Below, in pieces: positions 1-64,000 of a stretch of 64,000 nt of DNA. The notes beneath the pieces are model-generated. The model was not told the origin of the DNA. It did not search any database and worked only from the letters and a program-made list of their open reading frames with translations. The position numbers and the translations under genes are program-made. The stretch is from Bacteroidales bacterium. GTDB taxonomy: Bacteria; Bacteroidota; Bacteroidia; Bacteroidales; Tenuifilaceae. The DNA lies in assembly GCA_013376985.1 (NCBI GenBank), contig JACABB010000002.1, positions 206,523 through 270,522 on the forward strand, read 5' to 3'. Positions within the stretch are counted from its first letter, which is position 1, and each line of letters starts with the position of its first letter.

Positions 1-36
1 CTCCTCCGAATTCGAAGGTTTTACTAGTGGTTTCAT
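1..36 (-). CDS. RiPP-type precursor peptide, copy 3 (partial, runs off left edge)
   Basis: Only the first 12 codons lie inside the window. They encode MKPLVKPSNSEE, identical to the first 12 residues of copy 2. Three of the twelve codons differ, all synonymously (TTA/CTA, CCC/CCT, GAA/GAG), which argues for selection on the peptide and not a fresh duplication. It starts 17 bases after the stop of copy 2, in the same tandem arrangement. The rest, and any further copies, are outside the window. Confidence 0.75.
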   Translation of the reverse strand, partial: MKPLVKPSNSEE

Positions 37-53
37 ACTATTATTTTTTTTGG

Positions 54-188
54 TTAAAACAGGATATCATCCTTATCATCATCGGCATAAACTTTGCCGT
101 TACATGCTTGATGGCAATTGCATTCAACTAATGCTTCGTACTTGCTATCTAACTCTTCCGAATTCGAGGGTTTTACTAATGGTTTCAT
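54..188 (-). CDS. RiPP-type precursor peptide, copy 2
   Basis: This encodes 44 residues. It begins MKPLVKPSNSEELDSKYEAL, continues with VECNCHQACNGKV and ends YADDDKDDILF. Compared with copy 1, the leader keeps MKPLxKP, the middle keeps ECNC/DECNC, QACN and three cysteines, and the last eleven residues are identical although five of those codons differ synonymously. The gene follows copy 1 by 16 bases and precedes copy 3 by 17. There is no signal peptide or membrane segment. The leader/cysteine-core layout, tandem copies and nearby YcaO enzyme and ABC exporter suggest a precursor for a modified peptide. The function is inferred; I do not recognise a named family. Confidence 0.8.
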   Translation of the reverse strand: MKPLVKPSNSEELDSKYEALVECNCHQACNGKVYADDDKDDILF

Positions 189-204
189 ATTATTATTTTT
201 TTAG

Positions 205-342
205 TTAAAATAAAATATCGTCTTTATCATCGTCGGCATAACGCTTGCTATTACATGCTTGATAGCAGTTGCATTCATCTAATGCCTTGAACTTATCATC
301 TTCATTTAAAGATGAATCTTTTGGCTTGATTAAAGGTTTCAT
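205..342 (-). CDS. RiPP-type precursor peptide, copy 1
   Basis: This encodes 45 residues and is the first copy read on the minus strand. It begins MKPLIKPKDSSLNEDDKFKA, has a middle LDECNCYQACNSKR with three cysteines, and ends YADDDKDDILF. The start is supported by AAGGAG nine bases upstream and by alignment with copies 2 and 3. A charged leader with a possible recognition helix (DDKFKAL; DSKYEAL in copy 2) is followed by the cysteine core. Both ends of the peptide are conserved, which is unusual, since RiPP cores usually vary. The conserved hydrophobic ILF C-terminus could be a recognition tag for the S41 protease encoded upstream; that is inference. Confidence 0.82.
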   Translation of the reverse strand: MKPLIKPKDSSLNEDDKFKALDECNCYQACNSKRYADDDKDDILF

Positions 343-351
343 AATTTTTAT

Positions 352-357
352 CTCCTT
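352..357 (-). promoter_or_regulatory. Ribosome binding site of precursor copy 1
   Basis: The minus strand reads AAGGAG here, nine bases before the ATG of the first precursor gene. Copies 2 and 3 lack such a site and have A-rich spacers of 16-17 bases, so they may depend on translation of copy 1. Strong Shine-Dalgarno sites are uncommon in Bacteroidota, so this one fixes the start and suggests high expression. Confidence 0.6.
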
Positions 358-437
358 TGCGTTAGTTAAAATAATTTTAAATAATTAATCTGATGCTTGC
401 AAGACTTTTAATAAAAATATTATTCAGATTACAATTA

Positions 438-471
438 CAAAGGAATATAAAAAAAAATACTATTTAGTATT
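438..471 (-). promoter_or_regulatory. Possible promoter with palindromic operator upstream of precursor array
   Basis: A perfect inverted repeat AATACTA-TT-TAGTATT lies at 456-471, about 115 bases upstream of the first precursor start. Just downstream on the minus strand, at 438-445, is TTCCTTTG, one base off the Bacteroidota -7 element TAnnTTTG. No good -33 TTTG is seen 19 bases further up. The repeat would lie in the spacer, a usual place for an operator. The AraC-type regulator at 5200-5943 is the only candidate regulator in the locus. The repeat is AT-only, so chance is possible. Confidence 0.35.
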
Positions 472-541
472 GATTTTCTTTAATCTATTACGTTTTTATG
501 CAGTAGTAGAATTTAGATATATACTCGATTATCATTGGGTT

Positions 542-1078
542 TTATAAATAATAAAACATATTAGGCAGCACATTTTCATAATAAAGTAGATTGTCAAAAT
601 CCTTTTTAATCTCTTCAAAACGATTGCTATCTGAAAAACAAATTAAATGGGTATAATCTTCAACATAATTCTGATAGCGTATAATATAAGTTTTTAAAGC
701 AGTGGTTATTGTGATTAAACACCCTAAAAAACACTATAAAGTTTATTGAATTTAATATCAAGACTGTTAATCGATAGATATAAAAACCGATTTTTAAATC
801 TCTATTTGTAAAACCCAAATAAATGGTTTCAATTCGTTGAGATACTTGATATAAAACTCTTTCGCTAATGCATTAAGATCACTACATGCATGTTTATTTA
901 GACTATCGAACAGCATACAATCGAAAACACATACAATAGCATTTTTAGATTTTTCATGCTGAAAAATTTAGTGAAAAGAATTGCACGAAATTTCACTAAA
1001 TTCATTTTCCACACATCTCACAAATAATTTATACGCATGATTTTCAAAAGCATATCAAAATTTGACTTTACTAATGAT
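542..1078 (-). pseudogene. Decayed gene of unknown family between YcaO gene and precursors
   Basis: Read on the minus strand, this stretch gives protein-like sequence of about 175 residues broken by stops and frame changes. Legible parts, in order, are YAFENHAYKLFVRCVENEFS, a stop, then NAIVCVFDCMLFDSLNKH and KEFYIKYLNELKPFIWVLQI, a shift into NRFLYLSINSLDIKFNKLYS, a stop, and another shift into ALKTYIIRYQNYVEDYTHLI and FEEIKKDFDNLLYYENVLPN, ending FYYL and a stop. GAGGAG lies just upstream of the right end (1081-1086). I do not recognise the family. Position suggests it once belonged to the peptide locus. It could instead be several tiny genes, but fragments this rich in aromatic and acidic residues in a consistent order favour one broken gene. 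Confidence 0.5.
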
Positions 1079-1149
1079 ATTCTCCTCACAAAACAAACTT
1101 ACATAGATAAATTTAGCCTTTCCTTGATCATTTGTTATAAAGTTATAAC

Positions 1150-2952
1150 TTAGTTACAATAGTCCAAAAAGGAGAAAAGAGTGCTTTGATCTGACTTATC
1201 ATTTTCGATAGTTTGCAGTATTTTATTTGTTATTTCTTCCCACTTGGGAAAATTACAATAATTGATCAGTGGACAACTCTTACAATCATTACAAGATATT
1301 AAACTTGTGCTTTCTAAAGTATTTTCCGCTTGAGTAACACTCAGAATAACTTCATCTATAGTACCAACATTGTATATTGGTGCAAGTTCATTCTTAATTT
1401 GATCTTGAGGGCATAACCCATCTATACTCAATTTCAAGTAAGCCAATAAGCATAAATAATAATCTTTATTTATTAAAGGGGTATTACAATTATGCGTAAA
1501 AAAGGAGTTTAGGATGTTAAAAGCATCCTTCTTTCGATTCTCCTTAATGTAAATAAATGCAAGAATAATCTTTGCAGGATAGTTGCCAAGCGGATTATTC
1601 TCATCAAGATTCAGCATCATTTTTTTAAATATCTGCGTCTGATTTATATATGAGTTTATTGGCAATCTCTCTAACTCTGAGATTAAACAAGATAGTTCAT
1701 CCGCACTACAACTATTTAAATTCAAGAACGCTTTTGCAGCTTTTGCAACAATAAAATTTCGATTAATAGAATCGAAATCTTGAATATAGATTTCTGAAAT
1801 ACCTGGAATATAAATTTTAAATGTTGGAAAATTAGCGAATGATAGATTTCGAATGAATATTTCAAAATTTTCAAATCTCAGAAGATCTAATAAGTGCTTT
1901 AGCCCTTGCTTACTGCCTGTATAGTCTATACAAAATGGTTTGTAATATAATCTCTCAACAGATTTGTTTTCAAAAAAAATTGAATTGGGAAATTGTCCAG
2001 TGCCATTTTTACAAATATTTTCAAAAGATTTCCTTTTGTCTTCAAAGGTTTTATCTTTAATATCCCACTCAATGTTTAATGCGTTATTGACTAATTCTTC
2101 TTTAGAGAACCCCTGAAACATTTCAGTTAAACATCGCTCCAATGCAATTTCAAATACAGGATCTGAACCATGTTTAAATATGTATTTATTAGAGCGAGTA
2201 TCCACCAAAAGAACTCCAACGACAGGATACCTCCCTCCCAATGTGCAATCTTTTACATATATCTTCAATCCTGAGTTTTCTAAAAATCTTATTGTTTTAT
2301 ATATATTGAAACCAACTAATTCCTCTAATGGAACTGTAGGTAAGGTTAATTCATCAAAAATGATTTTCTTTATAACATATCTTTCCAAAAGTTCGCATAT
2401 TCCATGTACCAAGGCTTCCTCGTTTGTATTCCCTGCACACATTCCATTTGTTCCAATAGAAAATCCAACCAACCGTATAGGCAACATTTCTATTTTCCTA
2501 TTATTAAAATGATAATAAGGAGCACCTATTGAGAGGCTTGTATATTCTTTAAGAATTGTTGAAAATTTATCTTTATCATAATCAATAATGAGATACTTAA
2601 GCAGTTTTTCATTTTCCACAATTTTCTCATAAGAAATAAAAGTTTCATCAGGATGATTAAACTTATCACTAATTTTTAAACCATACTTCTTTGATACTAA
2701 AACCCTGTTTTGCAAGCGTTCCATTAATTCGCCATAAGCGCTTGCCAATGCAAACAAGCGGCTTGTTCCTTTCCCATTAACACCACTCCCTGGCAACCCA
2801 TCAATTTCTATTCTAACAGAATAACAAAAGTTATTTAATTTATTCCATCTTGTTTCATGGGTTAATATGCCTAGTTCTGTTAATATGCCTCGAATTTTTT
2901 GAATTGTCCTAATAGGGCTTTCATCTTTAAATTTATTAATGCTCAATTCCAT
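1150..2952 (-). CDS. YcaO-family ATP-dependent peptide-modifying enzyme
   Basis: This is a 600-residue YcaO-domain protein. YcaO enzymes use ATP to activate backbone amides, forming azolines, thioamides or amidines in RiPP precursors. The three nucleotide/Mg-binding blocks are visible: SRLFALASAYGELMER (about 64-79), AGNTNEEALVHGICELLER (about 173-191) and HGSDPVFEIALERCLTE (about 261-277). After the catalytic domain, residues about 450-550 look helical and TPR-like, as in the long E. coli YcaO. Near the C-terminus is a four-cysteine motif, CNDCKSCPLINYC (C554, C557, C560, C566), which could bind zinc or an Fe-S cluster. The PxPxP tail of azoline-forming D proteins is absent. No E1-like or TfuA partner is present in the window; one may lie beyond the left edge. 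Start is ATG, 42 bases after the S41 gene. Confidence 0.88.
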   Translation of the reverse strand: MELSINKFKDESPIRTIQKIRGILTELGILTHETRWNKLNNFCYSVRIEIDGLPGSGVNGKGTSRLFALASAYGELMERLQNRVLVSKKYGLKISDKFNHPDETFISYEKIVENEKLLKYLIIDYDKDKFSTILKEYTSLSIGAPYYHFNNRKIEMLPIRLVGFSIGTNGMCAGNTNEEALVHGICELLERYVIKKIIFDELTLPTVPLEELVGFNIYKTIRFLENSGLKIYVKDCTLGGRYPVVGVLLVDTRSNKYIFKHGSDPVFEIALERCLTEMFQGFSKEELVNNALNIEWDIKDKTFEDKRKSFENICKNGTGQFPNSIFFENKSVERLYYKPFCIDYTGSKQGLKHLLDLLRFENFEIFIRNLSFANFPTFKIYIPGISEIYIQDFDSINRNFIVAKAAKAFLNLNSCSADELSCLISELERLPINSYINQTQIFKKMMLNLDENNPLGNYPAKIILAFIYIKENRKKDAFNILNSFFTHNCNTPLINKDYYLCLLAYLKLSIDGLCPQDQIKNELAPIYNVGTIDEVILSVTQAENTLESTSLISCNDCKSCPLINYCNFPKWEEITNKILQTIENDKSDQSTLFSFLDYCN

Positions 2953-2994
2953 AGTTTAATTCTTTAAAGTTATTAGATTAACTTTTATTATTTA

Positions 2995-5103
2995 TTAATA
3001 GTTCTTCAAGTATTTAATGGCAAGCTGCAATAGTTTGTCATTATAAGGAGCTAAATCCAAATACGAATCAAAAAATGTTGTAATACTTGGTTTAACGCCT
3101 TTATTACTTTCAATGCTTTCTCCGCTGGCATCATATGTTCTTAAATAGCTGTATCTGACTCCTCCTGAGAAAGAATTACAACTTGGAAGAAAAGTTAATT
3201 TTCCAACCCTGGCTGCCGCCGCTGTATTGGAAATGCCTAATACCACTACATCTTTTCTGATTTTTTTTAAAGCATTTATTAAATACTCAGAAGCACATGT
3301 AGTACGCGAGTCCACAATTACTGCAATGGGTTTATCATAATAAAAAAACTTTGACGGTTTTATTACCCAAGTCTCATAACCACTAGACATACTATAAATA
3401 TCATCAATATTTGCAATTGGAAATTCTACAATTGGATTGGCATGATTAGTAAAAAACGAAAAAACAGTAGCAAACGAAACGTCCCCTTCAGAGTTATTTC
3501 TCAAATCTAGAATTAAACCCGATGAATTTTTTAAACTATCAATATATGTGTACATGAATGGTATTATAAATTGTTCATAAAACTCACCTATTCTCAAATA
3601 AGCAAATTCATTTATTTTTTTGTATACTAGCCCGTTAATTGCTCTGAAATTTTTAGGATATACTAAATTTTTGTTTTTATATATTTTTGAACTATCAAGA
3701 TTTACAGAATAGCTATAGGTTCCATTTCTTAAAAATTTTAACTGTAAACCAGAATGAAATTTTTCATAGGATAAACTCAATAGTTTTTGAATAACCTTTC
3801 TTTCATTTGACTCTAAGGTATTTGCTATTACCTTATTTTCGAGTTCTTTCAATAAAGGTTCAATTAGTATACCATTAATCATAACCAACCTATCACCGAG
3901 AAGTATCTTTTTATTTAAAGTTGTATCCATAATCGCAACTGCCTGAATATTATTATTTATTCTATAAAAATGAATCGGTTGTTTGACTTCCGATTTTGTT
4001 CGTTTTAAATTAATGAGCTTATTATGTATATCATCTAATTTTGTCAAAAAACTCTCCGTTAATTCATAATATTCATCTAACGATTTTGATTTTTTAACTA
4101 TTTCTAAATATTCCGACATAAAAGCATGCTTATCAATTCCCTTTTCTTCAAAATATGGGTACTTTTTTAATATCTCTGCAATATAAGTAGAAACGTATTT
4201 TATCTTTTCAGTTTGAGAAAGGCTATCGGATGGGTATACTAATTCAAGATATGGTGTGTCACCATATCTTTCAAAAAGATTTGGAATTTCCAAAAAAACG
4301 CCAGCATTATCTTTAATTTTTTGAATATCATTAGACCAATTCAATTTATTGAATGAACAACCTAATGTGTTAAAAAAATATTTTGTCTCTCTAAAACGAT
4401 CATATATATTCGCCTCACCTAATATTAATGTACAATCCTGATTCTTTTGCTTTTTTGAACCAATTACCCTAATCTCTGATATACTAAATGAATCAACATT
4501 ATCAAAATATTTTTTATTCACTAATCGTTTTAAAATAGTTGAATCCAGTTCAATACTTTCTTCTTCCTGGAAAGTCAATTTAGGGTTCATGGAAATTTTA
4601 TAAATATTAACCCATATATTCATTGGCTTTAAATTTATTGAAATGTAAAGCGTGTCAATATTATGCGAATAAAAATTTAGTTTTAAAATAGGTGTACCCT
4701 TTGTCAAACTAAATATAGATTTATTAACAACGTTATAACCCAAAACAGTATTCGGAATTTTGTATTGAATTATATTTTCGATTTTATTCAAGTCACTTTC
4801 AGCCCTAATTACTCTTTCTTTTAAAGGCATCCAACTTTTGTACGAAGGGAATAAAAAACTTACAACTTTTCCTTTTACTATGTTATCAACACCCAACTGA
4901 AGTAATAAAGAGTCTCTATCAATTGTTGTTTTAAACTTTAACCTATTTAGGCAAGAATCCTTAATGCTCGTTACACAATCTACCTTACACAAAGGGTTTT
5001 CAATACCCAGTGGGTTTATAACGGGATAATTTATTGAGTCTTTTGCTTTTAAAAAATCAATCGCAAATATTACAATGCTAATTACTAAAATAATTTTCTT
5101 CAT
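2995..5103 (-). CDS. Exported S41-family (C-terminal processing) protease
   Basis: This encodes 702 residues beginning with a Sec signal (MKKIILVISIVIFAIDFLKA), so it acts in the periplasm or at the cell surface. The C-terminal half is an S41 tail-specific protease: LILDLRNNSEGD, then IAVIVDSRTTCASEYLINAL with the likely catalytic Ser near residue 605, and GKLTF with the likely catalytic Lys near 635. A PDZ-like stretch (GDRLVMINGILIEPLL) precedes it. Residues 25-340 are not recognisable. S41 enzymes often bind hydrophobic C-termini, and the neighbouring precursor peptides end in an invariant ILF, so a maturation role is possible but inferred. It lies upstream of the YcaO gene on the same strand. 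Confidence is high for the family, low for the substrate. Confidence 0.85.
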   Translation of the reverse strand: MKKIILVISIVIFAIDFLKAKDSINYPVINPLGIENPLCKVDCVTSIKDSCLNRLKFKTTIDRDSLLLQLGVDNIVKGKVVSFLFPSYKSWMPLKERVIRAESDLNKIENIIQYKIPNTVLGYNVVNKSIFSLTKGTPILKLNFYSHNIDTLYISINLKPMNIWVNIYKISMNPKLTFQEEESIELDSTILKRLVNKKYFDNVDSFSISEIRVIGSKKQKNQDCTLILGEANIYDRFRETKYFFNTLGCSFNKLNWSNDIQKIKDNAGVFLEIPNLFERYGDTPYLELVYPSDSLSQTEKIKYVSTYIAEILKKYPYFEEKGIDKHAFMSEYLEIVKKSKSLDEYYELTESFLTKLDDIHNKLINLKRTKSEVKQPIHFYRINNNIQAVAIMDTTLNKKILLGDRLVMINGILIEPLLKELENKVIANTLESNERKVIQKLLSLSYEKFHSGLQLKFLRNGTYSYSVNLDSSKIYKNKNLVYPKNFRAINGLVYKKINEFAYLRIGEFYEQFIIPFMYTYIDSLKNSSGLILDLRNNSEGDVSFATVFSFFTNHANPIVEFPIANIDDIYSMSSGYETWVIKPSKFFYYDKPIAVIVDSRTTCASEYLINALKKIRKDVVVLGISNTAAAARVGKLTFLPSCNSFSGGVRYSYLRTYDASGESIESNKGVKPSITTFFDSYLDLAPYNDKLLQLAIKYLKNY

Positions 5104-5199
5104 ACTTAATGTATTTTAATATTTGAAATAGGTAATTGATAAGGTAATTTTGTCTCTTTGTCAGGATATAAACAAAATTATAAAATATGCTATCATAAG

Positions 5200-5943
5200 T
5201 CATTCCTTTAGTATGGATTGTTTTTTTCTAAACTCATTAGGTGTAGTTTCAAGGGTTCTTCCAAAGCACTCGATATACCTCTGTTCATTCGTAAATCCTG
5301 ACAAATCAGCAATCTCTTTTATTTTCAAATTCGTGTTTTTTAGAAGTTCAACCGAATGCATAACCTTAAAATACATAAGTAATCGTTTGGGTGAACAGAT
5401 TTTGTTTTTTTGAAATTCTCGTGAAATTGTACTTTCGTTTACGCCTATGTAATCCGCAATATCAGTCATAGTAAAAATATTGAGATAGTTTTGCTCTATA
5501 AAAAAGAGAATCTTTTGCACATTTAACGGGTAATTTTCAATAAAAATAGAAAATTTAGCCAGTGTTATCTTTGTGTTGTGAATGTTTGAGAGTTTGATAC
5601 CAAGTTTATTCAGCTCCGAATATGTAAGCACCTCTTTTACACCACAAGTTCCAAGAAAATGAGAAATTCTACAAATAGGTTCTTTTAATATGGCTATGCT
5701 ATAAATATTTGGAAAACTAATTGCAATATAGTTTAAGAGCATATGCTCTTCTGGGGTTTGTTCAAAATTTATATATAACAATAGGATATCAAAATGATGT
5801 TTTGTAAGTTTATAACGTATTTTTGATAACGAGTCTACGAAATGACATTCATATTGCAATAAATATGGCTTAAAAATATACTCATCTTTACGATTGCAAA
5901 TTATTAAAAAAATATTTTCCCCCATTCTATCAATATTATCCAT
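5200..5943 (-). CDS. AraC-type regulator with receiver-like N-terminal half
   Basis: This encodes 247 residues. The last ~100 residues are an AraC-type double helix-turn-helix: MTDIADYIGVNESTISREFQ, KIKEIADLSGFTNEQRYIEC and TPNEFRKKQ. The first ~130 residues have the strand/helix rhythm of a response-regulator receiver (HFDILLLYINF, ISFPNIYSIAILKEP, LGTCGVKEVL), but the position where the phosphorylated Asp would sit is Tyr57. If the fold is right, it is a pseudo-receiver that senses something other than phosphorylation. It lies between the S41 gene (96 bases) and the glycosyltransferase gene (188 bases), and is the best candidate to control the locus, possibly through the palindrome at 456-471. 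Confidence 0.82.
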   Translation of the reverse strand: MDNIDRMGENIFLIICNRKDEYIFKPYLLQYECHFVDSLSKIRYKLTKHHFDILLLYINFEQTPEEHMLLNYIAISFPNIYSIAILKEPICRISHFLGTCGVKEVLTYSELNKLGIKLSNIHNTKITLAKFSIFIENYPLNVQKILFFIEQNYLNIFTMTDIADYIGVNESTISREFQKNKICSPKRLLMYFKVMHSVELLKNTNLKIKEIADLSGFTNEQRYIECFGRTLETTPNEFRKKQSILKE

Positions 5944-6131
5944 TGCTGATAAGGTATAGGTTTTGGTAATTAATAATTATTAAATGCATCAGATATTTAA
6001 ATAGATATTTACACCTGATTTTTATTTACATGCTAAATTTGTTTTTGTTTCTTAAATTATAATTAAAAACAATTCAATATTTTTTATTTGTATTAATAAG
6101 TTCATCTTAATTCGAAATATAAAAAAGCACA

Positions 6132-7676
6132 CTATGCCGTTTCATTTATTAGAGTCTTGTTAATTTCCATGTCTTCAAAAAGACTAAAATAATCTTGAAT
6201 ATTCTTATCCCATGAAAAATCTTGCTTCATTGCATTTATTTGTATTTGTTCCCAGATATCAGGGTGATTCTTATAAATTTCGATTACTTTTTTAGTAGTA
6301 TCATAAAGGCATTCTCTGCTGTTAGATTTTATATAAAACCCTGTTGGTTCAACATTGGTCTCAAAAAAACATCTAACAGTATCTTTTAAGCCCCCAACAG
6401 GCCTGACAACAGGGACTGCACCAAAAGCCATTGAATATAACTGAACTAATCCACAGGGTTCAAATAACGATGGCAACAATACAATATCCGCCGAAGCTAG
6501 ATAGTTATGTGCATCTTTTTCATTATAATTAGGATCATAATAGAATGATCCATTAAATTTTTGGCTAATTAATGTTAACGCTTCATGAATTTTACCATTT
6601 AATCCGCCTGCTGGAGCACCGTACATTACGAACGTGAACCCTAAGTCAAGATATTTTTTAAAAAAAGCGATAGAAGTCTCTTGATTTTTATCATATGCGT
6701 CATAAAACAAATTAATGCCCTTTTGTTCAGAGAGTCTACACATATATAATATCAAAGGAGTATCCTTAATCTTTTTATATTTAAATCCACAATTTTTAAA
6801 AACTTCTTTTTTGAATTTTATTTTTTCACCCTTAGAGTTGATGTTGAAATTATCCTTTAAATAAGGGCTATTTGATGGATGCCATATTTTGTAATCTACT
6901 CCGTTCAATAATCCCACAATCTTTTTTTTACTTTGAGACACAAATTTTAAGTTTTCATGCGGCAAACTGCCCTCTTTCAATTCCTTCGCATAATTTTGAC
7001 TTACAGTCAATATCGAATCTGATTGATCAATACCCAACCCAAGCATTGTGGCAAATCCGTATCTATTATACAAATCCTTAATAAGCATAAGAGTTTCTTC
7101 TTCCAAAAAGGGCAGAATATCTTCAAAAATGCATCCCTGATAACCATAATTGTGAATAAGGGTAAAACTTAAAATGTTGTTATTATAATTAGCTTTAATA
7201 GTTTTTAAAATTGAAGGAAATGCAAAAATACCTGCTGCATGCCAATCGTGGCAAATTATATGAGTTACATTTGGAATTCGTAATTGAATCAACATTAATG
7301 CGGCCTTTCCAAAGTACAAGAAAATAATAACGGAAGATAGATTCTTATATGGGTTATTTCCATTTAATGAACTAAAACCAAAATTGCAAAACACGTATTC
7401 ATCTTCCATATTAAGAAAGTAGTATTCTACTTCATTCTTTCGAAAATAATAATACTTAAATTTATACTCTACGCCCCGAATTTCAACAAAGAAATCATTT
7501 GAGATATAATTATTAAAATGATTCATCATCCCTTTATAGTAAAAAGAGATAACTACATTATTATATTCCTTTGATAAAAATTGAGGTAGTGCAGAAACAA
7601 CGTCTCCCAAGCCTCCGTTTTTATAGAAAGGAGCAACCTCATAAGCTATATGAACAATCTGTTTTTCTTTTTTCAT
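6132..7676 (-). CDS. Glycogen/starch synthase-type glycosyltransferase (GT5)
   Basis: This encodes 514 residues and resembles GlgA, which builds alpha-1,4-glucan from ADP-glucose (or UDP-glucose) in the cytoplasm. The nucleotide-sugar loop KNGGLGD is at residues 19-25, and the C-terminal donor-site signature FEPCGLVQLYSMAFGAVPVV begins at residue 405, followed by GGLKDTV. Length suits bacterial GlgA (about 480-530). It is followed on the same strand by the AraC gene and preceded by a GH13 gene 160 bases away. No glgB, glgC or glgP is nearby, so this is not a classical glycogen operon. It may be a second glucan pair, or may modify the locus product; the sequence does not decide. Confidence 0.88.
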   Translation of the reverse strand: MKKEKQIVHIAYEVAPFYKNGGLGDVVSALPQFLSKEYNNVVISFYYKGMMNHFNNYISNDFFVEIRGVEYKFKYYYFRKNEVEYYFLNMEDEYVFCNFGFSSLNGNNPYKNLSSVIIFLYFGKAALMLIQLRIPNVTHIICHDWHAAGIFAFPSILKTIKANYNNNILSFTLIHNYGYQGCIFEDILPFLEEETLMLIKDLYNRYGFATMLGLGIDQSDSILTVSQNYAKELKEGSLPHENLKFVSQSKKKIVGLLNGVDYKIWHPSNSPYLKDNFNINSKGEKIKFKKEVFKNCGFKYKKIKDTPLILYMCRLSEQKGINLFYDAYDKNQETSIAFFKKYLDLGFTFVMYGAPAGGLNGKIHEALTLISQKFNGSFYYDPNYNEKDAHNYLASADIVLLPSLFEPCGLVQLYSMAFGAVPVVRPVGGLKDTVRCFFETNVEPTGFYIKSNSRECLYDTTKKVIEIYKNHPDIWEQIQINAMKQDFSWDKNIQDYFSLFEDMEINKTLINETA

Positions 7677-7836
7677 TTTTTAACAATGGCAAAAATTCAT
7701 ATAGATTATTTTTTATTATCTAATTTTCGGGTTCCTAAATTTTTAAATAAACACGCACTATTTTTCATCATAAATAATCTACATTTAATCATTTGTTTGA
7801 AATATTAGTATAAAGAACATTTCGTTATTATTGATT

Positions 7837-9840
7837 TCAAATTACTGATTGTATTTGTTTTGTTGCCGTCTGATTGTTATATGTTTCAAAAATATCGAAT
7901 TGTATAATGGTTGTACTTTTTTCAAGTACTTCAATGTTTTGTGCATTAACTCTCGCCCCCATCAACATTTCAGATTTTCCATATGAGCTAATGAAAACAT
8001 CGGTGTTTATTACTACCTCTTTTTCAGAAGAATTTATCACAAAACAAATAATACTCATCTTGAATTTTCTAGCAATAATGAGTATTCCCTTATTGCTATC
8101 AACATATGGAATCTCAATATTACCATAATCAAAAACCTCTTTAAATTGACTTCGAATCCCAATTAATTTTTGAAAGAATTTAATGAATTTTGAATCTAAA
8201 TTATAGCCATTCCAGTTCATTGAGCATCTATTGTCCTCTATTTCTCCAGACAACAAATGCTCTTCCCCATAGTATAAAATAGGTGTTCCGGGTATGGCTA
8301 GGAGTAAACAAAAAGCCAACAAATAGTCTTTTTTATTTTCCAATTCATAATAAAATCTCGGTAAATCGTGATTACTTAAAAAATTCCATGAATGTTGAAC
8401 AGTCCAAAATGAATGTGAATAATTATATTCCATTAGTTTGGTAGCCAATTCTACTAGTGTTATTCTTTTGTCAAGAAAAAAAGACTTAAAGACATCTATA
8501 TATAAACCATAAGCAGTTATTCCATCACCACCCGCTTTATCCACAAAATTTTCAGGATTATCATGAAGATTTTCTCCAATCAGGAGAATTTCTTTTTTTG
8601 TATCTTTAACTGCTTTTATAAATTTATATACAAAAGAATCGGGCATTTCACTGCTTACATCAATACGCCAGCCATCAATATCATGTTTGGTTATCCAGAA
8701 TATTGCAGATTCAATTAAATAACTTTGAACTTCAGTATTGTTAATATTAAATTGTGGTAATTCTTTGTATCCATGCCAACAACTATAGTTAATTTCATCT
8801 ATTGAAACAGGAAATGTTTCAATTATAAACCAATCCCGATATTTTGATTTTTCTTGAAACCTCAATATATCTTTAAACGCAAAAAAGTCTACACTACAAT
8901 GATTAATTGAAATGTCCAAAATTACCTTCAACCCTTCTGAATGTATTTTTTCGACTAATTTTTTAAAATCAGCCTGCGAACCTAATACCGGATCTACTAC
9001 TCTGTAATCAATAGTATCATATCTATGAGCACTTTTGGCATGAAATATAGGGTTTAAGTAAATAAATTTGACTCCCAATTTTATAATTAAGGGAATCTTT
9101 TCAATTATCCCGTTAATGTCCCCCCCGTACCATGTGTAAGTATGGTGCAAACTTCCCCACTCCTGAAAATTAGAATCATTGATCTGGTTTTCTGATTTCC
9201 AAAAAGTGTCGGGAAATATTTGATATCCAACACCAGAAAATGGGACTTTACTATTATTTTTTGGAAAATTAAAGAATACATCTTCGTTATAATCTTTCGA
9301 GGCTCTATTTTTATCTAAAAGCCAATATTCTCTTTCTCCCGCACCAAATTTGATAGCAAATTTTTTTTGCTCACGTTTTTTATATCTAAGATTCCAGAAT
9401 TTAATATTTCTGTACTCAAAGCATATATCAAATTCAATCTCCTCTAATCCCTCATTTACCAGTTTCACTTCATTTATCCAAGAATAATAGCTAATGGCTT
9501 TGAATTCTACCAAATCATCCTTAATGTAGGAAATAAACCGCGGATCATTGTTAAAATACAAATGGGTAAATATTTCTGATTTTATTATTATAGGAACTCT
9601 AGATTTTAAATCCTGACCCATTAAAGGCGAACTAATGTCAACATACTCGGTTGTAAAATCATCATTTAAATACAAATGATAATAAGAAATACCTAAAGGC
9701 AAATCTAATTCTACGATGAAAAAATCATCTTTTTTCAACATTTTTTTACGATAATACCTTCCCTTTGCCGGAAATACACCTATTGAGATTTTCTGAATAT
9801 CACCCCTACCTTCACCATGTATAATTATCTCTTTAATCAT
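7837..9840 (-). CDS. GH13 alpha-amylase family protein (neopullulanase/cyclomaltodextrinase-like)
   Basis: This encodes 667 residues without a signal peptide, so it is probably cytoplasmic. All four GH13 signatures are present: DISINH (309-314), GWRIDV with nucleophile Asp394, GEN with acid/base Glu423, and NHD with Asp492. The ~200 residues before the barrel (starting near FSGVGYQIFPDTFWK) look like the N-terminal beta domains of cyclomaltodextrinase/neopullulanase enzymes, and a C-terminal beta domain follows. It should hydrolyse or transfer alpha-1,4-glucosidic bonds in maltodextrins. Its ATG overlaps the stop of the condensation gene by four bases (ATGA), so the two are translationally coupled, an odd pairing of glucan and peptide-type enzymes. 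Confidence 0.9.
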   Translation of the reverse strand: MIKEIIIHGEGRGDIQKISIGVFPAKGRYYRKKMLKKDDFFIVELDLPLGISYYHLYLNDDFTTEYVDISSPLMGQDLKSRVPIIIKSEIFTHLYFNNDPRFISYIKDDLVEFKAISYYSWINEVKLVNEGLEEIEFDICFEYRNIKFWNLRYKKREQKKFAIKFGAGEREYWLLDKNRASKDYNEDVFFNFPKNNSKVPFSGVGYQIFPDTFWKSENQINDSNFQEWGSLHHTYTWYGGDINGIIEKIPLIIKLGVKFIYLNPIFHAKSAHRYDTIDYRVVDPVLGSQADFKKLVEKIHSEGLKVILDISINHCSVDFFAFKDILRFQEKSKYRDWFIIETFPVSIDEINYSCWHGYKELPQFNINNTEVQSYLIESAIFWITKHDIDGWRIDVSSEMPDSFVYKFIKAVKDTKKEILLIGENLHDNPENFVDKAGGDGITAYGLYIDVFKSFFLDKRITLVELATKLMEYNYSHSFWTVQHSWNFLSNHDLPRFYYELENKKDYLLAFCLLLAIPGTPILYYGEEHLLSGEIEDNRCSMNWNGYNLDSKFIKFFQKLIGIRSQFKEVFDYGNIEIPYVDSNKGILIIARKFKMSIICFVINSSEKEVVINTDVFISSYGKSEMLMGARVNAQNIEVLEKSTTIIQFDIFETYNNQTATKQIQSVI

Positions 9841-11291
9841 ATATTAGGTTTATTGCTTAGATCTAATCTAATATCTTTAATTTTTTTATCTGAGTTTACT
9901 TTAAAACCATCGATTAATTCAAGATATTTAGAAAATATGAAGTCAATTGTATCTTTTGTAAATAAACTTGTTTTATAGCCACAACTCACTTCAATAATAT
10001 TATCGAAAATTGAAATCCCGCAATTAATATCAAAATAAGGATTTCCAATATTATCCGTATGTATAGGATGCTGGTTATCATTATTGCTTATTACGTTCTC
10101 AGAACTTGTAATATTTAAAAATAAATTACTAATGCGATGAAGAGGGACATCAGAATCATATAATGCTTTTTCAAATGGATATATTTGATGTCTTAATGTT
10201 TTAATAAAGCTCACATAAACAGTTTTAATAAAATCTATTAAATCAACAGATTCTTCTATTTTGTGACGGAATAAAACCGTATTTGTTAGACAACCTATTA
10301 AATTATCTAACTCTTTTCGATCCCTCATGTTTGAACATATTCCAATAATATTATCTCTTTCACCTGTCAATTTGTAAAGTAACAAGTGAAAGGTTGCAAT
10401 AATTATGTGGGACATATTGGCGTTTGATTCGTGAACCAGTCTTTTTAAAATTGCTAATCGTTGTGAATCAATAATAAAGGAATATCCAGCACCTTGTTCA
10501 AATTTTAAAAAAGAAACGGTTCCAAAAAAATCATACTCCATTTTTGTGGATACTTTTCTACAACACTCATTCATTTCTATTCGAAGAGTCTCTTTATAGG
10601 ATTTATTTTTGTTAAAATTATTATTTGAGAATAGCGTTGTTAAATTATTATTTGGTAACTCTCTTAAAATATTTAGCCAATATAATCTATGCTTTTCTCC
10701 TTTATCGCTTCTTAAAATTTCATTTATTTCTGCTATGTAATCTTTGTATTGAAGAACTTTAGAGTCATCAATACTTTCACCTTCTAATTGTGCTTTATAT
10801 ATAAAAGATAATTCTTTTTTAATGAACTGCATAGAACGAACATCGGTAATCATGTGAGGCGCAACTAGAAGTAAAATGCTTATATTTTCATTCAACTGTA
10901 TAATTTTTATACGTAACCATGGGCGCTGATCGCATTTAAAAAGCACTTGATTAAAATCACATTTTAATTTATTCAGTTTTCCTTCTTTATCTTTAGATTT
11001 TTTAAGATTAACAATGCTAACATCAAAGAGAGAAGAATCATGATCCCATACTTTTTGCTTTACCTCACCATCTACCATTAAAAGAGTAGTTCTAAAAATT
11101 TCATGCCGTTGAATTAAAATATCAAAAGCCTTCTTGATTGCCTCTAAATTCAAGTTCCTTATTTTAATTGAGTCAGGAACATTGAAAGGAATAATTTGCT
11201 TTTTAGTTTTAGCGTATAAATGTCCTATGAAAGCAGCTTTCTGAGTTTGTGATGCTTCGTAGTATATCTGATTTTCATTATTCTCTTGCAT
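9837..11291 (-). CDS. Free-standing NRPS-like condensation domain protein
   Basis: This encodes 484 residues forming a single condensation (C) domain, a fold that joins acyl or aminoacyl groups to amines or alcohols. Visible are the N-terminal YEASQTQKAAF and IQRHEIFRTTL blocks, a core motif APHMITDVRS at residues 144-153, and the late blocks GERDNIIGICSNMRDRKEL, IGCLTNTVLFR and HQIYPFEKAL. In the core motif the usual HHxxxDG reads PHMITDV: the second His (146) and Asp (150) remain, while the first His and the Gly are replaced. There are no adenylation or carrier domains here or nearby, so it would act on a substrate supplied otherwise. It is coupled to the amylase gene and follows the ABC exporter by 102 bases. 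Confidence 0.85.
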   Translation of the reverse strand: MQENNENQIYYEASQTQKAAFIGHLYAKTKKQIIPFNVPDSIKIRNLNLEAIKKAFDILIQRHEIFRTTLLMVDGEVKQKVWDHDSSLFDVSIVNLKKSKDKEGKLNKLKCDFNQVLFKCDQRPWLRIKIIQLNENISILLLVAPHMITDVRSMQFIKKELSFIYKAQLEGESIDDSKVLQYKDYIAEINEILRSDKGEKHRLYWLNILRELPNNNLTTLFSNNNFNKNKSYKETLRIEMNECCRKVSTKMEYDFFGTVSFLKFEQGAGYSFIIDSQRLAILKRLVHESNANMSHIIIATFHLLLYKLTGERDNIIGICSNMRDRKELDNLIGCLTNTVLFRHKIEESVDLIDFIKTVYVSFIKTLRHQIYPFEKALYDSDVPLHRISNLFLNITSSENVISNNDNQHPIHTDNIGNPYFDINCGISIFDNIIEVSCGYKTSLFTKDTIDFIFSKYLELIDGFKVNSDKKIKDIRLDLSNKPNI

Positions 11292-11393
11292 ATCATCGTT
11301 TGATTAGTACCTTCTTTTAAGCCCCTATGAAACAATCAAATAAATTATTTTTCTTTTTCATCTCTGTAGTAATTAATGATTATATTCATAACA

Positions 11394-13112
11394 TTACTCT
11401 ATCTGCTGTTTAAATAATTCCCAATAAAACCCTTTCTTTTGAACTAAATAATTATGCTCTCCCTTTTCAACAACTCGACCCTTATCCAAACAGATAATTT
11501 CATCAACATTTTTTATTGCACTTAGCCTATGGCTAATCAGTATTATTATTTTGCCTTTATAATGGTTTGATATGTTATTAAAAATGTTATTTTCGCTTTC
11601 AGAGTCTAATGCAGAAGTTGCTTCATCCAATACTATCAAATCAGCATCTTTTAAAAATGCCCTTGCTATTGCGATACGTTGTTTTTGTCCACCTGAAATT
11701 TTTGTACCTTCATTACCAATTATTGAATCAAATCCTTCATTTAAAATATTTATAAAATCATCTAAACCAACCTGATGAGAAACATGTATAATATCTTCGG
11801 GTGTACAATCGAGGTTTCCATATTTAATGTTTTCTGATATTGAGTCGTGGAAAAGATGATTATCTTGCGTTATTAATGCAATCCTTCTTCTTACCTCATG
11901 AACGTTTAAATCTTCAATTTTTTTATCGCCTATGATTATAGTTCCTTTTTGATGCTCATAGAACTTACATAATAAATTAATAATTGTACTCTTCCCACAA
12001 CCGCTTGAACCCACAAAAGCATATTTTTTACCAGGGATCAACTCCAAATTGAAATCCCTAAGTACAATTTCCCCATCATATTTAAATTCCACTTCTTCAA
12101 AACATATTTTCTTGTTTAAGTCTATATTCTCTATGTCGCCACTCATTTGTTCAATGGGTAAATCCATATATTCAAATATTCTTCTCATTGAGACCGAGGT
12201 TCGTACCATATCCCAATATAAATACATGAAATCGTTAACCGGGTTGAAAATTCTATTTAAATATTGTATAAAGGCGATTAATGAACCCATCGTCATTGCA
12301 CCTATTATTACATTTTGCCCACCCCAAGCAAAAATGATTAAAGGAGATAAAGAGATCAAAAAAGTAGTAATACTTTGAGTTCCTGATGACAGTATTGCAG
12401 TCTTTAAATTTAAATCTATTAACTCATTTCCTTTTGAATTTAACCTTTCTCGTTCATAATGATAGCGATTGTAACTTTTTATAAGCTTTATATTATTAAA
12501 CCTTTCCACAAAAAATCCCAAAATATCGGAATCTTTTTCTCGTGACTTTTTTATCAAATTATGGATTCTTGGTTGAAAATATCTTGCATTAAATAATGCA
12601 AAGGGGACAACCACCATTGAAATGATAAATAGTTTATAGTTTAATAAGCAAAGCGCAATTGTTAATCCAATAAGAGTTAAAATATTTCTAATAAAACGAA
12701 CCAATGATCCTGTGAGCATTCCCTGAACTGCATTTACCTCTTCATTTATTCTATGGGTAACATCTCCTGTTTTATTTTTATCAAAAAATGAGATGGGAAA
12801 ATGTAGTATTCGTTTGAATAACTCCATGCGTATATCCAACATTATATGATTACTCACCAACGCGTATAAATAGCTAGAATAGAAATCTAGCAGTATTCTA
12901 ACGATATTAATCCCCACTAAAAGAAATAATATGTGTATCAAAAAGGTAAAATCCTTAGTTGGAATAATTTCATCAATAATAACTTTTAAAATATAAGGAG
13001 AAACTAGGGTTCCAGCACTTGCAATAACCATTAGAATAAATAGAATAGTCTCTTTAACCCAGTAAGGTTTTATAAATCTTAGAAACTTAAAAAACAACTT
13101 GTGAGATTTCAT
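11394..13112 (-). CDS. ABC exporter, fused membrane and ATPase domains
   Basis: This 572-residue half-transporter exports a substrate as a dimer. Residues 1-310 carry about six membrane helices, and 340-572 are the ATPase: Walker A GSSGCGKST (from 368), signature ISGGQKQR (from 472), Walker B LIVLDEAT and the switch His in ISHRLS. There is no N-terminal C39 peptidase, so it would not cut a leader itself; leader removal would fall to another protease such as the S41 enzyme downstream. It heads the minus-strand gene series that ends with the precursor peptides. It could also be a lipid or drug exporter of the MsbA type; context favours peptide or product export. Confidence 0.88.
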   Translation of the reverse strand: MKSHKLFFKFLRFIKPYWVKETILFILMVIASAGTLVSPYILKVIIDEIIPTKDFTFLIHILFLLVGINIVRILLDFYSSYLYALVSNHIMLDIRMELFKRILHFPISFFDKNKTGDVTHRINEEVNAVQGMLTGSLVRFIRNILTLIGLTIALCLLNYKLFIISMVVVPFALFNARYFQPRIHNLIKKSREKDSDILGFFVERFNNIKLIKSYNRYHYERERLNSKGNELIDLNLKTAILSSGTQSITTFLISLSPLIIFAWGGQNVIIGAMTMGSLIAFIQYLNRIFNPVNDFMYLYWDMVRTSVSMRRIFEYMDLPIEQMSGDIENIDLNKKICFEEVEFKYDGEIVLRDFNLELIPGKKYAFVGSSGCGKSTIINLLCKFYEHQKGTIIIGDKKIEDLNVHEVRRRIALITQDNHLFHDSISENIKYGNLDCTPEDIIHVSHQVGLDDFINILNEGFDSIIGNEGTKISGGQKQRIAIARAFLKDADLIVLDEATSALDSESENNIFNNISNHYKGKIIILISHRLSAIKNVDEIICLDKGRVVEKGEHNYLVQKKGFYWELFKQQIE

Positions 13113-13793
13113 CTTTTACGATACTAACAGATTAATCAATTTCATGTAAAAAACGTTTAATTTTATTGCAGCTTCTAGATTTTTGTCTCTCATCCATTTG
13201 CCCTTCATATTTATAATTTCCCAAATCTCCTTTTATCATTTCTCTTTCATTTGATATTAAATTACCTCCTAGAAACTAACTTAAAATGTTTTTTTTAAAC
13301 ATGGCAAGATCCTTTTGTAATCCTGAAGAATCAAAAATTCCCAGTCGCAGTCTTTTAAATCTTTATTTTTCAAACAGAACTAAACCATACTGCTTACAAT
13401 GTGAACACATTTTTTAATATGCATTTAGATATACATTATTAAATTAACAGAAATTTATATTAAAAATACATATTTATACTAAAATTAACAATAGAAAATG
13501 ATTATTTAATATAAAATATTTATTTTAAAAAATAATATTTATAGAACACATCTTTAATATTTATAATTATTTTTAATTTAATCATTATTATGCCATAAAA
13601 AGTGAAAATAATTATGATAAAATATTTGCAAAAATGTTTAATTTTCGTTTATTCATTATCCTGATTGGAAATATATTCTTTATTAACAGCACTGTTGAAT
13701 AGGAGAATATGAACGTTTCTAATTGATCGTTTCAGTTTAAGAATACCGATAAATATCATTTGTTACAAATAATTCTAAAAAATCTCATTATTT
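13113..13793. other. AT-rich gap with possible small-peptide remnant
   Basis: This 0.7 kb separates two divergent gene groups. On the minus strand, 13132-13239 is a 35-codon frame beginning MIKGDLGNYKYEGQMDERQK and ending 19 bases before the exporter start. The same frame runs on upstream past one TAG, reading SGLQKDLAMFKKNILS, stop, FLGGNLISNERE, which faintly resembles a Bacteroidota bacteriocin leader. A GGAGG lies at about 13264-13270 on the minus strand. This may be a broken small peptide gene or chance. The rest (about 13420-13790) is very AT-rich and shows no gene. Confidence 0.25.
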
Positions 13794-13824
13794 TTTGTTT
13801 ATATTATAAACTACTTTATATTTG
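13794..13824 (+). promoter_or_regulatory. Bacteroidota-type promoter with operator in the spacer
   Basis: TTTG at 13794-13797, a spacer of exactly 19 bases, then TATATTTG at 13817-13824 match the primary sigma consensus TTTG-N19-TAnnTTTG. The ATG at 13844 follows by 19 bases. The palindrome at 13797-13811 lies between the two elements, so a bound protein would block RNA polymerase. This promoter also shows that an ATG at 13760 cannot be the start. Confidence 0.8.
13797..13811. repeat. Palindromic operator candidate GTTTATATTATAAAC
   Basis: This is a 15-base perfect palindrome with 7-base arms around one central base. It sits between the -33 and -7 elements of the promoter of the operon that encodes a winged-helix regulator as its second gene. 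A near copy (one arm mismatch) lies at 14716-14730. Two copies upstream of genes of the same operon suggest autoregulation by the protein at 14415-14699; that is inference. Confidence 0.6.
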
Positions 13825-13843
13825 CAGAACAAATTTTACTCTT

Positions 13844-14422
13844 ATGGATGATCAAATTAAAAATGCCGAAGAAAGTTTTCAGATTATCAAGGATATGATT
13901 GAAAACGAAAAAGCTCGCTTTAATGAAAACGGGTTTGTTTATCTATTCTGGGGTTGGCTTGCAATATTTTGCGCTACCCTTGAGTATGTGCTAATATTTT
14001 CAGAAGTTCATCAGCACTACTACGCTTGGTTTACAATGCTTTTGGGGGGATTGTTTATGGGATTCTATTTTCGCAATAAAAAAGGACGTTCTTCAATGCC
14101 TTTAACAGGAAAGGTTATATCCTGTTTGTGGATTTCAATTGGAGTAAACATCTTTATATCTGCTTTTCTAATCCCCGTAACTTTTGGGCATTTACTACTA
14201 TTCTTTATACTAGCAATGATTGGTGTTGGCACTACAATTTCTGGCGCATTAATAAGGTTCTCTTGGCTAACAATTGGTGGCATTATCTGTAATATCCTTG
14301 CTTTTGTTACTATTTTCGTACCGTCAATTTACTGGGGAGTAATTTCAATTGCAGCAATTATATTTGCAGATATTATCCCCGGTTATATGTTAAGAGCTAA
14401 ATATCGTAATCGTCATGTATAA
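13844..14422 (+). CDS. Membrane protein of unknown function, first gene of regulator operon
   Basis: This encodes 192 residues starting MDDQIKNAEESFQIIKDMIE. An ATG 84 bases upstream is open but lies ahead of the promoter, so this start is preferred. A charged N-terminal helix of about 35 residues is followed by roughly five to six membrane helices (LFWGWLAIFCATLEYVLIF; WFTMLLGGLFMGFYF; LWISIGVNIFISAFLI; LLLFFILAMIGVG; two more near the end). No catalytic motif is seen. Its stop overlaps the start of the winged-helix regulator by eight bases. The pair resembles small membrane-protein/regulator pairs common in Bacteroidota; the role could be sensing or stress control. Confidence 0.75.
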   Translation: MDDQIKNAEESFQIIKDMIENEKARFNENGFVYLFWGWLAIFCATLEYVLIFSEVHQHYYAWFTMLLGGLFMGFYFRNKKGRSSMPLTGKVISCLWISIGVNIFISAFLIPVTFGHLLLFFILAMIGVGTTISGALIRFSWLTIGGIICNILAFVTIFVPSIYWGVISIAAIIFADIIPGYMLRAKYRNRHV

Positions 14423-14699
14423 AGAGTTGGACCCCATACTGCATTCGCCTCTTCGCTTAGCTATTATTTCTCTTTTAGTAAAGGGAGGTGAGTTTGATTT
14501 CAATACCTTAAAGGAGAAGACAGGGGCAACATCTGGCAATATTAGCGTGCAGCTCAAGAAACTTGAAGAGGCTGGTTATATAACCATTGAGAAGTCTTTT
14601 AAAAAAAACTACCCCCACACTGATGTTTCAATATCTAAAAAGGGTCTTACTGCTTTTGAAGAGTATGTAAATTCTTTAAAAGATTATCTGGGAGTTTAA
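14415..14699 (+). CDS. Winged-helix transcriptional regulator
   Basis: This 94-residue protein is nearly all one winged helix-turn-helix domain: HSPLRLAIISLLVKGG, FNTLKEKTGATSGNISVQLK as the recognition helix, KLEEAGYITIEKSF and the wing, then HTDVSISKKGLTAFEEYV. It resembles the short MarR/ArsR-like regulators of Bacteroidota. It overlaps the upstream membrane-protein gene by eight bases. The likely targets are the palindromes at 13797-13811 and 14716-14730, which would make it an autoregulator of this operon. There is no obvious metal-binding cysteine cluster, so the signal is unknown, perhaps the overlapping membrane protein. Confidence 0.85.
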   Translation: MYKELDPILHSPLRLAIISLLVKGGEFDFNTLKEKTGATSGNISVQLKKLEEAGYITIEKSFKKNYPHTDVSISKKGLTAFEEYVNSLKDYLGV

Positions 14700-14715
14700 T
14701 TTTTTTATTATTTTA

Positions 14716-14730
14716 GTTTACATTATAAAC
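14716..14730. repeat. Second operator candidate GTTTACATTATAAAC
   Basis: This 15-base sequence differs from the perfect palindrome at 13797-13811 by one base. It lies in the 45-base gap between the regulator stop and the lipoprotein start at 14745. A weak -7-like TTATTTAC follows at 14731-14738, only six bases from the ATG, so an internal promoter giving an almost leaderless transcript is possible. Its likely role is local control of the lipoprotein and TonB receptor genes. Confidence 0.5.
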
Positions 14731-14744
14731 TTATTTACAAAAAC

Positions 14745-15569
14745 ATGAAAACAAAAATTATTTACCTAGCTTTTGCAATCCTAATTGTAAATTCGTGCAA
14801 AGGCAACATAAAATACTCCAAAAAAGAACATTTAACAGTACAGCAAACGCAGAAATTTTCTTTGAAAAGCGTTCAGCAAAGCGATACGTTATTAAACAAC
14901 ATAGAGCAAAAGATCAACCAAGCTTTTGCCAAAGGTACAATAAATCAAACAGATAGCGATCTAGCATCTTTAGAGGAAGAACTATTATCAGTAAATAGTA
15001 AGAAGAAGAATACTATTATAACATACTGGTATTCATATTCAATCTATTACCATTCAATACTCCTAATGATTCACAAAGATTTGAAAAAATCGGAAAAGGT
15101 ACTTGATGATGGTATTGAAAAACTCGAAGGGATTGACCAAAAAAATTCGGAGCATTTTGCTTTACTAGCACTAATGGAGAGTTTTTCCATTCAATTTTCA
15201 TCGGGGATAAAAATTCCTTTTATATCCGCCAATGTGAAGAAAAATGCCGAGAAAGCAATTGAACTAGATTCTCTAAACCTAAGAGCGTACTATGTATTAG
15301 GATCAAATGATTTTTACACACCAGCACAGTACGGTGGTGGTAAAAAAGCAGAAAACTATTTCAAAAAGGCAATACAATTAAATAGTCAGTCGGTAAAAAA
15401 TCCATACCTGCCAAGTTGGGGTAAAAACTCAGCCTATGAACTCCTTATAAGATCTTATATTAACAAAGGACAGTTTAGTGAAGCAAAAAAATACTTTCAA
15501 GAAGCAATTGCTTTATTCCCAAATGACTATATGATAAATCAACTTGCAAGTAAACTTATCAATCATTAA
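14745..15569 (+). CDS. TPR-containing lipoprotein
   Basis: This encodes 274 residues with a lipoprotein signal (MKTKIIYLAFAILIVNSCKG, lipidated Cys18). The C-terminal half has tetratricopeptide-like helices: NAEKAIELDSLNLRAYYVLG, GGKKAENYFKKAIQLNSQSV and GQFSEAKKYFQEAIALFPND. TPR arrays bind proteins, so it may sit in the periplasmic face of the outer or inner membrane as a partner of the TonB receptor encoded two bases downstream. No enzyme motif is seen. It is controlled with, or separately from, the upstream regulator through the operator at 14716. Confidence 0.78.
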   Translation: MKTKIIYLAFAILIVNSCKGNIKYSKKEHLTVQQTQKFSLKSVQQSDTLLNNIEQKINQAFAKGTINQTDSDLASLEEELLSVNSKKKNTIITYWYSYSIYYHSILLMIHKDLKKSEKVLDDGIEKLEGIDQKNSEHFALLALMESFSIQFSSGIKIPFISANVKKNAEKAIELDSLNLRAYYVLGSNDFYTPAQYGGGKKAENYFKKAIQLNSQSVKNPYLPSWGKNSAYELLIRSYINKGQFSEAKKYFQEAIALFPNDYMINQLASKLINH

Positions 15570-15571
15570 AA

Positions 15572-17725
15572 ATGTCATCACTAAAATCGATATTACTGGT
15601 TGTTTTCCTGCTTATTGGAATTTTTGCTTACTCACAAAACTTAACTTTAAAGGGGCATATTTCCGATAGGCAAGGGAACAATCTCTTTGCTGTAAATGTT
15701 TATTTACAAAAGCAAAATACCATAGGAACTACAGCAGATCTTGATGGTAATTTCATTTTAGTGTTTTCGAACGGAATCAATCTTGAGGATGAATACTTAG
15801 TATTTTCGTTCATTGGTTATGATCAACTTAAAATACCTTTCAACAGTATTGATTTTTCATCTCCATTAAATGTTGTTCTATTCGAAAACTCTCAAGCTAT
15901 AAACGAGGTGGTTGTAGAAGGTCGAAAATCAATTTCTAAAGAATTCTCGATTAAGGAATTGGACAAACTGAAAATCTACATAAGTCCATTATCTTCAGCA
16001 GATCCTCTAAAAGCTCTTGCAATGCTGCCATCATCAACAAATACTGACGAAACTGCAAATCCCGAACTAAGAGGAAGCGAGGCAAATCGTACAAAAGTAT
16101 TTTTGAACGGTGTCCCAATAAGTAATCCTGTTAGGAATTCACAGCTGAACGGGATTGGCTTTTTTAGCTTGCTCAACACTGAAATGATAAAAAACGAATT
16201 CATTTATCCTTCAAACCCGCCGCTAATTTATGGTAATACAAGTGCTGGTTTAATTGATATAGAAACGGAAGAAAAACTAAGTGGAAACAATTATCAAATA
16301 TCGATGACATTGGCTAGTTCAGGAATAAACGTTTCGCAAAGAATAAATGACAAGAGTTTTATCCAATTGTATGGAAATAAGATGTATTCCGATGGGTATT
16401 TGTTTATAAACAAAAATCTTGACAAGAGGTTAAAAGGGTTCAATTCCAACGATTTTGGTCTGAATTATCATAATAATCTTACTGATAATATTTCGTTTAA
16501 TTTCTACAATTATGTCGTATCTGAAGCATCTAATTACATGTTAAACATGTTTACGTGGCAGGATAATGCTAAAGCCAACACCATTAGAGATTTTAGTATA
16601 CTAAATCTAAAGTATCAAAAATCAAAAAATAGTTTATCTATCAATGTTGGTACAAATCACAGCAAATCTCATTTCTTATTCGGAAATATAAACTCCACCA
16701 ATACGCAAAAACAGGTTTATACTTCTATCAATTTTAAACATCTATTTTCAGAAAGATTAAGTATTCAAACTGGTATGAGTAATGATTACGGACAATACAC
16801 CTTTAAAGATCAAGTACCCGAGTTTTACTTTGCAATGTCGCCTACCTCTCCCTCCTATCGTGCTGATACGGTGATTAAAAATAGAGTACCAGAGGGTTAT
16901 CTTTATTTTCGCTGGAATCCTATTCGTAAAATTATTTGGGGCATTGGGATGCGTAAGAATTTTGTGCTATCAGAAAAAGACGAACCCAGTTATTTAAGTG
17001 TTCAAACCAATTTGAGGTACAATTTCAGCAAAGATAATTCCGTACTATTTTCTATTGGACAATACCACAATTTCACTGAGCCAAACTACTCACAAAAAGA
17101 AGCACGATTACTTTCTGCCAAGCATTTTTCAATAGAATATATTTATGAGAAAAAGAATACGACCATTAATCTGGCAGCATACTACAAATTTGAAGAAGGA
17201 GATATCTCTGGTGCAAGAAAAATAAAAGGAGCAGAAATTTATTTTGAGCAAGATCTTTTTAAGAGCTTAAAAGTTAGCATTTCAAATACAATTCTAAATT
17301 CAGAGATCTCTTTCCATGATATGGTTTACAATGCCGACAATAGTGTAGGCTATTTTTTAGTATCCACGCTTAGCTACTTTAATAACCATTTTATGAATAT
17401 GGCCATCTCGTGGTCAAATCGGCAGGGAAAACTATATACACCTATTAGTTCATCTATATTTAATGTACAAACTAATTTTTATGAACCGTTGTATAGCAAT
17501 GAAACCAACTCTAATCGATTTAACAACTACAATTCCATTAATCTCTCACTTAGCAAGATGTTTATATTACAAAAATGCAATCTTCTTGCTTTTATTTCTA
17601 CAAATAATTTGCTGAATACAAAAAATCAAAAGAACCTAAATTACAATTCTGATTACTCACAAAGCACTTACGGTTATTACCAGATGAGGAGCGCATATTT
17701 TGGAATTGTACTGTCATTTAAATAG
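15572..17725 (+). CDS. TonB-dependent receptor with N-terminal carboxypeptidase-like domain
   Basis: This 717-residue outer-membrane protein has a signal peptide (MSSLKSILLVVFLLIGIFAY), a carboxypeptidase-regulatory-like beta domain (LTLKGHISDRQGNNLFAVNV to about residue 110), a plug (ISPLSSADPLKALAMLPS; LRGSEANRTKVFLNGVPIS) and a beta-barrel ending in FGIVLSFK with a C-terminal aromatic. There is no SusD partner, so it is not a classic polysaccharide-utilisation pair; the substrate is unknown. It follows the TPR lipoprotein by two bases and ends the operon at a hairpin. At 717 residues it is shorter than SusC-type receptors (about 1000). Confidence 0.88.
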   Translation: MSSLKSILLVVFLLIGIFAYSQNLTLKGHISDRQGNNLFAVNVYLQKQNTIGTTADLDGNFILVFSNGINLEDEYLVFSFIGYDQLKIPFNSIDFSSPLNVVLFENSQAINEVVVEGRKSISKEFSIKELDKLKIYISPLSSADPLKALAMLPSSTNTDETANPELRGSEANRTKVFLNGVPISNPVRNSQLNGIGFFSLLNTEMIKNEFIYPSNPPLIYGNTSAGLIDIETEEKLSGNNYQISMTLASSGINVSQRINDKSFIQLYGNKMYSDGYLFINKNLDKRLKGFNSNDFGLNYHNNLTDNISFNFYNYVVSEASNYMLNMFTWQDNAKANTIRDFSILNLKYQKSKNSLSINVGTNHSKSHFLFGNINSTNTQKQVYTSINFKHLFSERLSIQTGMSNDYGQYTFKDQVPEFYFAMSPTSPSYRADTVIKNRVPEGYLYFRWNPIRKIIWGIGMRKNFVLSEKDEPSYLSVQTNLRYNFSKDNSVLFSIGQYHNFTEPNYSQKEARLLSAKHFSIEYIYEKKNTTINLAAYYKFEEGDISGARKIKGAEIYFEQDLFKSLKVSISNTILNSEISFHDMVYNADNSVGYFLVSTLSYFNNHFMNMAISWSNRQGKLYTPISSSIFNVQTNFYEPLYSNETNSNRFNNYNSINLSLSKMFILQKCNLLAFISTNNLLNTKNQKNLNYNSDYSQSTYGYYQMRSAYFGIVLSFK

Positions 17726-17733
17726 GTAAAATT

Positions 17734-17767
17734 GAAGGGACTACAAAAAACCGTCCCTTCTTCTTTT
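17734..17767 (+). terminator. Rho-independent terminator after TonB receptor gene
   Basis: Arms GAAGGGAC (17734-17741) and GTCCCTTC (17753-17760) pair perfectly around an 11-base loop and are followed by TTCTTTT. It lies nine bases after the receptor stop codon. Confidence 0.7.
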
Positions 17768-17814
17768 ATCGATTTATAAAAACTCATATCTTGTGCATTT
17801 ATGCTTTACTATAA

Positions 17815-18225
17815 ATGCAAAGAAAACAGATTTATAGAACTGGAGTCGCTGTTTTTATTTTTGCTGTTTTTCAATCTCCCGCATCATACCTGATATTTGG
17901 TGAGATTGAAAAAGGGAGAGTTGTTGAGACTATTTTTGAATATCCGGGCATTACTTTATTGCCTTCCTCATCATATCCTAAAATTGAGTTTACATATCAA
18001 AATAAATCTTATATAATTAGGGGCGAAGAAAATGAAAGTTTGTTAGTTGGTGAACAGGTGAAAGTTATATTTTTCAAGGATAATCCATCAAAAGCCAAAG
18101 TATTGACTTTTGGTGGACTATTTATCAATTCAATTATTCAACTACCTATTGGATTACTGATATGGTGGGCTTTATTCAAGAGTTTCCCAAATCTTTTTAA
18201 CTCATCAAAAGATTCTTTCTTTTGA
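17815..18225 (+). CDS. DUF3592-like membrane protein
   Basis: This encodes 136 residues. An N-terminal hydrophobic segment (TGVAVFIFAVFQSPASYLIF) and a C-terminal one (LFINSIIQLPIGLLIWWALF) flank a beta-rich segment with FTYQNKSYIIRGEENESLLV and GEQVKVIFFKDNPSKAKVL. This layout, with a 'Y..NP..A' element before the second helix, matches DUF3592 proteins, which have no assigned function. It stands alone after a terminator. Confidence 0.65.
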   Translation: MQRKQIYRTGVAVFIFAVFQSPASYLIFGEIEKGRVVETIFEYPGITLLPSSSYPKIEFTYQNKSYIIRGEENESLLVGEQVKVIFFKDNPSKAKVLTFGGLFINSIIQLPIGLLIWWALFKSFPNLFNSSKDSFF

Positions 18226-18271
18226 AAATTCATTTGACAAACATAAGTTTAGAAGGGAGGATAAAATATAG

Positions 18272-18421
18272 GATTTTCAAGCACCTACTAAATTTCTAAT
18301 TTTCGCCATTGTTGCTGTTATTGTTATATTTCTTTTGTATGCAATATGGAATATCTACAAAGTGAAAATATCTGAAAAGATAGATTTTAAGTGCAAATCA
18401 GAATTTCCAAGGTTACCCTGA
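18272..18421 (+). pseudogene. Start-less small membrane-protein frame
   Basis: An open frame of 49 codons reads APTKFLIFAIVAVIVIFLLY, AIWNIYKVKISEK and a stop. It contains one clear membrane helix, but a TAG precedes it directly and there is no ATG, GTG or TTG near its head. GGGAGGAT lies about ten bases upstream, as if a start codon once followed. It may be a remnant of a small membrane protein or a chance frame. Confidence 0.3.
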
Positions 18422-18466
18422 CAATAACACGCTCAATAATTTACAAACTTTTTTAAGGGTAAATAT

Positions 18467-19102
18467 TTAGATTTCCTTTTTTAATTGAAAATACTCTTCG
18501 TCTTGGGTTGTAACATGCCGAATTAAACCAAGTATCGTTAAATCTACAAGGGTGTTTTCTGCATCTATTCTTGAAATAAATGCAATTCTGCTGAACTGGC
18601 CAACTGTAATTTTAGGGTTTATCTTAAAATGATCAAGAAGAGCCTTTTCTTTCTCTGAAAGAGTTAGCCTTAGTGATTGCCTGTGTTTCTCTGCCTTCCA
18701 AATCTTAAGTTGAATGTGAGTGGCAACTACGTTTTCATCCCTGAACCTCACAAATGCTTTAAAGTCACCATTCTTATCTGGGGTCTTATGTGGTTTCTTT
18801 TTGCTTGGTTTTACAACAACTTCAAGAACAGCCTTACCGTTTATTGTCCATTTTGTAATACTGAAAGGTATTTCAGGTTTGCAGTACATCTGGGCTGCAG
18901 CCTCAATCATATAGTACTCCTCTTCGGAATCGACACCTACAATTGCACCATTATCCTTAACACCGATAAGTAGAGTTCCACCATCGGTATTTGCAAAGGC
19001 GGCAATTGCTCGGGCAATCTTCTTCGAATCGGTTATAGAGTGCTTAAAATCGAGCGTTTGGTGCTCACCCTGTTTAATTAGGTTTATAATATACTTGCTC
19101 AC
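18467..19102 (-). CDS. AlbA_2 (Schlafen-type) domain protein with winged-helix tail
   Basis: This encodes 211 residues. The N-terminal ~120 residues are an AlbA_2 domain: EHQTLDFKHSITDSKKIARA, IAAFANTDGGTLLIGVKDNG and KAVLEVVVKPSKKKPH. The domain occurs in predicted ATP-dependent or nucleic-acid-binding regulators. A C-terminal winged-helix region (LSEKEKALLDHF...; SRIAFISRIDAENTLVDLTI) follows. The start is GTG (MSKYIIN), overlapping the last base of the serpin stop codon (TAGTG), so the two are coupled. Function is probably regulatory; the target is unknown. Confidence 0.78.
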   Translation of the reverse strand: MSKYIINLIKQGEHQTLDFKHSITDSKKIARAIAAFANTDGGTLLIGVKDNGAIVGVDSEEEYYMIEAAAQMYCKPEIPFSITKWTINGKAVLEVVVKPSKKKPHKTPDKNGDFKAFVRFRDENVVATHIQLKIWKAEKHRQSLRLTLSEKEKALLDHFKINPKITVGQFSRIAFISRIDAENTLVDLTILGLIRHVTTQDEEYFQLKKEI

Positions 19103-20289
19103 TACTCACTTTTTGTGGGATCGTTTATCCGTCCCATAAACAGTACTAAACCCGAAGATTTTTCTCTAATTAAAAAAATATAAGGTCGATTTGCAATAAA
19201 AGTTCGTTCAATACCAATAGATTTCATTGCAATAACAACGGCTGTTGCAGCTGAGGTCTCGGTGCCTTCTTCATTCACCTCGATAAACGCTTTATGAAAA
19301 ACATTAGAAATTTTCAGATTGTTTCCCGAACTCATTTTCGAAAAATCGGCATCATCAGAAAAGGGCTGTGGCATTCCCATATCCGAGAGTACCTTTTTTA
19401 ACTGATAGCCTGTTGATAATTTATATTTCGGGATTGATATAGAAATGCTTTGTTCTGTCAACCCATTAATAATACTATTCAAATAATCTTGATTTATACC
19501 CTTTATTAATACATCTATATTTTGGTCTTGCTGTGGAAGAATTATAAGCATTGAAAAATTATTGCCTGAATAAGGTATTTCTATTGCCTGAACTTTATCA
19601 TCCTCAAAATAATTAAACTTACTTTTAAGGCCAATCATTTTGCATTTAATGGGTTTTTGAGGAGTAACATAAAACTTAGCATCACCTGTTCTTTCCTTCT
19701 GAAACTTCGTTTTCCAATCTGCTTTAAAATAAACGGCATTGGTTAAAACCAATCTTGTTAGGCTATTTAATGAATTAGGGGGAAGGAGATCTTTGATCCT
19801 ATCGGATGTTGCTTTTGAAATATTATTGTTGATTAAAATCCGACTTTCTTCATATTTATTTATAAAGTCCGCTCTTTCCAACGAAGCACGATATTCATCT
19901 TTTAATGTTTTATCAAACGCTTTTTTTATGGTGTAAGTCTTTTCAAGCCATATGGTATTTACCATGCTTAACTTTATGGAATCTGCCTTTGAACTTAATA
20001 ATTTTGGAATACTCCCCTGCAACCTATGAAATTTGCTACTATTCGCAGGAAAATGAAATACTTTAGAAATCTGATTTTGTGTTTCTCCGTTTGCCCCAAC
20101 ATAAGTCATGCCCATTGCGGTACTAATACTTATTGGCGAGAAAAAGATATTCCCAGCATCATTATCCGAAACTTTTTTGAAGAAATCGAAAGCGAACTGA
20201 TTATTATAATCTGAAATATTGCTTTTTTGTGCTTGAACATGGCTGTTAAGCAGTAGAAAAAAGCCAATTAAAATATTTAGTGTTTTCAT
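19102..20289 (-). CDS. Exported serpin (serine protease inhibitor)
   Basis: This encodes 395 residues from an ATG with a signal peptide (MKTLNILIGFFLLLNSHVQA). A longer frame begins at 20376 but would overlap rlmN and bury the signal. Serpin landmarks are NIFFSPISISTAMGMTYVGA, VLTNAVYFKADWKTKF, MLIILPQ, the hinge EVNEEGTETSAATAV and the C-terminal NRPYIFLIRE. A Thr at P14 and small residues from P12 to P7 in the hinge indicate an inhibitory serpin. Alignment to the alpha-1-antitrypsin pattern puts Lys at P1 with Ser at P1' (AMKS), so trypsin-like targets are predicted. Bacterial serpins are thought to protect against foreign or self proteases. It lies 43 bases after rlmN. Confidence 0.92.
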   Translation of the reverse strand: MKTLNILIGFFLLLNSHVQAQKSNISDYNNQFAFDFFKKVSDNDAGNIFFSPISISTAMGMTYVGANGETQNQISKVFHFPANSSKFHRLQGSIPKLLSSKADSIKLSMVNTIWLEKTYTIKKAFDKTLKDEYRASLERADFINKYEESRILINNNISKATSDRIKDLLPPNSLNSLTRLVLTNAVYFKADWKTKFQKERTGDAKFYVTPQKPIKCKMIGLKSKFNYFEDDKVQAIEIPYSGNNFSMLIILPQQDQNIDVLIKGINQDYLNSIINGLTEQSISISIPKYKLSTGYQLKKVLSDMGMPQPFSDDADFSKMSSGNNLKISNVFHKAFIEVNEEGTETSAATAVVIAMKSIGIERTFIANRPYIFLIREKSSGLVLFMGRINDPTKSE

Positions 20290-20332
20290 TTTCCTTGGAG
20301 TATTTATTAAAAGCGAAGGTACTAATTTTAGA

Positions 20333-21379
20333 TCAACTATTATTCTTACCCATCTCCTTTGTCGACAACAACCCACATGCAGCTTGAATATCTTGGCCTC
20401 TTGATGCTCGAATTGTTGTAAAAACGCCCTTGGAGGTTAATGCATCTCTGAATTTGACTATCCTTGCTTCGGGAGTACCTTTTAAAGGGGTTAGTGGTAT
20501 GGAATGGAATCGAATAAGGTTAATTCTACACTTCAATCCACTTAGTAGTTTCACTAATGCCTTAACATGCCTATCGGTATCGTTAACCCCATCGAACATG
20601 ATATATTCAAATGATATTCGTTGCTGCCTTCCAAGATCCGCCCTTTTAATTTCTGCAATTACCTCTTGAATAGGATAAACATTCTGAATAGGCATAAGTT
20701 GGCATCTCTCATCATCAAATGGGTTATGTAAACTTATAGCCAAATTACAGTTACTCTTCTCCAAAAAAGTAATCATAGAAGGAATTATCCCGATTGACGA
20801 AACGGTAATTCTTTTGGGACTCCAAGCATAACCCCATTCGGAGGTCAGAATCTCAAGGCTCGATAAAACATTATCGAGATTATCAAACGGTTCTCCCATA
20901 CCCATGTATACAAGGTTTGAGATTGTTTGAAACTCAGGAATGCTTCTAAATTGATTTAATATTTCATTCGTAGAAAGATGGCCTTGAAATCCCTGTTTTC
21001 CCGTCATGCAGAAGAGGCATCCCATTTTACAACCTGCCTGCGTTGATACACAAAGGGTTGCTCTTTCGGTTTCGGGAATATATGCTGCTTCAACAAATTT
21101 ATTGTTTGAGGTTGTGAAAAGATATTTTTTTGTTCCGTCAGATGAAACATCAACCTTTGTAAATGGAGTTAATCCAAATTCGTACTTTTCGGATAGGTTC
21201 TCACGAACTTTCAGCGACAGATTTGTCATCTCCGAAATGCTTGAGATTTCCTTCTTGTAGAGCCAATCTGCAATTTGTTTTGCAGTAAAAGCAGGTAACC
21301 CTTCATCTTTAACAATAGATGCTAATTCGCTAAAAGCTAAACCATATAGATTTTTTTTACCCTTAAGATCTTGTTTCAT
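20333..21379 (-). CDS. rlmN: RlmN, 23S rRNA/tRNA adenine-C2 methyltransferase
   Basis: This 348-residue radical SAM enzyme methylates A2503 of 23S rRNA, and in many bacteria A37 of some tRNAs. The Fe-S motif CKMGCLFC (C117, C121, C124) is present, with the two methyl-transfer cysteines near residues 110 (TLCVST) and 335 (AACGLL). Other landmarks are FTAKQIADWLYKK, NLVYMGMGEPFDNLDNV, AISLHNPFDDERCQLMP and EYIMFDGVNDTDRH. Length is typical. It is followed by the serpin gene and preceded by the FNR-like gene with a 9-base gap, so the group is one transcription unit. Confidence 0.95.
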   Translation of the reverse strand: MKQDLKGKKNLYGLAFSELASIVKDEGLPAFTAKQIADWLYKKEISSISEMTNLSLKVRENLSEKYEFGLTPFTKVDVSSDGTKKYLFTTSNNKFVEAAYIPETERATLCVSTQAGCKMGCLFCMTGKQGFQGHLSTNEILNQFRSIPEFQTISNLVYMGMGEPFDNLDNVLSSLEILTSEWGYAWSPKRITVSSIGIIPSMITFLEKSNCNLAISLHNPFDDERCQLMPIQNVYPIQEVIAEIKRADLGRQQRISFEYIMFDGVNDTDRHVKALVKLLSGLKCRINLIRFHSIPLTPLKGTPEARIVKFRDALTSKGVFTTIRASRGQDIQAACGLLSTKEMGKNNS

Positions 21380-21388
21380 GGCTCATAT

Positions 21389-22051
21389 TTAAAAATAAAT
21401 CTCTGCTAAAATATTTCTATAGGGTATTCCTTTTGAAATTAGTATATCCCTTGTATCTACTACCATTTCAGCAACACCGCAAAGGTAATACTTTTTATTA
21501 GGATCAACTTGATGTTCCTGAATGTATTGGGTGACCCTGCCATTGAAGTAATGATTTGAATGGGATTTGGAACAACACCGAATATATCTATCACCAAGTT
21601 GCTTTTCCAAATAATCTGCATAGTAAAAATAATCTGGTGAACTAACCCCATGTACTAATATTGCATTCCTCCCCTTCCCTGATTTAAGCATCGATATAAA
21701 CGGAGCTATTCCTGTTCCTGTTGCAATTAAAATTGGAGAATCATTGTTTTCAGTAAAACTGCCAAATGGAGATGAAACTAAAATCTCATCTCCAGCTTTT
21801 AAGAGCGAAAGCATTGGGGTAAGTTTTCCGTCCGTTTTTTCTGTATAGAGAATTTCAACATAATCATCATTCTCGCCACTGGCAATACTATATAGTCTTG
21901 GTTCGATTAGGGTGTTAATGCCAAGCCCAACAACTTGACCGGCTATAAATTTAAAGATTCGCTTAAATGTCAATATATAAGCATCTTTCGCTAAATTTTT
22001 ATTATCAACTATAATTATCTCTTTGTATTTCAAATCATTCCATGTATTCAT
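21389..22051 (-). CDS. FAD-dependent ferredoxin-NADP reductase-like oxidoreductase
   Basis: This encodes 220 residues in the FNR fold: the FAD site RLYSIAS and the pyridine-nucleotide site IATGTGIAPFISMLKSG are clear, with YYLCGVAEMVVDTRDILISK near the end. It should pass electrons between NAD(P)H and a small redox partner. It lacks an attached ferredoxin or globin domain. It is the first gene of the minus-strand group with rlmN, serpin and AlbA_2; a link to RlmN, which needs reduced flavodoxin or ferredoxin, is possible but unproven. Confidence 0.85.
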   Translation of the reverse strand: MNTWNDLKYKEIIIVDNKNLAKDAYILTFKRIFKFIAGQVVGLGINTLIEPRLYSIASGENDDYVEILYTEKTDGKLTPMLSLLKAGDEILVSSPFGSFTENNDSPILIATGTGIAPFISMLKSGKGRNAILVHGVSSPDYFYYADYLEKQLGDRYIRCCSKSHSNHYFNGRVTQYIQEHQVDPNKKYYLCGVAEMVVDTRDILISKGIPYRNILAEIYF

Positions 22052-22145
22052 ACTAATGATATTGGCTATTCACTATCTAAAACTCTTTATACTATAAAAG
22101 GTTCAATATTTTTTGGCTTTTCAAGGCAGGTTTACTATTGAGCCC

Positions 22146-22176
22146 TTTTAAAATAAACCTTTTACTACTATTTTTG
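22146..22176 (+). promoter_or_regulatory. Promoter of the small cysteine-rich protein gene
   Basis: TTTT (22146-22149), a 19-base spacer and TATTTTTG (22169-22176) fit the Bacteroidota consensus TTTG-N19-TAnnTTTG with one mismatch in the -33 element. The ATG follows 24 bases later. Confidence 0.5.
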
Positions 22177-22200
22177 TTTCGCTAAATAAAAATTGAATTT

Positions 22201-22422
22201 ATGAAAACCTTTTTATGTAAAACCTGTAATCAAAAATTTGAAGCCGAAGGAATAAGGGTTGATTGGAATGACCCAACTTACGGACCTTGTAGTAAGTTTA
22301 TTGCTACATGCCCTTGTAATGGAGAGGATTGCGATGAATATCGACCCCTAAAAAACAATAAGGAAGAATTTGCATCAACCGGATCATCGTGTGGATCTGG
22401 TGGATGCTGCTGCAGAAAATAA
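22201..22422 (+). CDS. Small cysteine-rich zinc-ribbon-like protein
   Basis: This encodes 73 residues with eleven cysteines: CKTC near the N-terminus, CSKFIATCPCNGEDC in the middle, and a C-terminal glycine/serine/cysteine tail SSCGSGGCCCRK. The first part looks like a zinc ribbon or rubredoxin-like knuckle, and the Cys-cluster tail could bind metal. It is not in an evident operon; a rhodanese-like gene follows after 85 bases. Function is unknown. Confidence 0.7.
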   Translation: MKTFLCKTCNQKFEAEGIRVDWNDPTYGPCSKFIATCPCNGEDCDEYRPLKNNKEEFASTGSSCGSGGCCCRK

Positions 22423-22507
22423 TTAATTGAAAGGTTGTGAATTTCAGTTTGGAGTTAAATAAATTTCTGATATAATTTTAACTTCGCTTAAATTCTAATC
22501 GACCAAA

Positions 22508-22927
22508 ATGGATTCTTTTTTTAAAAATTTTGGCAACATAATAAACGGAATTACCCACCTATCTCCCCAGGAAGCGTATCAACTTTGCCTTAAAGGAGCA
22601 GTTCTTCTTGATGTACGTATGGAGATCATGGCATCTTATAAGTCCTTTGATGTTCCTGAATATCTACACTGCTATCATCAGGAAATATCTAGTTATTTTG
22701 ATAGGCTTCCAAAAAATCGACCTATAATTGTTGCTGATGCTGTTGGGCTGCAAAGTAAGGAGGTTGTGATTTTTCTGATTGACAATGGCTTTACAATTAT
22801 TGCCAATCTTGCTGGTGGCATTACCGATTGGGAAAAGGATGGCCTACCAATGGTTGTTGACAATCAACAAAGACTCACAGGGAGTTGTATGTGCCAACTT
22901 AGGGCTTGGGGGAAAAAGAGTAATTAA
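22508..22927 (+). CDS. Rhodanese-like protein lacking the active-site cysteine
   Basis: This encodes 139 residues. The rhodanese fold shows in SPQEAYQLCLKGAVLLDVRM, PIIVADAVGLQSKEVVIFLI and LAGGITDWEKDGLPMV. Where active sulfurtransferases have C-x-x-G-x-R/S, this one has DAVGLQS, so the thiol is missing. The only late cysteines are SCMCQL near the C-terminus. It probably binds without transferring sulfur, unless SCMC takes part. It follows the cysteine-rich protein gene. Confidence 0.75.
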   Translation: MDSFFKNFGNIINGITHLSPQEAYQLCLKGAVLLDVRMEIMASYKSFDVPEYLHCYHQEISSYFDRLPKNRPIIVADAVGLQSKEVVIFLIDNGFTIIANLAGGITDWEKDGLPMVVDNQQRLTGSCMCQLRAWGKKSN

Positions 22928-23016
22928 TTGTGCTATAGCCTTAAAAAGTTTTTTGCAAAAATTCTTACTTTAAAAATTAAATTCTTCATATCTTCACCAA
23001 AACTAAAACCCAATAA

Positions 23017-23409
23017 ATGGAAATACTCAGTTTTGGTGCATGGTGGGAAGGGTTATCAGCATTTACCAAAATTTATTGGATGATTGCAATTCCTGCTTCT
23101 ATAATATTTATTATTCAACTTGGAACATCTCTTCTTAGAACAAAGGCGAATACAGAAGTGCTTGATTCATCAAAAAATGCTGCCAGTGATGATAAAGTCA
23201 GAATCCCATTTCAACTAGTCAATTTCAGAAATTTTATTGGCTTTTTTACAAGCCTTGGATGGAGCGGTTTGGCCTGCATTGATTCTGGGTTATCATCAAC
23301 TTCAACCATCCTAACATCTTTCATTTGTGGGATTTTAGTGATGTCTTCAATGGCCGTTATCTTTTACATCACCAACAAATTGATGCAAACAGTAGAGGAA
23401 AATTTATAA
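23017..23409 (+). CDS. Small membrane protein, YqiJ/OB-fold family membrane part
   Basis: This encodes 130 residues with about three membrane helices (YWMIAIPASIIFIIQLGTSL; NFIGFFTSLGWSGLACI; LTSFICGILVMSSMAVIFYI). The pattern resembles the membrane half of YqiJ/DUF1449 proteins that are usually encoded beside flotillins, but the following OB-fold half and the flotillin gene are absent here. It may be a shortened relative or an unrelated membrane protein. Confidence 0.5.
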   Translation: MEILSFGAWWEGLSAFTKIYWMIAIPASIIFIIQLGTSLLRTKANTEVLDSSKNAASDDKVRIPFQLVNFRNFIGFFTSLGWSGLACIDSGLSSTSTILTSFICGILVMSSMAVIFYITNKLMQTVEENL

Positions 23410-23411
23410 AC

Positions 23412-23434
23412 AACAAGCAGGATTCCTGCTTGTT
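23412..23434. terminator. Hairpin between convergent genes
   Basis: AACAAGCAG (23412-23420) pairs with CTGCTTGTT (23426-23434) around a five-base loop. It lies between the stop of the small membrane protein (plus) and that of the thioesterase (minus). A U-tract is weak on both strands, so termination is likely but not certain. Confidence 0.5.
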
Positions 23435-23464
23435 ATAATGATATCTGTTCCTAAAGTACTTTAA

Positions 23465-23890
23465 CTACCGCCTAAGCTCTGCAGCCTCTTTATTCAAGCG
23501 GATGTCCTCCTCTGTTTCAGGTTCAATAGTAATACCATGAGCACGAGGCTTTGTGTTATCATCTACATGGACAAAGGAGATAAAACCATCAACAATTGTA
23601 GAATCAGGGTTACTAACACGAGTAACTTTAATGTATGCTATAAGGCTACTTTTCCCTGTGTAAACAATCTTGCTAGTATAGCAAATACATTCACCTGGTT
23701 TAACGGGGCTACTAAAACACATCCCATGTATTTTAAAACATATAATATTTCGAGGGTTTATCAACGATGAAGCAGAAACAAAACCCGATTCAACAAACCA
23801 TTCTGCACTCCTACCAGCATATAGCGTCCCGTGATGATTTAAATCCTCACTCTTAACAAGCCTGTGGGTTGGATATTCCTTAATCTTCAT
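23465..23890 (-). CDS. Hotdog-fold acyl-CoA thioesterase (YciA/BACH-like)
   Basis: This encodes 141 residues of one hotdog domain. The signature VKSEDLNHHGTLYAGRSAEW carries the family N-x-x-G-x-x-x-G/A helix start, with the later strand SKIVYTGKSSLIAYIKVTRV and FISFVHVDDNTKPRAHG. Such enzymes hydrolyse acyl-CoA esters in the cytoplasm. It is a single gene; the substrate cannot be read from sequence. Confidence 0.85.
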   Translation of the reverse strand: MKIKEYPTHRLVKSEDLNHHGTLYAGRSAEWFVESGFVSASSLINPRNIICFKIHGMCFSSPVKPGECICYTSKIVYTGKSSLIAYIKVTRVSNPDSTIVDGFISFVHVDDNTKPRAHGITIEPETEEDIRLNKEAAELRR

Positions 23891-24001
23891 ATACTATTTT
23901 TTTGACACAGCAAAGATAAATTCAAAAACATCATCATAGCACAAAGTGTCCATGTTATAAAACTCTGTTTAACAAGATGAATATATTATTACAAGTGAAC
24001 A

Positions 24002-24907
24002 CTAAGAGGAAAGATTACCCTTCAAAGACGGTCTGCTCACGAGATAAACTCCAACAAAGACAAAGATAACCGCAATTATTTTAGGTACATCAACAATATC
24101 CTGCCCGACCAAAACTGCCACAAGTGATGCTATCACAGGCTGAGAATAGTTATAAATACTAACAGTTGTGGCCCTCACATTTCGGAGACCCCAACTCATT
24201 AGCAAGTAAGCAAGGAAAGTCGAACCAAGAAGCACAAATAGAATTGAACCCCACATGGATGCTGGAATAGTATACCAACTTGTATTGAGTAACTCAACAA
24301 AGCCCAGAGGAGCAACAACCAGAAGTCCAACAAAGAAAACACCTTTCATCACCGTTATAGGATCATATTTTTGCATAAGGGGTTTTGCAACAATCAGATA
24401 GCCCGCATATGAAAGAGTACTCATAAAAATCATCACGTTCCCCAAAAAATGCTCTGACCTAAAACTGATTACCCCTCGATTAAGTATAACTAGCAAAGCA
24501 CCACTTGCCCCCAATATCAATCCAAAAACTCTTGAAAAAGTTATTTTCTCTCTGATTACCATCGATGCCATTATCATTACAAGTATTGGATTAATTGTTA
24601 CAATGATTGATGAATCAATGGGTGATGTGAAATTTAAGCCATTCAAGAATAAAAACTGGTTTAAAGCAACTCCCAATAAACCTGCAGCAATAAAACGGAG
24701 ATAATCTTTTCTTTGTATCTTTTCTTTTTTTATAAAATTGGAAAGTAAAAAGTATAATGGGAATGCTAAAAGAATTCTAAGTAATGTAAATCCATTTGGT
24801 TTAAGATAGTTAGGCATTATACCCTTGGCTACTGCATAGTTAATACCAAAAAAAATATTTGCACCTATAATAGAAAGGTGGGCTTTAACAATTTTATCTT
24901 TGAACAT
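24002..24907 (-). CDS. EamA-family (DMT superfamily) transporter
   Basis: This encodes 301 residues with ten predicted membrane helices in two repeats, both typical of EamA: NIFFGINYAVAKGIMP at the first helix, VALNQFLFLNGLNFTSPI, VTINPILVMIMASMVI, FMSTLSYAGYLIVAKP in repeat two and TTVSIYNYSQPVIASLVAVL. Relatives export amino acids or other metabolites. It is flanked by oppositely read genes, so it is a single-gene unit. Confidence 0.88.
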   Translation of the reverse strand: MFKDKIVKAHLSIIGANIFFGINYAVAKGIMPNYLKPNGFTLLRILLAFPLYFLLSNFIKKEKIQRKDYLRFIAAGLLGVALNQFLFLNGLNFTSPIDSSIIVTINPILVMIMASMVIREKITFSRVFGLILGASGALLVILNRGVISFRSEHFLGNVMIFMSTLSYAGYLIVAKPLMQKYDPITVMKGVFFVGLLVVAPLGFVELLNTSWYTIPASMWGSILFVLLGSTFLAYLLMSWGLRNVRATTVSIYNYSQPVIASLVAVLVGQDIVDVPKIIAVIFVFVGVYLVSRPSLKGNLSS

Positions 24908-25027
24908 ATTTGAAGAGACCCTTTACAAAACAGATTACAAAAGTATTTAAAAAAAATTTGGACTCACATTATCACAAATAGTTTACACGCAAATTGATTT
25001 AATAACCTTTCTCAAACATATTATTCC

Positions 25028-25035
25028 TATTTTTG
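25028..25035 (+). promoter_or_regulatory. Promoter -7 element TATTTTTG
   Basis: TATTTTTG fits the Bacteroidota -7 consensus TAnnTTTG and lies 19 bases before the ATG of the flippase-like gene. No clear TTTG is seen at the expected 19-base spacing, so this rests on the -7 box alone. Confidence 0.4.
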
Positions 25036-25054
25036 TTAGCCAACAATTTGAAAA

Positions 25055-26164
25055 ATGCATAAAATTAAAGCCAACATAGACGAAAACCCTTTAAAAAAAA
25101 TCAAAGTAAGGAAAGTCATTTATCCTATCATCATTGGACTAGCTGTTGTTGGATATCTATTTTATAAAAAGTTCAATCCAAACGCATTTGATGTTATCGT
25201 CTTTACCAAATGGTCGGTATTTTGGCTGATAATAGCATTTTGCTTTATGGGGCTTCGAGATTTTGGGTACATGCTCCGATTAAGAGTTCTAACAGAAAAC
25301 ATGCTTAATTTCAGGCAGTCGTTCAAAGTGATAATGCTTTGGGAGTTTTCGTCCGCAATATTACCTTCGGCTTTTGGTGGAACAATGGTTGCTACAATAT
25401 ACGTTAATAAAGAAGGAGTAAATGTAGGCAAAAGCTCTGCGGTGGTAATGATTACCTCTTTCCTTGATGAGCTATATTTTATCCTTGTATTCCCAATTTT
25501 GCTTGTAATTATTACTCCAACTGCATTATTTGGCTTAGGAGTAACAACAGGTATTTCGACATTTTCTCAAGACATTTTTATCTTCTGTATAATAGGGTAT
25601 CTCATAAAATTCGTGTGGGTGGTTATGCTTTCGTATGGGCTGTTTATCAACCCTCGTGGGTTAAAATGGCTTTTAATGCTAATCTTTAAACTCCCTTTAC
25701 TACGAAAATGGAAGCATGGGGCAAACAGAGCCGGTACCGATATTATTCAAAGTTCGATTGAGTTTCGAAAGAAACCATTCGGTTTTTGGTTAAAAGCATT
25801 CGGAACAACTTTTATTTCTTGGACATCAAGGTATTGCGTAGTAAATGCATTACTTCTTGCATTCTTTGCCGTAAATAATCACGTATTAATCTTTGTTCGT
25901 CAACTCGCCATGTCCATAATACAACTTATAAGTCCAACACCTGGGGGTAGCGGATCTTCTGAATATATTTTCACCCGATATCTAGGGGAGTTTATACCCG
26001 TTGATCCCGCAATGCTTGGCTCAATAGTCATCGCTATGGCATTCCTTTGGCGGATGATAAGCTACTACCCCTATTTGCTTATTGGAGCGATTATCTTCCC
26101 CCGGTGGATTAAAGAAAAATTTGTTAAAAAAGTATCACCAGAAATTAAATCTGAGCTCATTTAA
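25055..26164 (+). CDS. Flippase-like integral membrane protein (LPG synthase TM / YbhN family)
   Basis: This encodes 369 residues with about eight membrane helices. Family marks are FMGLRDFGYMLRLRVLTE, WEFSSAILPSAFGGTMVATI, SFLDELYFILVFPILLVI and SPTPGGSGSSEYIFTRYLGE, as in the UPF0104/lysylphosphatidylglycerol-synthase membrane domain. There is no C-terminal aminoacyl-transferase domain, so it is a stand-alone membrane part, perhaps a lipid flippase. It is followed by an SDR gene after six bases and is probably co-transcribed. Confidence 0.85.
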   Translation: MHKIKANIDENPLKKIKVRKVIYPIIIGLAVVGYLFYKKFNPNAFDVIVFTKWSVFWLIIAFCFMGLRDFGYMLRLRVLTENMLNFRQSFKVIMLWEFSSAILPSAFGGTMVATIYVNKEGVNVGKSSAVVMITSFLDELYFILVFPILLVIITPTALFGLGVTTGISTFSQDIFIFCIIGYLIKFVWVVMLSYGLFINPRGLKWLLMLIFKLPLLRKWKHGANRAGTDIIQSSIEFRKKPFGFWLKAFGTTFISWTSRYCVVNALLLAFFAVNNHVLIFVRQLAMSIIQLISPTPGGSGSSEYIFTRYLGEFIPVDPAMLGSIVIAMAFLWRMISYYPYLLIGAIIFPRWIKEKFVKKVSPEIKSELI

Positions 26165-26170
26165 TTTAAT

Positions 26171-26887
26171 ATGACAATCTTTTATATCACAGGAACAAGT
26201 ATGGGAATTGGCAAGGCTATTGCAGAACAAGCTTTACAAATCGAAGACTCAATTATATATGGATTTTCTAGGACATGCAGCATTGAACATGAAAAATACA
26301 AACATACTTTGATCGATTTAAGTAATATTAACGAAGTTAATAGTTTGAAAATTGAAAAGTATCCTGCTGCGTTTAAGGTGGTTCTCATCAATAATGCAGG
26401 AGTAGTTGGTGAGATAAAATCAATTGGGAGTCAAACTAATGAATCGATAGTAAAGGTGTTTAACTTGAATACGATTTGCCCAGTTCTTTTATCTAATAAA
26501 TTCATTCAAACTTATAAAGACCTTAGTGTTTCTATTGTAATTATTAATATTAGTTCAGGTGCGGGAAGGCATCCAATTGAATCGTGGGCTCCATACTGCG
26601 CATCAAAAGCCGCCATTGATATGTTTTCACAAGTACTTCAAGCGGAAAACGGATACGAAGCAAACAATATTAAAATATTCTCCATTGCACCTGGCATTGT
26701 AGACACTAATATGCAACAACAGATAAGGGATTCCAAATCAAATGACTTTCCGCATTTAGAAAAATTTATTGGATATAAAAAGGATGGGCAATTAACAACC
26801 TCCGATTCGATTGCTAAGAAAATTCTAGAAATTATCGAAAAACCATTAGAACATCCAAATGTGCTACTGGATGTCAGAAATCATTGA
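26171..26887 (+). CDS. Short-chain dehydrogenase/reductase
   Basis: This encodes 238 residues with the Rossmann motif TGTSMGIGKAIAE, NNAG (INNAGVVGEI), the catalytic Ser in NISSGAGRHP and YxxxK in YCASKAA. The overall look (PGIVDTNMQQQIRDSK) resembles sepiapterin/benzil-reductase-type SDRs that use NADP(H). It lies six bases after the flippase-like gene and meets purQ tail to tail. Confidence 0.87.
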   Translation: MTIFYITGTSMGIGKAIAEQALQIEDSIIYGFSRTCSIEHEKYKHTLIDLSNINEVNSLKIEKYPAAFKVVLINNAGVVGEIKSIGSQTNESIVKVFNLNTICPVLLSNKFIQTYKDLSVSIVIINISSGAGRHPIESWAPYCASKAAIDMFSQVLQAENGYEANNIKIFSIAPGIVDTNMQQQIRDSKSNDFPHLEKFIGYKKDGQLTTSDSIAKKILEIIEKPLEHPNVLLDVRNH

Positions 26888-26892
26888 AGACG

Positions 26893-27591
26893 CTATTCTT
26901 TTTCTTTAATGTACTTAATAAGGGACTCAAAAATTAGTTTACCATCGGTATTTCCCAGTTCATCATCCGAAGCACGCTCAGGGTGTGGCATCATCCCAAA
27001 TACATTCATATTACGATTACAAATACCTGCGATATTTTCAAGGGATCCATTAGGATTATCTGCTTCAGAAATATTACCATGTTCATCGCCGTATCTAAAC
27101 ATGATTTGACTATGCAAACGCATCTCTGCAATAGTTTCCCTATCTGCATAATATCGTCCCTCACCGTGTGCAATCGGAATCTTTAACGCTCTATTTCTTG
27201 GAAGGTAAATTGTAAGTGGTGAAGTTTTGCTATCGGGAACTAAAAAAACATTTTTACAAGAAAATTTTCTATGGTTATTATGAAGAAGTGCGCCTGGCAA
27301 TAAACCTGCTTCGCATAAAATCTGGAAGCCATTGCAGATTCCAAAAACATAACCTCCACTATTTGCAAACTCAACCACCTTCTGCATTATTGGAGAAAAA
27401 CGGGCCAAAGCTCCCGAACGAAGATAGTCTCCATAAGAAAATCCACCGGGAAGAATGATCACATCAACATTTTGAATATCGGTGTCTTTATGCCAGAGTT
27501 CAACAACATCTTGCTCAAGAATATTCTTCAAAACATAAATGGTGTCTCGATCGCAATTAGATCCAGGGAAAACAACTACTCCAAACTTCAT
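26893..27591 (-). CDS. purQ: Phosphoribosylformylglycinamidine synthase, glutaminase subunit PurQ
   Basis: This 232-residue class-I glutamine amidotransferase supplies ammonia for the fourth step of purine synthesis, working with PurL and PurS. The nucleophile Cys lies in GICNGFQIL, and the His/Glu pair in MMPHPERASD. The start MKFGVVVFPGSNCDRDT and the oxyanion loop LPGGFSYGDYLRSGA are typical. Length matches PurQ (about 225-235). Neither purL nor purS is in the window. Confidence 0.95.
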   Translation of the reverse strand: MKFGVVVFPGSNCDRDTIYVLKNILEQDVVELWHKDTDIQNVDVIILPGGFSYGDYLRSGALARFSPIMQKVVEFANSGGYVFGICNGFQILCEAGLLPGALLHNNHRKFSCKNVFLVPDSKTSPLTIYLPRNRALKIPIAHGEGRYYADRETIAEMRLHSQIMFRYGDEHGNISEADNPNGSLENIAGICNRNMNVFGMMPHPERASDDELGNTDGKLIFESLIKYIKEKE

Positions 27592-27655
27592 AACCTCTTT
27601 TTGTATTTCCAGTCAAAGATATATATAAAAAATTACCTTCCAAAGGTTAAATGAT

Positions 27656-27686
27656 CTTGTCTGTTGAAGGAAGTTTCATAACTTTA
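27656..27686 (+). promoter_or_regulatory. Promoter of EEP-family gene
   Basis: CTTG (27656-27659), a 19-base spacer and TAACTTTA (27679-27686) match TTTG-N19-TAnnTTTG with one mismatch in each box. The ATG follows 11 bases later at 27698. Confidence 0.45.
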
Positions 27687-27697
27687 GCAAAACTAGT

Positions 27698-28756
27698 TTG
27701 ACTATGAAAATATTAAGATTTACAGGTCTTACGGTGCTTGCAGCCATTCTCTTTTTTGCTTTATTTATAGCCTATTCAACCCTTACTTACTACAACCCCA
27801 AACAAGAACTCCTAATTGAAGAAAACCCCAGACCCGACACCATCAGGTGTGACTCCATTTTAAAAATTCTTTCATGGAATATTGGATATGCGGGATTAGG
27901 TGATAATATGGATTTTTTCTATGATGGCGGAAAAAAGGTTCGAGACACGTTTAGCAGGACAAAGGCAAACCTTGATTCTATAATTAAATTCTTATCGAAC
28001 AATAGATCAAACACCTTTTTCCTAATTCAAGAGGTTGACTATTACTCTAAACGAAGTTATTTCATTAACGAATTGGATACTATTGTTGGTAAAATAGGTT
28101 ACAATGCAAACCTTGCTCCAAACTATGTAGTAAAATTTGTACCTATACCTCTAACTTCACCAATGGGACAAGTAAACTCGGGCATTCTAAGTTTAAGCAA
28201 ATATCTTCCAAAAAATTCTATCCGCTATGCTTATCCTGGCAAATTTGGATGGCCAACGAGGTTATTCAACCTAAGACGCTGCATGCTGGTAAATCGATAC
28301 CCTACCAAAAACGGAAAAGAATTTATACTTATCAACACACATATGTCTGCATTTGATGATGGTAGTTTGAAAAAACAAGAAATGGTTTTTCTTCGCAATT
28401 ACATTCTAAATGAATACTCCAAGGGTAATTATGTTTTGGTTGGAGGGGATTGGAATCAGTGTCCCTCTGATTTCAAACTTAACACATTTGGAGAGAACTT
28501 TAAGGTTGATTTCTTTAAACTCTCCAACATTAGCAATGATTTTATGCCAAGTGATTGGAAATTTATTGACGACCCCAAACAGCCAACAAATCGTTATTTA
28601 AATGAACCTTTTTCCCTAGGTAAAACGTATTCATCAATAATTGATCTTTTTCTTATTTCTCCAAATATTGAATTAGTTCACAATAAAACGTTCAATCTTA
28701 ATTTTAAAAACTCAGACCATAATCCAATATCTATGGAATTTAAACTTAAACAATAA
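27698..28756 (+). CDS. Membrane-anchored endonuclease/exonuclease/phosphatase family protein
   Basis: This encodes 352 residues. One N-terminal membrane helix (LTVLAAILFFALFIAYSTLT) anchors a periplasm-facing EEP domain with KILSWNIGYAG, LIQEVDYYSK (metal-binding Glu), LINTHMSAFDDG, GGDWNQCPSD (Asp/Asn) and FKNSDHNPI (final Asp-His). The fold cleaves phosphodiesters in nucleic acids, phospholipids or phosphoinositides; the substrate is not decidable. An alternative start two codons in (MKILRF) is equally good. Confidence 0.85.
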   Translation: MTMKILRFTGLTVLAAILFFALFIAYSTLTYYNPKQELLIEENPRPDTIRCDSILKILSWNIGYAGLGDNMDFFYDGGKKVRDTFSRTKANLDSIIKFLSNNRSNTFFLIQEVDYYSKRSYFINELDTIVGKIGYNANLAPNYVVKFVPIPLTSPMGQVNSGILSLSKYLPKNSIRYAYPGKFGWPTRLFNLRRCMLVNRYPTKNGKEFILINTHMSAFDDGSLKKQEMVFLRNYILNEYSKGNYVLVGGDWNQCPSDFKLNTFGENFKVDFFKLSNISNDFMPSDWKFIDDPKQPTNRYLNEPFSLGKTYSSIIDLFLISPNIELVHNKTFNLNFKNSDHNPISMEFKLKQ

Positions 28757-28970
28757 TGTCATGTAATTCAATTTTAGATCTAAATTATCGTTAAAAGGGT
28801 AACGATTTAAAATAAAAATCCTTTAGACTTTTGCAGATTTGCAAAGTATTTATATTTTTAGCAAGTTAAAGCTTTGCTGAATTTTATTTTTTTCTTTAAT
28901 TATTAAGTATTTATAAACAAATAGTATTGAATCAGGCGTTGGTGACCTGGTAAAATCTCAGGCTTTTGAT

Positions 28971-29810
28971 ATGGTGGTAACAGATCAGGATCTTCAATAC
29001 TTTGTAACGGCTCTTAAAAACGTAACTAAATATGATTTTACTGAGTACTCGGATAAATCATTAAAGCGACGTCTTCTAAAAGTTCTAACTGATTTTAACT
29101 TAGACCTTTCAGGTTTAATTACTAACATCAAGTTAGATAACTGCTTTGCTGAAAAAATAGTTAAAGAAATTACTGTAAACACAACAGAATTATTTCGCGA
29201 TCCTCCAGTTTGGCATTTACTCCGTTCTCGGGTACTCCCCCGTTTTAAAAATAATAAGACCATTAACATTTGGCACGCAGGCTGTTCAACTGGCCAAGAA
29301 GTATACTCTATGATGATTTTGCTAAATGAAATGGATATGCTTGACAGGGCTAAAATATTTGCAACAGATATAAATACAGATGTTTTAGATACCTCAAAAA
29401 GAGGGGTTTATAAATATCGATTTAATATAGGATACCTTGATAATTTCGACAAGGTAATTAAGCAAAATCCATTGAACTTTGAAGAGTACAATGAAGTTCC
29501 TTACGAAAAATACTTTGACATTGATAAATTAAAGGATACTATAACCATAAAGAAGTTTTTAACCGATAAACCTATTTTTCGTAAACATGATTTAGTAAAA
29601 GATGGAAATCTGTTTTTTGCAAAATTTGATCTAATTTTATGTAGGAATGTTATCATATACTTTAACTATAACTTACAGAATAAAGTCTTTGAACTTTTTA
29701 GCTCGAATCTTTATCCTAAAGGGTGTTTATTGCTTGGTATGCACGAAACTATCCTAGGTCCTTGGGCAAATAAGTTTGAAAAAATTGGTCAAGCATATGT
29801 TAAAAAGTAA
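28971..29810 (+). CDS. CheR-type methyltransferase
   Basis: This encodes 279 residues. The N-terminal helical domain (KRRLLKVLTDFNLDLSGLIT) is followed by the SAM-binding domain: ITVNTTELFRDPPVWHLL, WHAGCSTGQEVYSMMILLNE, KIFATDINTDVLDTSKRGVY and LILCRNVIIYFNYNLQNKVF. All key CheR motifs are intact, so it should methylate glutamates on a partner receptor. No CheA or CheW is in the locus; the likely substrate is the GAF/PAS receptor encoded 30 bases downstream, whose coiled coils are rich in Glu and Gln. Confidence 0.9.
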   Translation: MVVTDQDLQYFVTALKNVTKYDFTEYSDKSLKRRLLKVLTDFNLDLSGLITNIKLDNCFAEKIVKEITVNTTELFRDPPVWHLLRSRVLPRFKNNKTINIWHAGCSTGQEVYSMMILLNEMDMLDRAKIFATDINTDVLDTSKRGVYKYRFNIGYLDNFDKVIKQNPLNFEEYNEVPYEKYFDIDKLKDTITIKKFLTDKPIFRKHDLVKDGNLFFAKFDLILCRNVIIYFNYNLQNKVFELFSSNLYPKGCLLLGMHETILGPWANKFEKIGQAYVKK

Positions 29811-29840
29811 TATTATTCAATGTAATTAATCTTTTTTGAG

Positions 29841-32219
29841 ATGAAATTTACTCAAAACCTGAACCTGAATAAACGAATACTACTATTCATTATCCCAATA
29901 GTTGTAATTCTGTATGCAGCCTCTGGTTTTACACTCTATAAATTTTCAACAAAGAGGGTAATGCTAGTTGCCCAAAAAGAGATGGATGTTTTACTTAACA
30001 ATCTATCAGAAACAATTCAAATTGTCGAGAATCAAACCGAATCTGGTTTTAGCAATTCCGATTATCAAATACTTAAGCCATTGTTTAATCAAAGGGCTTA
30101 CTATAAAACGGATTTCCCTTTCCTTATCGACAACTCAGGGCGATATTTAATCCATGCTTTCAAGGAAGGTCAAAAAGTTCCAAGTGCAATTCTTCAACAA
30201 TTAAAATCGACAAGCAATAAACAGGGGGTTATAAGTTATTTTGACTATAAAGACGGTAGTAAACAAGATATGTTTTTCTACTTTAAATTCGTAGATCAAT
30301 ACAAGGGATATTTAGGCGTTTCTGTTAATAAAGATGAGATTTTTGAGAGTATTTCTCAAAATAAAACAATGCTGATTATCATCGTTATTTTCGCATCCTT
30401 AATCTTCCTCTTCGCAATTAATTATATTCTAAAACCAATCGTTAGCATCATTAATCAAGTTAACGCCGCCGTTAACAGTCTGGCAAGCGGAAAAACAACC
30501 GATAAAATAGATTACCAAAACAATGATGAGATAGGTCAAATTGTTAACTCAATGAACAATTTGATAGACAGTTTAAAACATAAAGCCGATTTTGCTAATG
30601 AAATTGGGGAAAATCACCTAGATGCGGAATTCATCAACCTAGGAGAACAAGATTTACTGGGGAACTCGCTTATTAACATGCGCGAAAGTCTTAAACTTGC
30701 TAAAATCGAAGAATCAAAAAGAAAACAAGAAGACGAAACTAGAAACTGGGCAACCTTTGGGCTTGCAAAATTTGGAGATATCCTCCGTCAAAACAATGAC
30801 AACTTGACTAAATTAGCCGATAATGTAATTCAAAATCTCGTTAGTTATCTTAACGCAAATCAAGGAGGGTTATTTATTTACAATGATGAAAACACTGAAA
30901 ACAAGCACCTTGAACTAATATCCGCATTCGCTTACAATAGAAAAAAGTTTTTTGAAAAAAGGATTTTATTAGGTGAAGGCCTTGTTGGTACTTGTGCCGT
31001 TGAAAAAGAAACCATCTACCTCAAAGAAATTCCAACTGAATATATTCGAATTACATCTGGACTTGGTGAGGCTGTGCCTACATCATTACTTATCGTTCCA
31101 CTGAAACTTGAAGATTCAATTTTTGGGGCAATAGAAATTGCCTCATTCAACGAATTTAAAAATAATGAAATAGAATTTGTTGAAAAAGTAGGTGAAAGCA
31201 TTTCGTCAACGCTTTCATCTGTAAAGAATAGTATTCGGACAAACCTTCTTCTTGAACAGTCACAGCAACAGCGAGAAGAGATGTCCGCACAGGAAGAAGA
31301 AATGCGGCAGAATATGGAAGAAATGCAAGCGACCCAGGAAGAAATGGCTCGCAAAACAATAGAAATGGAGGGGATGACTGCTGCAATAAATGAAGCATTA
31401 CTCTACTGCGAATTGGGTGAGGATGGAAGTATTTATAATCCAAATAACAATATTTTAGCATTACTGGGCTCAACAAGATTAGAGACAGAAGGAAGGAATA
31501 TAGTAGAATTTATCCATTCCGAAGAAAAAGGGGTATTTCAAGGTTTGTGGTCGGATGTCATGAATGGAAACTCAAGTAGATCAACAATGCATTGGGTTAA
31601 TAAAAATGGGATTGATCTTTATATCGTTGTTAATATAAGCCCGGCCTTAGATGATAGCGGTTCAATCTTTAAAATCTACTTACTCGGCCAAGATGTAACT
31701 GAATCTAAACTTATCGAACTTCGGGCTCAAAAACAAGCGGTTGAACTTGAAGAAAGTTTACTTGAAATCAGGGTAGAACAAGAACTAAACGAGCAACGGG
31801 AGGATGAGATGAAAGCCCTCCTTCAAGCACTTGACCATACTTGCCTAGTCTCTGAACTTGAACCTTCGGGTTTAATCACTTATATCAACAATAAGAATAC
31901 TGAAGTTTTAGGCAGTAAGAAGGAGGAGATTGAAGGTAAATTTATTGCTGACTTAGATTATATCGCAAAAAACAAACCCGCAGAATTTAAAAAGTTTTGG
32001 GACAATCTCTCAAGCGGGAAAAAGCAAAGTCGAGAATTTAGCCTAACAATAAATGATAAGGAGGTTTGGATTTCCGAAGTATATACACCAATCATAAATG
32101 AACACAATCAGGTTACAAAAATAATTAACATTGGTTTCAATATCTCCGAAATTAAACAAAAAGAAAAGGAGATGTCTGCTCTAGTTGCTGAACTTGAGAT
32201 CTTAAGGAAGAAAAAATAA
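29841..32219 (+). CDS. Membrane receptor with Cache-like, HAMP, GAF and PAS domains
   Basis: This encodes 792 residues. Two membrane helices (about 13-33 and 178-198) enclose a Cache-like extracytoplasmic domain (FPFLIDNSGRYLIHAF; YKGYLGVSVNK). HAMP (about 199-250), GAF (about 310-470, GLVGTCAVEKETIYL), a Glu/Met-rich coiled coil (SAQEEEMRQNMEEMQATQEE), PAS (about 515-640), a second coiled coil and a last PAS follow. There is no kinase, cyclase or MCP signalling tip. Its coiled coils could be targets of the flanking CheR. It probably passes a signal to the PP2C phosphatase downstream by protein contact. Confidence 0.85.
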   Translation: MKFTQNLNLNKRILLFIIPIVVILYAASGFTLYKFSTKRVMLVAQKEMDVLLNNLSETIQIVENQTESGFSNSDYQILKPLFNQRAYYKTDFPFLIDNSGRYLIHAFKEGQKVPSAILQQLKSTSNKQGVISYFDYKDGSKQDMFFYFKFVDQYKGYLGVSVNKDEIFESISQNKTMLIIIVIFASLIFLFAINYILKPIVSIINQVNAAVNSLASGKTTDKIDYQNNDEIGQIVNSMNNLIDSLKHKADFANEIGENHLDAEFINLGEQDLLGNSLINMRESLKLAKIEESKRKQEDETRNWATFGLAKFGDILRQNNDNLTKLADNVIQNLVSYLNANQGGLFIYNDENTENKHLELISAFAYNRKKFFEKRILLGEGLVGTCAVEKETIYLKEIPTEYIRITSGLGEAVPTSLLIVPLKLEDSIFGAIEIASFNEFKNNEIEFVEKVGESISSTLSSVKNSIRTNLLLEQSQQQREEMSAQEEEMRQNMEEMQATQEEMARKTIEMEGMTAAINEALLYCELGEDGSIYNPNNNILALLGSTRLETEGRNIVEFIHSEEKGVFQGLWSDVMNGNSSRSTMHWVNKNGIDLYIVVNISPALDDSGSIFKIYLLGQDVTESKLIELRAQKQAVELEESLLEIRVEQELNEQREDEMKALLQALDHTCLVSELEPSGLITYINNKNTEVLGSKKEEIEGKFIADLDYIAKNKPAEFKKFWDNLSSGKKQSREFSLTINDKEVWISEVYTPIINEHNQVTKIINIGFNISEIKQKEKEMSALVAELEILRKKK

Positions 32220-32242
32220 CATTAAATGAGACATAATTTGTT

Positions 32243-33073
32243 ATGATTAGATATGAAATTGGCATAGTTGAAACCCGAAACGTTATAAAAACAATCCTTG
32301 ACACTTATGGCTACGATTTCAGGGATTATGCTCTTACCTCCTTTAAAAGAAGATTAGAGCATGTTATAATGAATAATGGATTTAAAGATGCTGATGGGCT
32401 TATTGATCGTCTTACTAACAATAAAGAGTATTTCGATAATTTCCTTTGCGATATTACTCCTGAAACAACAGAAATGTTCAGAGATCCATCCCTCTGGAGG
32501 ACTATTCGTGATGAGATTATTCATGATATAACAAAAGGATCCACAAAAACAAAACTTTGGATTGCTGCATTTGATTCTGGAGAAGAACTATTTTCATTGG
32601 CTGTCTTACTAAAAGAAGCGGGACTGCTCTCCGAAGTGCAATTATATGCATCGGTAATTTCTGAAAAGACTATCAATAAAATTAAATCTGGAAGAATTGA
32701 TGCAAGAGAGTTGGAAGTTAATGATGCTAACTATGTTAGGTTTAATGGCAAATATAATTTTTCCGATTACTATAAAATTGAAAACGGACAAGCAATTTTC
32801 GACACAAGTTTAATACAGGGTGTTAACTTTATTAAGTTAAACACAGTATACGATAATGTCCCTGGGGGCATTAAATTAGCACTTTTCCGAAACCAGATAA
32901 TATACTATAATCAAATTTTACAGGATAAGGTTTTAAATCAACTTTCAAACAGTGTTGTCCCTGGTGGCTATATGGTACTCGGAGTTAAAGAAACCTTGGA
33001 AAATACTGGTGTGAGCAACAGGTTCACTTTGTATAACGATTTAGAAAAAATTTATAAGAAAAAAACGACATAG
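32243..33073 (+). CDS. Degenerate CheR-like protein
   Basis: This encodes 276 residues with the CheR layout (FKRRLEHVIMNNGFKDADGL; ITPETTEMFRDPSLWRTIRD). The SAM-binding loop that reads GCSTGQE in the first CheR is AFDSGEE here, the conserved ATD of the next strand is ASV, and LCRNVIIYF is LFRNQIIYY. It is probably unable to methylate and may bind or compete. It follows the receptor by 23 bases and precedes CheB by five. Both CheR copies are clearly homologous over their length, so this looks like an old duplication. Confidence 0.82.
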   Translation: MIRYEIGIVETRNVIKTILDTYGYDFRDYALTSFKRRLEHVIMNNGFKDADGLIDRLTNNKEYFDNFLCDITPETTEMFRDPSLWRTIRDEIIHDITKGSTKTKLWIAAFDSGEELFSLAVLLKEAGLLSEVQLYASVISEKTINKIKSGRIDARELEVNDANYVRFNGKYNFSDYYKIENGQAIFDTSLIQGVNFIKLNTVYDNVPGGIKLALFRNQIIYYNQILQDKVLNQLSNSVVPGGYMVLGVKETLENTGVSNRFTLYNDLEKIYKKKTT

Positions 33074-33078
33074 AGTAA

Positions 33079-33651
33079 ATGTATTATAAAGCTGTTATCA
33101 TAGGTGGGTCGGCCGGAAGCTTTCAGGTTATTACACGCATCCTCCATTCACTACCTCCAACGTTTCCTTTGCCCGTGCTACTTAGTCTACACAGGTTGAA
33201 ACACATACGTAGTGGTTTCGTTGAAGCTCTTTCAATAAAAGCATCAATACCCATTGTGGAGCCATTTGATAAAGATCAAATAAAACCAGGAAGAGCATAT
33301 CTTGCACCTGCAAACTACCATATGTTTATTGAACTTGGCAATAAAATTGCACTTTCAACAGAGGAACCAGTAAATCATTCCCGACCAAGTATCGACTTAT
33401 CTTTTGCCACAGCAGCTCAAGTATATAGAGAAAAACTTATTGGAATTATTCTATCCGGAGCAAATAGGGACGGAGCTTATGGCTTAAAAAAAATAAAAGA
33501 TCTTGGAGGGCTTGCAATTGTTCAAGATCCAGCAGAATGTCAGGTTAAAACAATGACCGAAGCATCTCTTAAATTAACAAAAGCCGACCATGTTTTTTCA
33601 ACCCAAGAAATAATCAAATTTTTACAAAACATTAAATCAACAGCCCCATGA
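33079..33651 (+). CDS. CheB-type protein-glutamate methylesterase, no receiver domain
   Basis: This 190-residue protein is the catalytic domain only. It shows GGSAGSFQV (nucleophile Ser), LHRLKHIRSGF (His), APANYHMFIE, RPSIDLSFATAA and LSGANRDGAYGLKKI (Asp), so the triad is present. Classical CheB is controlled by an N-terminal receiver, which is missing here, so control must come from elsewhere. It overlaps the next gene by four bases (ATGA). With the active CheR it forms a methylation/demethylation pair. Confidence 0.9.
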   Translation: MYYKAVIIGGSAGSFQVITRILHSLPPTFPLPVLLSLHRLKHIRSGFVEALSIKASIPIVEPFDKDQIKPGRAYLAPANYHMFIELGNKIALSTEEPVNHSRPSIDLSFATAAQVYREKLIGIILSGANRDGAYGLKKIKDLGGLAIVQDPAECQVKTMTEASLKLTKADHVFSTQEIIKFLQNIKSTAP

Positions 33652-34427
33652 GCCTGCTAAGACCAAACTCAAAGTACCTACCGGGGTTTCTACTAATACT
33701 CCTGTTTGTATTTATATTATTGGTTTTCAAAATATTTCACAATGCCCTTTTATCATCAGGAATAAACTCAACTTCTGGGTGGGGGATATTTTTAATGATG
33801 TTAATTGCAGGCATTGGAATTATATTTTACATTCTTATTCTTAATGCGAACAACAGATCGAAAAACTTGCAAAGAGAAGTCGAGAGTCTCGTTTTTAGTA
33901 TAGAGGAGACTAAAATTCAAAAAGAAATAAAAAAAGAAACTGTAGCAATCGAAAAAATAGATGCTGAGAAAGAAATTAAAGCAATAATTCCAACAAATAA
34001 TGAGGATTTAGTTAAGTTCGGGGAAATCTTTTTGCAGAATTGTGCTCGCCGTTTTCAAGCAGTTCAAGGGCTTTTTTATTTAAAAAATCCAGAAGATGGG
34101 GTGTTTTCCTTTAAATCAGGTTATGCCTTTTACTCCGAATCTGAGCCTGTAATATATACTGAAGGAGAAACACTGGCTGGGCAAGTGGCTAAAAACAAAA
34201 CCGTATTAAACCTTAGCAAAGTACCTGATAATTACATTACAATACTATCAGGATTAGGTGATGGATCTCCCAATTATTTGCTAATAGTTCCCATTATCTC
34301 AAATAGCGAAACAATTGGAATAATTGAATTAGCTTCCTTTAAATCGTTTAGCAGTGAAGTTGAAGAATTTTTTGCTTATCTTGGACACAAACTTGGCGAG
34401 AAATTAACTCAATCATCAAAATCTTAG
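33648..34427 (+). CDS. Membrane-anchored GAF-domain protein
   Basis: This encodes 259 residues. Two N-terminal membrane helices (YLPGFLLILLFVFILLVFKI; GWGIFLMMLIAGIGIIFYIL), a charged coiled segment and a GAF domain (about 120-255; AVQGLFYLKNPEDGVFSFKS, GETLAGQVAKNKTVLNL, YLLIVPIISNSETIGIIELA) are seen. The GAF domain closely resembles those in the receptor and phosphatase of the same locus, including the VPDNYITILSGLGD stretch, so the three likely arose by duplication. There is no output domain. Confidence 0.82.
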   Translation: MSLLRPNSKYLPGFLLILLFVFILLVFKIFHNALLSSGINSTSGWGIFLMMLIAGIGIIFYILILNANNRSKNLQREVESLVFSIEETKIQKEIKKETVAIEKIDAEKEIKAIIPTNNEDLVKFGEIFLQNCARRFQAVQGLFYLKNPEDGVFSFKSGYAFYSESEPVIYTEGETLAGQVAKNKTVLNLSKVPDNYITILSGLGDGSPNYLLIVPIISNSETIGIIELASFKSFSSEVEEFFAYLGHKLGEKLTQSSKS

Positions 34428-34436
34428 AGTAAAAGT

Positions 34437-37049
34437 ATGACATCTATCGGCAAAATATCAGACACTTCTAGCGGAAATGTTATTCGCCAAAGAGTTATTC
34501 TGGCCATAGCCTTTGGATTGCTCTTCCCTGTCTCTGCCTGGATAATTGATTTTTCCATTAAAGAAATTCCTTTCTCCTTATCAGGAATTATTAAACTCCA
34601 TAGTATTAACCCTACACATTGGTTTATTGATCTCATTCCTTTCATATTCGCTTTCTTCACTTGGATTCAACTAAAAAAGCATTTAGAGAAAACATTGTTC
34701 CTTGAAGAAGAACTACATCAACGGGATGATGACATAAGCAAAAATGCACTATTCGCAAAAAAGATTGGTGAAGGAGATTATAATGCACCCTTCAAGGCGA
34801 CCGATGAAGAAGATATTCTGGGTAAATCCCTCTTGGTGATGCGTGATAACCTTCTATCCAATCAGCAAAAAGAATCGGAACTAAACTGGATAGCAAAAGG
34901 GAAAGAGGATATCTCATATATTTTACGCCTACATACAAACCTTGATGAACTTTCATATGATGTTCTAGTTAAATTAATAAAATACATCAACATTGTTCAA
35001 GGCGCACTATACATCTACAGTGAAGATAAAAACGTTTTAGTAAATTTAGCCACATATGCCTACAATCGAAGAAAACACTTTAATCAAGAGTTTAAAATAG
35101 GGAAAGGGCTTATTGGCCAATGTGCTTACGAAAAAGATTATATATACAGAACTGAAATTCCGGATGATTATGCAACTGTTACTTCTGGGATTATGGGAGA
35201 AAAAAAGCCGAAAAGTCTCCTTATTATTCCGTTAATCACCAATGAAAAACTTCAAGGAGTTGTTGAGTTTGCATCCATTGATGATGAAATTCCAGAAATC
35301 ACTATCCGATTCCTTCGTGAAGTTGGAGAAATCATTGCACGAACAATTTTCAACCTCAGCGTAAACCAAAAAACTGAAAAATTGCTTCAGGAAGCTCAGC
35401 AGATGACAGAGGAGCTAAAGGAGAATCAAGAAGAGCTGAGGCAGAATGCTGAGGAAATGCGTGCAACCCATGATGAACTAGAAAAATCAAACGCTCAACT
35501 CGAAGATAAAATTATTGAGGTTGAAAATGCACAGAAAAGACTTCACTCACTGCTTGAAAATGCTTCCGAGATAATATCAATCTACAATCAAGACCTAAAA
35601 CTCACATACGTTAGCCCCTCTGTCACAAAAATCCTTGGTTACACGCCCCAAGAGATGATGAGCGGAAAGGATATAGATCGATTGACCCGAAAAGGTGAAA
35701 TCGATCTTAATCAGATGTTCGAAAATCTAAACAACAATCCCCGTGTTGCGGTTACCATTCAATATACATTTATGAAAAAGGATGGTGAAAAGATTTTCCT
35801 CGAAGTGACTGGGCGAAATCTATTAGATGATGTTGCAATAAATGGTATTATTCTCAACTCACAAGACATCACAGAACGAAAAAGAGCAGAAAAGGAAGAG
35901 CGTATGCGTAGCAAAATGCAATCACTTTCCGAAAACTCCACCGATGTCATTTTGCGCCTTAATACTGCAGGTCAATTCTTTTACGCCAACCCAATGGTTG
36001 AGCGTTATCTTAACATACCCGCTAGAGATCTTATCAATCAAACGCTTAGTTCTATTCAAATAAACGAAAACTTAGCCAATTTTTTTAAAGACTCTATCAA
36101 AACCATTAAAACTTCTAAGGAAAAAGTAGAAGGAGAACTCTCCTTTCCAACACAAATGGGCGAAACCATAATGCATATTGTCGCCATTCCTGAGTTTAAT
36201 GAAAATGAATTAGAAACAATCCTTTTTGTTAGCCATGATATAACTGAGGCCAAGCGGATTGAAATGGAAGTTTTAGATAAAAATCGGAAAATAACTGAGA
36301 GTATTAACTACGCTCAGCGTATTCAAACATCCATTCTACCCAATAGCAGAATAGTTAGACAGTATTTACCAAAATCATTCATCTTTTATCATCCTCGTGA
36401 TGTAGTAAGTGGTGACTTCCCATGGTTCTTCATTAAAGATGACTACATATATATTGCAGTAGTTGATTGTACTGGTCATGGAGTTCCTGGAGCACTACTA
36501 TCATTTATTGCCTATTTCACGCTGAATAATGTTGTTGACCACGATGTATCATATTCCGCAGGGAAAATACTTGATCTTTTACATTTTGGTGTTCGAAAAA
36601 CATTAAAGCAGGATAGACCCGATGCCGATGCCAGAGATGGTATGGATATTGCATTATGTAAAATTCAACTTAAAAAACACGAATTGCAGTATGCCGGAGC
36701 ACATCGTCCATTATTCCTCCTCCGAAAAGGTGAACTACTAGAATTTAAAGGTGACAGAAAGGCTATCGGGGGAATACCTCACCCTAAAAAAGGAGAAGAA
36801 GATTTTACAAATCACCAAATAAATATTCTATCTGGAGATAAAATATTTTTCTTTTCCGATGGTTTAACAGATCAAGTTGGAGGTGAAGAAAAAAGGAAAT
36901 ATGGTCCAATGAGAGTAAGGGATTTAATTCTGGGCAATCAAGAATTTACAATGCCCCAATACCTTGAACTCTTCTCAAAAGACTTCGAAGAGTACAAAGG
37001 AAATAACAAACAAGTTGATGACCTTTTACTTATTGGTGTAGAGTTCTAA
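34437..37049 (+). CDS. PP2C/SpoIIE-type phosphatase with membrane, GAF and PAS domains (SiaA-like)
   Basis: This encodes 870 residues. Two N-terminal membrane helices, a HAMP-like linker, GAF (about 150-300), coiled coil (about 310-365), two PAS domains (about 370-600) and a C-terminal PP2C domain (about 640-870) are visible. Phosphatase motifs are YHPRDVVSGDF, VDCTGHGVPGALLS, RDGMDIALCKI and FFFSDGLTDQVGG, with the metal-binding aspartates in place. It should dephosphorylate the SiaC-like protein encoded two genes downstream, opposing the SiaB-like kinase. Pseudomonas SiaA has a simpler sensor; this one adds GAF and PAS. It is the main output of the sensory part. Confidence 0.88.
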   Translation: MTSIGKISDTSSGNVIRQRVILAIAFGLLFPVSAWIIDFSIKEIPFSLSGIIKLHSINPTHWFIDLIPFIFAFFTWIQLKKHLEKTLFLEEELHQRDDDISKNALFAKKIGEGDYNAPFKATDEEDILGKSLLVMRDNLLSNQQKESELNWIAKGKEDISYILRLHTNLDELSYDVLVKLIKYINIVQGALYIYSEDKNVLVNLATYAYNRRKHFNQEFKIGKGLIGQCAYEKDYIYRTEIPDDYATVTSGIMGEKKPKSLLIIPLITNEKLQGVVEFASIDDEIPEITIRFLREVGEIIARTIFNLSVNQKTEKLLQEAQQMTEELKENQEELRQNAEEMRATHDELEKSNAQLEDKIIEVENAQKRLHSLLENASEIISIYNQDLKLTYVSPSVTKILGYTPQEMMSGKDIDRLTRKGEIDLNQMFENLNNNPRVAVTIQYTFMKKDGEKIFLEVTGRNLLDDVAINGIILNSQDITERKRAEKEERMRSKMQSLSENSTDVILRLNTAGQFFYANPMVERYLNIPARDLINQTLSSIQINENLANFFKDSIKTIKTSKEKVEGELSFPTQMGETIMHIVAIPEFNENELETILFVSHDITEAKRIEMEVLDKNRKITESINYAQRIQTSILPNSRIVRQYLPKSFIFYHPRDVVSGDFPWFFIKDDYIYIAVVDCTGHGVPGALLSFIAYFTLNNVVDHDVSYSAGKILDLLHFGVRKTLKQDRPDADARDGMDIALCKIQLKKHELQYAGAHRPLFLLRKGELLEFKGDRKAIGGIPHPKKGEEDFTNHQINILSGDKIFFFSDGLTDQVGGEEKRKYGPMRVRDLILGNQEFTMPQYLELFSKDFEEYKGNNKQVDDLLLIGVEF

Positions 37050-37059
37050 TTAAGATTAA

Positions 37060-37067
37060 TATATTTG
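37060..37067 (+). promoter_or_regulatory. Possible internal promoter -7 box before siaB-like gene
   Basis: TATATTTG fits TAnnTTTG and lies 23 bases before the ATG of the SiaB-like gene. The matching -33 element is poor at 19-base spacing, so the box may only supplement read-through from upstream. Confidence 0.3.
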
Positions 37068-37090
37068 TAAATTATATAACTTTACGGGCT

Positions 37091-37666
37091 ATGGATAAAA
37101 AAAATGTTAGAGGATTTCTTGAGTTCGTTTACGACTTTTATAAGTCGATGAAGGCTCATGAAATCACCCTTGTATACGAGGGAGAAATTACCCATCAGAT
37201 TACCAAAGCCTTTACTTCTCTCACTGAGTCGAATATGGCAAAGGAGGAAGAATCTAATACTGTTCAAAAGAAAGTCTTCCATGTTATGGTAGAATGTCTT
37301 CAGAACATCAGTAAACATGCCGACAGCTTTGGTTCGGACGATTTCTTGTTTGCTGGCCGAGGAATTTTTATGGTTAGTAAAGGAGATGTAGAATACCATG
37401 TTACTACGGGTAATGTAATCGAGAATGCTAAAATTGAAGAATTATCTCGAATTCTCGATCACATAAATGTATTGGACAAAGAAGGTCTAAAACAACTATA
37501 CAAAACACAAATGCGAGAAGGAAGACTATCCGAAAAGGGTGGTGCGGGACTTGGTTTTATCGATATAGCAAGAAAAACCGGTAGACGGCTTGACTACCAT
37601 TTTCTCTCTATTGACGAAGAAACCTCTTTCTTTATTCTAACTTCAACCATTTCCAGAACTGAGTAA
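37091..37666 (+). CDS. SiaB-family GHKL protein kinase
   Basis: This 191-residue protein resembles SiaB (DUF6272), an atypical kinase. It has the GHKL N-box like region VECLQNISKHAD and the ATP-lid region GGAGLGFIDIARKTG. In Pseudomonas the SiaA phosphatase and SiaB kinase control the phosphorylation of SiaC. Here the phosphatase gene precedes and the SiaC-like gene follows by 11 bases, so the module is intact. The protein is cytoplasmic. Confidence 0.88.
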   Translation: MDKKNVRGFLEFVYDFYKSMKAHEITLVYEGEITHQITKAFTSLTESNMAKEEESNTVQKKVFHVMVECLQNISKHADSFGSDDFLFAGRGIFMVSKGDVEYHVTTGNVIENAKIEELSRILDHINVLDKEGLKQLYKTQMREGRLSEKGGAGLGFIDIARKTGRRLDYHFLSIDEETSFFILTSTISRTE

Positions 37667-37677
37667 ACAAAACAACT

Positions 37678-38061
37678 ATGAATACCATAAAAATAATGGG
37701 GACAGACGACACCCCAACCGTAATCCTAGACTCTGAAAACGAAATATTTGAGATTTCAGGGCGTTCACTTCCCGAAGATGTAACTGCATTTTATGAGCCG
37801 ATTATACGTTGGCTCGAAGAGTATTCTTCCAGCCCTAATGCAAAAACCATCTTTACTTTCAAGTTGGTTTATTTTAATACTGCTAGTTCAAAGCTTTTAC
37901 TCGATATTCTTATGAAACTTGAGCAGATGCATGAAGACGGTAAGGATATGCTAATTCGTTGGTACTACCCTGAGGATGACGAGGATATGCAGGAAGCAGG
38001 TGAAGAATACGCTGACATAGTGGATGTACCTTTCGAACAAGTTAGTTACACCTTAAATTAG
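37678..38061 (+). CDS. SiaC-family regulatory phosphoprotein
   Basis: This 127-residue protein belongs to the SiaC family (DUF1987). The conserved FNTASSKLLLDIL stretch holds the threonine that SiaB kinases phosphorylate. SiaC acts as an anti-sigma-antagonist-like switch and in Pseudomonas binds the diguanylate cyclase SiaD. No cyclase gene is here; the next gene is an ABC transporter with unusual N-terminal domains, so the partner may differ. It is cytoplasmic and acidic (EDDEDMQEAGEEYADIVD). Confidence 0.9.
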   Translation: MNTIKIMGTDDTPTVILDSENEIFEISGRSLPEDVTAFYEPIIRWLEEYSSSPNAKTIFTFKLVYFNTASSKLLLDILMKLEQMHEDGKDMLIRWYYPEDDEDMQEAGEEYADIVDVPFEQVSYTLN

Positions 38062-38090
38062 TATTACCTTTTATTTATAATAGTTAAGCA

Positions 38091-41000
38091 ATGAGTGAAG
38101 AGATTCTCAAAGCGTTAATGCAACTTTTTGCAATAATTGCCAAGCAGGATGAAGGCGTAGTTTCGAATGAGCGTGAATACGTTGTGAATTTTCTTACCCA
38201 ACAGCTTAACGATGAAGCAGTAAAAGAGTATATCAATCTTTTTGATCAGCACGCTGGCTTACTCGATGAAAAAGAAGAAGAAACAGAAGGTAGCGACAAA
38301 CCAAGAAAACCTAAACTTACTTCTGTTAAAGACTCGGTGAAAATATTGGGTATCTGTAAAAAAATCAACAAAACACTTACCCAAAAACAGAAAATAGTTG
38401 TTCTAGTTCGTCTCTATGAACTTATTAATGCCGATCGTAAGTTTACCGAGCAACGGATGGCAATTATCAATACTGTTGCAGAAGTTTTTAAACTTACCAA
38501 AGAAGAAATTAATGATGTTGAAAATTTCATTGTAAAAAATGAACTAAAAGATCTTGATTTTTCAAGTTTCCTTACAATTCACGATAAGAAAGAATTTGGC
38601 GATTCTTGTAAGCATATCCCAACGGAAGCACTTGATGGCTTTATCATCATTTTACAAATAAAGAGCGTTGATCTTTACTTCCTAAGGTACACTGGCACAG
38701 AGGATATTAACCTCAACGGGCTACCAATTAATAATCGCAGAATTTACCTTTTTGCTAGCGGAAGTTCCATTAAACTACCAAAGGGAAAACCTATCTATTA
38801 CACCGATGTAGTAGCCCATTTTCTTGCCGATTCCACGACCACTAGAATTTCATACAAGGTTCAAAACCTTGAATATCGATTTAAAAGTGGAACCATTGGC
38901 TTACGCAATATCAACTTCTCCGAAGGTCATGGCAAACTGATTGGTATTATGGGTGCCAGTGGTGCTGGCAAGACCACATTATTGAATGTGCTTGCAGGTA
39001 TCGAAAAGCCAACATCAGGAAATATATATATTAATGGCATCGATTTTCATAATGAGAAGGCTAAACTTGAAGGAGTTATAGGTGTTATCCCTCAGGATGA
39101 CCTACTAATTGAAGAATTAACAGTCTTTCAAAACCTCTACTACAACGCAAAACTCTGCTTCAAAGATAAAACAGAAGAAGAACTAGTAGAGCAAGTTCAT
39201 AAAACACTTAATAACCTTGGCCTTTTAGAACGAAAAGATTTAAAAGTTGGAACACCGTTAAATAAGATGATTTCAGGTGGTCAGCGAAAAAGATTAAACA
39301 TAGCCCTTGAACTTATTCGCGAACCATCTATCCTTTTTGTTGACGAACCAACATCAGGTTTATCATCACGTGACTCGGAGAATGTTATGGATTTACTTCG
39401 AGAATTAACGTTAAAAGGCAAGCTGATTTTTGTAGTAATTCACCAACCATCATCGGAAATCTATAAGATGTTCGACAATATGATGATTCTCGATACAGGT
39501 GGCTACATGATTTATTACGGAAATCCCGTTGAGTCTGTTATGTATTTCAAACGACTCGACATGCAAATCAATAGCGATGTAGGTGAGTGTCCAACTTGTG
39601 GAAATGTCAATCCTGAACTTATATTTAATATTATTGAGGCAAAGGTGGTCGACGAATTTGGTCGTTACACCAATATTCGTAAGGTTTCACCACCCAAATG
39701 GGAGGGGTATTTTATTGATAACATTAAACTTGACAAAGTCCCCGATGAGACCAGCCCTCCTCCAAAATCGCTCAATATTCCTTCAAGAATAAAGCAATTC
39801 TTTATTTATACCACAAGAGATTTTCTTTCAAAGGTTAGCAATACCCAGTACATTATCCTTAACCTGCTTGAAACACCATTGCTTGCATTTATTCTGTCTT
39901 TTGTGATTCGCTATATCGCAGATCCAAATTCTAACATATATATTTTCAGAGAGAACGAGAATATAAACATATACATCTTCATGTCTCTTATTGTTGCCCT
40001 ATTTATTGGGTTAACTGTAAGTGCCGAAGAAATTTTTCGTGATAGAAAAATACTTAAACGCGAAGCATTTTTGAACCTAAGTCGTTCAAGCTATTTATTC
40101 TCAAAAATCTTCATACTTGTATTTCTTTCCGCCATTCAATCCATTGCGTTTGTTCTAATTGCAAATAGCATCCTTGAAATTCGAGGAATGTATTTCGATT
40201 ACTGGTTGGTACTATTCTCAACAGCAGTATTTGCTAATATGCTTGGATTAAATATATCAGCAACATTTAATTCGGCCGTTACAATATATATTGTAATCCC
40301 TTTGATAATGATACCAATGATGGTTCTTTCTGGAGCCATGTTTAGTTTTGAAAAACTAAATCGTGTAGTTGGTAGCATCAACAAGGTTCCTCTTGTTGCT
40401 GAATTTATGGTTACAAAGTGGGGCTACGAAGCGTTGCTTGTCCATCAATTTAAGGATAATAAATTTGAGAAAGATTTTTACAAATTGGAAAAAGTTGAAA
40501 GAAATGCAAACTATAAAACAGTCTATTACATTCCTGAACTTGAAAAACGTTTAAATGAGTGCATTGAAAAGTCTGAAAGAAAAAGCGATCCAATAGTTAA
40601 ATTAAAATTTGATGATAATTTAGCCGTTGTCCGCAAAGCCATTATCAAAGAAACACAAAAGGAATCGCCAATAATCACCTTTGATCAACTCGAAAATCTA
40701 ACAACCGAAAAATTCACCAGTGATATTGGATTCATAACTCTCGGTTATATTGAACAACTAAAAGAATACTATTCAAAGATTTACGATGCATCAAATCAAA
40801 AGCGTGATAAAATCATCAACTATTTAGTTAGTAAAGATCAAGGGTTTTATGAAGCAAAACGAAGAGCATATCATAACGAAAATATCACAGATATAGTAAC
40901 TAAGGCTTTTGAAAAAAATAAAATTCTTCAATACAAGGATGAACTTGTTCAGCAATTTGATCCTGTTTATCGCGATCCAATTCCAAATCATTTTCTCGAT

Positions 41001-41183
41001 ATTCGGTCGCATTTCCTTTCTCCAACTAAGCACTTGATGGGAAAGTTATACGATACATTCTGGTTTAATATTTCAATTATATGGCTAATGGCAATAGTTT
41101 TATATTTCACTCTATACTATGAATCTTTAAAGAAGTTTTTAGAACTGTTTTCGAAAATAAAGCTACCAACTTTAACTAAATAA
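38091..41183 (+). CDS. ABCG-type transporter with N-terminal TerB-like domain
   Basis: This encodes 1030 residues. The first ~150 look like a TerB-type helical domain (AKQDEGVVSNEREYVVNFLT; VLVRLYELINADRKFTEQRM). A beta-rich stretch follows (about 180-250; GLPINNRRIYLFASGSSIKL), possibly FHA-like. The ATPase has Walker A GASGAGKTT, signature ISGGQRKRLNIALEL and Walker B ILFVDEPTSGLS. The C-terminal part has about six ABC2-type membrane helices (from IILNLLETPLLAFILSFVIR) with a long soluble insertion around residues 770-970. An FHA-like domain would let it read phosphothreonine, perhaps on the SiaC-like protein 29 bases upstream. Substrate unknown. Confidence 0.85.
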   Translation: MSEEILKALMQLFAIIAKQDEGVVSNEREYVVNFLTQQLNDEAVKEYINLFDQHAGLLDEKEEETEGSDKPRKPKLTSVKDSVKILGICKKINKTLTQKQKIVVLVRLYELINADRKFTEQRMAIINTVAEVFKLTKEEINDVENFIVKNELKDLDFSSFLTIHDKKEFGDSCKHIPTEALDGFIIILQIKSVDLYFLRYTGTEDINLNGLPINNRRIYLFASGSSIKLPKGKPIYYTDVVAHFLADSTTTRISYKVQNLEYRFKSGTIGLRNINFSEGHGKLIGIMGASGAGKTTLLNVLAGIEKPTSGNIYINGIDFHNEKAKLEGVIGVIPQDDLLIEELTVFQNLYYNAKLCFKDKTEEELVEQVHKTLNNLGLLERKDLKVGTPLNKMISGGQRKRLNIALELIREPSILFVDEPTSGLSSRDSENVMDLLRELTLKGKLIFVVIHQPSSEIYKMFDNMMILDTGGYMIYYGNPVESVMYFKRLDMQINSDVGECPTCGNVNPELIFNIIEAKVVDEFGRYTNIRKVSPPKWEGYFIDNIKLDKVPDETSPPPKSLNIPSRIKQFFIYTTRDFLSKVSNTQYIILNLLETPLLAFILSFVIRYIADPNSNIYIFRENENINIYIFMSLIVALFIGLTVSAEEIFRDRKILKREAFLNLSRSSYLFSKIFILVFLSAIQSIAFVLIANSILEIRGMYFDYWLVLFSTAVFANMLGLNISATFNSAVTIYIVIPLIMIPMMVLSGAMFSFEKLNRVVGSINKVPLVAEFMVTKWGYEALLVHQFKDNKFEKDFYKLEKVERNANYKTVYYIPELEKRLNECIEKSERKSDPIVKLKFDDNLAVVRKAIIKETQKESPIITFDQLENLTTEKFTSDIGFITLGYIEQLKEYYSKIYDASNQKRDKIINYLVSKDQGFYEAKRRAYHNENITDIVTKAFEKNKILQYKDELVQQFDPVYRDPIPNHFLDIRSHFLSPTKHLMGKLYDTFWFNISIIWLMAIVLYFTLYYESLKKFLELFSKIKLPTLTK

Positions 41184-41201
41184 ATATTTTTTCTATCTTT
41201 A
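41171..41201 (+). promoter_or_regulatory. Possible promoter of the lipoprotein gene
   Basis: TTTA (41171-41174), 19 bases, then TATCTTTA (41194-41201) match TTTG-N19-TAnnTTTG with one mismatch per box. The -33 box overlaps the end of the transporter gene. It could drive the lipoprotein and the small exported protein separately. Confidence 0.4.
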
Positions 41202-41229
41202 CTTGATTGCTTTTATGTAAAACGATACT

Positions 41230-42159
41230 ATGCCGAGTTCAACTATGACTAGGAGATTTTTATTTTTTGTTGTTGTAGCCATACTATTTTCATCGTGCAA
41301 TTCTTGTAGAAACTCTGGCAAGAGGCTAAGTGATGACTTTGTTATACCAGATTCGCTTAACAGCGAAAAGCAGCCACTTGAAATCTCTCCAAGTGTAATT
41401 AGCGATATGGTTCAAAATATTTCTTCGCCAATTGAAACTGCTGCTGTTATTAAAGGATTAAAGGTTCCCTTCAATAAAGATTATATAGCAAATACCAAGT
41501 TCTCAGAAAACTTCAACACCAACTTTACTAAAGCGTTAGGACTAGGTATTTATGGATGTGACCTTGGATACTTAAATATGTACGGGAAAACATCATTGGT
41601 AATTGATTATATAACAACCGTTAGATCGTTAGCTGATGGCATTCAAGTTGGCCAGTTTTTCGATTTCAGTACATTAAAAAGACTTGCAACAAATAACGAA
41701 AATATCGATTCACTCGTACTTATCTCCCAACAAAGTATGACTAGGATTGATACTTATTTGAAAGAAAACAAACGATCTAATTTAAGCGTTGTAATTGTTG
41801 CTGGCGTTTGGATTGAAGGACTCTACTTGTCATCAATGGTTGCTCAAGAAACAAAACATCAAAGGATGATTGAAACCATTGGTGAACAAAAAGAGATAAT
41901 TAGCCCTTTAATGCTTCTTATGAATAATTATAAGAAAGATCCAAATATGGCTAGATTAATTCAAAGTTTTGAAGAGATTAAATCATTATATAGCGAAGTT
42001 AAGATTACCTCTGAAGTTGGAGAACCTACTGCAGTTGAGGTAAATGGCGTTTTAACAATTAAACCGAATGATATTCAAAAAATTGATATCAGCGATGAAA
42101 CTTTACAGAAAATAATAGCCAAGGTTCAAGAGGTTAGAGCTAAACTTTTAAAAGGATAA
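41230..42159 (+). CDS. Lipoprotein of unknown function
   Basis: This encodes 309 residues. The lipoprotein signal (RRFLFFVVVAILFSSCNSC) is best read from a second ATG (MTRRFLF) at 41245, five codons in; the first ATG remains possible. The mature protein is largely helical with no recognised domain (GIYGCDLGYLNMYGKTSLVI; IVAGVWIEGLYLSSMVAQET). It lies after the transporter gene in the signalling locus and may be its extracytoplasmic partner. Confidence 0.72.
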   Translation: MPSSTMTRRFLFFVVVAILFSSCNSCRNSGKRLSDDFVIPDSLNSEKQPLEISPSVISDMVQNISSPIETAAVIKGLKVPFNKDYIANTKFSENFNTNFTKALGLGIYGCDLGYLNMYGKTSLVIDYITTVRSLADGIQVGQFFDFSTLKRLATNNENIDSLVLISQQSMTRIDTYLKENKRSNLSVVIVAGVWIEGLYLSSMVAQETKHQRMIETIGEQKEIISPLMLLMNNYKKDPNMARLIQSFEEIKSLYSEVKITSEVGEPTAVEVNGVLTIKPNDIQKIDISDETLQKIIAKVQEVRAKLLKG

Positions 42160-42170
42160 TACTGAATTTT

Positions 42171-42608
42171 ATGAAAAATAAGTTCCTGATTTTTGCAGTT
42201 TTATTTTTCCTAGTGGGCTTTTCGGGAACCACTTTTGCCCAAACAGAGGATGAACTTGTTGAAATATGTGGTATGATTGCAAAAGATGCCACTTATCTTA
42301 AAGATTTCAAAGTCAGATTAGATGCAGGCGACCCTCCTCCGCTTCAACGATTTTCTGTAATTTTAAAAAAAGACATAAAATATCGATTTTCTGTCTGTAA
42401 TTCTAAAGATATGGAAGGGAAAGTTGTACTAGAACTTTTCGACAATAACAGGTTAATTGCTACCACTTACGTTATTGCTACTGGAAAAGATTATCCTTCT
42501 ATCGATGTTGTATGCCAAAAAACTGGAGCTTATCACCTTTCGTTCAAATTCAAAGAAGGGAAACCTGGACTTGCGGTTGGCTTGCTTTCACTAGTAGAAA
42601 CACTTTAA
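42171..42608 (+). CDS. Small exported protein of unknown function
   Basis: This encodes 145 residues with a Sec signal (MKNKFLIFAVLFFLVGFSGT, cut after TFA). The mature ~120 residues look like one beta-sandwich (YRFSVCNSKDMEGKVVLELF; GAYHLSFKFKEGKPGLAVGL) with three cysteines. It follows the lipoprotein gene by 11 bases and is the last gene before the strong hairpin. I do not recognise the family. Confidence 0.7.
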   Translation: MKNKFLIFAVLFFLVGFSGTTFAQTEDELVEICGMIAKDATYLKDFKVRLDAGDPPPLQRFSVILKKDIKYRFSVCNSKDMEGKVVLELFDNNRLIATTYVIATGKDYPSIDVVCQKTGAYHLSFKFKEGKPGLAVGLLSLVETL

Positions 42609-42613
42609 ATCAT

Positions 42614-42653
42614 AAAACAAAAAACCCGACATTAAAGTCGGGTTTTTTGTTTT
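42614..42653. terminator. Strong bidirectional terminator
   Basis: A perfect 17-base stem (42614-42630 with 42637-42653) surrounds the loop ATTAAA, with core AACCCGAC/GTCGGGTT and A/T-rich ends that give U-tracts on both strands. It closes the plus-strand signalling locus and the minus-strand adenosine kinase gene, whose stop codon begins within its right arm. Confidence 0.85.
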
Positions 42654-43633
42654 TACATTTCTACCTCTTTTACCATTTTAAGTATTTCCTTCCACGTTTC
42701 ATCATTCATTTTAGGACCAACCACCTCAATTACCTTGCCTGAGAGAATTGCACCAATCTGACCACACTTATTAAGCGGTAGATTTTTTGCTAATCCATAC
42801 AAAAAACCTGCGGCATATAAATCACCGGCACCTGTGGTATCCAAACTATTTACCTTGATAACCCCTACATTCACAACCTCATTTTTTCTTTTGATCATTG
42901 AGCCTTTAGAACCTATCTTGACAACGGCAATATCTACCAACTTTGCAATCTCATGTAACGATTCTTCTGGTGATTTTCCTGTAAATGCTTTTGCCTCTTC
43001 TTCATTTGCAAAAAGAATATCAACATACTTCTCGATCATCTCTTTAAGGAATTCACGATTGGCCTCAACAACATTATAACTAGCCATATCCAGAGATATT
43101 TTCACCCCTTTCTCATGAGCAAGTTGCATTGCTTTCCTAATGAGTTCGTGGTTCTGAACAAGATATCCCTCAATATGGAAATAACTATACCCGTCAAACA
43201 TATCAGGGGTTATCTCATCAGGAGTCATTTCGATTGCCGCACCAAGATAAGTTCCAAAAGTTCGCTCAGAATCTTTTGAGATAAATACCGTTGCTCTTCC
43301 CGTTTGGGCTTTCCCTTTTAGTAAAATGGGTTCAATCCCATTCTTTATCATATCATCACGGTAGTATTCGCCAAACTTATCATCACTGATTTTTCCAATG
43401 AACGAACAAGGAATTCCAACATTGGCTATTCCATTTATAGTATTTGCAGCACTCCCACCCGCTGCTACATTTTGCTTTAGCCCCTTTGTTGCCTCTGTGG
43501 CCAATTTCAAAAAATTCTCATTCACCAACTGCATGCTGCCTCTTGGCAGGTTGAGTTGATTAAGGATATTATCATTCTCAATGCTTATTAAAACATCTAC
43601 CAAAGCATTTCCAAGTCCTAGTATTTTAGTCAT
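42653..43633 (-). CDS. Adenosine kinase-like PfkB sugar kinase
   Basis: This encodes 326 residues from the ATG of MTKILGLGNALVDVLIS; a longer frame from 43675 would add 14 residues before the usual family start and is not preferred. PfkB marks are AGGSAANTINGIANVG near residue 58, ISLDMASYNVVEANREF, FANEEEAKAFTG and the anion hole/catalytic Asp in DTTGAGDLYAAGFLYGL. It likely phosphorylates adenosine or a related nucleoside with ATP in the cytoplasm; ribokinase-type substrates cannot be excluded. It stands alone and its stop codon overlaps the terminator stem. Confidence 0.87.
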   Translation of the reverse strand: MTKILGLGNALVDVLISIENDNILNQLNLPRGSMQLVNENFLKLATEATKGLKQNVAAGGSAANTINGIANVGIPCSFIGKISDDKFGEYYRDDMIKNGIEPILLKGKAQTGRATVFISKDSERTFGTYLGAAIEMTPDEITPDMFDGYSYFHIEGYLVQNHELIRKAMQLAHEKGVKISLDMASYNVVEANREFLKEMIEKYVDILFANEEEAKAFTGKSPEESLHEIAKLVDIAVVKIGSKGSMIKRKNEVVNVGVIKVNSLDTTGAGDLYAAGFLYGLAKNLPLNKCGQIGAILSGKVIEVVGPKMNDETWKEILKMVKEVEM

Positions 43634-43934
43634 TGCGATTTTATTATGTAAAACGTTTTTTGTAAAAATATTCAATTTAAGAATTGAGACCGCTCTGACT
43701 GTAAATTATTTTGTCCTAAATATTTTTATTGCATCAAAACTAAAGGGAATAAAGCCTAAGAGATTAAAATAACTACAAAATTCACAAAATATAGAACTAA
43801 TAATATTGAAAAAACTTAATACGATGATTGCAGAGCAATTAAGAGATCACCGATCACCACCGTAATTTATATATAGTCTAATTTATAATTACACATTAAT
43901 TTTAGTGGTTTTGAAAAGCTAAACTGCCAGAATT

Positions 43935-44913
43935 ATGGGAAGAAAAACTTTACAAATACAAGGCTATGCTCCCTAACAAATAAAATCTCTGCTTAATAGG
44001 GATGAAAAATATACCATAGGCATCAGGTTATATGCCGTATACTAGGTCTCCATTGGCCAGTCAACCCGGAAGTTGGAGAACCTGTACGATGCTAGCTTCA
44101 AGCAGATATGTAATTGGGTTCACCGATTTGAAGAGTATGGGGTGAATGGCCTGAAAGATAAGCCCAGAAGCGGCCATAATCCGAAACTGACTGAAAAAAA
44201 ATTGAAGGAGTTAAGCGCCGCTGCATAATAATAGACCTGATAAGTTTGGCTATAACACCGCCAAATGGAATGGGCCAATTCTTAAGGAATACATACAAAA
44301 GCATTTTCAAGAAACATACAGAAAGGCGAGGTATATAATTTACTCAAGAAGTTCGGCTTTACATGCCAAAAGGGGAAAGCCCAGTACCCCGAAGCCGACG
44401 AGCAGAAAAGGGATGAGTCTTGGGTTACAATAAAAAAACTAAAAAAAGAACCACATGGAATCGTAATCCCATCTGAGGATGGATTCGGCCTGAGCAATAC
44501 GGCAACCATATCGTATAATTGGACGCCATGCGGGAAGCAGTCCAAGGTAATTTGCAAACAAAATAGAAGAGAAAGGCAACGATAAGAACTTCAAAGGGTA
44601 CTTGAAGAAAATACGGAATACTTTTAGCGATGCGCCAAAGATAATATTGATACTGGATAATGTGAGATAGCACCACGCCAAACTTCTAAGCAGTTTTCTG
44701 GCAGGAAACAAAAAGTTGGAAATGCTTTATTTACCAACTTACTCACCAGATTCAAGCCCCTCTGAAAGAGCCTGGTGGTTTATGAGGAAATCAATAACCC
44801 ATAACAGGTTTATCGAAAGTTTGAATTTGAGAAAAGTAAAGTTTTGGCAAATGTTTTCTCACTTTCTAGCACCAAATAAAAAAATAATTAGTATTTGTGC
44901 AATCAACTATTAG
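43935..44913 (+). pseudogene. Decayed IS630-family transposase
   Basis: The plus strand reads as an IS630 transposase broken by stops and frame changes: MGRKTLQIQGYAP, stop, QIKSLLNRDEKYTIGIRLYA, stop, then ASFKQICNWVHRFEEYGVNG and LKDKPRSGHNPKLTEKKLKE (helix-turn-helix). Next come KFGYNTAKWNGPILKEYIQK, VYNLLKKFGFTCQKGKAQYP, a mutated first catalytic block SEDGFGLSNTATISYNWTPC, then LILDNVR, stop, HHAKL and LYLPTYSPDSSPSERAWWF. At least four stops and two shifts make it inactive. The last 65 codons (44716-44913) are intact by chance. No terminal inverted repeats could be fixed. Confidence 0.82.
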
Positions 44914-44935
44914 ACTTTATATAAAAAATGTACTG

Positions 44936-45560
44936 GACTATCTTGTGGCGCGACACAATGTTGTAATCCACAAAAAGGCTTTGCAGAATTTTCTAAAAAA
45001 ACACTTGGCGATATCTGGAAAAGAGCCAGACTGTTACTAAAATCAAACACAATAAGGATAACTTTAAGGTACAACAACAAATACAAAACTTTAAAAATTG
45101 AAAAACAACGACTACATAGATCTTGGGAAGATGATAGTTGTTTTGGGTTTACGACAAATATGCCATATAAATGACAAATGAAGCTCCCCGCCACGGGATA
45201 TCAGAGCCTCCGTACAAGGTTGAAATGTGCGCCCCAAGGGGCGGGGAATTGAACCCAAAAGAGATTAAAAACCAATGCTGCTAAAGAAGTTATTAGGTGT
45301 TTGGGTGTAATTAACCGTAAAAACGATCTATTCTTTGGAATGGATGAAACGACCAACACCGACAAGTTCATCCTGTTTCTGGATAAATTTGTAGATCAGA
45401 GAGTCAATAGGACTGCTGTAATACTTGACAACTCACCAATCCAATAGCAAAAACCAGAGCGTGGAAAGAGAAAGGTTTATTGATTTCCACTTTATCACCG
45501 CATTACCTGATAGAAATTTTTCGGCAAAGAATCAAATATCAATGGTTAACTTTTAAGCAT
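44936..45560 (+). pseudogene. Second decayed IS630-type element, split
   Basis: A second, different IS630-type transposase is scattered here. A head fragment reads LDYLVARHNVVIHKKALQNF and LKKHLAISGKEPD (44940-45040). A catalytic fragment from 45276 reads VIRCLGVINRKNDLFFGMDE, TNTDKFILFLDKFVDQRVNR and TAVILDNSPIQ (catalytic Asp in LDN), then a stop and, in another frame, AWKEKGLLISTLSPHYLIEI and IKYQWLTFKH. A GC-rich inverted repeat (45185-45247) lies between the parts. It is inactive. Confidence 0.7.
45185..45247. repeat. GC-rich inverted repeat inside the IS graveyard
   Basis: TCCCCGCC (45185-45192) pairs with GGCGGGGA (45240-45247). Inside lies a second palindrome, CGCCCC-AA-GGGGCG (45230-45243), that would compete with the outer pairing. 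The segment is strikingly GC-rich against its AT-rich surroundings, suggesting the end of another mobile element. Confidence 0.5.
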
Positions 45561-45762
45561 GTCTCTCATCGCAAAGAATAATTGTCATATTTACTCAGTA
45601 ACATGAGCAAATCATACAACAAAAATATTAATCGCACCCACGAACAATCTTAAGCAACCAATAATTCTTCATATTTCTGGGATGTTTGGGTTGATATATG
45701 TCAATGGTGAACATATTTGCTAAAGGGAATATATATTTAGAACAATTATATAGGAATATGAA
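45561..45762. other. Non-coding gap after IS remnants
   Basis: I see no credible gene or known signal in these 200 bases; the sequence is AT-rich and probably left by decay of the adjoining elements. Confidence 0.4.
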
Positions 45763-45790
45763 AGCCCTCAAATTAGAGTACTTGAGGGCT
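45763..45790 (-). terminator. Hairpin after SH3-like lipoprotein gene
   Basis: AGCCCTCAA (45763-45771) pairs with TTGAGGGCT (45782-45790) around a 10-base loop, 20 bases after the lipoprotein stop on the minus strand. The U-tract is short (TTTC). Confidence 0.6.
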
Positions 45791-45810
45791 ATTGTTTTGA
45801 AATAACTTTT

Positions 45811-46506
45811 CTATTCAACTTTAACTGTATCGGAAACAATTTCTTCTTTTCCAATCTCTTTTTTTGGCAATGATGATAAGAAAATTGAACCTGAAAAATC
45901 TGAATTGTTTAATATTTCATTAATTGCTTCATAGCGTTTATTTAAATCTGAAATTTCTAAAGCTTTACTAGCAAATTTTGCAACAGCAATATCTACATCA
46001 CTATAGGTTACAGATTTTGATTTAAGCCAGCCCATTTCAATCCATTTTCCATCTTTCCTTTTACCAGCAACCTCAATAAATCCATCTTTCTCAGACTTTA
46101 CGGCAATAATATCCATCTTTGAAAATGATTTTCCAGTTTTATTTAATAAATCAGGGCGTGAATACATCTCAGAATTCTCAATAATTGCAGCAGCTTTGCT
46201 ATTTACAATAACAAAATCACTTTGAACCCAGCCTTCTTTTCCATCTTTTAGTTTTACATTAATATATGTAATACGTTTTTTGCCTGATTTATCTTCTTTT
46301 GATTTATCAAGATACGTTGTTGTTTCACCTATGCTAATAGAACTTAACCATTTTCCAGATTCCTCTGGTGATTCTTTTAAAGAAACATTGTCCCATATAC
46401 AAACAGCATTGTTATTATCTGATAATCCATTGTTTGAACCACCCCCAGAGCAAGAAAACCCTATAGATATTATAAGAGTGAAAATGAATAAATTATTTTT
46501 TTTCAT
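45811..46506 (-). CDS. SH3-like domain lipoprotein
   Basis: This encodes 231 residues with a lipoprotein signal (NNLFIFTLIISIGFSCSGGG, lipidated Cys). Two bacterial SH3-like repeats follow: VCIWDNVSLKESPEESGKWL to GKEGWVQSDFVIV, and ENSEMYSRPDLLNKTGKSFS to KWIEMGWLKSKSV. SH3-like domains often bind peptidoglycan or proteins in the periplasm. A C-terminal helical tail (SKALEISDLNKRYEAINEIL) ends the protein. It is flanked by a hairpin downstream and by IS remnants, with no partner genes. Confidence 0.75.
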   Translation of the reverse strand: MKKNNLFIFTLIISIGFSCSGGGSNNGLSDNNNAVCIWDNVSLKESPEESGKWLSSISIGETTTYLDKSKEDKSGKKRITYINVKLKDGKEGWVQSDFVIVNSKAAAIIENSEMYSRPDLLNKTGKSFSKMDIIAVKSEKDGFIEVAGKRKDGKWIEMGWLKSKSVTYSDVDIAVAKFASKALEISDLNKRYEAINEILNNSDFSGSIFLSSLPKKEIGKEEIVSDTVKVE

Positions 46507-46871
46507 TTGTTTAGTTTTTGTTGTTTTATGTTATTAGAAATTAAAGGTATAAAATAGAATTAATAAAACAAATTTCAATTTTAGAATATTTCCTACATGG
46601 TAGTAAACATAAGATTATATCGTGCATTAGCTATTTTTTAACAAACAACCTCTGTATCAATTTCTTATATTTGAATCAATGGAAAACTGGAATAAATAAA
46701 CAAAAAGCAACTCTTTTATCTTCCAATATAGGCTTTGTCGAACCCGTAAACTCGATTCCAACCCTGCATCACCATACCAAATATTGCATATAAATACATT
46801 GTTGTACTTCTTGAATAAAACTGACGTTAAACCATATGAATGAGACAAGGAAACAGGCACAACAATTTTAC
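46507..46871. other. Gap without supported gene
   Basis: This AT-rich stretch lies between the lipoprotein start and the terminator of the protease gene. It should contain the lipoprotein promoter on the minus strand. One 67-codon minus-strand frame (46657-46860) has no recognisable similarity or start signal and I do not accept it. Confidence 0.4.
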
Positions 46872-46907
46872 TAAAAAACCCGAACTGTTTTCTTTAACAA
46901 TTCGGGT
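46872..46907 (-). terminator. Terminator of the C-terminal processing protease gene
   Basis: On the minus strand ACCCGAATTG (46898-46907) pairs with CAGTTCGGGT (46878-46887), one mismatch, followed by TTTTTTAG. It lies 26 bases after the protease stop codon. Confidence 0.75.
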
Positions 46908-46932
46908 CTTAAGGATTTATTAGGAAGTCAGA

Positions 46933-48645
46933 TTAAGCGCTTAATGCAATCAACGGTTTTTTAGGATGTATTTTTAATTGAGAGCATACCCAATTCTCGA
47001 TGCTGATTTTAGGGTTGAATAATGATAGTTTACCGCTTATATCTTTTTTCGAAAAATAGTCAATGGCTTTCTGGAGCGTTTCATCAACTTCAAGAATATA
47101 AGGATAGAAGCCGTCATTATCGATAATGTTTCGTGCTATTACGGCTTTCAGTTGTGTTTCCAAAATAAATTTTGAATGGTCAATTTGTTTAACGTTAGGT
47201 TGTATCCCATTTTTTTGAGCATATGCAATGAACTCTTTTAGCAGATCGAAACTGCTGAGGAATTTTTTAACAGATTCAAAATCTTTAATACTACGAACTT
47301 CATTCCGATGCTTATCCGTAAACTCAAATGCAAATCGGTAAATAAGATTTCGGTTTGCAACCTTAGTTAGATAAGGGCTAATACCAGTTGTATCCATAGG
47401 TATAAATATATCGGGCATAATACCGCCGCCGCCATAAACAATTCTACCACCCACAGTATGAAACTTAAGGGAATCAGCGAATTTTATGCTATCGGCCTGT
47501 TGAAATTCGCCATGTCGGAAACGATTGCTAATATCATTAAAATACTCATCATCACCTGGGTTGTAATGCTTTTGAATGCTTCGACCCGATGGGGTATAGT
47601 AACGTGCTGTGGTTAATCTTAATGCCGAACCATCTTTAAAGAATACCTGTTCTTGAACCAGCCCTTTGCCAAATGATCTTCTTCCAATTATTGTACCCCT
47701 ATCGTTATCTTGAATAGCTCCAGCAAGAATTTCGCTAGCCGATGCTGAAAATTCATCAATAAGAATTATTACTTTTTCTTTAACACACTCCCCCCCAGGG
47801 TTTGAGAATATATTTTGACGTGATCTGGATTTGCCCTGAGTATAAACAATCAGTTTTGTTGAATCTAAGAATTCATCGGCAATATCTGTAGCTGCATCCA
47901 TGTAACCACCACTGTTTCCTCTCAAATCAAGGATGAGTTTTTTCATTCCCATTCCTTTTAGTTTAATAACAGCCTTAAGGAATTCATGGTATGTAGTTTT
48001 AGCAAATGTTGTTATTTTGATATAACCAATATCATTTGTTGGCATATAACTAACATCAATGCTATAAATTGGTATTTTAGCACGTGTAATTTCGAAATCA
48101 ATCAATTCGTTAACACCGTTGCGCTTAACACCAATTTTAACTTTAGTACCTGTGGGGCCTTTAAGAAGTTTTGGAACGCTATCCTGTGGAAATTTTACTC
48201 CAGCAACTATTCTCCCATTTATTTTGATAATTCTATCCCCAGCAAGAACACCAAGTCTTTCCGATGGTCCACCCTTAATAGGATTAACCACAACAACTGT
48301 ATCCTTGGTTACATTATACTGAACTCCAATGCCATCGAACCCACCCTCTAATGGTTCGTTCAAACTTTGAAACTCTGAGGCTGGAATATATATTGAGTGA
48401 GGATCGAGATTCTTTAATACTGCAGGAAGAGCCTGTTCCACAAGTTTTTCCATTCTAATTGTATCAACATAATCGTCTTCAATATATTTAAGAACGCTGG
48501 TAAGTTTATCTGTTTTTGGATTAACGAGTAGGCTTGTTCTAACATTGCCCTTATTAAGTTTGAATCCGATAACAATTCCAACAATTAATACAACACCCAA
48601 AATAATTGGGTAGATAATATCTCTCTTCCTATTTTCGTATTGCAT
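46933..48645 (-). CDS. C-terminal processing peptidase (S41A)
   Basis: This encodes 570 residues. An N-terminal membrane helix (IIYPIILGVVLIVGIVIGF) anchors a PDZ domain (GGFDGIGVQYNVTKDTVVVV; GDRIIKINGRIVAGVKFPQD) and an S41 domain with DLRGNSGGYMDAATDIADEF, catalytic Ser in DEFSASASEILAGAIQDND and Lys in GRRSFGKGLVQEQ. It should trim C-termini of periplasmic proteins. It is clearly a housekeeping CtpA/Prc relative and different from the S41 enzyme at 2995-5103. The dCMP deaminase gene lies ten bases upstream, so they are co-transcribed. Confidence 0.92.
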   Translation of the reverse strand: MQYENRKRDIIYPIILGVVLIVGIVIGFKLNKGNVRTSLLVNPKTDKLTSVLKYIEDDYVDTIRMEKLVEQALPAVLKNLDPHSIYIPASEFQSLNEPLEGGFDGIGVQYNVTKDTVVVVNPIKGGPSERLGVLAGDRIIKINGRIVAGVKFPQDSVPKLLKGPTGTKVKIGVKRNGVNELIDFEITRAKIPIYSIDVSYMPTNDIGYIKITTFAKTTYHEFLKAVIKLKGMGMKKLILDLRGNSGGYMDAATDIADEFLDSTKLIVYTQGKSRSRQNIFSNPGGECVKEKVIILIDEFSASASEILAGAIQDNDRGTIIGRRSFGKGLVQEQVFFKDGSALRLTTARYYTPSGRSIQKHYNPGDDEYFNDISNRFRHGEFQQADSIKFADSLKFHTVGGRIVYGGGGIMPDIFIPMDTTGISPYLTKVANRNLIYRFAFEFTDKHRNEVRSIKDFESVKKFLSSFDLLKEFIAYAQKNGIQPNVKQIDHSKFILETQLKAVIARNIIDNDGFYPYILEVDETLQKAIDYFSKKDISGKLSLFNPKISIENWVCSQLKIHPKKPLIALSA

Positions 48646-48655
48646 AAAGAATGTA

Positions 48656-49096
48656 TTATAATTCTAATTTGACGATCTCAATATTTGCTCTCTGTAAAAG
48701 TTCAATTCCTTCAACCTTATGGTAATCATCCTTGAAAACAACCCTTCGGATACCCGATTGAATAATTAGTTTAGCGCATTCAACACATGGGGCGGATGTG
48801 ACATATAGCGTAGAACCCTCGCTGCTGTTATTTGATTTAGCTACTTTTGTAATAGCATTTGCCTCTGCGTGCAAAACGTAAGATTTGGTTTTTCCTTCCT
48901 CGTCTTCACAAATATTCTCGAAACCAGAGGGAGTTCCATTAAATCCATCGGAAATTATCATCCGGCCTTTTACTAATAATGCTCCAACTTGTCGGCGTAT
49001 GCAGTAGGAATTTTTAGCCCAAATCTGAGCCATTTCGAGGTAACGACGGTCGAACTGATCTTGTCTTTCTCCGTAGGGATACAGCTCTTTGTTCAT
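48656..49096 (-). CDS. Deoxycytidylate (dCMP) deaminase family protein
   Basis: This encodes 146 residues of the zinc-dependent cytidine/dCMP deaminase fold: the metal and proton-transfer motif HAEANAI and the two-cysteine motif PCVECAKLI. The N-terminal YLEMAQIWAKNSYCIRRQVG and FNGTPSGFENICED are typical of dCMP deaminase, which makes dUMP for thymidylate synthesis. It is the first gene before the processing protease. Confidence 0.9.
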   Translation of the reverse strand: MNKELYPYGERQDQFDRRYLEMAQIWAKNSYCIRRQVGALLVKGRMIISDGFNGTPSGFENICEDEEGKTKSYVLHAEANAITKVAKSNNSSEGSTLYVTSAPCVECAKLIIQSGIRRVVFKDDYHKVEGIELLQRANIEIVKLEL

Positions 49097-49234
49097 ACAA
49101 TAAAGCGGATTAACCGATTGTTGTTTTGTACGTTGTTTTGATCGATAAATATCCTTGTTCTGAAATCTTTAAATCAATAAATTGAAATTTGAACTGACAA
49201 TAAATATGGGGATTACACCATTTTTTGTAATATA

Positions 49235-49261
49235 AAAAAACCCTCATTCCGAGGGTTTTTT
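49235..49261. terminator. Terminator after tRNA-Leu
   Basis: AAAAAACCCTC (49235-49245) and GAGGGTTTTTT (49251-49261) form an 11-base perfect stem with a five-base loop and U-tracts on either strand. It lies seven bases past the tRNA 3' end on the minus strand. Confidence 0.8.
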
Positions 49262-49268
49262 CGGTAAG

Positions 49269-49352
49269 TACCCGGGGCCGGGATCGAACCGGCACGGTAT
49301 CGCTACCACTGGTGTTTGAGACCAGCGCGTCTACCAATTCCGCCACCCGGGC
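49269..49352 (-). tRNA. tRNA-Leu, anticodon CAA
   Basis: This 84-base class II tRNA begins GCCCGGGTGGCGGAATTGGT. The anticodon stem/loop is CTGGT-CTCAAAC-ACCAG, giving anticodon CAA, which reads the Leu codon UUG. The long variable arm, the TTCGATC T-loop and the acceptor stem GCCCGGG/CCCGGGT (one G-U pair) are complete. No CCA is encoded; CTT follows the discriminator A, so CCA must be added after transcription. A protein-like frame across it (beginning MAELVDALVSN) is a shadow typical of tRNA-Leu. Confidence 0.95.
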
Positions 49353-49438
49353 AGTAAATCTAAGAACTTTGGGTTGCGAAGATATAAAGTTTATTTGGTT
49401 TGGGCAATATCGAAATCAAATGTTATGCAAAATAGTTG

Positions 49439-51364
49439 TTACACTGCCTTCCCAATAATTTTATGCGCAACCAGTTTCTTAGCTGTTTGATATATCCCCT
49501 CTACATCAAACCCACACTCTTTATATAGTTGTTGCTGAGTTCCATGCTCAACAAAACGATCCGGAATTCCTAATCGAATTACTTTTGTGCTAAAATCGTT
49601 ATCGTTTAACCATTCTAAAATAGCACTTCCAAATCCTCCTTGTATGCAGCCATCCTCAATGGTTATAATATTATCAAACTTTTGCCCAATGGATTTAAGA
49701 AGGGCTTCATCCAGAGGTTTAGTAAAGCGCATATCATAATGTGCAATGCTTACACCTTCAGATTCAAGCATATCTGCTGCAACAGCAGCAAAATTTCCAA
49801 TATGACCGAATGTTACAAAAGCAAGATCCGATCCCTCCCTCACAACCCTACCTTTTCCAATCGGAATTTGAGAGAATGGTTTTATCCAATCCACCATAAC
49901 CCCATTTCCTCTTGGGTAACGAATCGAGAATGGACCACCTCCTTCTAACTGAGCAGTGTACATCATATTACGAAGTTCCTCCTCGTTCATAGGTGCTGCT
50001 ACAATCATGTTAGGAATGTTTCGGAGATAAGATATATCGAATGCTCCATGGTGTGTAGCACCATCATCGCCAACCAATCCACCACGATCTAGACAAAGAA
50101 TAACTTGTAACTTTTGAATTGCTACATCATGTATTATTTGATCGTAGGCTCTTTGCATGAATGAAGAGTATATATTACAGAACGGTACATAACCCTCTGC
50201 CGCTAAACCAGCCGAGAAGGTTACCGCATGTTGCTCGGCAATGCCAACATCAAATGTTCGATCGGGCATCAATTCCATCATAATATTCATTGAGCAACCG
50301 CTAGCCATAGCAGGAGTAATTCCAAGAATTTTACTATTTGTTGATGCCAATTCAACCAGAGTTCTTCCAAAAACATCCTGATATCGGGGAGGAGTGGGCT
50401 TATCGTTTACAACAACAATTCTTTCACCAGTTGATTTATTGAATACTCCGGGAGCATGGAATAGCGTTTGGTTTTCCTCCGCAGGAGTAAATCCTTTTCC
50501 CTTTGTTGTTATGCAATGTAAAAGTTTTGGCCCCGGAATATTTTTTAAATCGCGTAATATTTTTGTTAGATAGACTACATCGTGACCATCTACAGGGCCG
50601 AAATATCGAAATCCAAGCGATTCAAAAAGATTACTCTGTTTTAGCAGGGTAACTTTTATTGCATTTTCAATTTTTTGAACTGCGGAGCGAGTTTTTGGAC
50701 CAAGTTTATCCACTTTACCCAGTATATTCCAAACATCAGTCTTAAATTTATTGTACGTTTTTGATGTTGTAATATCGAGAAGGTACTCCTTTAATGCACC
50801 AACATTTGGATCGATGGCAATGTTATTATCATTAAGAATAACAAGCAGGTTTGATTTTTCGATACCCCCATTATTCAACCCCTCAAAGGCAAGACCTCCC
50901 GTTAAGGAACCATCCCCAATAACAGCAACAACCTGACGTTTATTTCCCTCTTTTTGAGATGCAATAGCCATTCCAAGAGCAGCAGATATTGAGGTTGATG
51001 AGTGACCCGTTCCGAAAGAGTCATACTCACTCTCGCTACGTTTAGGAAAACCGCTAATCCCCTTATATTTTCTATTGGTATGGAAAACTGATTTTCGACC
51101 AGTTAGTATCTTATGCCCATAAGCCTGATGTCCAACATCCCAGATAATTCTATCTTCGGGTGTGTTGAAAATATAATGTAAGGCAACAGTAAGCTCAACC
51201 ACACCCAGGCTGGCACCAAAATGCCCAGGGTTTTCGCATACAACATCAATAATAAACTGCCTCAACTCACCGCTTAGCTGCACGAGTTGATCCGATTCAA
51301 GTTTTTTTAAATCGCTTGGATAATTAATCTGATCTAATAAAGGGTAGCTACCGCTCATATTCAA
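49439..51364 (-). CDS. dxs: 1-deoxy-D-xylulose-5-phosphate synthase
   Basis: This 641-residue enzyme joins pyruvate and glyceraldehyde 3-phosphate using thiamine diphosphate, the first step of the non-mevalonate isoprenoid pathway. Landmarks are [33 protein letters not shown], the cofactor site [20 protein letters not shown] to [41 protein letters not shown] and [20 protein letters not shown]. Length is typical (about 620-640). It is a single gene divergent from the OmpA lipoprotein gene. Confidence 0.96.
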
Positions 51365-51495
51365 CCTCGGATGTTTATCGGTGCAAAGTTAAAACAATTT
51401 AACCCGTAAAAACCTTTTTTGTTTAACGATGAGTAACGTCTATTATTTTATCTTTGCTCTAATCCAAATTGTAAAGATTGTTAAAAAATCTATCT

Positions 51496-52527
51496 ATGTC
51501 AAAAATAAGTAAATCCCTTTACATCTGCATAGTGCTTGCATCCTTTTTGTTGGGCTGTGTGCCTGCAAAAGAATTTCAGGCATTACAGGATAAAAATTTG
51601 AAATGTGAGGAAGAACGCGAAAAGTTTTCGACCGAAAACGAATCGTTAAATGTTAGAGTTACAGAATGCGATACAAAGCTAAAGGTACTTCAAAAGGAGG
51701 TTGATGGGCTTATGGCTGATAGCGCAAATCGTTCGGTTGAGCTAAAGCGATTAAGAGAGGATTATGAACGGGTATCTAGTAAATATAATGAATTACAGGA
51801 GTTACAGCAAAACCTGATGCAAGGAAACCAAAAGGAGACCCGAAAGGTGCTTAGCCAACTCCAGATAACTCAAAAAGAGTTACAGGATAAGGAGGATGCT
51901 TTAAAGGAGTTGGAAAGAAAATTACTTCTGCGAAAGAGCAATTTGGATCAAATGCAGGTCAATCTAGATAATCTAAATAAAGAGCTTGAATTGCGTAATG
52001 CAAGGTTGATTGAGCTTGAAAAGATACTCCGTAGCAAAGATTCTATTGTACTTGCCCTTAAGAAAAAGGTTACCGATGCGCTTTATGGCTTTGAGGGAAA
52101 GGGTTTAAGCATAAAAGTACAAAATGGGAAGGTGTATGTTTCATTAGAGGAGAAGTTGATGTTTAAATCGGGTAAGTACGATGTAGATCCTAAGGGTGCA
52201 ACAGCCCTTAAGCAGCTAATCCCAGTACTTGAGCAAAATCCCGATATAAATATTTTAGTTGAAGGGCATACCGATGATGTTCCCTTTAAAGGAAACGCTG
52301 TACTGCTTGATAATTGGGACTTAAGCACCAAGCGAGCAACAACAATCCTTCGGATTTTAGTGAACGGCACAAAAATTAACCCAGCAAGGGTTACCGCTGC
52401 TGGTCGAAGCCAATACGTTCCTCTCGATAAAACCAAAACTCCCGAGGCACGCCAGAAAAATCGAAGGACAGAGATAATCCTTACTCCAAAACTGGATGAG
52501 CTGTTTAAACTGCTGGAATCGAACTAA
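51496..52527 (+). CDS. OmpA-family lipoprotein with long coiled coil
   Basis: This encodes 343 residues from MSKISKSLYICIVLASFLLG; an ATG 18 bases earlier gives six extra residues and a poorer signal. The lipobox SFLLGC is followed by about 190 residues of coiled coil (SVELKRLREDYERVSSKYNE; KKVTDALYGF at its end) and an OmpA C-terminal domain with the peptidoglycan-binding pattern NILVEGHTDDVPFKGNAVLL, NWDLSTKRATTILRIL and GRSQYVPLDKTKTPEARQKN. It tethers the outer membrane to the cell wall. Confidence 0.92.
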   Translation: MSKISKSLYICIVLASFLLGCVPAKEFQALQDKNLKCEEEREKFSTENESLNVRVTECDTKLKVLQKEVDGLMADSANRSVELKRLREDYERVSSKYNELQELQQNLMQGNQKETRKVLSQLQITQKELQDKEDALKELERKLLLRKSNLDQMQVNLDNLNKELELRNARLIELEKILRSKDSIVLALKKKVTDALYGFEGKGLSIKVQNGKVYVSLEEKLMFKSGKYDVDPKGATALKQLIPVLEQNPDINILVEGHTDDVPFKGNAVLLDNWDLSTKRATTILRILVNGTKINPARVTAAGRSQYVPLDKTKTPEARQKNRRTEIILTPKLDELFKLLESN

Positions 52528-52535
52528 ATGATTTT

Positions 52536-52569
52536 AAACCCCGAAGATTTTTCTTTGGGGTTTGCTTTT
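52536..52569 (+). terminator. Terminator after OmpA lipoprotein gene
   Basis: AAACCCCGAAGA (52536-52547) pairs with TCTTTGGGGTTT (52552-52563) with one G-T pair and a TTTT loop, followed by GCTTTTT. It lies eight bases after the stop. Confidence 0.75.
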
Positions 52570-52588
52570 TATCGGTAAGAATATCGAT

Positions 52589-53953
52589 TTATTTAATCTC
52601 CTTAAGCACAACATACATGTTATAATCTGCACGATATTTCCCAATAAACTTCTTGGATTTAAGATTTAATGGTAACTCTTTTTGATACCTCCACAGTATT
52701 AGTTTCCCTTTTTTGTCTATTAGCCATTCTGAAGATTTCAAATCATTTTCAAATACGCTAATTTGAGTATAGTTAAGTAAAATATTTAATTTTTTAAGAC
52801 TCTTATTTATAAAGCGCAAATCGGTATAAAGTTCTTCTGAAAAATCTTTTTTTAGAGTATTACTTGAGTATTCCTCTACCGATAGTTTTTTAATTAGATT
52901 AAAGTTCGGTTTAATAAAACTATTGTTGATAAAAAGAGTTTTTATTTCTTCAACTTTATCAATCAGTGCTTTCATCGAATCCTTTTTTTGCAGAAAAGAT
53001 ATATCATTTACTACAAAGGAGGGTACATAAAAATTTGAACGATCCCCTAAGGCAAAGTAAATGCCAAATTGAGAATTAAATATTGTTCCTATTCCGTAAG
53101 TTCTTTTTAGTTTTAATAAAGAATCCCGGCTAATTTGATTCTCTCTTATATAAAAACTACTTCCAGCATTTCTAAAATCTCCTTTAAACTCGTCCTGAAA
53201 CATTCTACTTGTCAAGTAGTCAAGAAAGTTTTCTCCCTTAAGTTTTTTTTTATTAGAGAACTCTTCAAAAGGTATTAGGTTAGCAAACCAAATACTTAGC
53301 CTTGGATCGTAAAAATATTTATCGGTTTCATTTTGTGAATGCCAAGGATATAAGAAAGGTCCCTGACCATCTGTTGCAATTTTTATAGTATCGGATGTTT
53401 TTGTAATGAGTTGTATTTTGCATGTTGGATAATAATCCTTTACCACTTCAATATTAAGAATAGTATTTCTATAATTCTCAGGGTTTTTGAATAGTTCAAC
53501 TGCGCTAGTTCTCTGTTCTAATGTAAATGTGGGCTCCGCAGGATATAATGACTCTGCTGTTCTTTTATGGTTTCTCTCAATCCACACCTTGTTGATGCCA
53601 AAAAAATTTAGGTTAACAACATTCGTTTGCTCTGAATTGTAATACTTAAGGAGGCTGTCAATGACACTAATTGGCAATTGTTTTAAAAATCTTTTTCTTT
53701 TAGTTTTTTTTAGGTTGAAGTTTTTGCTGAATGTAATAGATTCTGGAAGTTTATATTCTTGTTTTACAATATATAATGATCCTGCTCCATTTGAAAAGGT
53801 TATTTCATATTGAGTTTTAATGAAAGCATCTAAGCCACTAAAAGAATCGAAAAGTATAACTTTACTTAAATCATTCACTGTTAATTTAGTTGATTGTCCT
53901 TTTGTCATAAAGGAGAAGGAAAATGCTACGGCAACGAATATGAAAGGCTTCAT
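52589..53953 (-). CDS. Exported protein of unknown function
   Basis: This encodes 454 residues with a Sec signal (MKPFIFVAVAFSFSFMTKGQ). I recognise no domain. The body is Lys- and aromatic-rich; a middle segment (PAEPTFTLEQRTSAVELFKN) and YGIGTIFNSQFGIYFALGDR are the most structured-looking parts. It is last of three consecutive minus-strand exported proteins (with 54020-54643 and 54657-55988) and may share their unit. Confidence 0.7.
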   Translation of the reverse strand: MKPFIFVAVAFSFSFMTKGQSTKLTVNDLSKVILFDSFSGLDAFIKTQYEITFSNGAGSLYIVKQEYKLPESITFSKNFNLKKTKRKRFLKQLPISVIDSLLKYYNSEQTNVVNLNFFGINKVWIERNHKRTAESLYPAEPTFTLEQRTSAVELFKNPENYRNTILNIEVVKDYYPTCKIQLITKTSDTIKIATDGQGPFLYPWHSQNETDKYFYDPRLSIWFANLIPFEEFSNKKKLKGENFLDYLTSRMFQDEFKGDFRNAGSSFYIRENQISRDSLLKLKRTYGIGTIFNSQFGIYFALGDRSNFYVPSFVVNDISFLQKKDSMKALIDKVEEIKTLFINNSFIKPNFNLIKKLSVEEYSSNTLKKDFSEELYTDLRFINKSLKKLNILLNYTQISVFENDLKSSEWLIDKKGKLILWRYQKELPLNLKSKKFIGKYRADYNMYVVLKEIK

Positions 53954-54019
53954 TGAATAAAACTATTTATTATACAAAAACCCCGAAAATTATTTTTTCA
54001 GGATTTATTACATGCAATA

Positions 54020-54643
54020 TTATTCTGCCTTTTCCAACTTTTCCAATTCTTGTATATACATATCACTTTTTCTAATAAATGGTATTTCTCCATTTAGTAT
54101 CTCTTTGAATGAGGTTTTGATGAAAACACCGTCTAAAAATTTGTACTCAGATTTTCTTATTGGTACAAATTTAACTAAAGCTTTGAGGTTTTCTTCAAGG
54201 GTTAATATTTCATCGGGATCGACTTGTGTACCAATGTTTAGGACAAATGATGTAAAAAGATATTTTCCATTTTGATCAAGATTAAAAAAGATTGTAATTT
54301 TTTCCTCTGTACTAGCCAATTTTTCAAGACGCTCTTTGGAAAAAGATTTTCGAAAAGCCTCAACGAATTGGTCGTGAATACCAGATCTGTAACCGAGAAA
54401 TGAGGGATCGACATTTTCCTTAATATTGTATTCCTTATGAATTTTAGTTTCATCATCTTTAGCATTGGAAAAAAAAAGATTATCCGTTTTTTTCACTTCC
54501 GTGCAGTTTAGAACCCCCTTGATACCTTTTACTTTATATGTTTTTTCCTCTTGGGCGACAGATTTACTTGGAATTATTGAAGTAATAGAAAAGATTAGTA
54601 TTATTATAAACGAAAAACTCAGGTTGTTATTTCTTGTTTTCAT
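54020..54643 (-). CDS. Exported protein of unknown function
   Basis: This encodes 207 residues from MKTRNNNLSFSFIIILIFSI, a Sec signal ending near KSVAQ. A longer frame from 54721 would overlap the upstream gene and hide the signal, so the later ATG is preferred. The segment ITIFFNLDQNGKYLFTSFVL and VKFVPIRKSEYKFLDGVFIK faintly resembles TonB-C-like energy-transducer tails, but I cannot confirm it. It lies 13 bases after the HExxH lipoprotein gene. Confidence 0.65.
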   Translation of the reverse strand: MKTRNNNLSFSFIIILIFSITSIIPSKSVAQEEKTYKVKGIKGVLNCTEVKKTDNLFFSNAKDDETKIHKEYNIKENVDPSFLGYRSGIHDQFVEAFRKSFSKERLEKLASTEEKITIFFNLDQNGKYLFTSFVLNIGTQVDPDEILTLEENLKALVKFVPIRKSEYKFLDGVFIKTSFKEILNGEIPFIRKSDMYIQELEKLEKAE

Positions 54644-54656
54644 ATCATTTATATAG

Positions 54657-55988
54657 TTAGTTATTGTAATGGCATAGTTCAAAAACGCTATTAATAGCAC
54701 TTGGCGATGTATGGGAACCAATTGGGAGGTTGCTATAATTGGTCATAACTGAAATAAATCGGTTGAACCATGTTGAATATTCTGCGGTGGTTATGTTAGT
54801 TACACCATTCTGTTCAATGGATTCTAGCCAATTTAAATACTGACTTTCAAGAGTATCTGATAATCCAGAAGCCCACATTGATCCTTGATTGTTGAAGTGC
54901 CGATAAAGATCTACAAAAAGGAAAGTTTCAAACTCCGCCATTTGAGTTGGCGGTGTAGGATTACCTCCTCCCCAATAGGTGTCTTGGAAAGCATGGAATG
55001 TTTCGTGTAACAGACGACTATCATTAATTAAAAAACTATTTCTGAATTGTATGGTATTTGTATTAGAATTGAATGCAGCTGGATTATCAACTGCTAAATT
55101 TGAGTTAATCTGAATTGTTAAATAGTTATTCCATTCAGATTCAAGTATCTTTTTACTTGGGCAATAAACCGTTTCTAAAGTATTTTTTGCAGTGGTTAAC
55201 CGATCATAACCTCTCTGATCTATTCCCTCAACTGTTGGCTCCGAGTTTCCACTACCACCCCCATCGCCTCCAAAAGTCCCATCACCACCACCTCCCTCTG
55301 GGTAACCACCTCCAATTGGTGTGCTAGGAGGATCGCTTTCATCAATCCAAACATAGGTGGTTCCACCGCATGAAGTATAGCTGTAACTCCATGTTGCCCC
55401 CAAATCAAGACTTGTGTATACTTCAAAGCAGGTCGTAATTGCCATAACACACTTTGTTGAATTTCCCTCATGAACAGGGACAGTTTTCCTTGTGGCAAAC
55501 TTGAATCCCTTGAATATTGTGGATTCATAGTGCAAGAAAATATCTTTAAGTTTATCCGAATAAGGATATTTTGCTCGCTTTTCAAATACCCTAATTTTTG
55601 TGTCACGGGGTGTGCTGGTAAAAATTAGAAGCGATGTGAGTGAGTCTTGGTCAAAAGCCTTAACAGGAATAGTTAGCGAATATACGTTTCTAGTACTTTT
55701 AATGGACTTGCTATACTGCCAAAGAGGGATTCCGTAGTTTTGAACTAGGGGTAAAATCAGATTTAGGGAGTCGTCCTTTGTTTTCACAAGTTTAACCACG
55801 TAGTCCATAAACGCATCAGTATTGGATGTATAATGTTTAAAGAACAAATTCCTTGCCATCTCTTGGTTTATCGTTTCTTGGGTTGGTTTATCAGGAGAAG
55901 GTTCGTATCTCTCGCATTGAAGTAGTAGTAAAATCAAAAATAACACGAACAACTTAAATAGAATGTGGGGAATAGATTTTATATGCAT
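54657..55988 (-). CDS. Putative zinc-metallopeptidase lipoprotein
   Basis: This encodes 443 residues with a lipoprotein signal (HILFKLFVLFLILLLLQCER). Near the C-terminus a zincin motif HETFH (H328, E329, H332) lies in a helix (RLLHETFHAFQDTYWG), with a possible third ligand E352 or E354. The N-terminal 200 residues are unrecognised. A Gly-rich linker (about 225-250, GGGYPEGGGGDGTFGGDGGG) separates the halves. The motif is well placed but short, so peptidase activity is inferred. First of three co-directional exported proteins. Confidence 0.68.
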   Translation of the reverse strand: MHIKSIPHILFKLFVLFLILLLLQCERYEPSPDKPTQETINQEMARNLFFKHYTSNTDAFMDYVVKLVKTKDDSLNLILPLVQNYGIPLWQYSKSIKSTRNVYSLTIPVKAFDQDSLTSLLIFTSTPRDTKIRVFEKRAKYPYSDKLKDIFLHYESTIFKGFKFATRKTVPVHEGNSTKCVMAITTCFEVYTSLDLGATWSYSYTSCGGTTYVWIDESDPPSTPIGGGYPEGGGGDGTFGGDGGGSGNSEPTVEGIDQRGYDRLTTAKNTLETVYCPSKKILESEWNNYLTIQINSNLAVDNPAAFNSNTNTIQFRNSFLINDSRLLHETFHAFQDTYWGGGNPTPPTQMAEFETFLFVDLYRHFNNQGSMWASGLSDTLESQYLNWLESIEQNGVTNITTAEYSTWFNRFISVMTNYSNLPIGSHTSPSAINSVFELCHYNN

Positions 55989-56106
55989 AAATTTTTAGGC
56001 TATAGATTTACATAAACAAAATTAGTTGTGATTATTGAAATATCAAATAATTGTTTGAAGTATCAATTTATTCTAAATTGCATCACCAACCAAACACCTT
56101 TTTCCA

Positions 56107-57252
56107 ATGAAAAGAATTTTAAAAATTACATCAATACTACTAATTGCTTGTTTGGCAATATTTCTGGCAATTCCACGCAACCACTATATTGTTAGGGCAT
56201 TGATATACCAAAAGCCAAAGATTGATAGCTATAAGCTGTTTGATAATCGTAAGGTGGAAAAAGGAGAACCACAGAAATGGGCTGTTTCAAATAAATACAA
56301 TAATTACAATTTTAATAAAGAGCAGCTTGCCTATTTTGATACCTATAAAACCGTTGCATATCTGGTGGTTAAGGATACTACGCTTCTATCCGAAACTTAT
56401 TGGGGTGGTTATAATAAGGAATCCTATTCCAACTCATTCTCAATGTCGAAGAGTTTTGTTAGTTTGTTGATAGGTTGTGCAATTCAGGATGGTTATATCA
56501 AGAACATTGATCAACCTGTTGGTGATTTTCTTCCAGAGTATAAAGAGGGTGCTAAGTCAAAGATTACTCTTAGAAATCTTTTAACCATGAGTTCAAACCT
56601 AAGCTGGGATGAGTCATATAGCAGTTTATTCTCAATCACTACTCAGGCCTACTATGGGAATGATATTAAAAGAATTGTCTTGAATCTTCATTCAATGGGA
56701 GAGCCCGGAAAATATTTTGACTATAGAGGGAGCGATCCACAGCTATTGGCACTTATAATAGAAAAGGTTTCTGGCAAGAAACTTTCCGAATATGCATCCG
56801 AGAAAATATGGAAACCAGTAGGTGCAGAGCAGGATGCGCTTTGGAGTCTTGATAAAAGGGATGGAACCGAGAAAGCCTCATGCTGCTTTAACTCAAATGC
56901 ACGTGATTTTGCCCGTTTCGGTCAGCTAATGCTTAACTGTGGTAAATGGAAAGGCAAGCAAATTGTTCCAGAATGGTGGGTGAAAGAAATAACTAAGCAG
57001 GAAAATCATCTTATCGATCTTGAACTTAACCAGCCAAATAAGAGGTATGGCATGCAGTGGTGGTTATTGAACTATAAAAATTATAACATCTTTTATGCAC
57101 GAGGTATCCTTGGTCAGTATATATTTGTCATTCCTGAGTTGAATGCAGTTATTGTTCGCCTTGGTCAAATGCGGAACAATACTAAAATTGAAGGGCATCC
57201 CGAGGATGTTTACAAGTACATTGACTTTGCGATTGATATTATAAATAAATGA
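56107..57252 (+). CDS. Membrane-anchored serine hydrolase (class C beta-lactamase family)
   Basis: This encodes 381 residues. An N-terminal membrane helix (ITSILLIACLAIFLAIP) precedes a beta-lactamase-like domain with the catalytic SxxK at S112-K115 (FSMSKSFVSLLIG), FLPEYKEGAKSKITLRNLLT, the second-motif tyrosine in YFDYRGSDPQLLALIIEKVS and RYGMQWWLL near the end. Such proteins include D-aminopeptidases, esterases and penicillin-binding-like enzymes; the substrate is unknown. It overlaps the next gene by four bases. Confidence 0.85.
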   Translation: MKRILKITSILLIACLAIFLAIPRNHYIVRALIYQKPKIDSYKLFDNRKVEKGEPQKWAVSNKYNNYNFNKEQLAYFDTYKTVAYLVVKDTTLLSETYWGGYNKESYSNSFSMSKSFVSLLIGCAIQDGYIKNIDQPVGDFLPEYKEGAKSKITLRNLLTMSSNLSWDESYSSLFSITTQAYYGNDIKRIVLNLHSMGEPGKYFDYRGSDPQLLALIIEKVSGKKLSEYASEKIWKPVGAEQDALWSLDKRDGTEKASCCFNSNARDFARFGQLMLNCGKWKGKQIVPEWWVKEITKQENHLIDLELNQPNKRYGMQWWLLNYKNYNIFYARGILGQYIFVIPELNAVIVRLGQMRNNTKIEGHPEDVYKYIDFAIDIINK

Positions 57253-58457
57253 TTTTGAAAGATATGAAGGAAGAAACATTCTCGTTAATGGAGAAACTGC
57301 GTGTTAAACTACTCACTTTCCCTTCTGCTGAATTGGCTGTTTTTGATAAGGGAAAGAAGAAATTACTAAATGTTTTTAGTCAGGATAAGGTTGAATACGT
57401 GAATGATAAGCCAGATGTCCTAATGTTTCTTACAGGTGGATCTGAGCGAGTTGCCATCAACTCTGTTCAAGAGTATAAGTTTTATCTGATTTTAGCTTCT
57501 CGTGACGATAATTCTTGGGCATCGGCAACGGAGGTTAAGGCTTGGATGAATCAGCATAATATCACATCAATGCTTATTAACTTTGAAGATGAGAATGTTG
57601 TAGAACTAATTAACGATTTCTATTATGTTAGGAATGGCATTCGTAGGCTTCATGGACAAAGGTTGGGATTAATTGGAAACCCTTCGGATTGGTTGGTGTC
57701 ATCGGTGGTTAGCCCATTTATTATGCAAAGTAGGTTGGGCGTGGAACAGGTTGATATTAGCTGGAACGATATTATTCTGGATGAAGTTAAGCAGGTTGCT
57801 CCTGATTTTACATCACTTTTTCAAGCGAATAATGCTAGCGAACTTTTCGAAAGTGGTAAGATTTATGAAGGTTTGGCATCATTAGTGCCATTCTATAAAC
57901 TTAATGCCTTATCGGTTGAGTGTTTCTCGTTAGTTAACCAAACGAGCCACACGGCTTGTCTTGCTTTATCAAAATTAAATCATGACGGACTACCTTCAGG
58001 ATGCGAAGGTGATACTTGTAGCGCTGTTGGGCTGATGTTGAGCAGTGAGGTTTGCGGGGTTATTCCTTGGATGGCAAACACCGCATTTGTTAATGGAGGT
58101 AAAGCACTTTTTGCACATTGCACAGCACCTACAAATCTTTATAAGAATTTTAAGACTGTGACCCACTACGAAACCGATAAGGGGCTTGCACTATCAGGTG
58201 AACTAAAAGGGGAGATGGTTACCATTTTTAGATTTGAGAATACTCTTAATAGGATTTTTATAACACTAGCGAAGGTTACAGATCATCCGAAATGCAAAAA
58301 TGCTTGTAGAACACAAATTGAGGTTCAGCTAACCGATTCGGCACAGGACTATTTTTTAAATGATCCGTTTGGAAATCATCATCTAATAATTCCTGGAGAC
58401 TGGACTCAGCGATTGAAATTGGCTGCAAATCTGCTGAGGGTGGATCTTGTAGAATAA
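57249..58457 (+). CDS. Fucose/arabinose isomerase-fold protein
   Basis: This encodes 402 residues. The C-terminal half carries CLALSKLNHDGLPSGCEGD followed by LMLSSEVCGVIPWMANTAFV, matching the active-site region of the L-fucose/L-arabinose isomerase family, where Glu and Asp bind Mn2+. The N-terminal half (RRLHGQRLGLIGNPSDWLVS) fits the Rossmann-like N domain. It is shorter than FucI (about 590) and resembles uncharacterised 'fucose isomerase-like' proteins. Its start ATGA overlaps the hydrolase stop. Reaction unknown. Confidence 0.82.
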   Translation: MILKDMKEETFSLMEKLRVKLLTFPSAELAVFDKGKKKLLNVFSQDKVEYVNDKPDVLMFLTGGSERVAINSVQEYKFYLILASRDDNSWASATEVKAWMNQHNITSMLINFEDENVVELINDFYYVRNGIRRLHGQRLGLIGNPSDWLVSSVVSPFIMQSRLGVEQVDISWNDIILDEVKQVAPDFTSLFQANNASELFESGKIYEGLASLVPFYKLNALSVECFSLVNQTSHTACLALSKLNHDGLPSGCEGDTCSAVGLMLSSEVCGVIPWMANTAFVNGGKALFAHCTAPTNLYKNFKTVTHYETDKGLALSGELKGEMVTIFRFENTLNRIFITLAKVTDHPKCKNACRTQIEVQLTDSAQDYFLNDPFGNHHLIIPGDWTQRLKLAANLLRVDLVE

Positions 58458-58495
58458 AAAAACCTTCAAGGTTTCAAAAACCTTGAAGGTTTTTT
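58457..58495. terminator. Strong terminator between convergent genes
   Basis: A perfect 15-base stem (58457-58471 with 58481-58495) encloses a nine-base loop, core ACCTTCAAGG/CCTTGAAGGT with A/T-rich ends that form U-tracts on both strands. It closes the isomerase-like gene and frr. Confidence 0.85.
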
Positions 58496-58509
58496 ATCAC
58501 TTTTTAATT

Positions 58510-59076
58510 CTATACTGTCAATATCTCTTTCTCTTTCTTTTCCAAATGCTCTTCAACCTTCTTGTTGAAAGCATCTGTTATTTTCTGTACCTTAGTTTCA
58601 GCGTCTTTTGCGAGGTCTTCAGCAAGTCCGTTCTTTTGGAGTTTCTTTAGCTCTTCAATAGCATCGCGGCGAGCATTACGAATACTTACACGCGCATTTT
58701 CCCCTTCATGTTTAACTTGTTTTACAAGATCTTTACGACGTTCTTCGGTTAATGGTGGTACAATAACACGAATTGTTTCGCCATTATTCTGAGGATTAAA
58801 TCCTAGATTAGCAGCCATTATCGCTTTTTCAATTGATTCAATCATCTTCTTTTCCCAGGGTTGGATGGCAATTGAACGGGCATCAGGACTTCCAACACTA
58901 GCTACTTGAGTTAAAGGTGTTGGTGTTCCGTAATAATCAACCATAACACCCGATAGCATATTAGGATTAGCACGACCAGCTCTTAGAACTCTAAGCTCAT
59001 TTTCAAGATGATCAATAGCTTTCTGCATCCTATCATTGGCGATATCTAAACATAGATCTGCGTCTTCTTCTTTCAT
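58510..59076 (-). CDS. frr: Ribosome recycling factor
   Basis: This 188-residue protein splits post-termination ribosomes with EF-G. Typical regions are MQKAIDHLENELRVLRAGRA, NPNMLSGVMVDYYGTPTPLT, SIAIQPWEKKMIESIEKAI, RKDLVKQVKHEGENARVSIR and EELKKLQKNGLAEDLAKDAE. Length is close to the usual 185. It follows pyrH by 33 bases, a widely conserved gene pair. Confidence 0.97.
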   Translation of the reverse strand: MKEEDADLCLDIANDRMQKAIDHLENELRVLRAGRANPNMLSGVMVDYYGTPTPLTQVASVGSPDARSIAIQPWEKKMIESIEKAIMAANLGFNPQNNGETIRVIVPPLTEERRKDLVKQVKHEGENARVSIRNARRDAIEELKKLQKNGLAEDLAKDAETKVQKITDAFNKKVEEHLEKKEKEILTV

Positions 59077-59109
59077 AGTGGTATACTTAAAATTCGGAAC
59101 TAAAATTAT

Positions 59110-59820
59110 CTAATTTTTAATTAACGTACCAATTTTTTCTCCTAAAATAAGTTTTTTTAGATTTCCAGAGGTATTCATATTGAAAACAATAATGGGTAGA
59201 TTGTTCTCACTACACATAGTAAAAGCAGTCAGATCCATTATTTTTAACTTCTTTTCATAAGCATCAGCAAAAGTAATTGTATCGAAACGTTTTGCTGATT
59301 TATCCTTTTCAGGATCGGCAGTATAAACCCCATCAACACGAGTTCCTTTTAAAAGAGCTTCAGCCTCAATCTCAACCCCGCGTAATGCCGATGCAGTGTC
59401 GGTTGTGAAAAATGGATTTCCTGTACCACCAGCAATAATTGCCACATAGCCTTGTTTAAACGATTCTATAACTTTGGCTTTAGAATAGAGTTCTCCAACG
59501 GGTTCCATCTTAGTTGCAGTAAAAACTTTTGCTTTTCCACCTTGACCCTCAATTGCGCTTTGTAAAGCAATACTGTTGATCACTGTTGCTAGCATTCCCA
59601 TCTGATCTCCTTTTACTCGATCAAATCCTTTTGAAACTCCGCTTAAACCTCTGAAAATATTTCCACCACCTATAACTATTCCAACTTCAACATTAAGTTC
59701 AGAAACTTCCTTAATCTGTTTTGCATAGGAGTTAATAATCTCAGTATTTATCCCATAACTATCGTCACCCATAAGGGCTTCACCGCTAAGTTTTAGGAGT
59801 ACACGTTTGTATTTCGACAT
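59110..59820 (-). CDS. pyrH: UMP kinase
   Basis: This 236-residue hexameric kinase makes UDP from UMP in pyrimidine synthesis. Diagnostic are RVLLKLSGEALMG, VGIVIGGGNIFRGLSG, VKGDQMGMLATVINSIALQS, GGTGNPFFTTDTASALRGVE and KGTRVDGVYTADPEKDKSAK. Length is typical. It forms the conserved pyrH-frr unit. Confidence 0.97.
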   Translation of the reverse strand: MSKYKRVLLKLSGEALMGDDSYGINTEIINSYAKQIKEVSELNVEVGIVIGGGNIFRGLSGVSKGFDRVKGDQMGMLATVINSIALQSAIEGQGGKAKVFTATKMEPVGELYSKAKVIESFKQGYVAIIAGGTGNPFFTTDTASALRGVEIEAEALLKGTRVDGVYTADPEKDKSAKRFDTITFADAYEKKLKIMDLTAFTMCSENNLPIIVFNMNTSGNLKKLILGEKIGTLIKN

Positions 59821-59853
59821 GTTATTAATTTTTACGCTATAAAGATATAATAA

Positions 59854-59881
59854 AAAAGCCTCAGAGAAACCGAGGCCTTTT
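59854..59881 (-). terminator. Terminator of the PKD surface protein gene
   Basis: On the minus strand AAAAGGCCTC and GAGGCTTTTTT form a hairpin with one bulged base and a nine-base loop, ending in a U-tract. It lies about 48 bases after the big gene's stop and before the pyrH start. Confidence 0.7.
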
Positions 59882-59928
59882 ATGAAAAATCATTACACTC
59901 AAAAACTAACTGGGTATGAATGCAGAAA

Positions 59929-62900
59929 TTATTTTTTTTGAATAATAACTTTTTTAGTTATCGAGCCTTTGTTTGTGCTCACTTTAAGAAGATATATGCC
60001 CGATGTAAGGTCGTGAATATCCATTTTTGCCTTAAATGATTTTGTGCTTTCTGAAACTAATTTCCTTACAACTCGTGATATTGGATCGATTAATTCAACT
60101 GTGTAAACATCTATGTTTTTAGATTCAACATTTATGTTTAATACTTCTGTTACAGGATTGGGATATACCAATACTGAGGTATTTGATTCATCGGAGGTTT
60201 CAACATTGATGGTGATCATGATTTCTGTTTCGTCATAAGCCTTACAACCAAAGCTATTGGTTACGGTCAAAGAGTATTTTCCGAAGCTATTTACCACAAT
60301 TGAAGGGGTTGTTTCTCCTGTACTCCAGAGATAGGTTACATTGCCCGTATTTGCATTCAAAGTATAAGGTAATGATGTGTTAATTTTATCTGAGCCAAGA
60401 TCTAAATATGGTTTTGGATTTACAGTTACTTGTACTTCATCTGAATTTGAGCAATTGTCGGGATTAGTTACCATCACAGAGTAAGTACCCGGTGAAAATA
60501 CAGTAATTACTTGCGATGTTTCATTTGTATTCCATAGATGTTCTGATCCAAAATTTCCAGCATCAAGTATTGCGCTATCTCCCTCACAGATTGATTTATT
60601 GACACCTAAATCAACAACAGGCTTAGGATTAACAGTTAGTTTCATTGTATCCTTTTGTGTACAACCAAAACTATTTGTAACAGCAACAGAATATTCTCCT
60701 GTTGAACTAGCATTAATTGTTCTACTCGTTGATCCATTATTCCAAAGAAAATTCATTCCATCGTTCTGTGCGTCAAGACTTACATGGTTTCCTTCGCAGA
60801 TCTGCTGATCAATGCCAAGATTAACAATTGGAGTGGGCTTAACCGTGATATTCGATGTTGCAGTGTTTATACAACCATCATTGGAAGTTGCTTTAATTGT
60901 TACATCGAAGGTTTTAGGGTTATTACTATCGGAATTTATGAATGTGTGACTTGTAATTGTTGCGTTAGAAGTATTGTTATCATTAAAATCCCACAATATA
61001 TTATTGATGGGTGTAGTAGTGCCGAGTAACGTTGACTTATTTTCGAAGTTTACTACTAACGGGCTACATCCCGATAAATTTGGCAATGCTGTATATTTTG
61101 CATCAACTTGTGGATGAACAACAATGCTTTTATAAATAGTATCGGAACAGAAACCGTTACTTACATAAAGTTTTATTTTACGGTTGATATTATAGCCAGT
61201 AGAATTGATGGAATTCGTGAAAACCTGATTCAGTCCAGTATACATTGTTCCATCGAAGTTCCAAGTGTAGTTTGTAATTGGACCAGTAGATGTGGAGGCA
61301 TCAACATTTGTATTGAAAGGAGGACACCCTTCAAAATTATCTAAAGTAAAAAGAGCTTTCACACTAGGTCTAACAATAATATTCTGGGTTGTAGAAGCAG
61401 AGCATCCAAAGCCATTATTTGTAGTTAGTTTTATAGGTACTGTAATGTCAATATTTCCATTGTTTAAGAAAGAAAATGATGTATCTGCTGATGTTGATGT
61501 TCCAAAAGCACCAAACTCCCATTGGTAAGTCTCTGTGTTTGTCACTGTGCTTGCGAATCCTGCAAGTAGAGGCGAGCAATGGTTATCATTTCCATTATCG
61601 ATGTAAGTAAAACTTGCCGTTGATTGTGGGTTAACTGAAATGGTTTTGATTATGCTACTCGTGCATCCGGCAGGATTACTTGCGGTAAGTTTAATAGGAA
61701 CAGTCCTTACTTGAAGATTCGTGGTAATATTTGTAAATACTTGCGGAGGAATATTCCTAGTCAAAAAATCAATAGTACCATTATTTTCAATATCCCACTG
61801 GAAAATGGAAGATCCAGCTGATGAAGTATTATCAAAACTAGTAGTTAATGGCGAACAACCTACTTGATTAACTATTGAAATATCAGCATTAACATAAGGT
61901 TGAATAATTACATTCGAAGACTGGATTGCTGAACATCCATAATCATTGGATGCTTTGAGAATAATAATCTTTGTTATTGGTGTGGCACTGAGATTTTCAA
62001 AAGTATCAACAAGATTTTGGGTATTACTAATTGAATCGCTATCAACCGACCACTTGAAAATATTAGAATTAGTTGTTGTAGATGTGAAATCTAACTTTAA
62101 AGGAGAACATCCTAATGGGTTACCATTATTATTTATAGTGAAACTTGCCGTTACAGGAGGAAAGATGGTTATACTTTTTGATGAAATATCGGAGCACCCT
62201 GCTGCATTAACTGCTTTAAGTTTAATGGCAACTATTTTTTGTGTATTTGTTATTGTAGGATTAATGTAAGAGAGTGACCAACCCGTAGGCGCAGGTGCTG
62301 AATATTCGTATGTTCCATCTCCATCGCGATCCCAAAAGAAGTTGCTCATATTTCCTTTACTAATATTATCTGCGCTTACAGTTAAGGGAGAACAACCCTC
62401 TGTTCTATCGATTGCAAAATCTGCCTTGAGGTAAGGCTGAACGGTAATAGATTTAGTAATACTATCCTTGTAATAGTTGTACTTGTCCTTGACTACTAAT
62501 TTGATATTATAAGTAGTTGCTACTAGGTTTTGGTTATTGAATGTATGATCAGGGTTTGCTAAGTTGGAAGATTCTCCATCTCCAAAATCCCAACGGTATG
62601 AAGAACCGATCGGATTTGAAGTGCTATTAAACGACACATTTAAAGGGTTGCAATGGTTTGCATCTGCAATTGTTGTGCTGTAATCAGCCTTTATATGAGG
62701 GTAAACAAGAATACTTTTAGTCTGTTGTTTATAGCAAGTACTTGTTTCATCGGTTATTAGTAATGTAATGTTATACCTTATTGTATCATTGGTTGTATTG
62801 TCAAAAACATGAGAAAAGGTGGGAGAATTAATTAATCCTTCCCCTGCATCAGTTAAGTCCCCATCACTATTGAAATCCCAGTAATTTTGAGCAGCATTGG

Positions 62901-64000
62901 TGGAGTTATTAGTAAAATTAACGGTAAGGGGAGCACCGCCTTCAATAACATCGGTATTAAAGTTTGGGTCAATGAATTTTCCAACAATCAACTCAATCTC
63001 CGATGAATCTTTTAGGTTACACACACCAGTGACAACTACCCTGTATTTTATCGAATGCGTTAAATTTCTTGCAATAGGAAAAGGACTTTGGGGGTCGTTA
63101 AGAAAATCGGTCGGAGTCCAATTATAACGAGTTCCCCCGTAAGCATAAAGTTGAGCTGAATCACCATAGCAAAGAAAGTCACCCGGATCTCCATTTCCAA
63201 CAACAAATGCTTGAGGAGCAAATTTATTAAAGCCTGAAAAAAAACCATATTTACATGTAGTAGCAGCACTTCCATTTATAACACCCAAATGAAACATGTC
63301 AAGGGTGTTTGATATTACATGTTGGCCGAGACCTAGAGAACCTGCTCCTGTAGTTGGTATTCCTGCTGGCGGAATCCCAAAACGAGCAACCCTCCAAGGC
63401 GTTCCGGGAACAATTACGAAAGATGCAGGATTAATCAAAGCATTATTAACGACACCATCAACCAGAAAGTTATTTTCGGCACCATCTCTTACCATTATTG
63501 TCAGATAAAGAGGAGTAGTATTTAATCGAGAAAAGGAAACCTTAGAGCTACCTGTGCAAACATCAATGGGTGGAATTATTGCTCCGCCTTGTTCACAACC
63601 GAACCCTCCAACATGAAAAACATAGAAAGGTTTATAAGGATCACTGACACTTAAATGCGAGGCAATCTTCATGAATCCTGTTGGATGGGTAGCGAGAAAT
63701 TGAACTTGATATTGTTGTCCTGCATTTAATGTAGTTGTTAGAACTCCATCAATGTATATAGGTGTGGCATTTTGAGTTGCTACAACATAAACAAAGTCAT
63801 TATTGGTTAAAAAAGTTCTCATCACAATATACTCAGTACCAGTTAAATTTACTGGTATAATCTGATCTCCAATCACATCTTTACAACCACCAGTTGAATG
63901 ATTGGCTGTGTCGTCCTTAAGGGTTATAGCAATTGGCTTATCGGATGTTATATGGGTGCCGGCCAATCTATTAGCCGCTAATTGACTTTTATTTTCAGGA
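59929..64000 (-). CDS. Giant PKD-repeat surface protein with T9SS sorting domain (5' end beyond window)
   Basis: The frame is open through the right edge (upstream residues PENKSQLAANRLAGTHITSD), so the codon at 63964-63966, TTG, is not the start; at least 1356 residues lie here. The head part (AGTHITSDKPIAITLKDDTA; GCKDVIGDQIIPVN) matches the IgGFc-binding N-terminal region of surface proteins. Many PKD-type Ig-like repeats follow (recurring WDFNSDGDLTDAG, YRWDFGDGESSN, GCSPLTV/GCSPLKLDF). The end has LVYPNPVTEVLNINV and a final KKVIIQKK, the type A T9SS C-terminal domain. It should be secreted through the outer membrane and held at the surface, with a role in adhesion or gliding suggested. 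Confidence 0.9.
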   Translation of the reverse strand, partial: PENKSQLAANRLAGTHITSDKPIAITLKDDTANHSTGGCKDVIGDQIIPVNLTGTEYIVMRTFLTNNDFVYVVATQNATPIYIDGVLTTTLNAGQQYQVQFLATHPTGFMKIASHLSVSDPYKPFYVFHVGGFGCEQGGAIIPPIDVCTGSSKVSFSRLNTTPLYLTIMVRDGAENNFLVDGVVNNALINPASFVIVPGTPWRVARFGIPPAGIPTTGAGSLGLGQHVISNTLDMFHLGVINGSAATTCKYGFFSGFNKFAPQAFVVGNGDPGDFLCYGDSAQLYAYGGTRYNWTPTDFLNDPQSPFPIARNLTHSIKYRVVVTGVCNLKDSSEIELIVGKFIDPNFNTDVIEGGAPLTVNFTNNSTNAAQNYWDFNSDGDLTDAGEGLINSPTFSHVFDNTTNDTIRYNITLLITDETSTCYKQQTKSILVYPHIKADYSTTIADANHCNPLNVSFNSTSNPIGSSYRWDFGDGESSNLANPDHTFNNQNLVATTYNIKLVVKDKYNYYKDSITKSITVQPYLKADFAIDRTEGCSPLTVSADNISKGNMSNFFWDRDGDGTYEYSAPAPTGWSLSYINPTITNTQKIVAIKLKAVNAAGCSDISSKSITIFPPVTASFTINNNGNPLGCSPLKLDFTSTTTNSNIFKWSVDSDSISNTQNLVDTFENLSATPITKIIILKASNDYGCSAIQSSNVIIQPYVNADISIVNQVGCSPLTTSFDNTSSAGSSIFQWDIENNGTIDFLTRNIPPQVFTNITTNLQVRTVPIKLTASNPAGCTSSIIKTISVNPQSTASFTYIDNGNDNHCSPLLAGFASTVTNTETYQWEFGAFGTSTSADTSFSFLNNGNIDITVPIKLTTNNGFGCSASTTQNIIVRPSVKALFTLDNFEGCPPFNTNVDASTSTGPITNYTWNFDGTMYTGLNQVFTNSINSTGYNINRKIKLYVSNGFCSDTIYKSIVVHPQVDAKYTALPNLSGCSPLVVNFENKSTLLGTTTPINNILWDFNDNNTSNATITSHTFINSDSNNPKTFDVTIKATSNDGCINTATSNITVKPTPIVNLGIDQQICEGNHVSLDAQNDGMNFLWNNGSTSRTINASSTGEYSVAVTNSFGCTQKDTMKLTVNPKPVVDLGVNKSICEGDSAILDAGNFGSEHLWNTNETSQVITVFSPGTYSVMVTNPDNCSNSDEVQVTVNPKPYLDLGSDKINTSLPYTLNANTGNVTYLWSTGETTPSIVVNSFGKYSLTVTNSFGCKAYDETEIMITINVETSDESNTSVLVYPNPVTEVLNINVESKNIDVYTVELIDPISRVVRKLVSESTKSFKAKMDIHDLTSGIYLLKVSTNKGSITKKVIIQKK

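Follow-up and report, generated by a model that had tools for sequence, protein, structure and literature searches.

A tandem array of probable RiPP precursors related to the DD(I/V)LF type in a Bacteroidales genome

At the left edge of a 64,000-nucleotide stretch of Bacteroidales DNA (the window) lies a tandem array of small genes that very probably encode real, selected peptides, RiPP precursors of a type that is known and chemically unsolved. Their C-terminal tail carries the DD(I/V)LF motif of the FlmA/OhkA precursors, which were described in 2025 together with the peptide arginases FlmR and OhkR and whose final products are, in the available part of that report, given by its authors as not yet known (PMC12703449); the earlier note, which recognised no family, was wrong on this point. 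The anatomy of the array, the pattern of selection, the gene content and the presence of a different cassette at the same site of a second genome (G706, same genus) are read from the sequence itself. The cluster is a FlmA/OhkA-like relative with tailoring enzymes unlike those of the published examples. It is unusual in having a YcaO and B12-type radical SAM proteins in the arginase's stead, in that G706 carries another cassette where this one lies, and in the joint occurrence of the tail and an S41 peptidase.

The array and the selection acting on its copies

The source assembly comprises 5.26 Mb in 85 contigs, and the window corresponds to C12:206523-270522; the DNA to its left is covered by segment L004 (C12:188523-208522), from whose coordinates window positions follow by subtracting 18000. 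All copies are on the minus strand. Copy 1, the first transcribed, occupies window 205..342 and encodes 45 aa, copy 2 occupies window 54..188 and encodes 44 aa, and the first 12 codons of copy 3 occupy window 1..36, where the window edge and a 100-N scaffold gap follow. Tandem small precursor genes at this edge had been proposed before, and their reality, strand and coordinates are confirmed. The suggested search for copies farther left returned, on the same contig, a 3' fragment of 99 nt beyond the gap (L004 17802-17900) and three further intact copies (L004 17650-17784, 17498-17632 and 17347-17481), so that the array holds five intact copies and one interrupted by the gap. Together, its parts of 36 nt and 99 nt have the length of exactly one 135-nt copy, which gives at least six copies, a lower bound since the size of the assembly gap is uncertain and more copies may lie inside it. 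L004 contains five matches to a DNA pattern joining leader and tail, whereas 200 shuffled versions gave 0.00 on average, and the array is for this reason not a product of chance.

The start MKPL[IV]KP is present in all six readable copy starts and the tail YADDDKDDILF is identical in all six readable ends, as the earlier note had described for fewer copies; its CNCxQACN motif did not extend beyond copies 1 and 2, and over the readable copies becomes C[NG]C[YH]QAC[NK]. Five tail Asp and three Cys are invariant in every readable copy. The synonymous differences counted previously were exact, amounting to five of the last eleven sense codons between copies 1 and 2 and three of the first twelve between copies 2 and 3. 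Pairwise pN/pS was 0.28 for residues 1-20 (leader), 0.42 for residues 21-33 (middle) and 0.00 for the tail, where one of 55 counted changes is non-synonymous solely through a path-count intermediate and no residue differs. With 8 of the 11 tail codon columns varying synonymously, the proposal of purifying selection on the peptides, C-terminus included, stands. When five single-base changes were placed at random in a crude simulation, every one was synonymous at a frequency of 5e-05; since array copies have a common history and sequence may pass between them, this value and the pN/pS ratios describe a pattern and are not independent tests. Directly before YADDD, residue 33 is R, V, F, F, T and Y (five residues in six copies). 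Copy 1 is the only one with an Arg, the residue on which an Arg-to-ornithine change as in the FlmA/OhkA type would act.

Could the peptides instead be small metal or redox carriers, or the remains of a decaying array? They are Cys-rich, acidic and nearly identical from copy to copy. This reading is nonetheless hardly credible, given that no stop codon or frame change occurs in any readable copy, that the peptides are under purifying selection, that their genes are placed with maturases and a transporter, and that 25 of 27 genomes of the family have no match.

Gene content and relationship to known systems

The array looks like a set of RiPP precursors, as had been proposed, with a YcaO nearby and a radical SAM maturase outside the window. 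A hairpin of 13 pairs on the minus strand (z -5.47 against 200 shuffles) lies between array and maturase and is terminator-like, a consensus scan having found three such sites against a shuffle mean of 1.1. The minus strand then carries the radical SAM/SPASM maturase (L004 15885-17276), an S8 subtilase-DUF1611 fusion (L004 13897-15810), an ACP-like protein whose gene overlaps that of the fusion by four bases (L004 13652-13900) and two B12-binding radical SAM proteins, the first with CVGNCLNC (L004 11039-13474; B12 domain 31.6 bits, just under the Pfam cut-off of 32.1) and the second with CPFHCSFC (L004 9383-10993). An ABC ATPase and two ABC-2 permeases follow on the plus strand (L004 5716-9009). 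Just outside this ACP-bearing cassette there is a holo-ACP synthase-like gene (PF01648; L004 5285-5707), which is found in G706 too (71% identical).

To the right of the array, on the minus strand, are a YcaO of 600 aa (window 1150..2952; PF02624 143.8 bits, cut-off 25.7), an S41 peptidase of the C-terminal-processing type with 702 aa (window 2995..5103; PF03572 50.4 bits, cut-off 24) and an AraC-type regulator (window 5200..5943) in the flank, 82% identical to its G706 counterpart, where the two genomes become similar again. The roughly 800 bp between array and YcaO (window 343-1149) hold no convincing gene, and this gap counts against assuming co-transcription. At the same site in G706 (cluster C16) the S41 gene ends only about 25 bp before the array. 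Farther right, a stand-alone NRPS condensation-domain protein and an ABC exporter (window 9837-11291 and 11394-13112) are kept in G706 (74% and 94%) outside the differing region and are therefore probably not part of the cassette.

The maturase is similar to FlmE/OhkG over its full length, scoring 235.8 bits with NF052473, under the cut-off of 500; the G706 maturases score 494.2 (C16) and 256.7 (C19, a second cluster elsewhere in that genome). It carries CNCRCEYC at position 101 and SPASM cysteines C365, C409, C412, C418, C422 and C437, and exceeds the cut-off of the SPASM model TIGR04085 (53.5 against 27 bits). The precursor model NF052472 was the sole NCBIfam model matched by the two copies scanned, below its cut-off of 30 bits (13.6 for copy 1, 19.7 for copy 2; best score in the genome search 18.4). 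Half of the control genomes (7 of 14) likewise have sub-cut-off matches to it at E up to 1, and for this reason the family link is drawn from the motif, the maturase and the comparison with G706. The peptide arginase model PF12640 had no match in the genome under study and none in the 14 control genomes, and detects the G706 arginase at 68.5 bits (hmmscan). Like FlmA/OhkA (NCBIfam NF052472-NF052474), then, the cluster has short multi-copy precursors ending in DDILF and a FlmE/OhkG-like maturase; unlike them, it has a YcaO and two B12-type radical SAM proteins and no arginase was found. Two missed score cut-offs and the arginase result lead us to call the array a divergent variant of the FlmA/OhkA type, whose closer members sit at the same chromosomal site in G706, where the arginase and two precursors out of five exceed their cut-offs.

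A likeness to Clo7bot clusters is also apparent in the tandem Cys-rich arrays, in the leader (MKFIKKP, for example; KP is at residues 6-7 in seven of nine peptides of a Paraclostridium plasmid) and in a maturase 28% identical, which scores 198.1 bits with the Clo7bot model TIGR04334, under its cut-off of 600. The Paraclostridium cluster differs in having no DDxxF tail and no S41 peptidase annotated within 15 kb, in a gene table that is incomplete. Other matches below cut-off were QhpE (96.5 of 165 bits), TIGR04066 (57.6 of 200) and TIGR04069 (17.8 of 70). CcpM/SacP23 clusters likewise combine a radical SAM protein, a subtilase, a TIGR04066 protein, ACP-related proteins and an ABC transporter, with a different precursor and with subtilase and TIGR04066 protein as separate genes in contrast to the fusion here; the SacP23-type Paenibacillus cluster, with its separate genes, was antibacterial when expressed whole in B. 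subtilis (available part of PMC10731318).

The nearest match of the YcaO is the E. coli protein, which it resembles across most of its length (PDB 4q84, E 2.5e-31, residues 15-441) and keeps the ATP-binding motifs when aligned with that protein and two other YcaO proteins. It differs in its RiPP-like setting, in a C-terminal CxxCxxC...C cluster and in scoring 217.9 bits with NF040716 against a cut-off of 700. Such a YcaO is rare: at E 1e-40, two genomes out of 295 in the order have one, counting the genome under study. No E1-like/ThiF or TfuA partner was found among the cluster proteins scanned. Nor is YcaO the defining partner of the peptides, as the two related G706 clusters have peptide arginases and no YcaO was seen there, none being present among the listed reading frames of the C16 cassette. 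Two other RiPP-like loci with a YcaO were noticed. One, on another contig of the same genome (C42, segment L005), holds an E. coli-type YcaO 35% identical to the first (6099-7949), a radical SAM/SPASM protein nearest PapB (10490-11806; 195 bits, cut-off 340) and a 55-aa Cys peptide with KKVKGG and CGTC motifs and no NCBIfam match (12015-12182); the other, in genome G229 (L044 4231-10474), has a YcaO with 33% identity in the neighbourhood of an ABC exporter that carries a C39 peptidase.

The S8-DUF1611 fusion is present in the cluster under study, in both G706 clusters and in genomes G262 and G368, the latter two found by searching with the fusion. All five aligned proteins retain the catalytic Asp, His and Ser of S8 as well as the P-loop GK, and each of the five fusion genes is adjoined by an ACP-like one whose Ser, judged by eye, is where it should be. 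A DUF1611 protein reportedly N-acetylates D-glutamate. It is this activity, with the adjacent ACP-like gene, that raises the idea of acyl transfer by the S8-DUF1611/ACP pair, which is speculation; a literature search yielded no paper in its support.

Different cassettes at one chromosomal site

Among 27 genomes of the GTDB family, the precursor profile detected the array's own copies and one weak match in G706 (E 0.059). Matches to the precursor (E 0.1), the AraC regulator (1e-30), S8-DUF1611 (1e-10) and the ABC ATPase (1e-70) were each confined to G000 and G706 (2 of 27). The G706 flanks are 84-92% identical in DNA on both sides of the cassette site; between them, blastn at the threshold used found no DNA similarity between positions 6396-23262 of the joined stretch under study and 8954-20167 of G706. 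The proteins encoded at the shared site are distant, with identities of 26% for the radical SAM maturase, 27% for S41, 32% for S8-DUF1611, 35% for ACP and 23-28% for the permeases. Cluster C16 encodes an arginase of the FlmR/OhkR type (391.8 bits, cut-off 350) and five precursors beginning MKELVK[PS], with highly variable Cys-rich middles; two exceed the FlmA cut-off (36.7 and 32.1 bits). Their tails are DDILF (two), DDIIF, GDIIF and DELLF, of which GDIIF and DELLF deviate. A simple swap of arginase for YcaO in an otherwise orthologous cluster was considered and dropped, as the whole cassette differs.

Cluster C19 comprises an S41 peptidase, a maturase, S8-DUF1611, ACP, permeases, two arginase-type proteins (395.9 and 270.2 bits, cut-off 350) and two precursors with the tails YADEE[IV]DDITF, which share the pattern YADxxxDDIxF with the array studied here. 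It is closer to our cluster than C16 is, at 40 versus 33-34% identity for S8-DUF1611, 36 versus 29% for S41 and 34 versus 27% for the maturase in separate comparisons. A ten-row tree also groups the two maturases (94/93, not starred), in a topology with five of seven inner branches open and long branches flagged. Because the cluster is nearer to C19 than to C16 at its own site, whole-cassette exchange is favored over divergence in place. That two genomes of one genus have different cassettes at the same position suggests a peptide locus that is polymorphic and possibly antagonistic.

In order and phylum samples that did not include G706, NF052473 was matched in 1 of 295 genomes of the order (1e-60) and 3 of 395 of the phylum (1e-50), and S8-DUF1611 in 2 of 393 and 3 of 395, respectively (both at 1e-40), own included throughout. 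The other two phylum genomes with NF052473 matches (G463 and G519) yielded no precursor-like ORF by the leader/tail rule, and G675, from the S8-DUF1611 search, matches the S8 part only. A DNA pattern scan of a collection of genome contigs, for peptides of about 40-50 aa with a MKxxxKP start and a DD[IV]LF end, returned two hits. That in L025 is taken as a chance match, since the only frame with this end has 26 aa and is antisense to an 813-aa reading frame, and that in L026, with no listed ORF bearing such a tail, was taken as one. The pattern is narrow and would fail even on the G706 precursors, which have at least 53 aa or else end in DDITF, so that absence of such precursors elsewhere does not follow. 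Viral contigs gave no precursor match and four weak radical SAM relatives. On plasmids, S8-DUF1611 had no match at 1e-20 and the arginase none at 1e-30; our radical SAM query (1e-30) matched five records, from Paraclostridium (three, Clo7bot where so annotated), Sarcina (one) and Methylomagnum (one), and the G706 query two from Paraclostridium.

Leader, core and tail, and a proposed order of events

One question is whether the DD(I/V)LF end belongs to the core or is a follower, which the available part of the FlmA/OhkA report leaves undecided (PMC12703449). The comparison of five clusters bears on this question. MKxLxKP-like starts occur in all five, namely the one described here, both in G706, that of G368 and the Clo7bot array of the Paraclostridium plasmid; deviations are one C19 precursor starting MVKNLVNA, one C16 precursor starting MKELVKS and two of the nine Paraclostridium peptides without KP. 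G368, from another order of the same phylum, has S8-DUF1611, ACP, a maturase and a 127-aa precursor starting MKPLKKP. A DDxxF-like tail is absent from G368 and from the Clo7bot set. An S41 peptidase is found in all three tail-bearing clusters; none was seen in the two tailless ones, within a Pfam scan of five neighbourhood proteins (one without a match) and ORF lists for G368 and the annotated 15 kb of the Paraclostridium plasmid. The S8-DUF1611 locus of G262 (ABC ATPase, permeases, ACP) was left unscored, as an insertion-sequence-like pair and a contig end cut the cluster; that gene pair, recognised by eye, adjoins the locus at L037 15148-17444. As the comparison covers five clusters, and two genomes of one genus supply three of these, the link between tail and S41 is weak, and their co-occurrence is suggestive only.

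One hypothesis is that the tail belongs to the core and that DDILF is kept in the product; its invariant Asp residues would then be acceptors for Cys thioethers or targets of YcaO. In ranthipeptides of the QhpD/PapB type Asp accepts thioether bridges from Cys; the Asp and Cys residues here are invariant as noted above, the maturase matches PapB (118.6 bits) and a QhpD-type model (69.9) below cut-off, and the best model for the S8 domain is QhpE, also below cut-off. However, across clusters only the DDxxF-like very end is kept, the number and spacing of middle Cys change completely, and a C19 precursor with a single Cys has the near-identical tail YADEEIDDITF. We regard this reading as unlikely. 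The same comparison qualifies the view, implied in the earlier note, of the C-terminus as a core of unusual conservation: selection on it stands and the core assignment is doubtful, since clusters with unrelated middles share the DDxxF-like end, for which a recognition or follower element is the better fit.

An alternative hypothesis is that the tail serves as a docking or export signal for the maturase, the transporter or YcaO, with S41 unrelated to it. Changing the motif to alanine left FlmR activity unchanged and made conversion by OhkR less efficient (available part of PMC12703449), from which it follows that another protein probably reads the motif. Against a docking or export role, the maturase relatives in the Clo7bot and G368 clusters adjoin precursors without such a tail; we give this possibility the same low credence.

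We hypothesize that the leader serves recognition, that the variable Cys-rich middle is the core and that the tail is a follower which would be cut by S41. The S41 protein has a hydrophobic, signal-peptide-like N-terminus (by eye). At its residue 603 a Cys is invariant across three S41 proteins, whereas PDB 8vcb, which aligns weakly (E 0.0054), has at this position a Ser that we take to be the nucleophile; with Cys for Ser, the protein, whose PDB matches are weak, may not be a normal protease. A structure prediction of residues 381-702 made without an alignment had a mean pLDDT of 32.5 and was unused. A literature search for an S41 peptidase with a radical SAM protein and a precursor peptide found no paper, and in the available part of a review of RiPP leader proteases the hits for S41, among the 12 of 19 matches listed, were DOI numbers (PMC10885120).

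In the order of events that we propose, the leader (MKPLVKP..KYEAL) would dock the radical SAM/SPASM maturase, which would cross-link one or more of the three invariant middle Cys, probably as thioethers. YcaO, perhaps with the B12 radical SAM proteins, would add ATP-dependent backbone or methyl chemistry, filling the place of the arginase. The subtilase half of S8-DUF1611 would then remove the leader, the DUF1611 half and the adjacent ACP-like protein would act on the product, and the ABC-2 transporter would provide export of the product, immunity or both. An exported S41 peptidase would trim the constant ...DDILF follower, and the multiple copies would yield a few products that vary chiefly near the residue preceding YADDD. 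Each chemical step, each location in the cell and the biological role are predictions, and the role is most likely that of an antagonistic peptide. Taken as a whole, the reading of the array as belonging to a DD(I/V)LF-related RiPP cluster that works in this order is probable. A far more specific conjunction is quite unlikely to hold in full, namely a fixed genus site with exchangeable cassettes, in which array, maturases, permeases and proteases are replaced together and arginase is swapped with YcaO and B12 radical SAM proteins, a DDxxF follower for whose removal an exported S41 using Cys as nucleophile is dedicated, and an S8-DUF1611/ACP pair that takes off the leader before acylating the N-terminus so exposed.

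The authors who described the DD(I/V)LF motif could not tell, in the available part of their report, whether it is core or follower (PMC12703449), and the comparison made here offers the S41 peptidase as a concrete candidate for a protein acting on it. The cluster would thus represent a natural variant of the DD(I/V)LF type with other tailoring enzymes.
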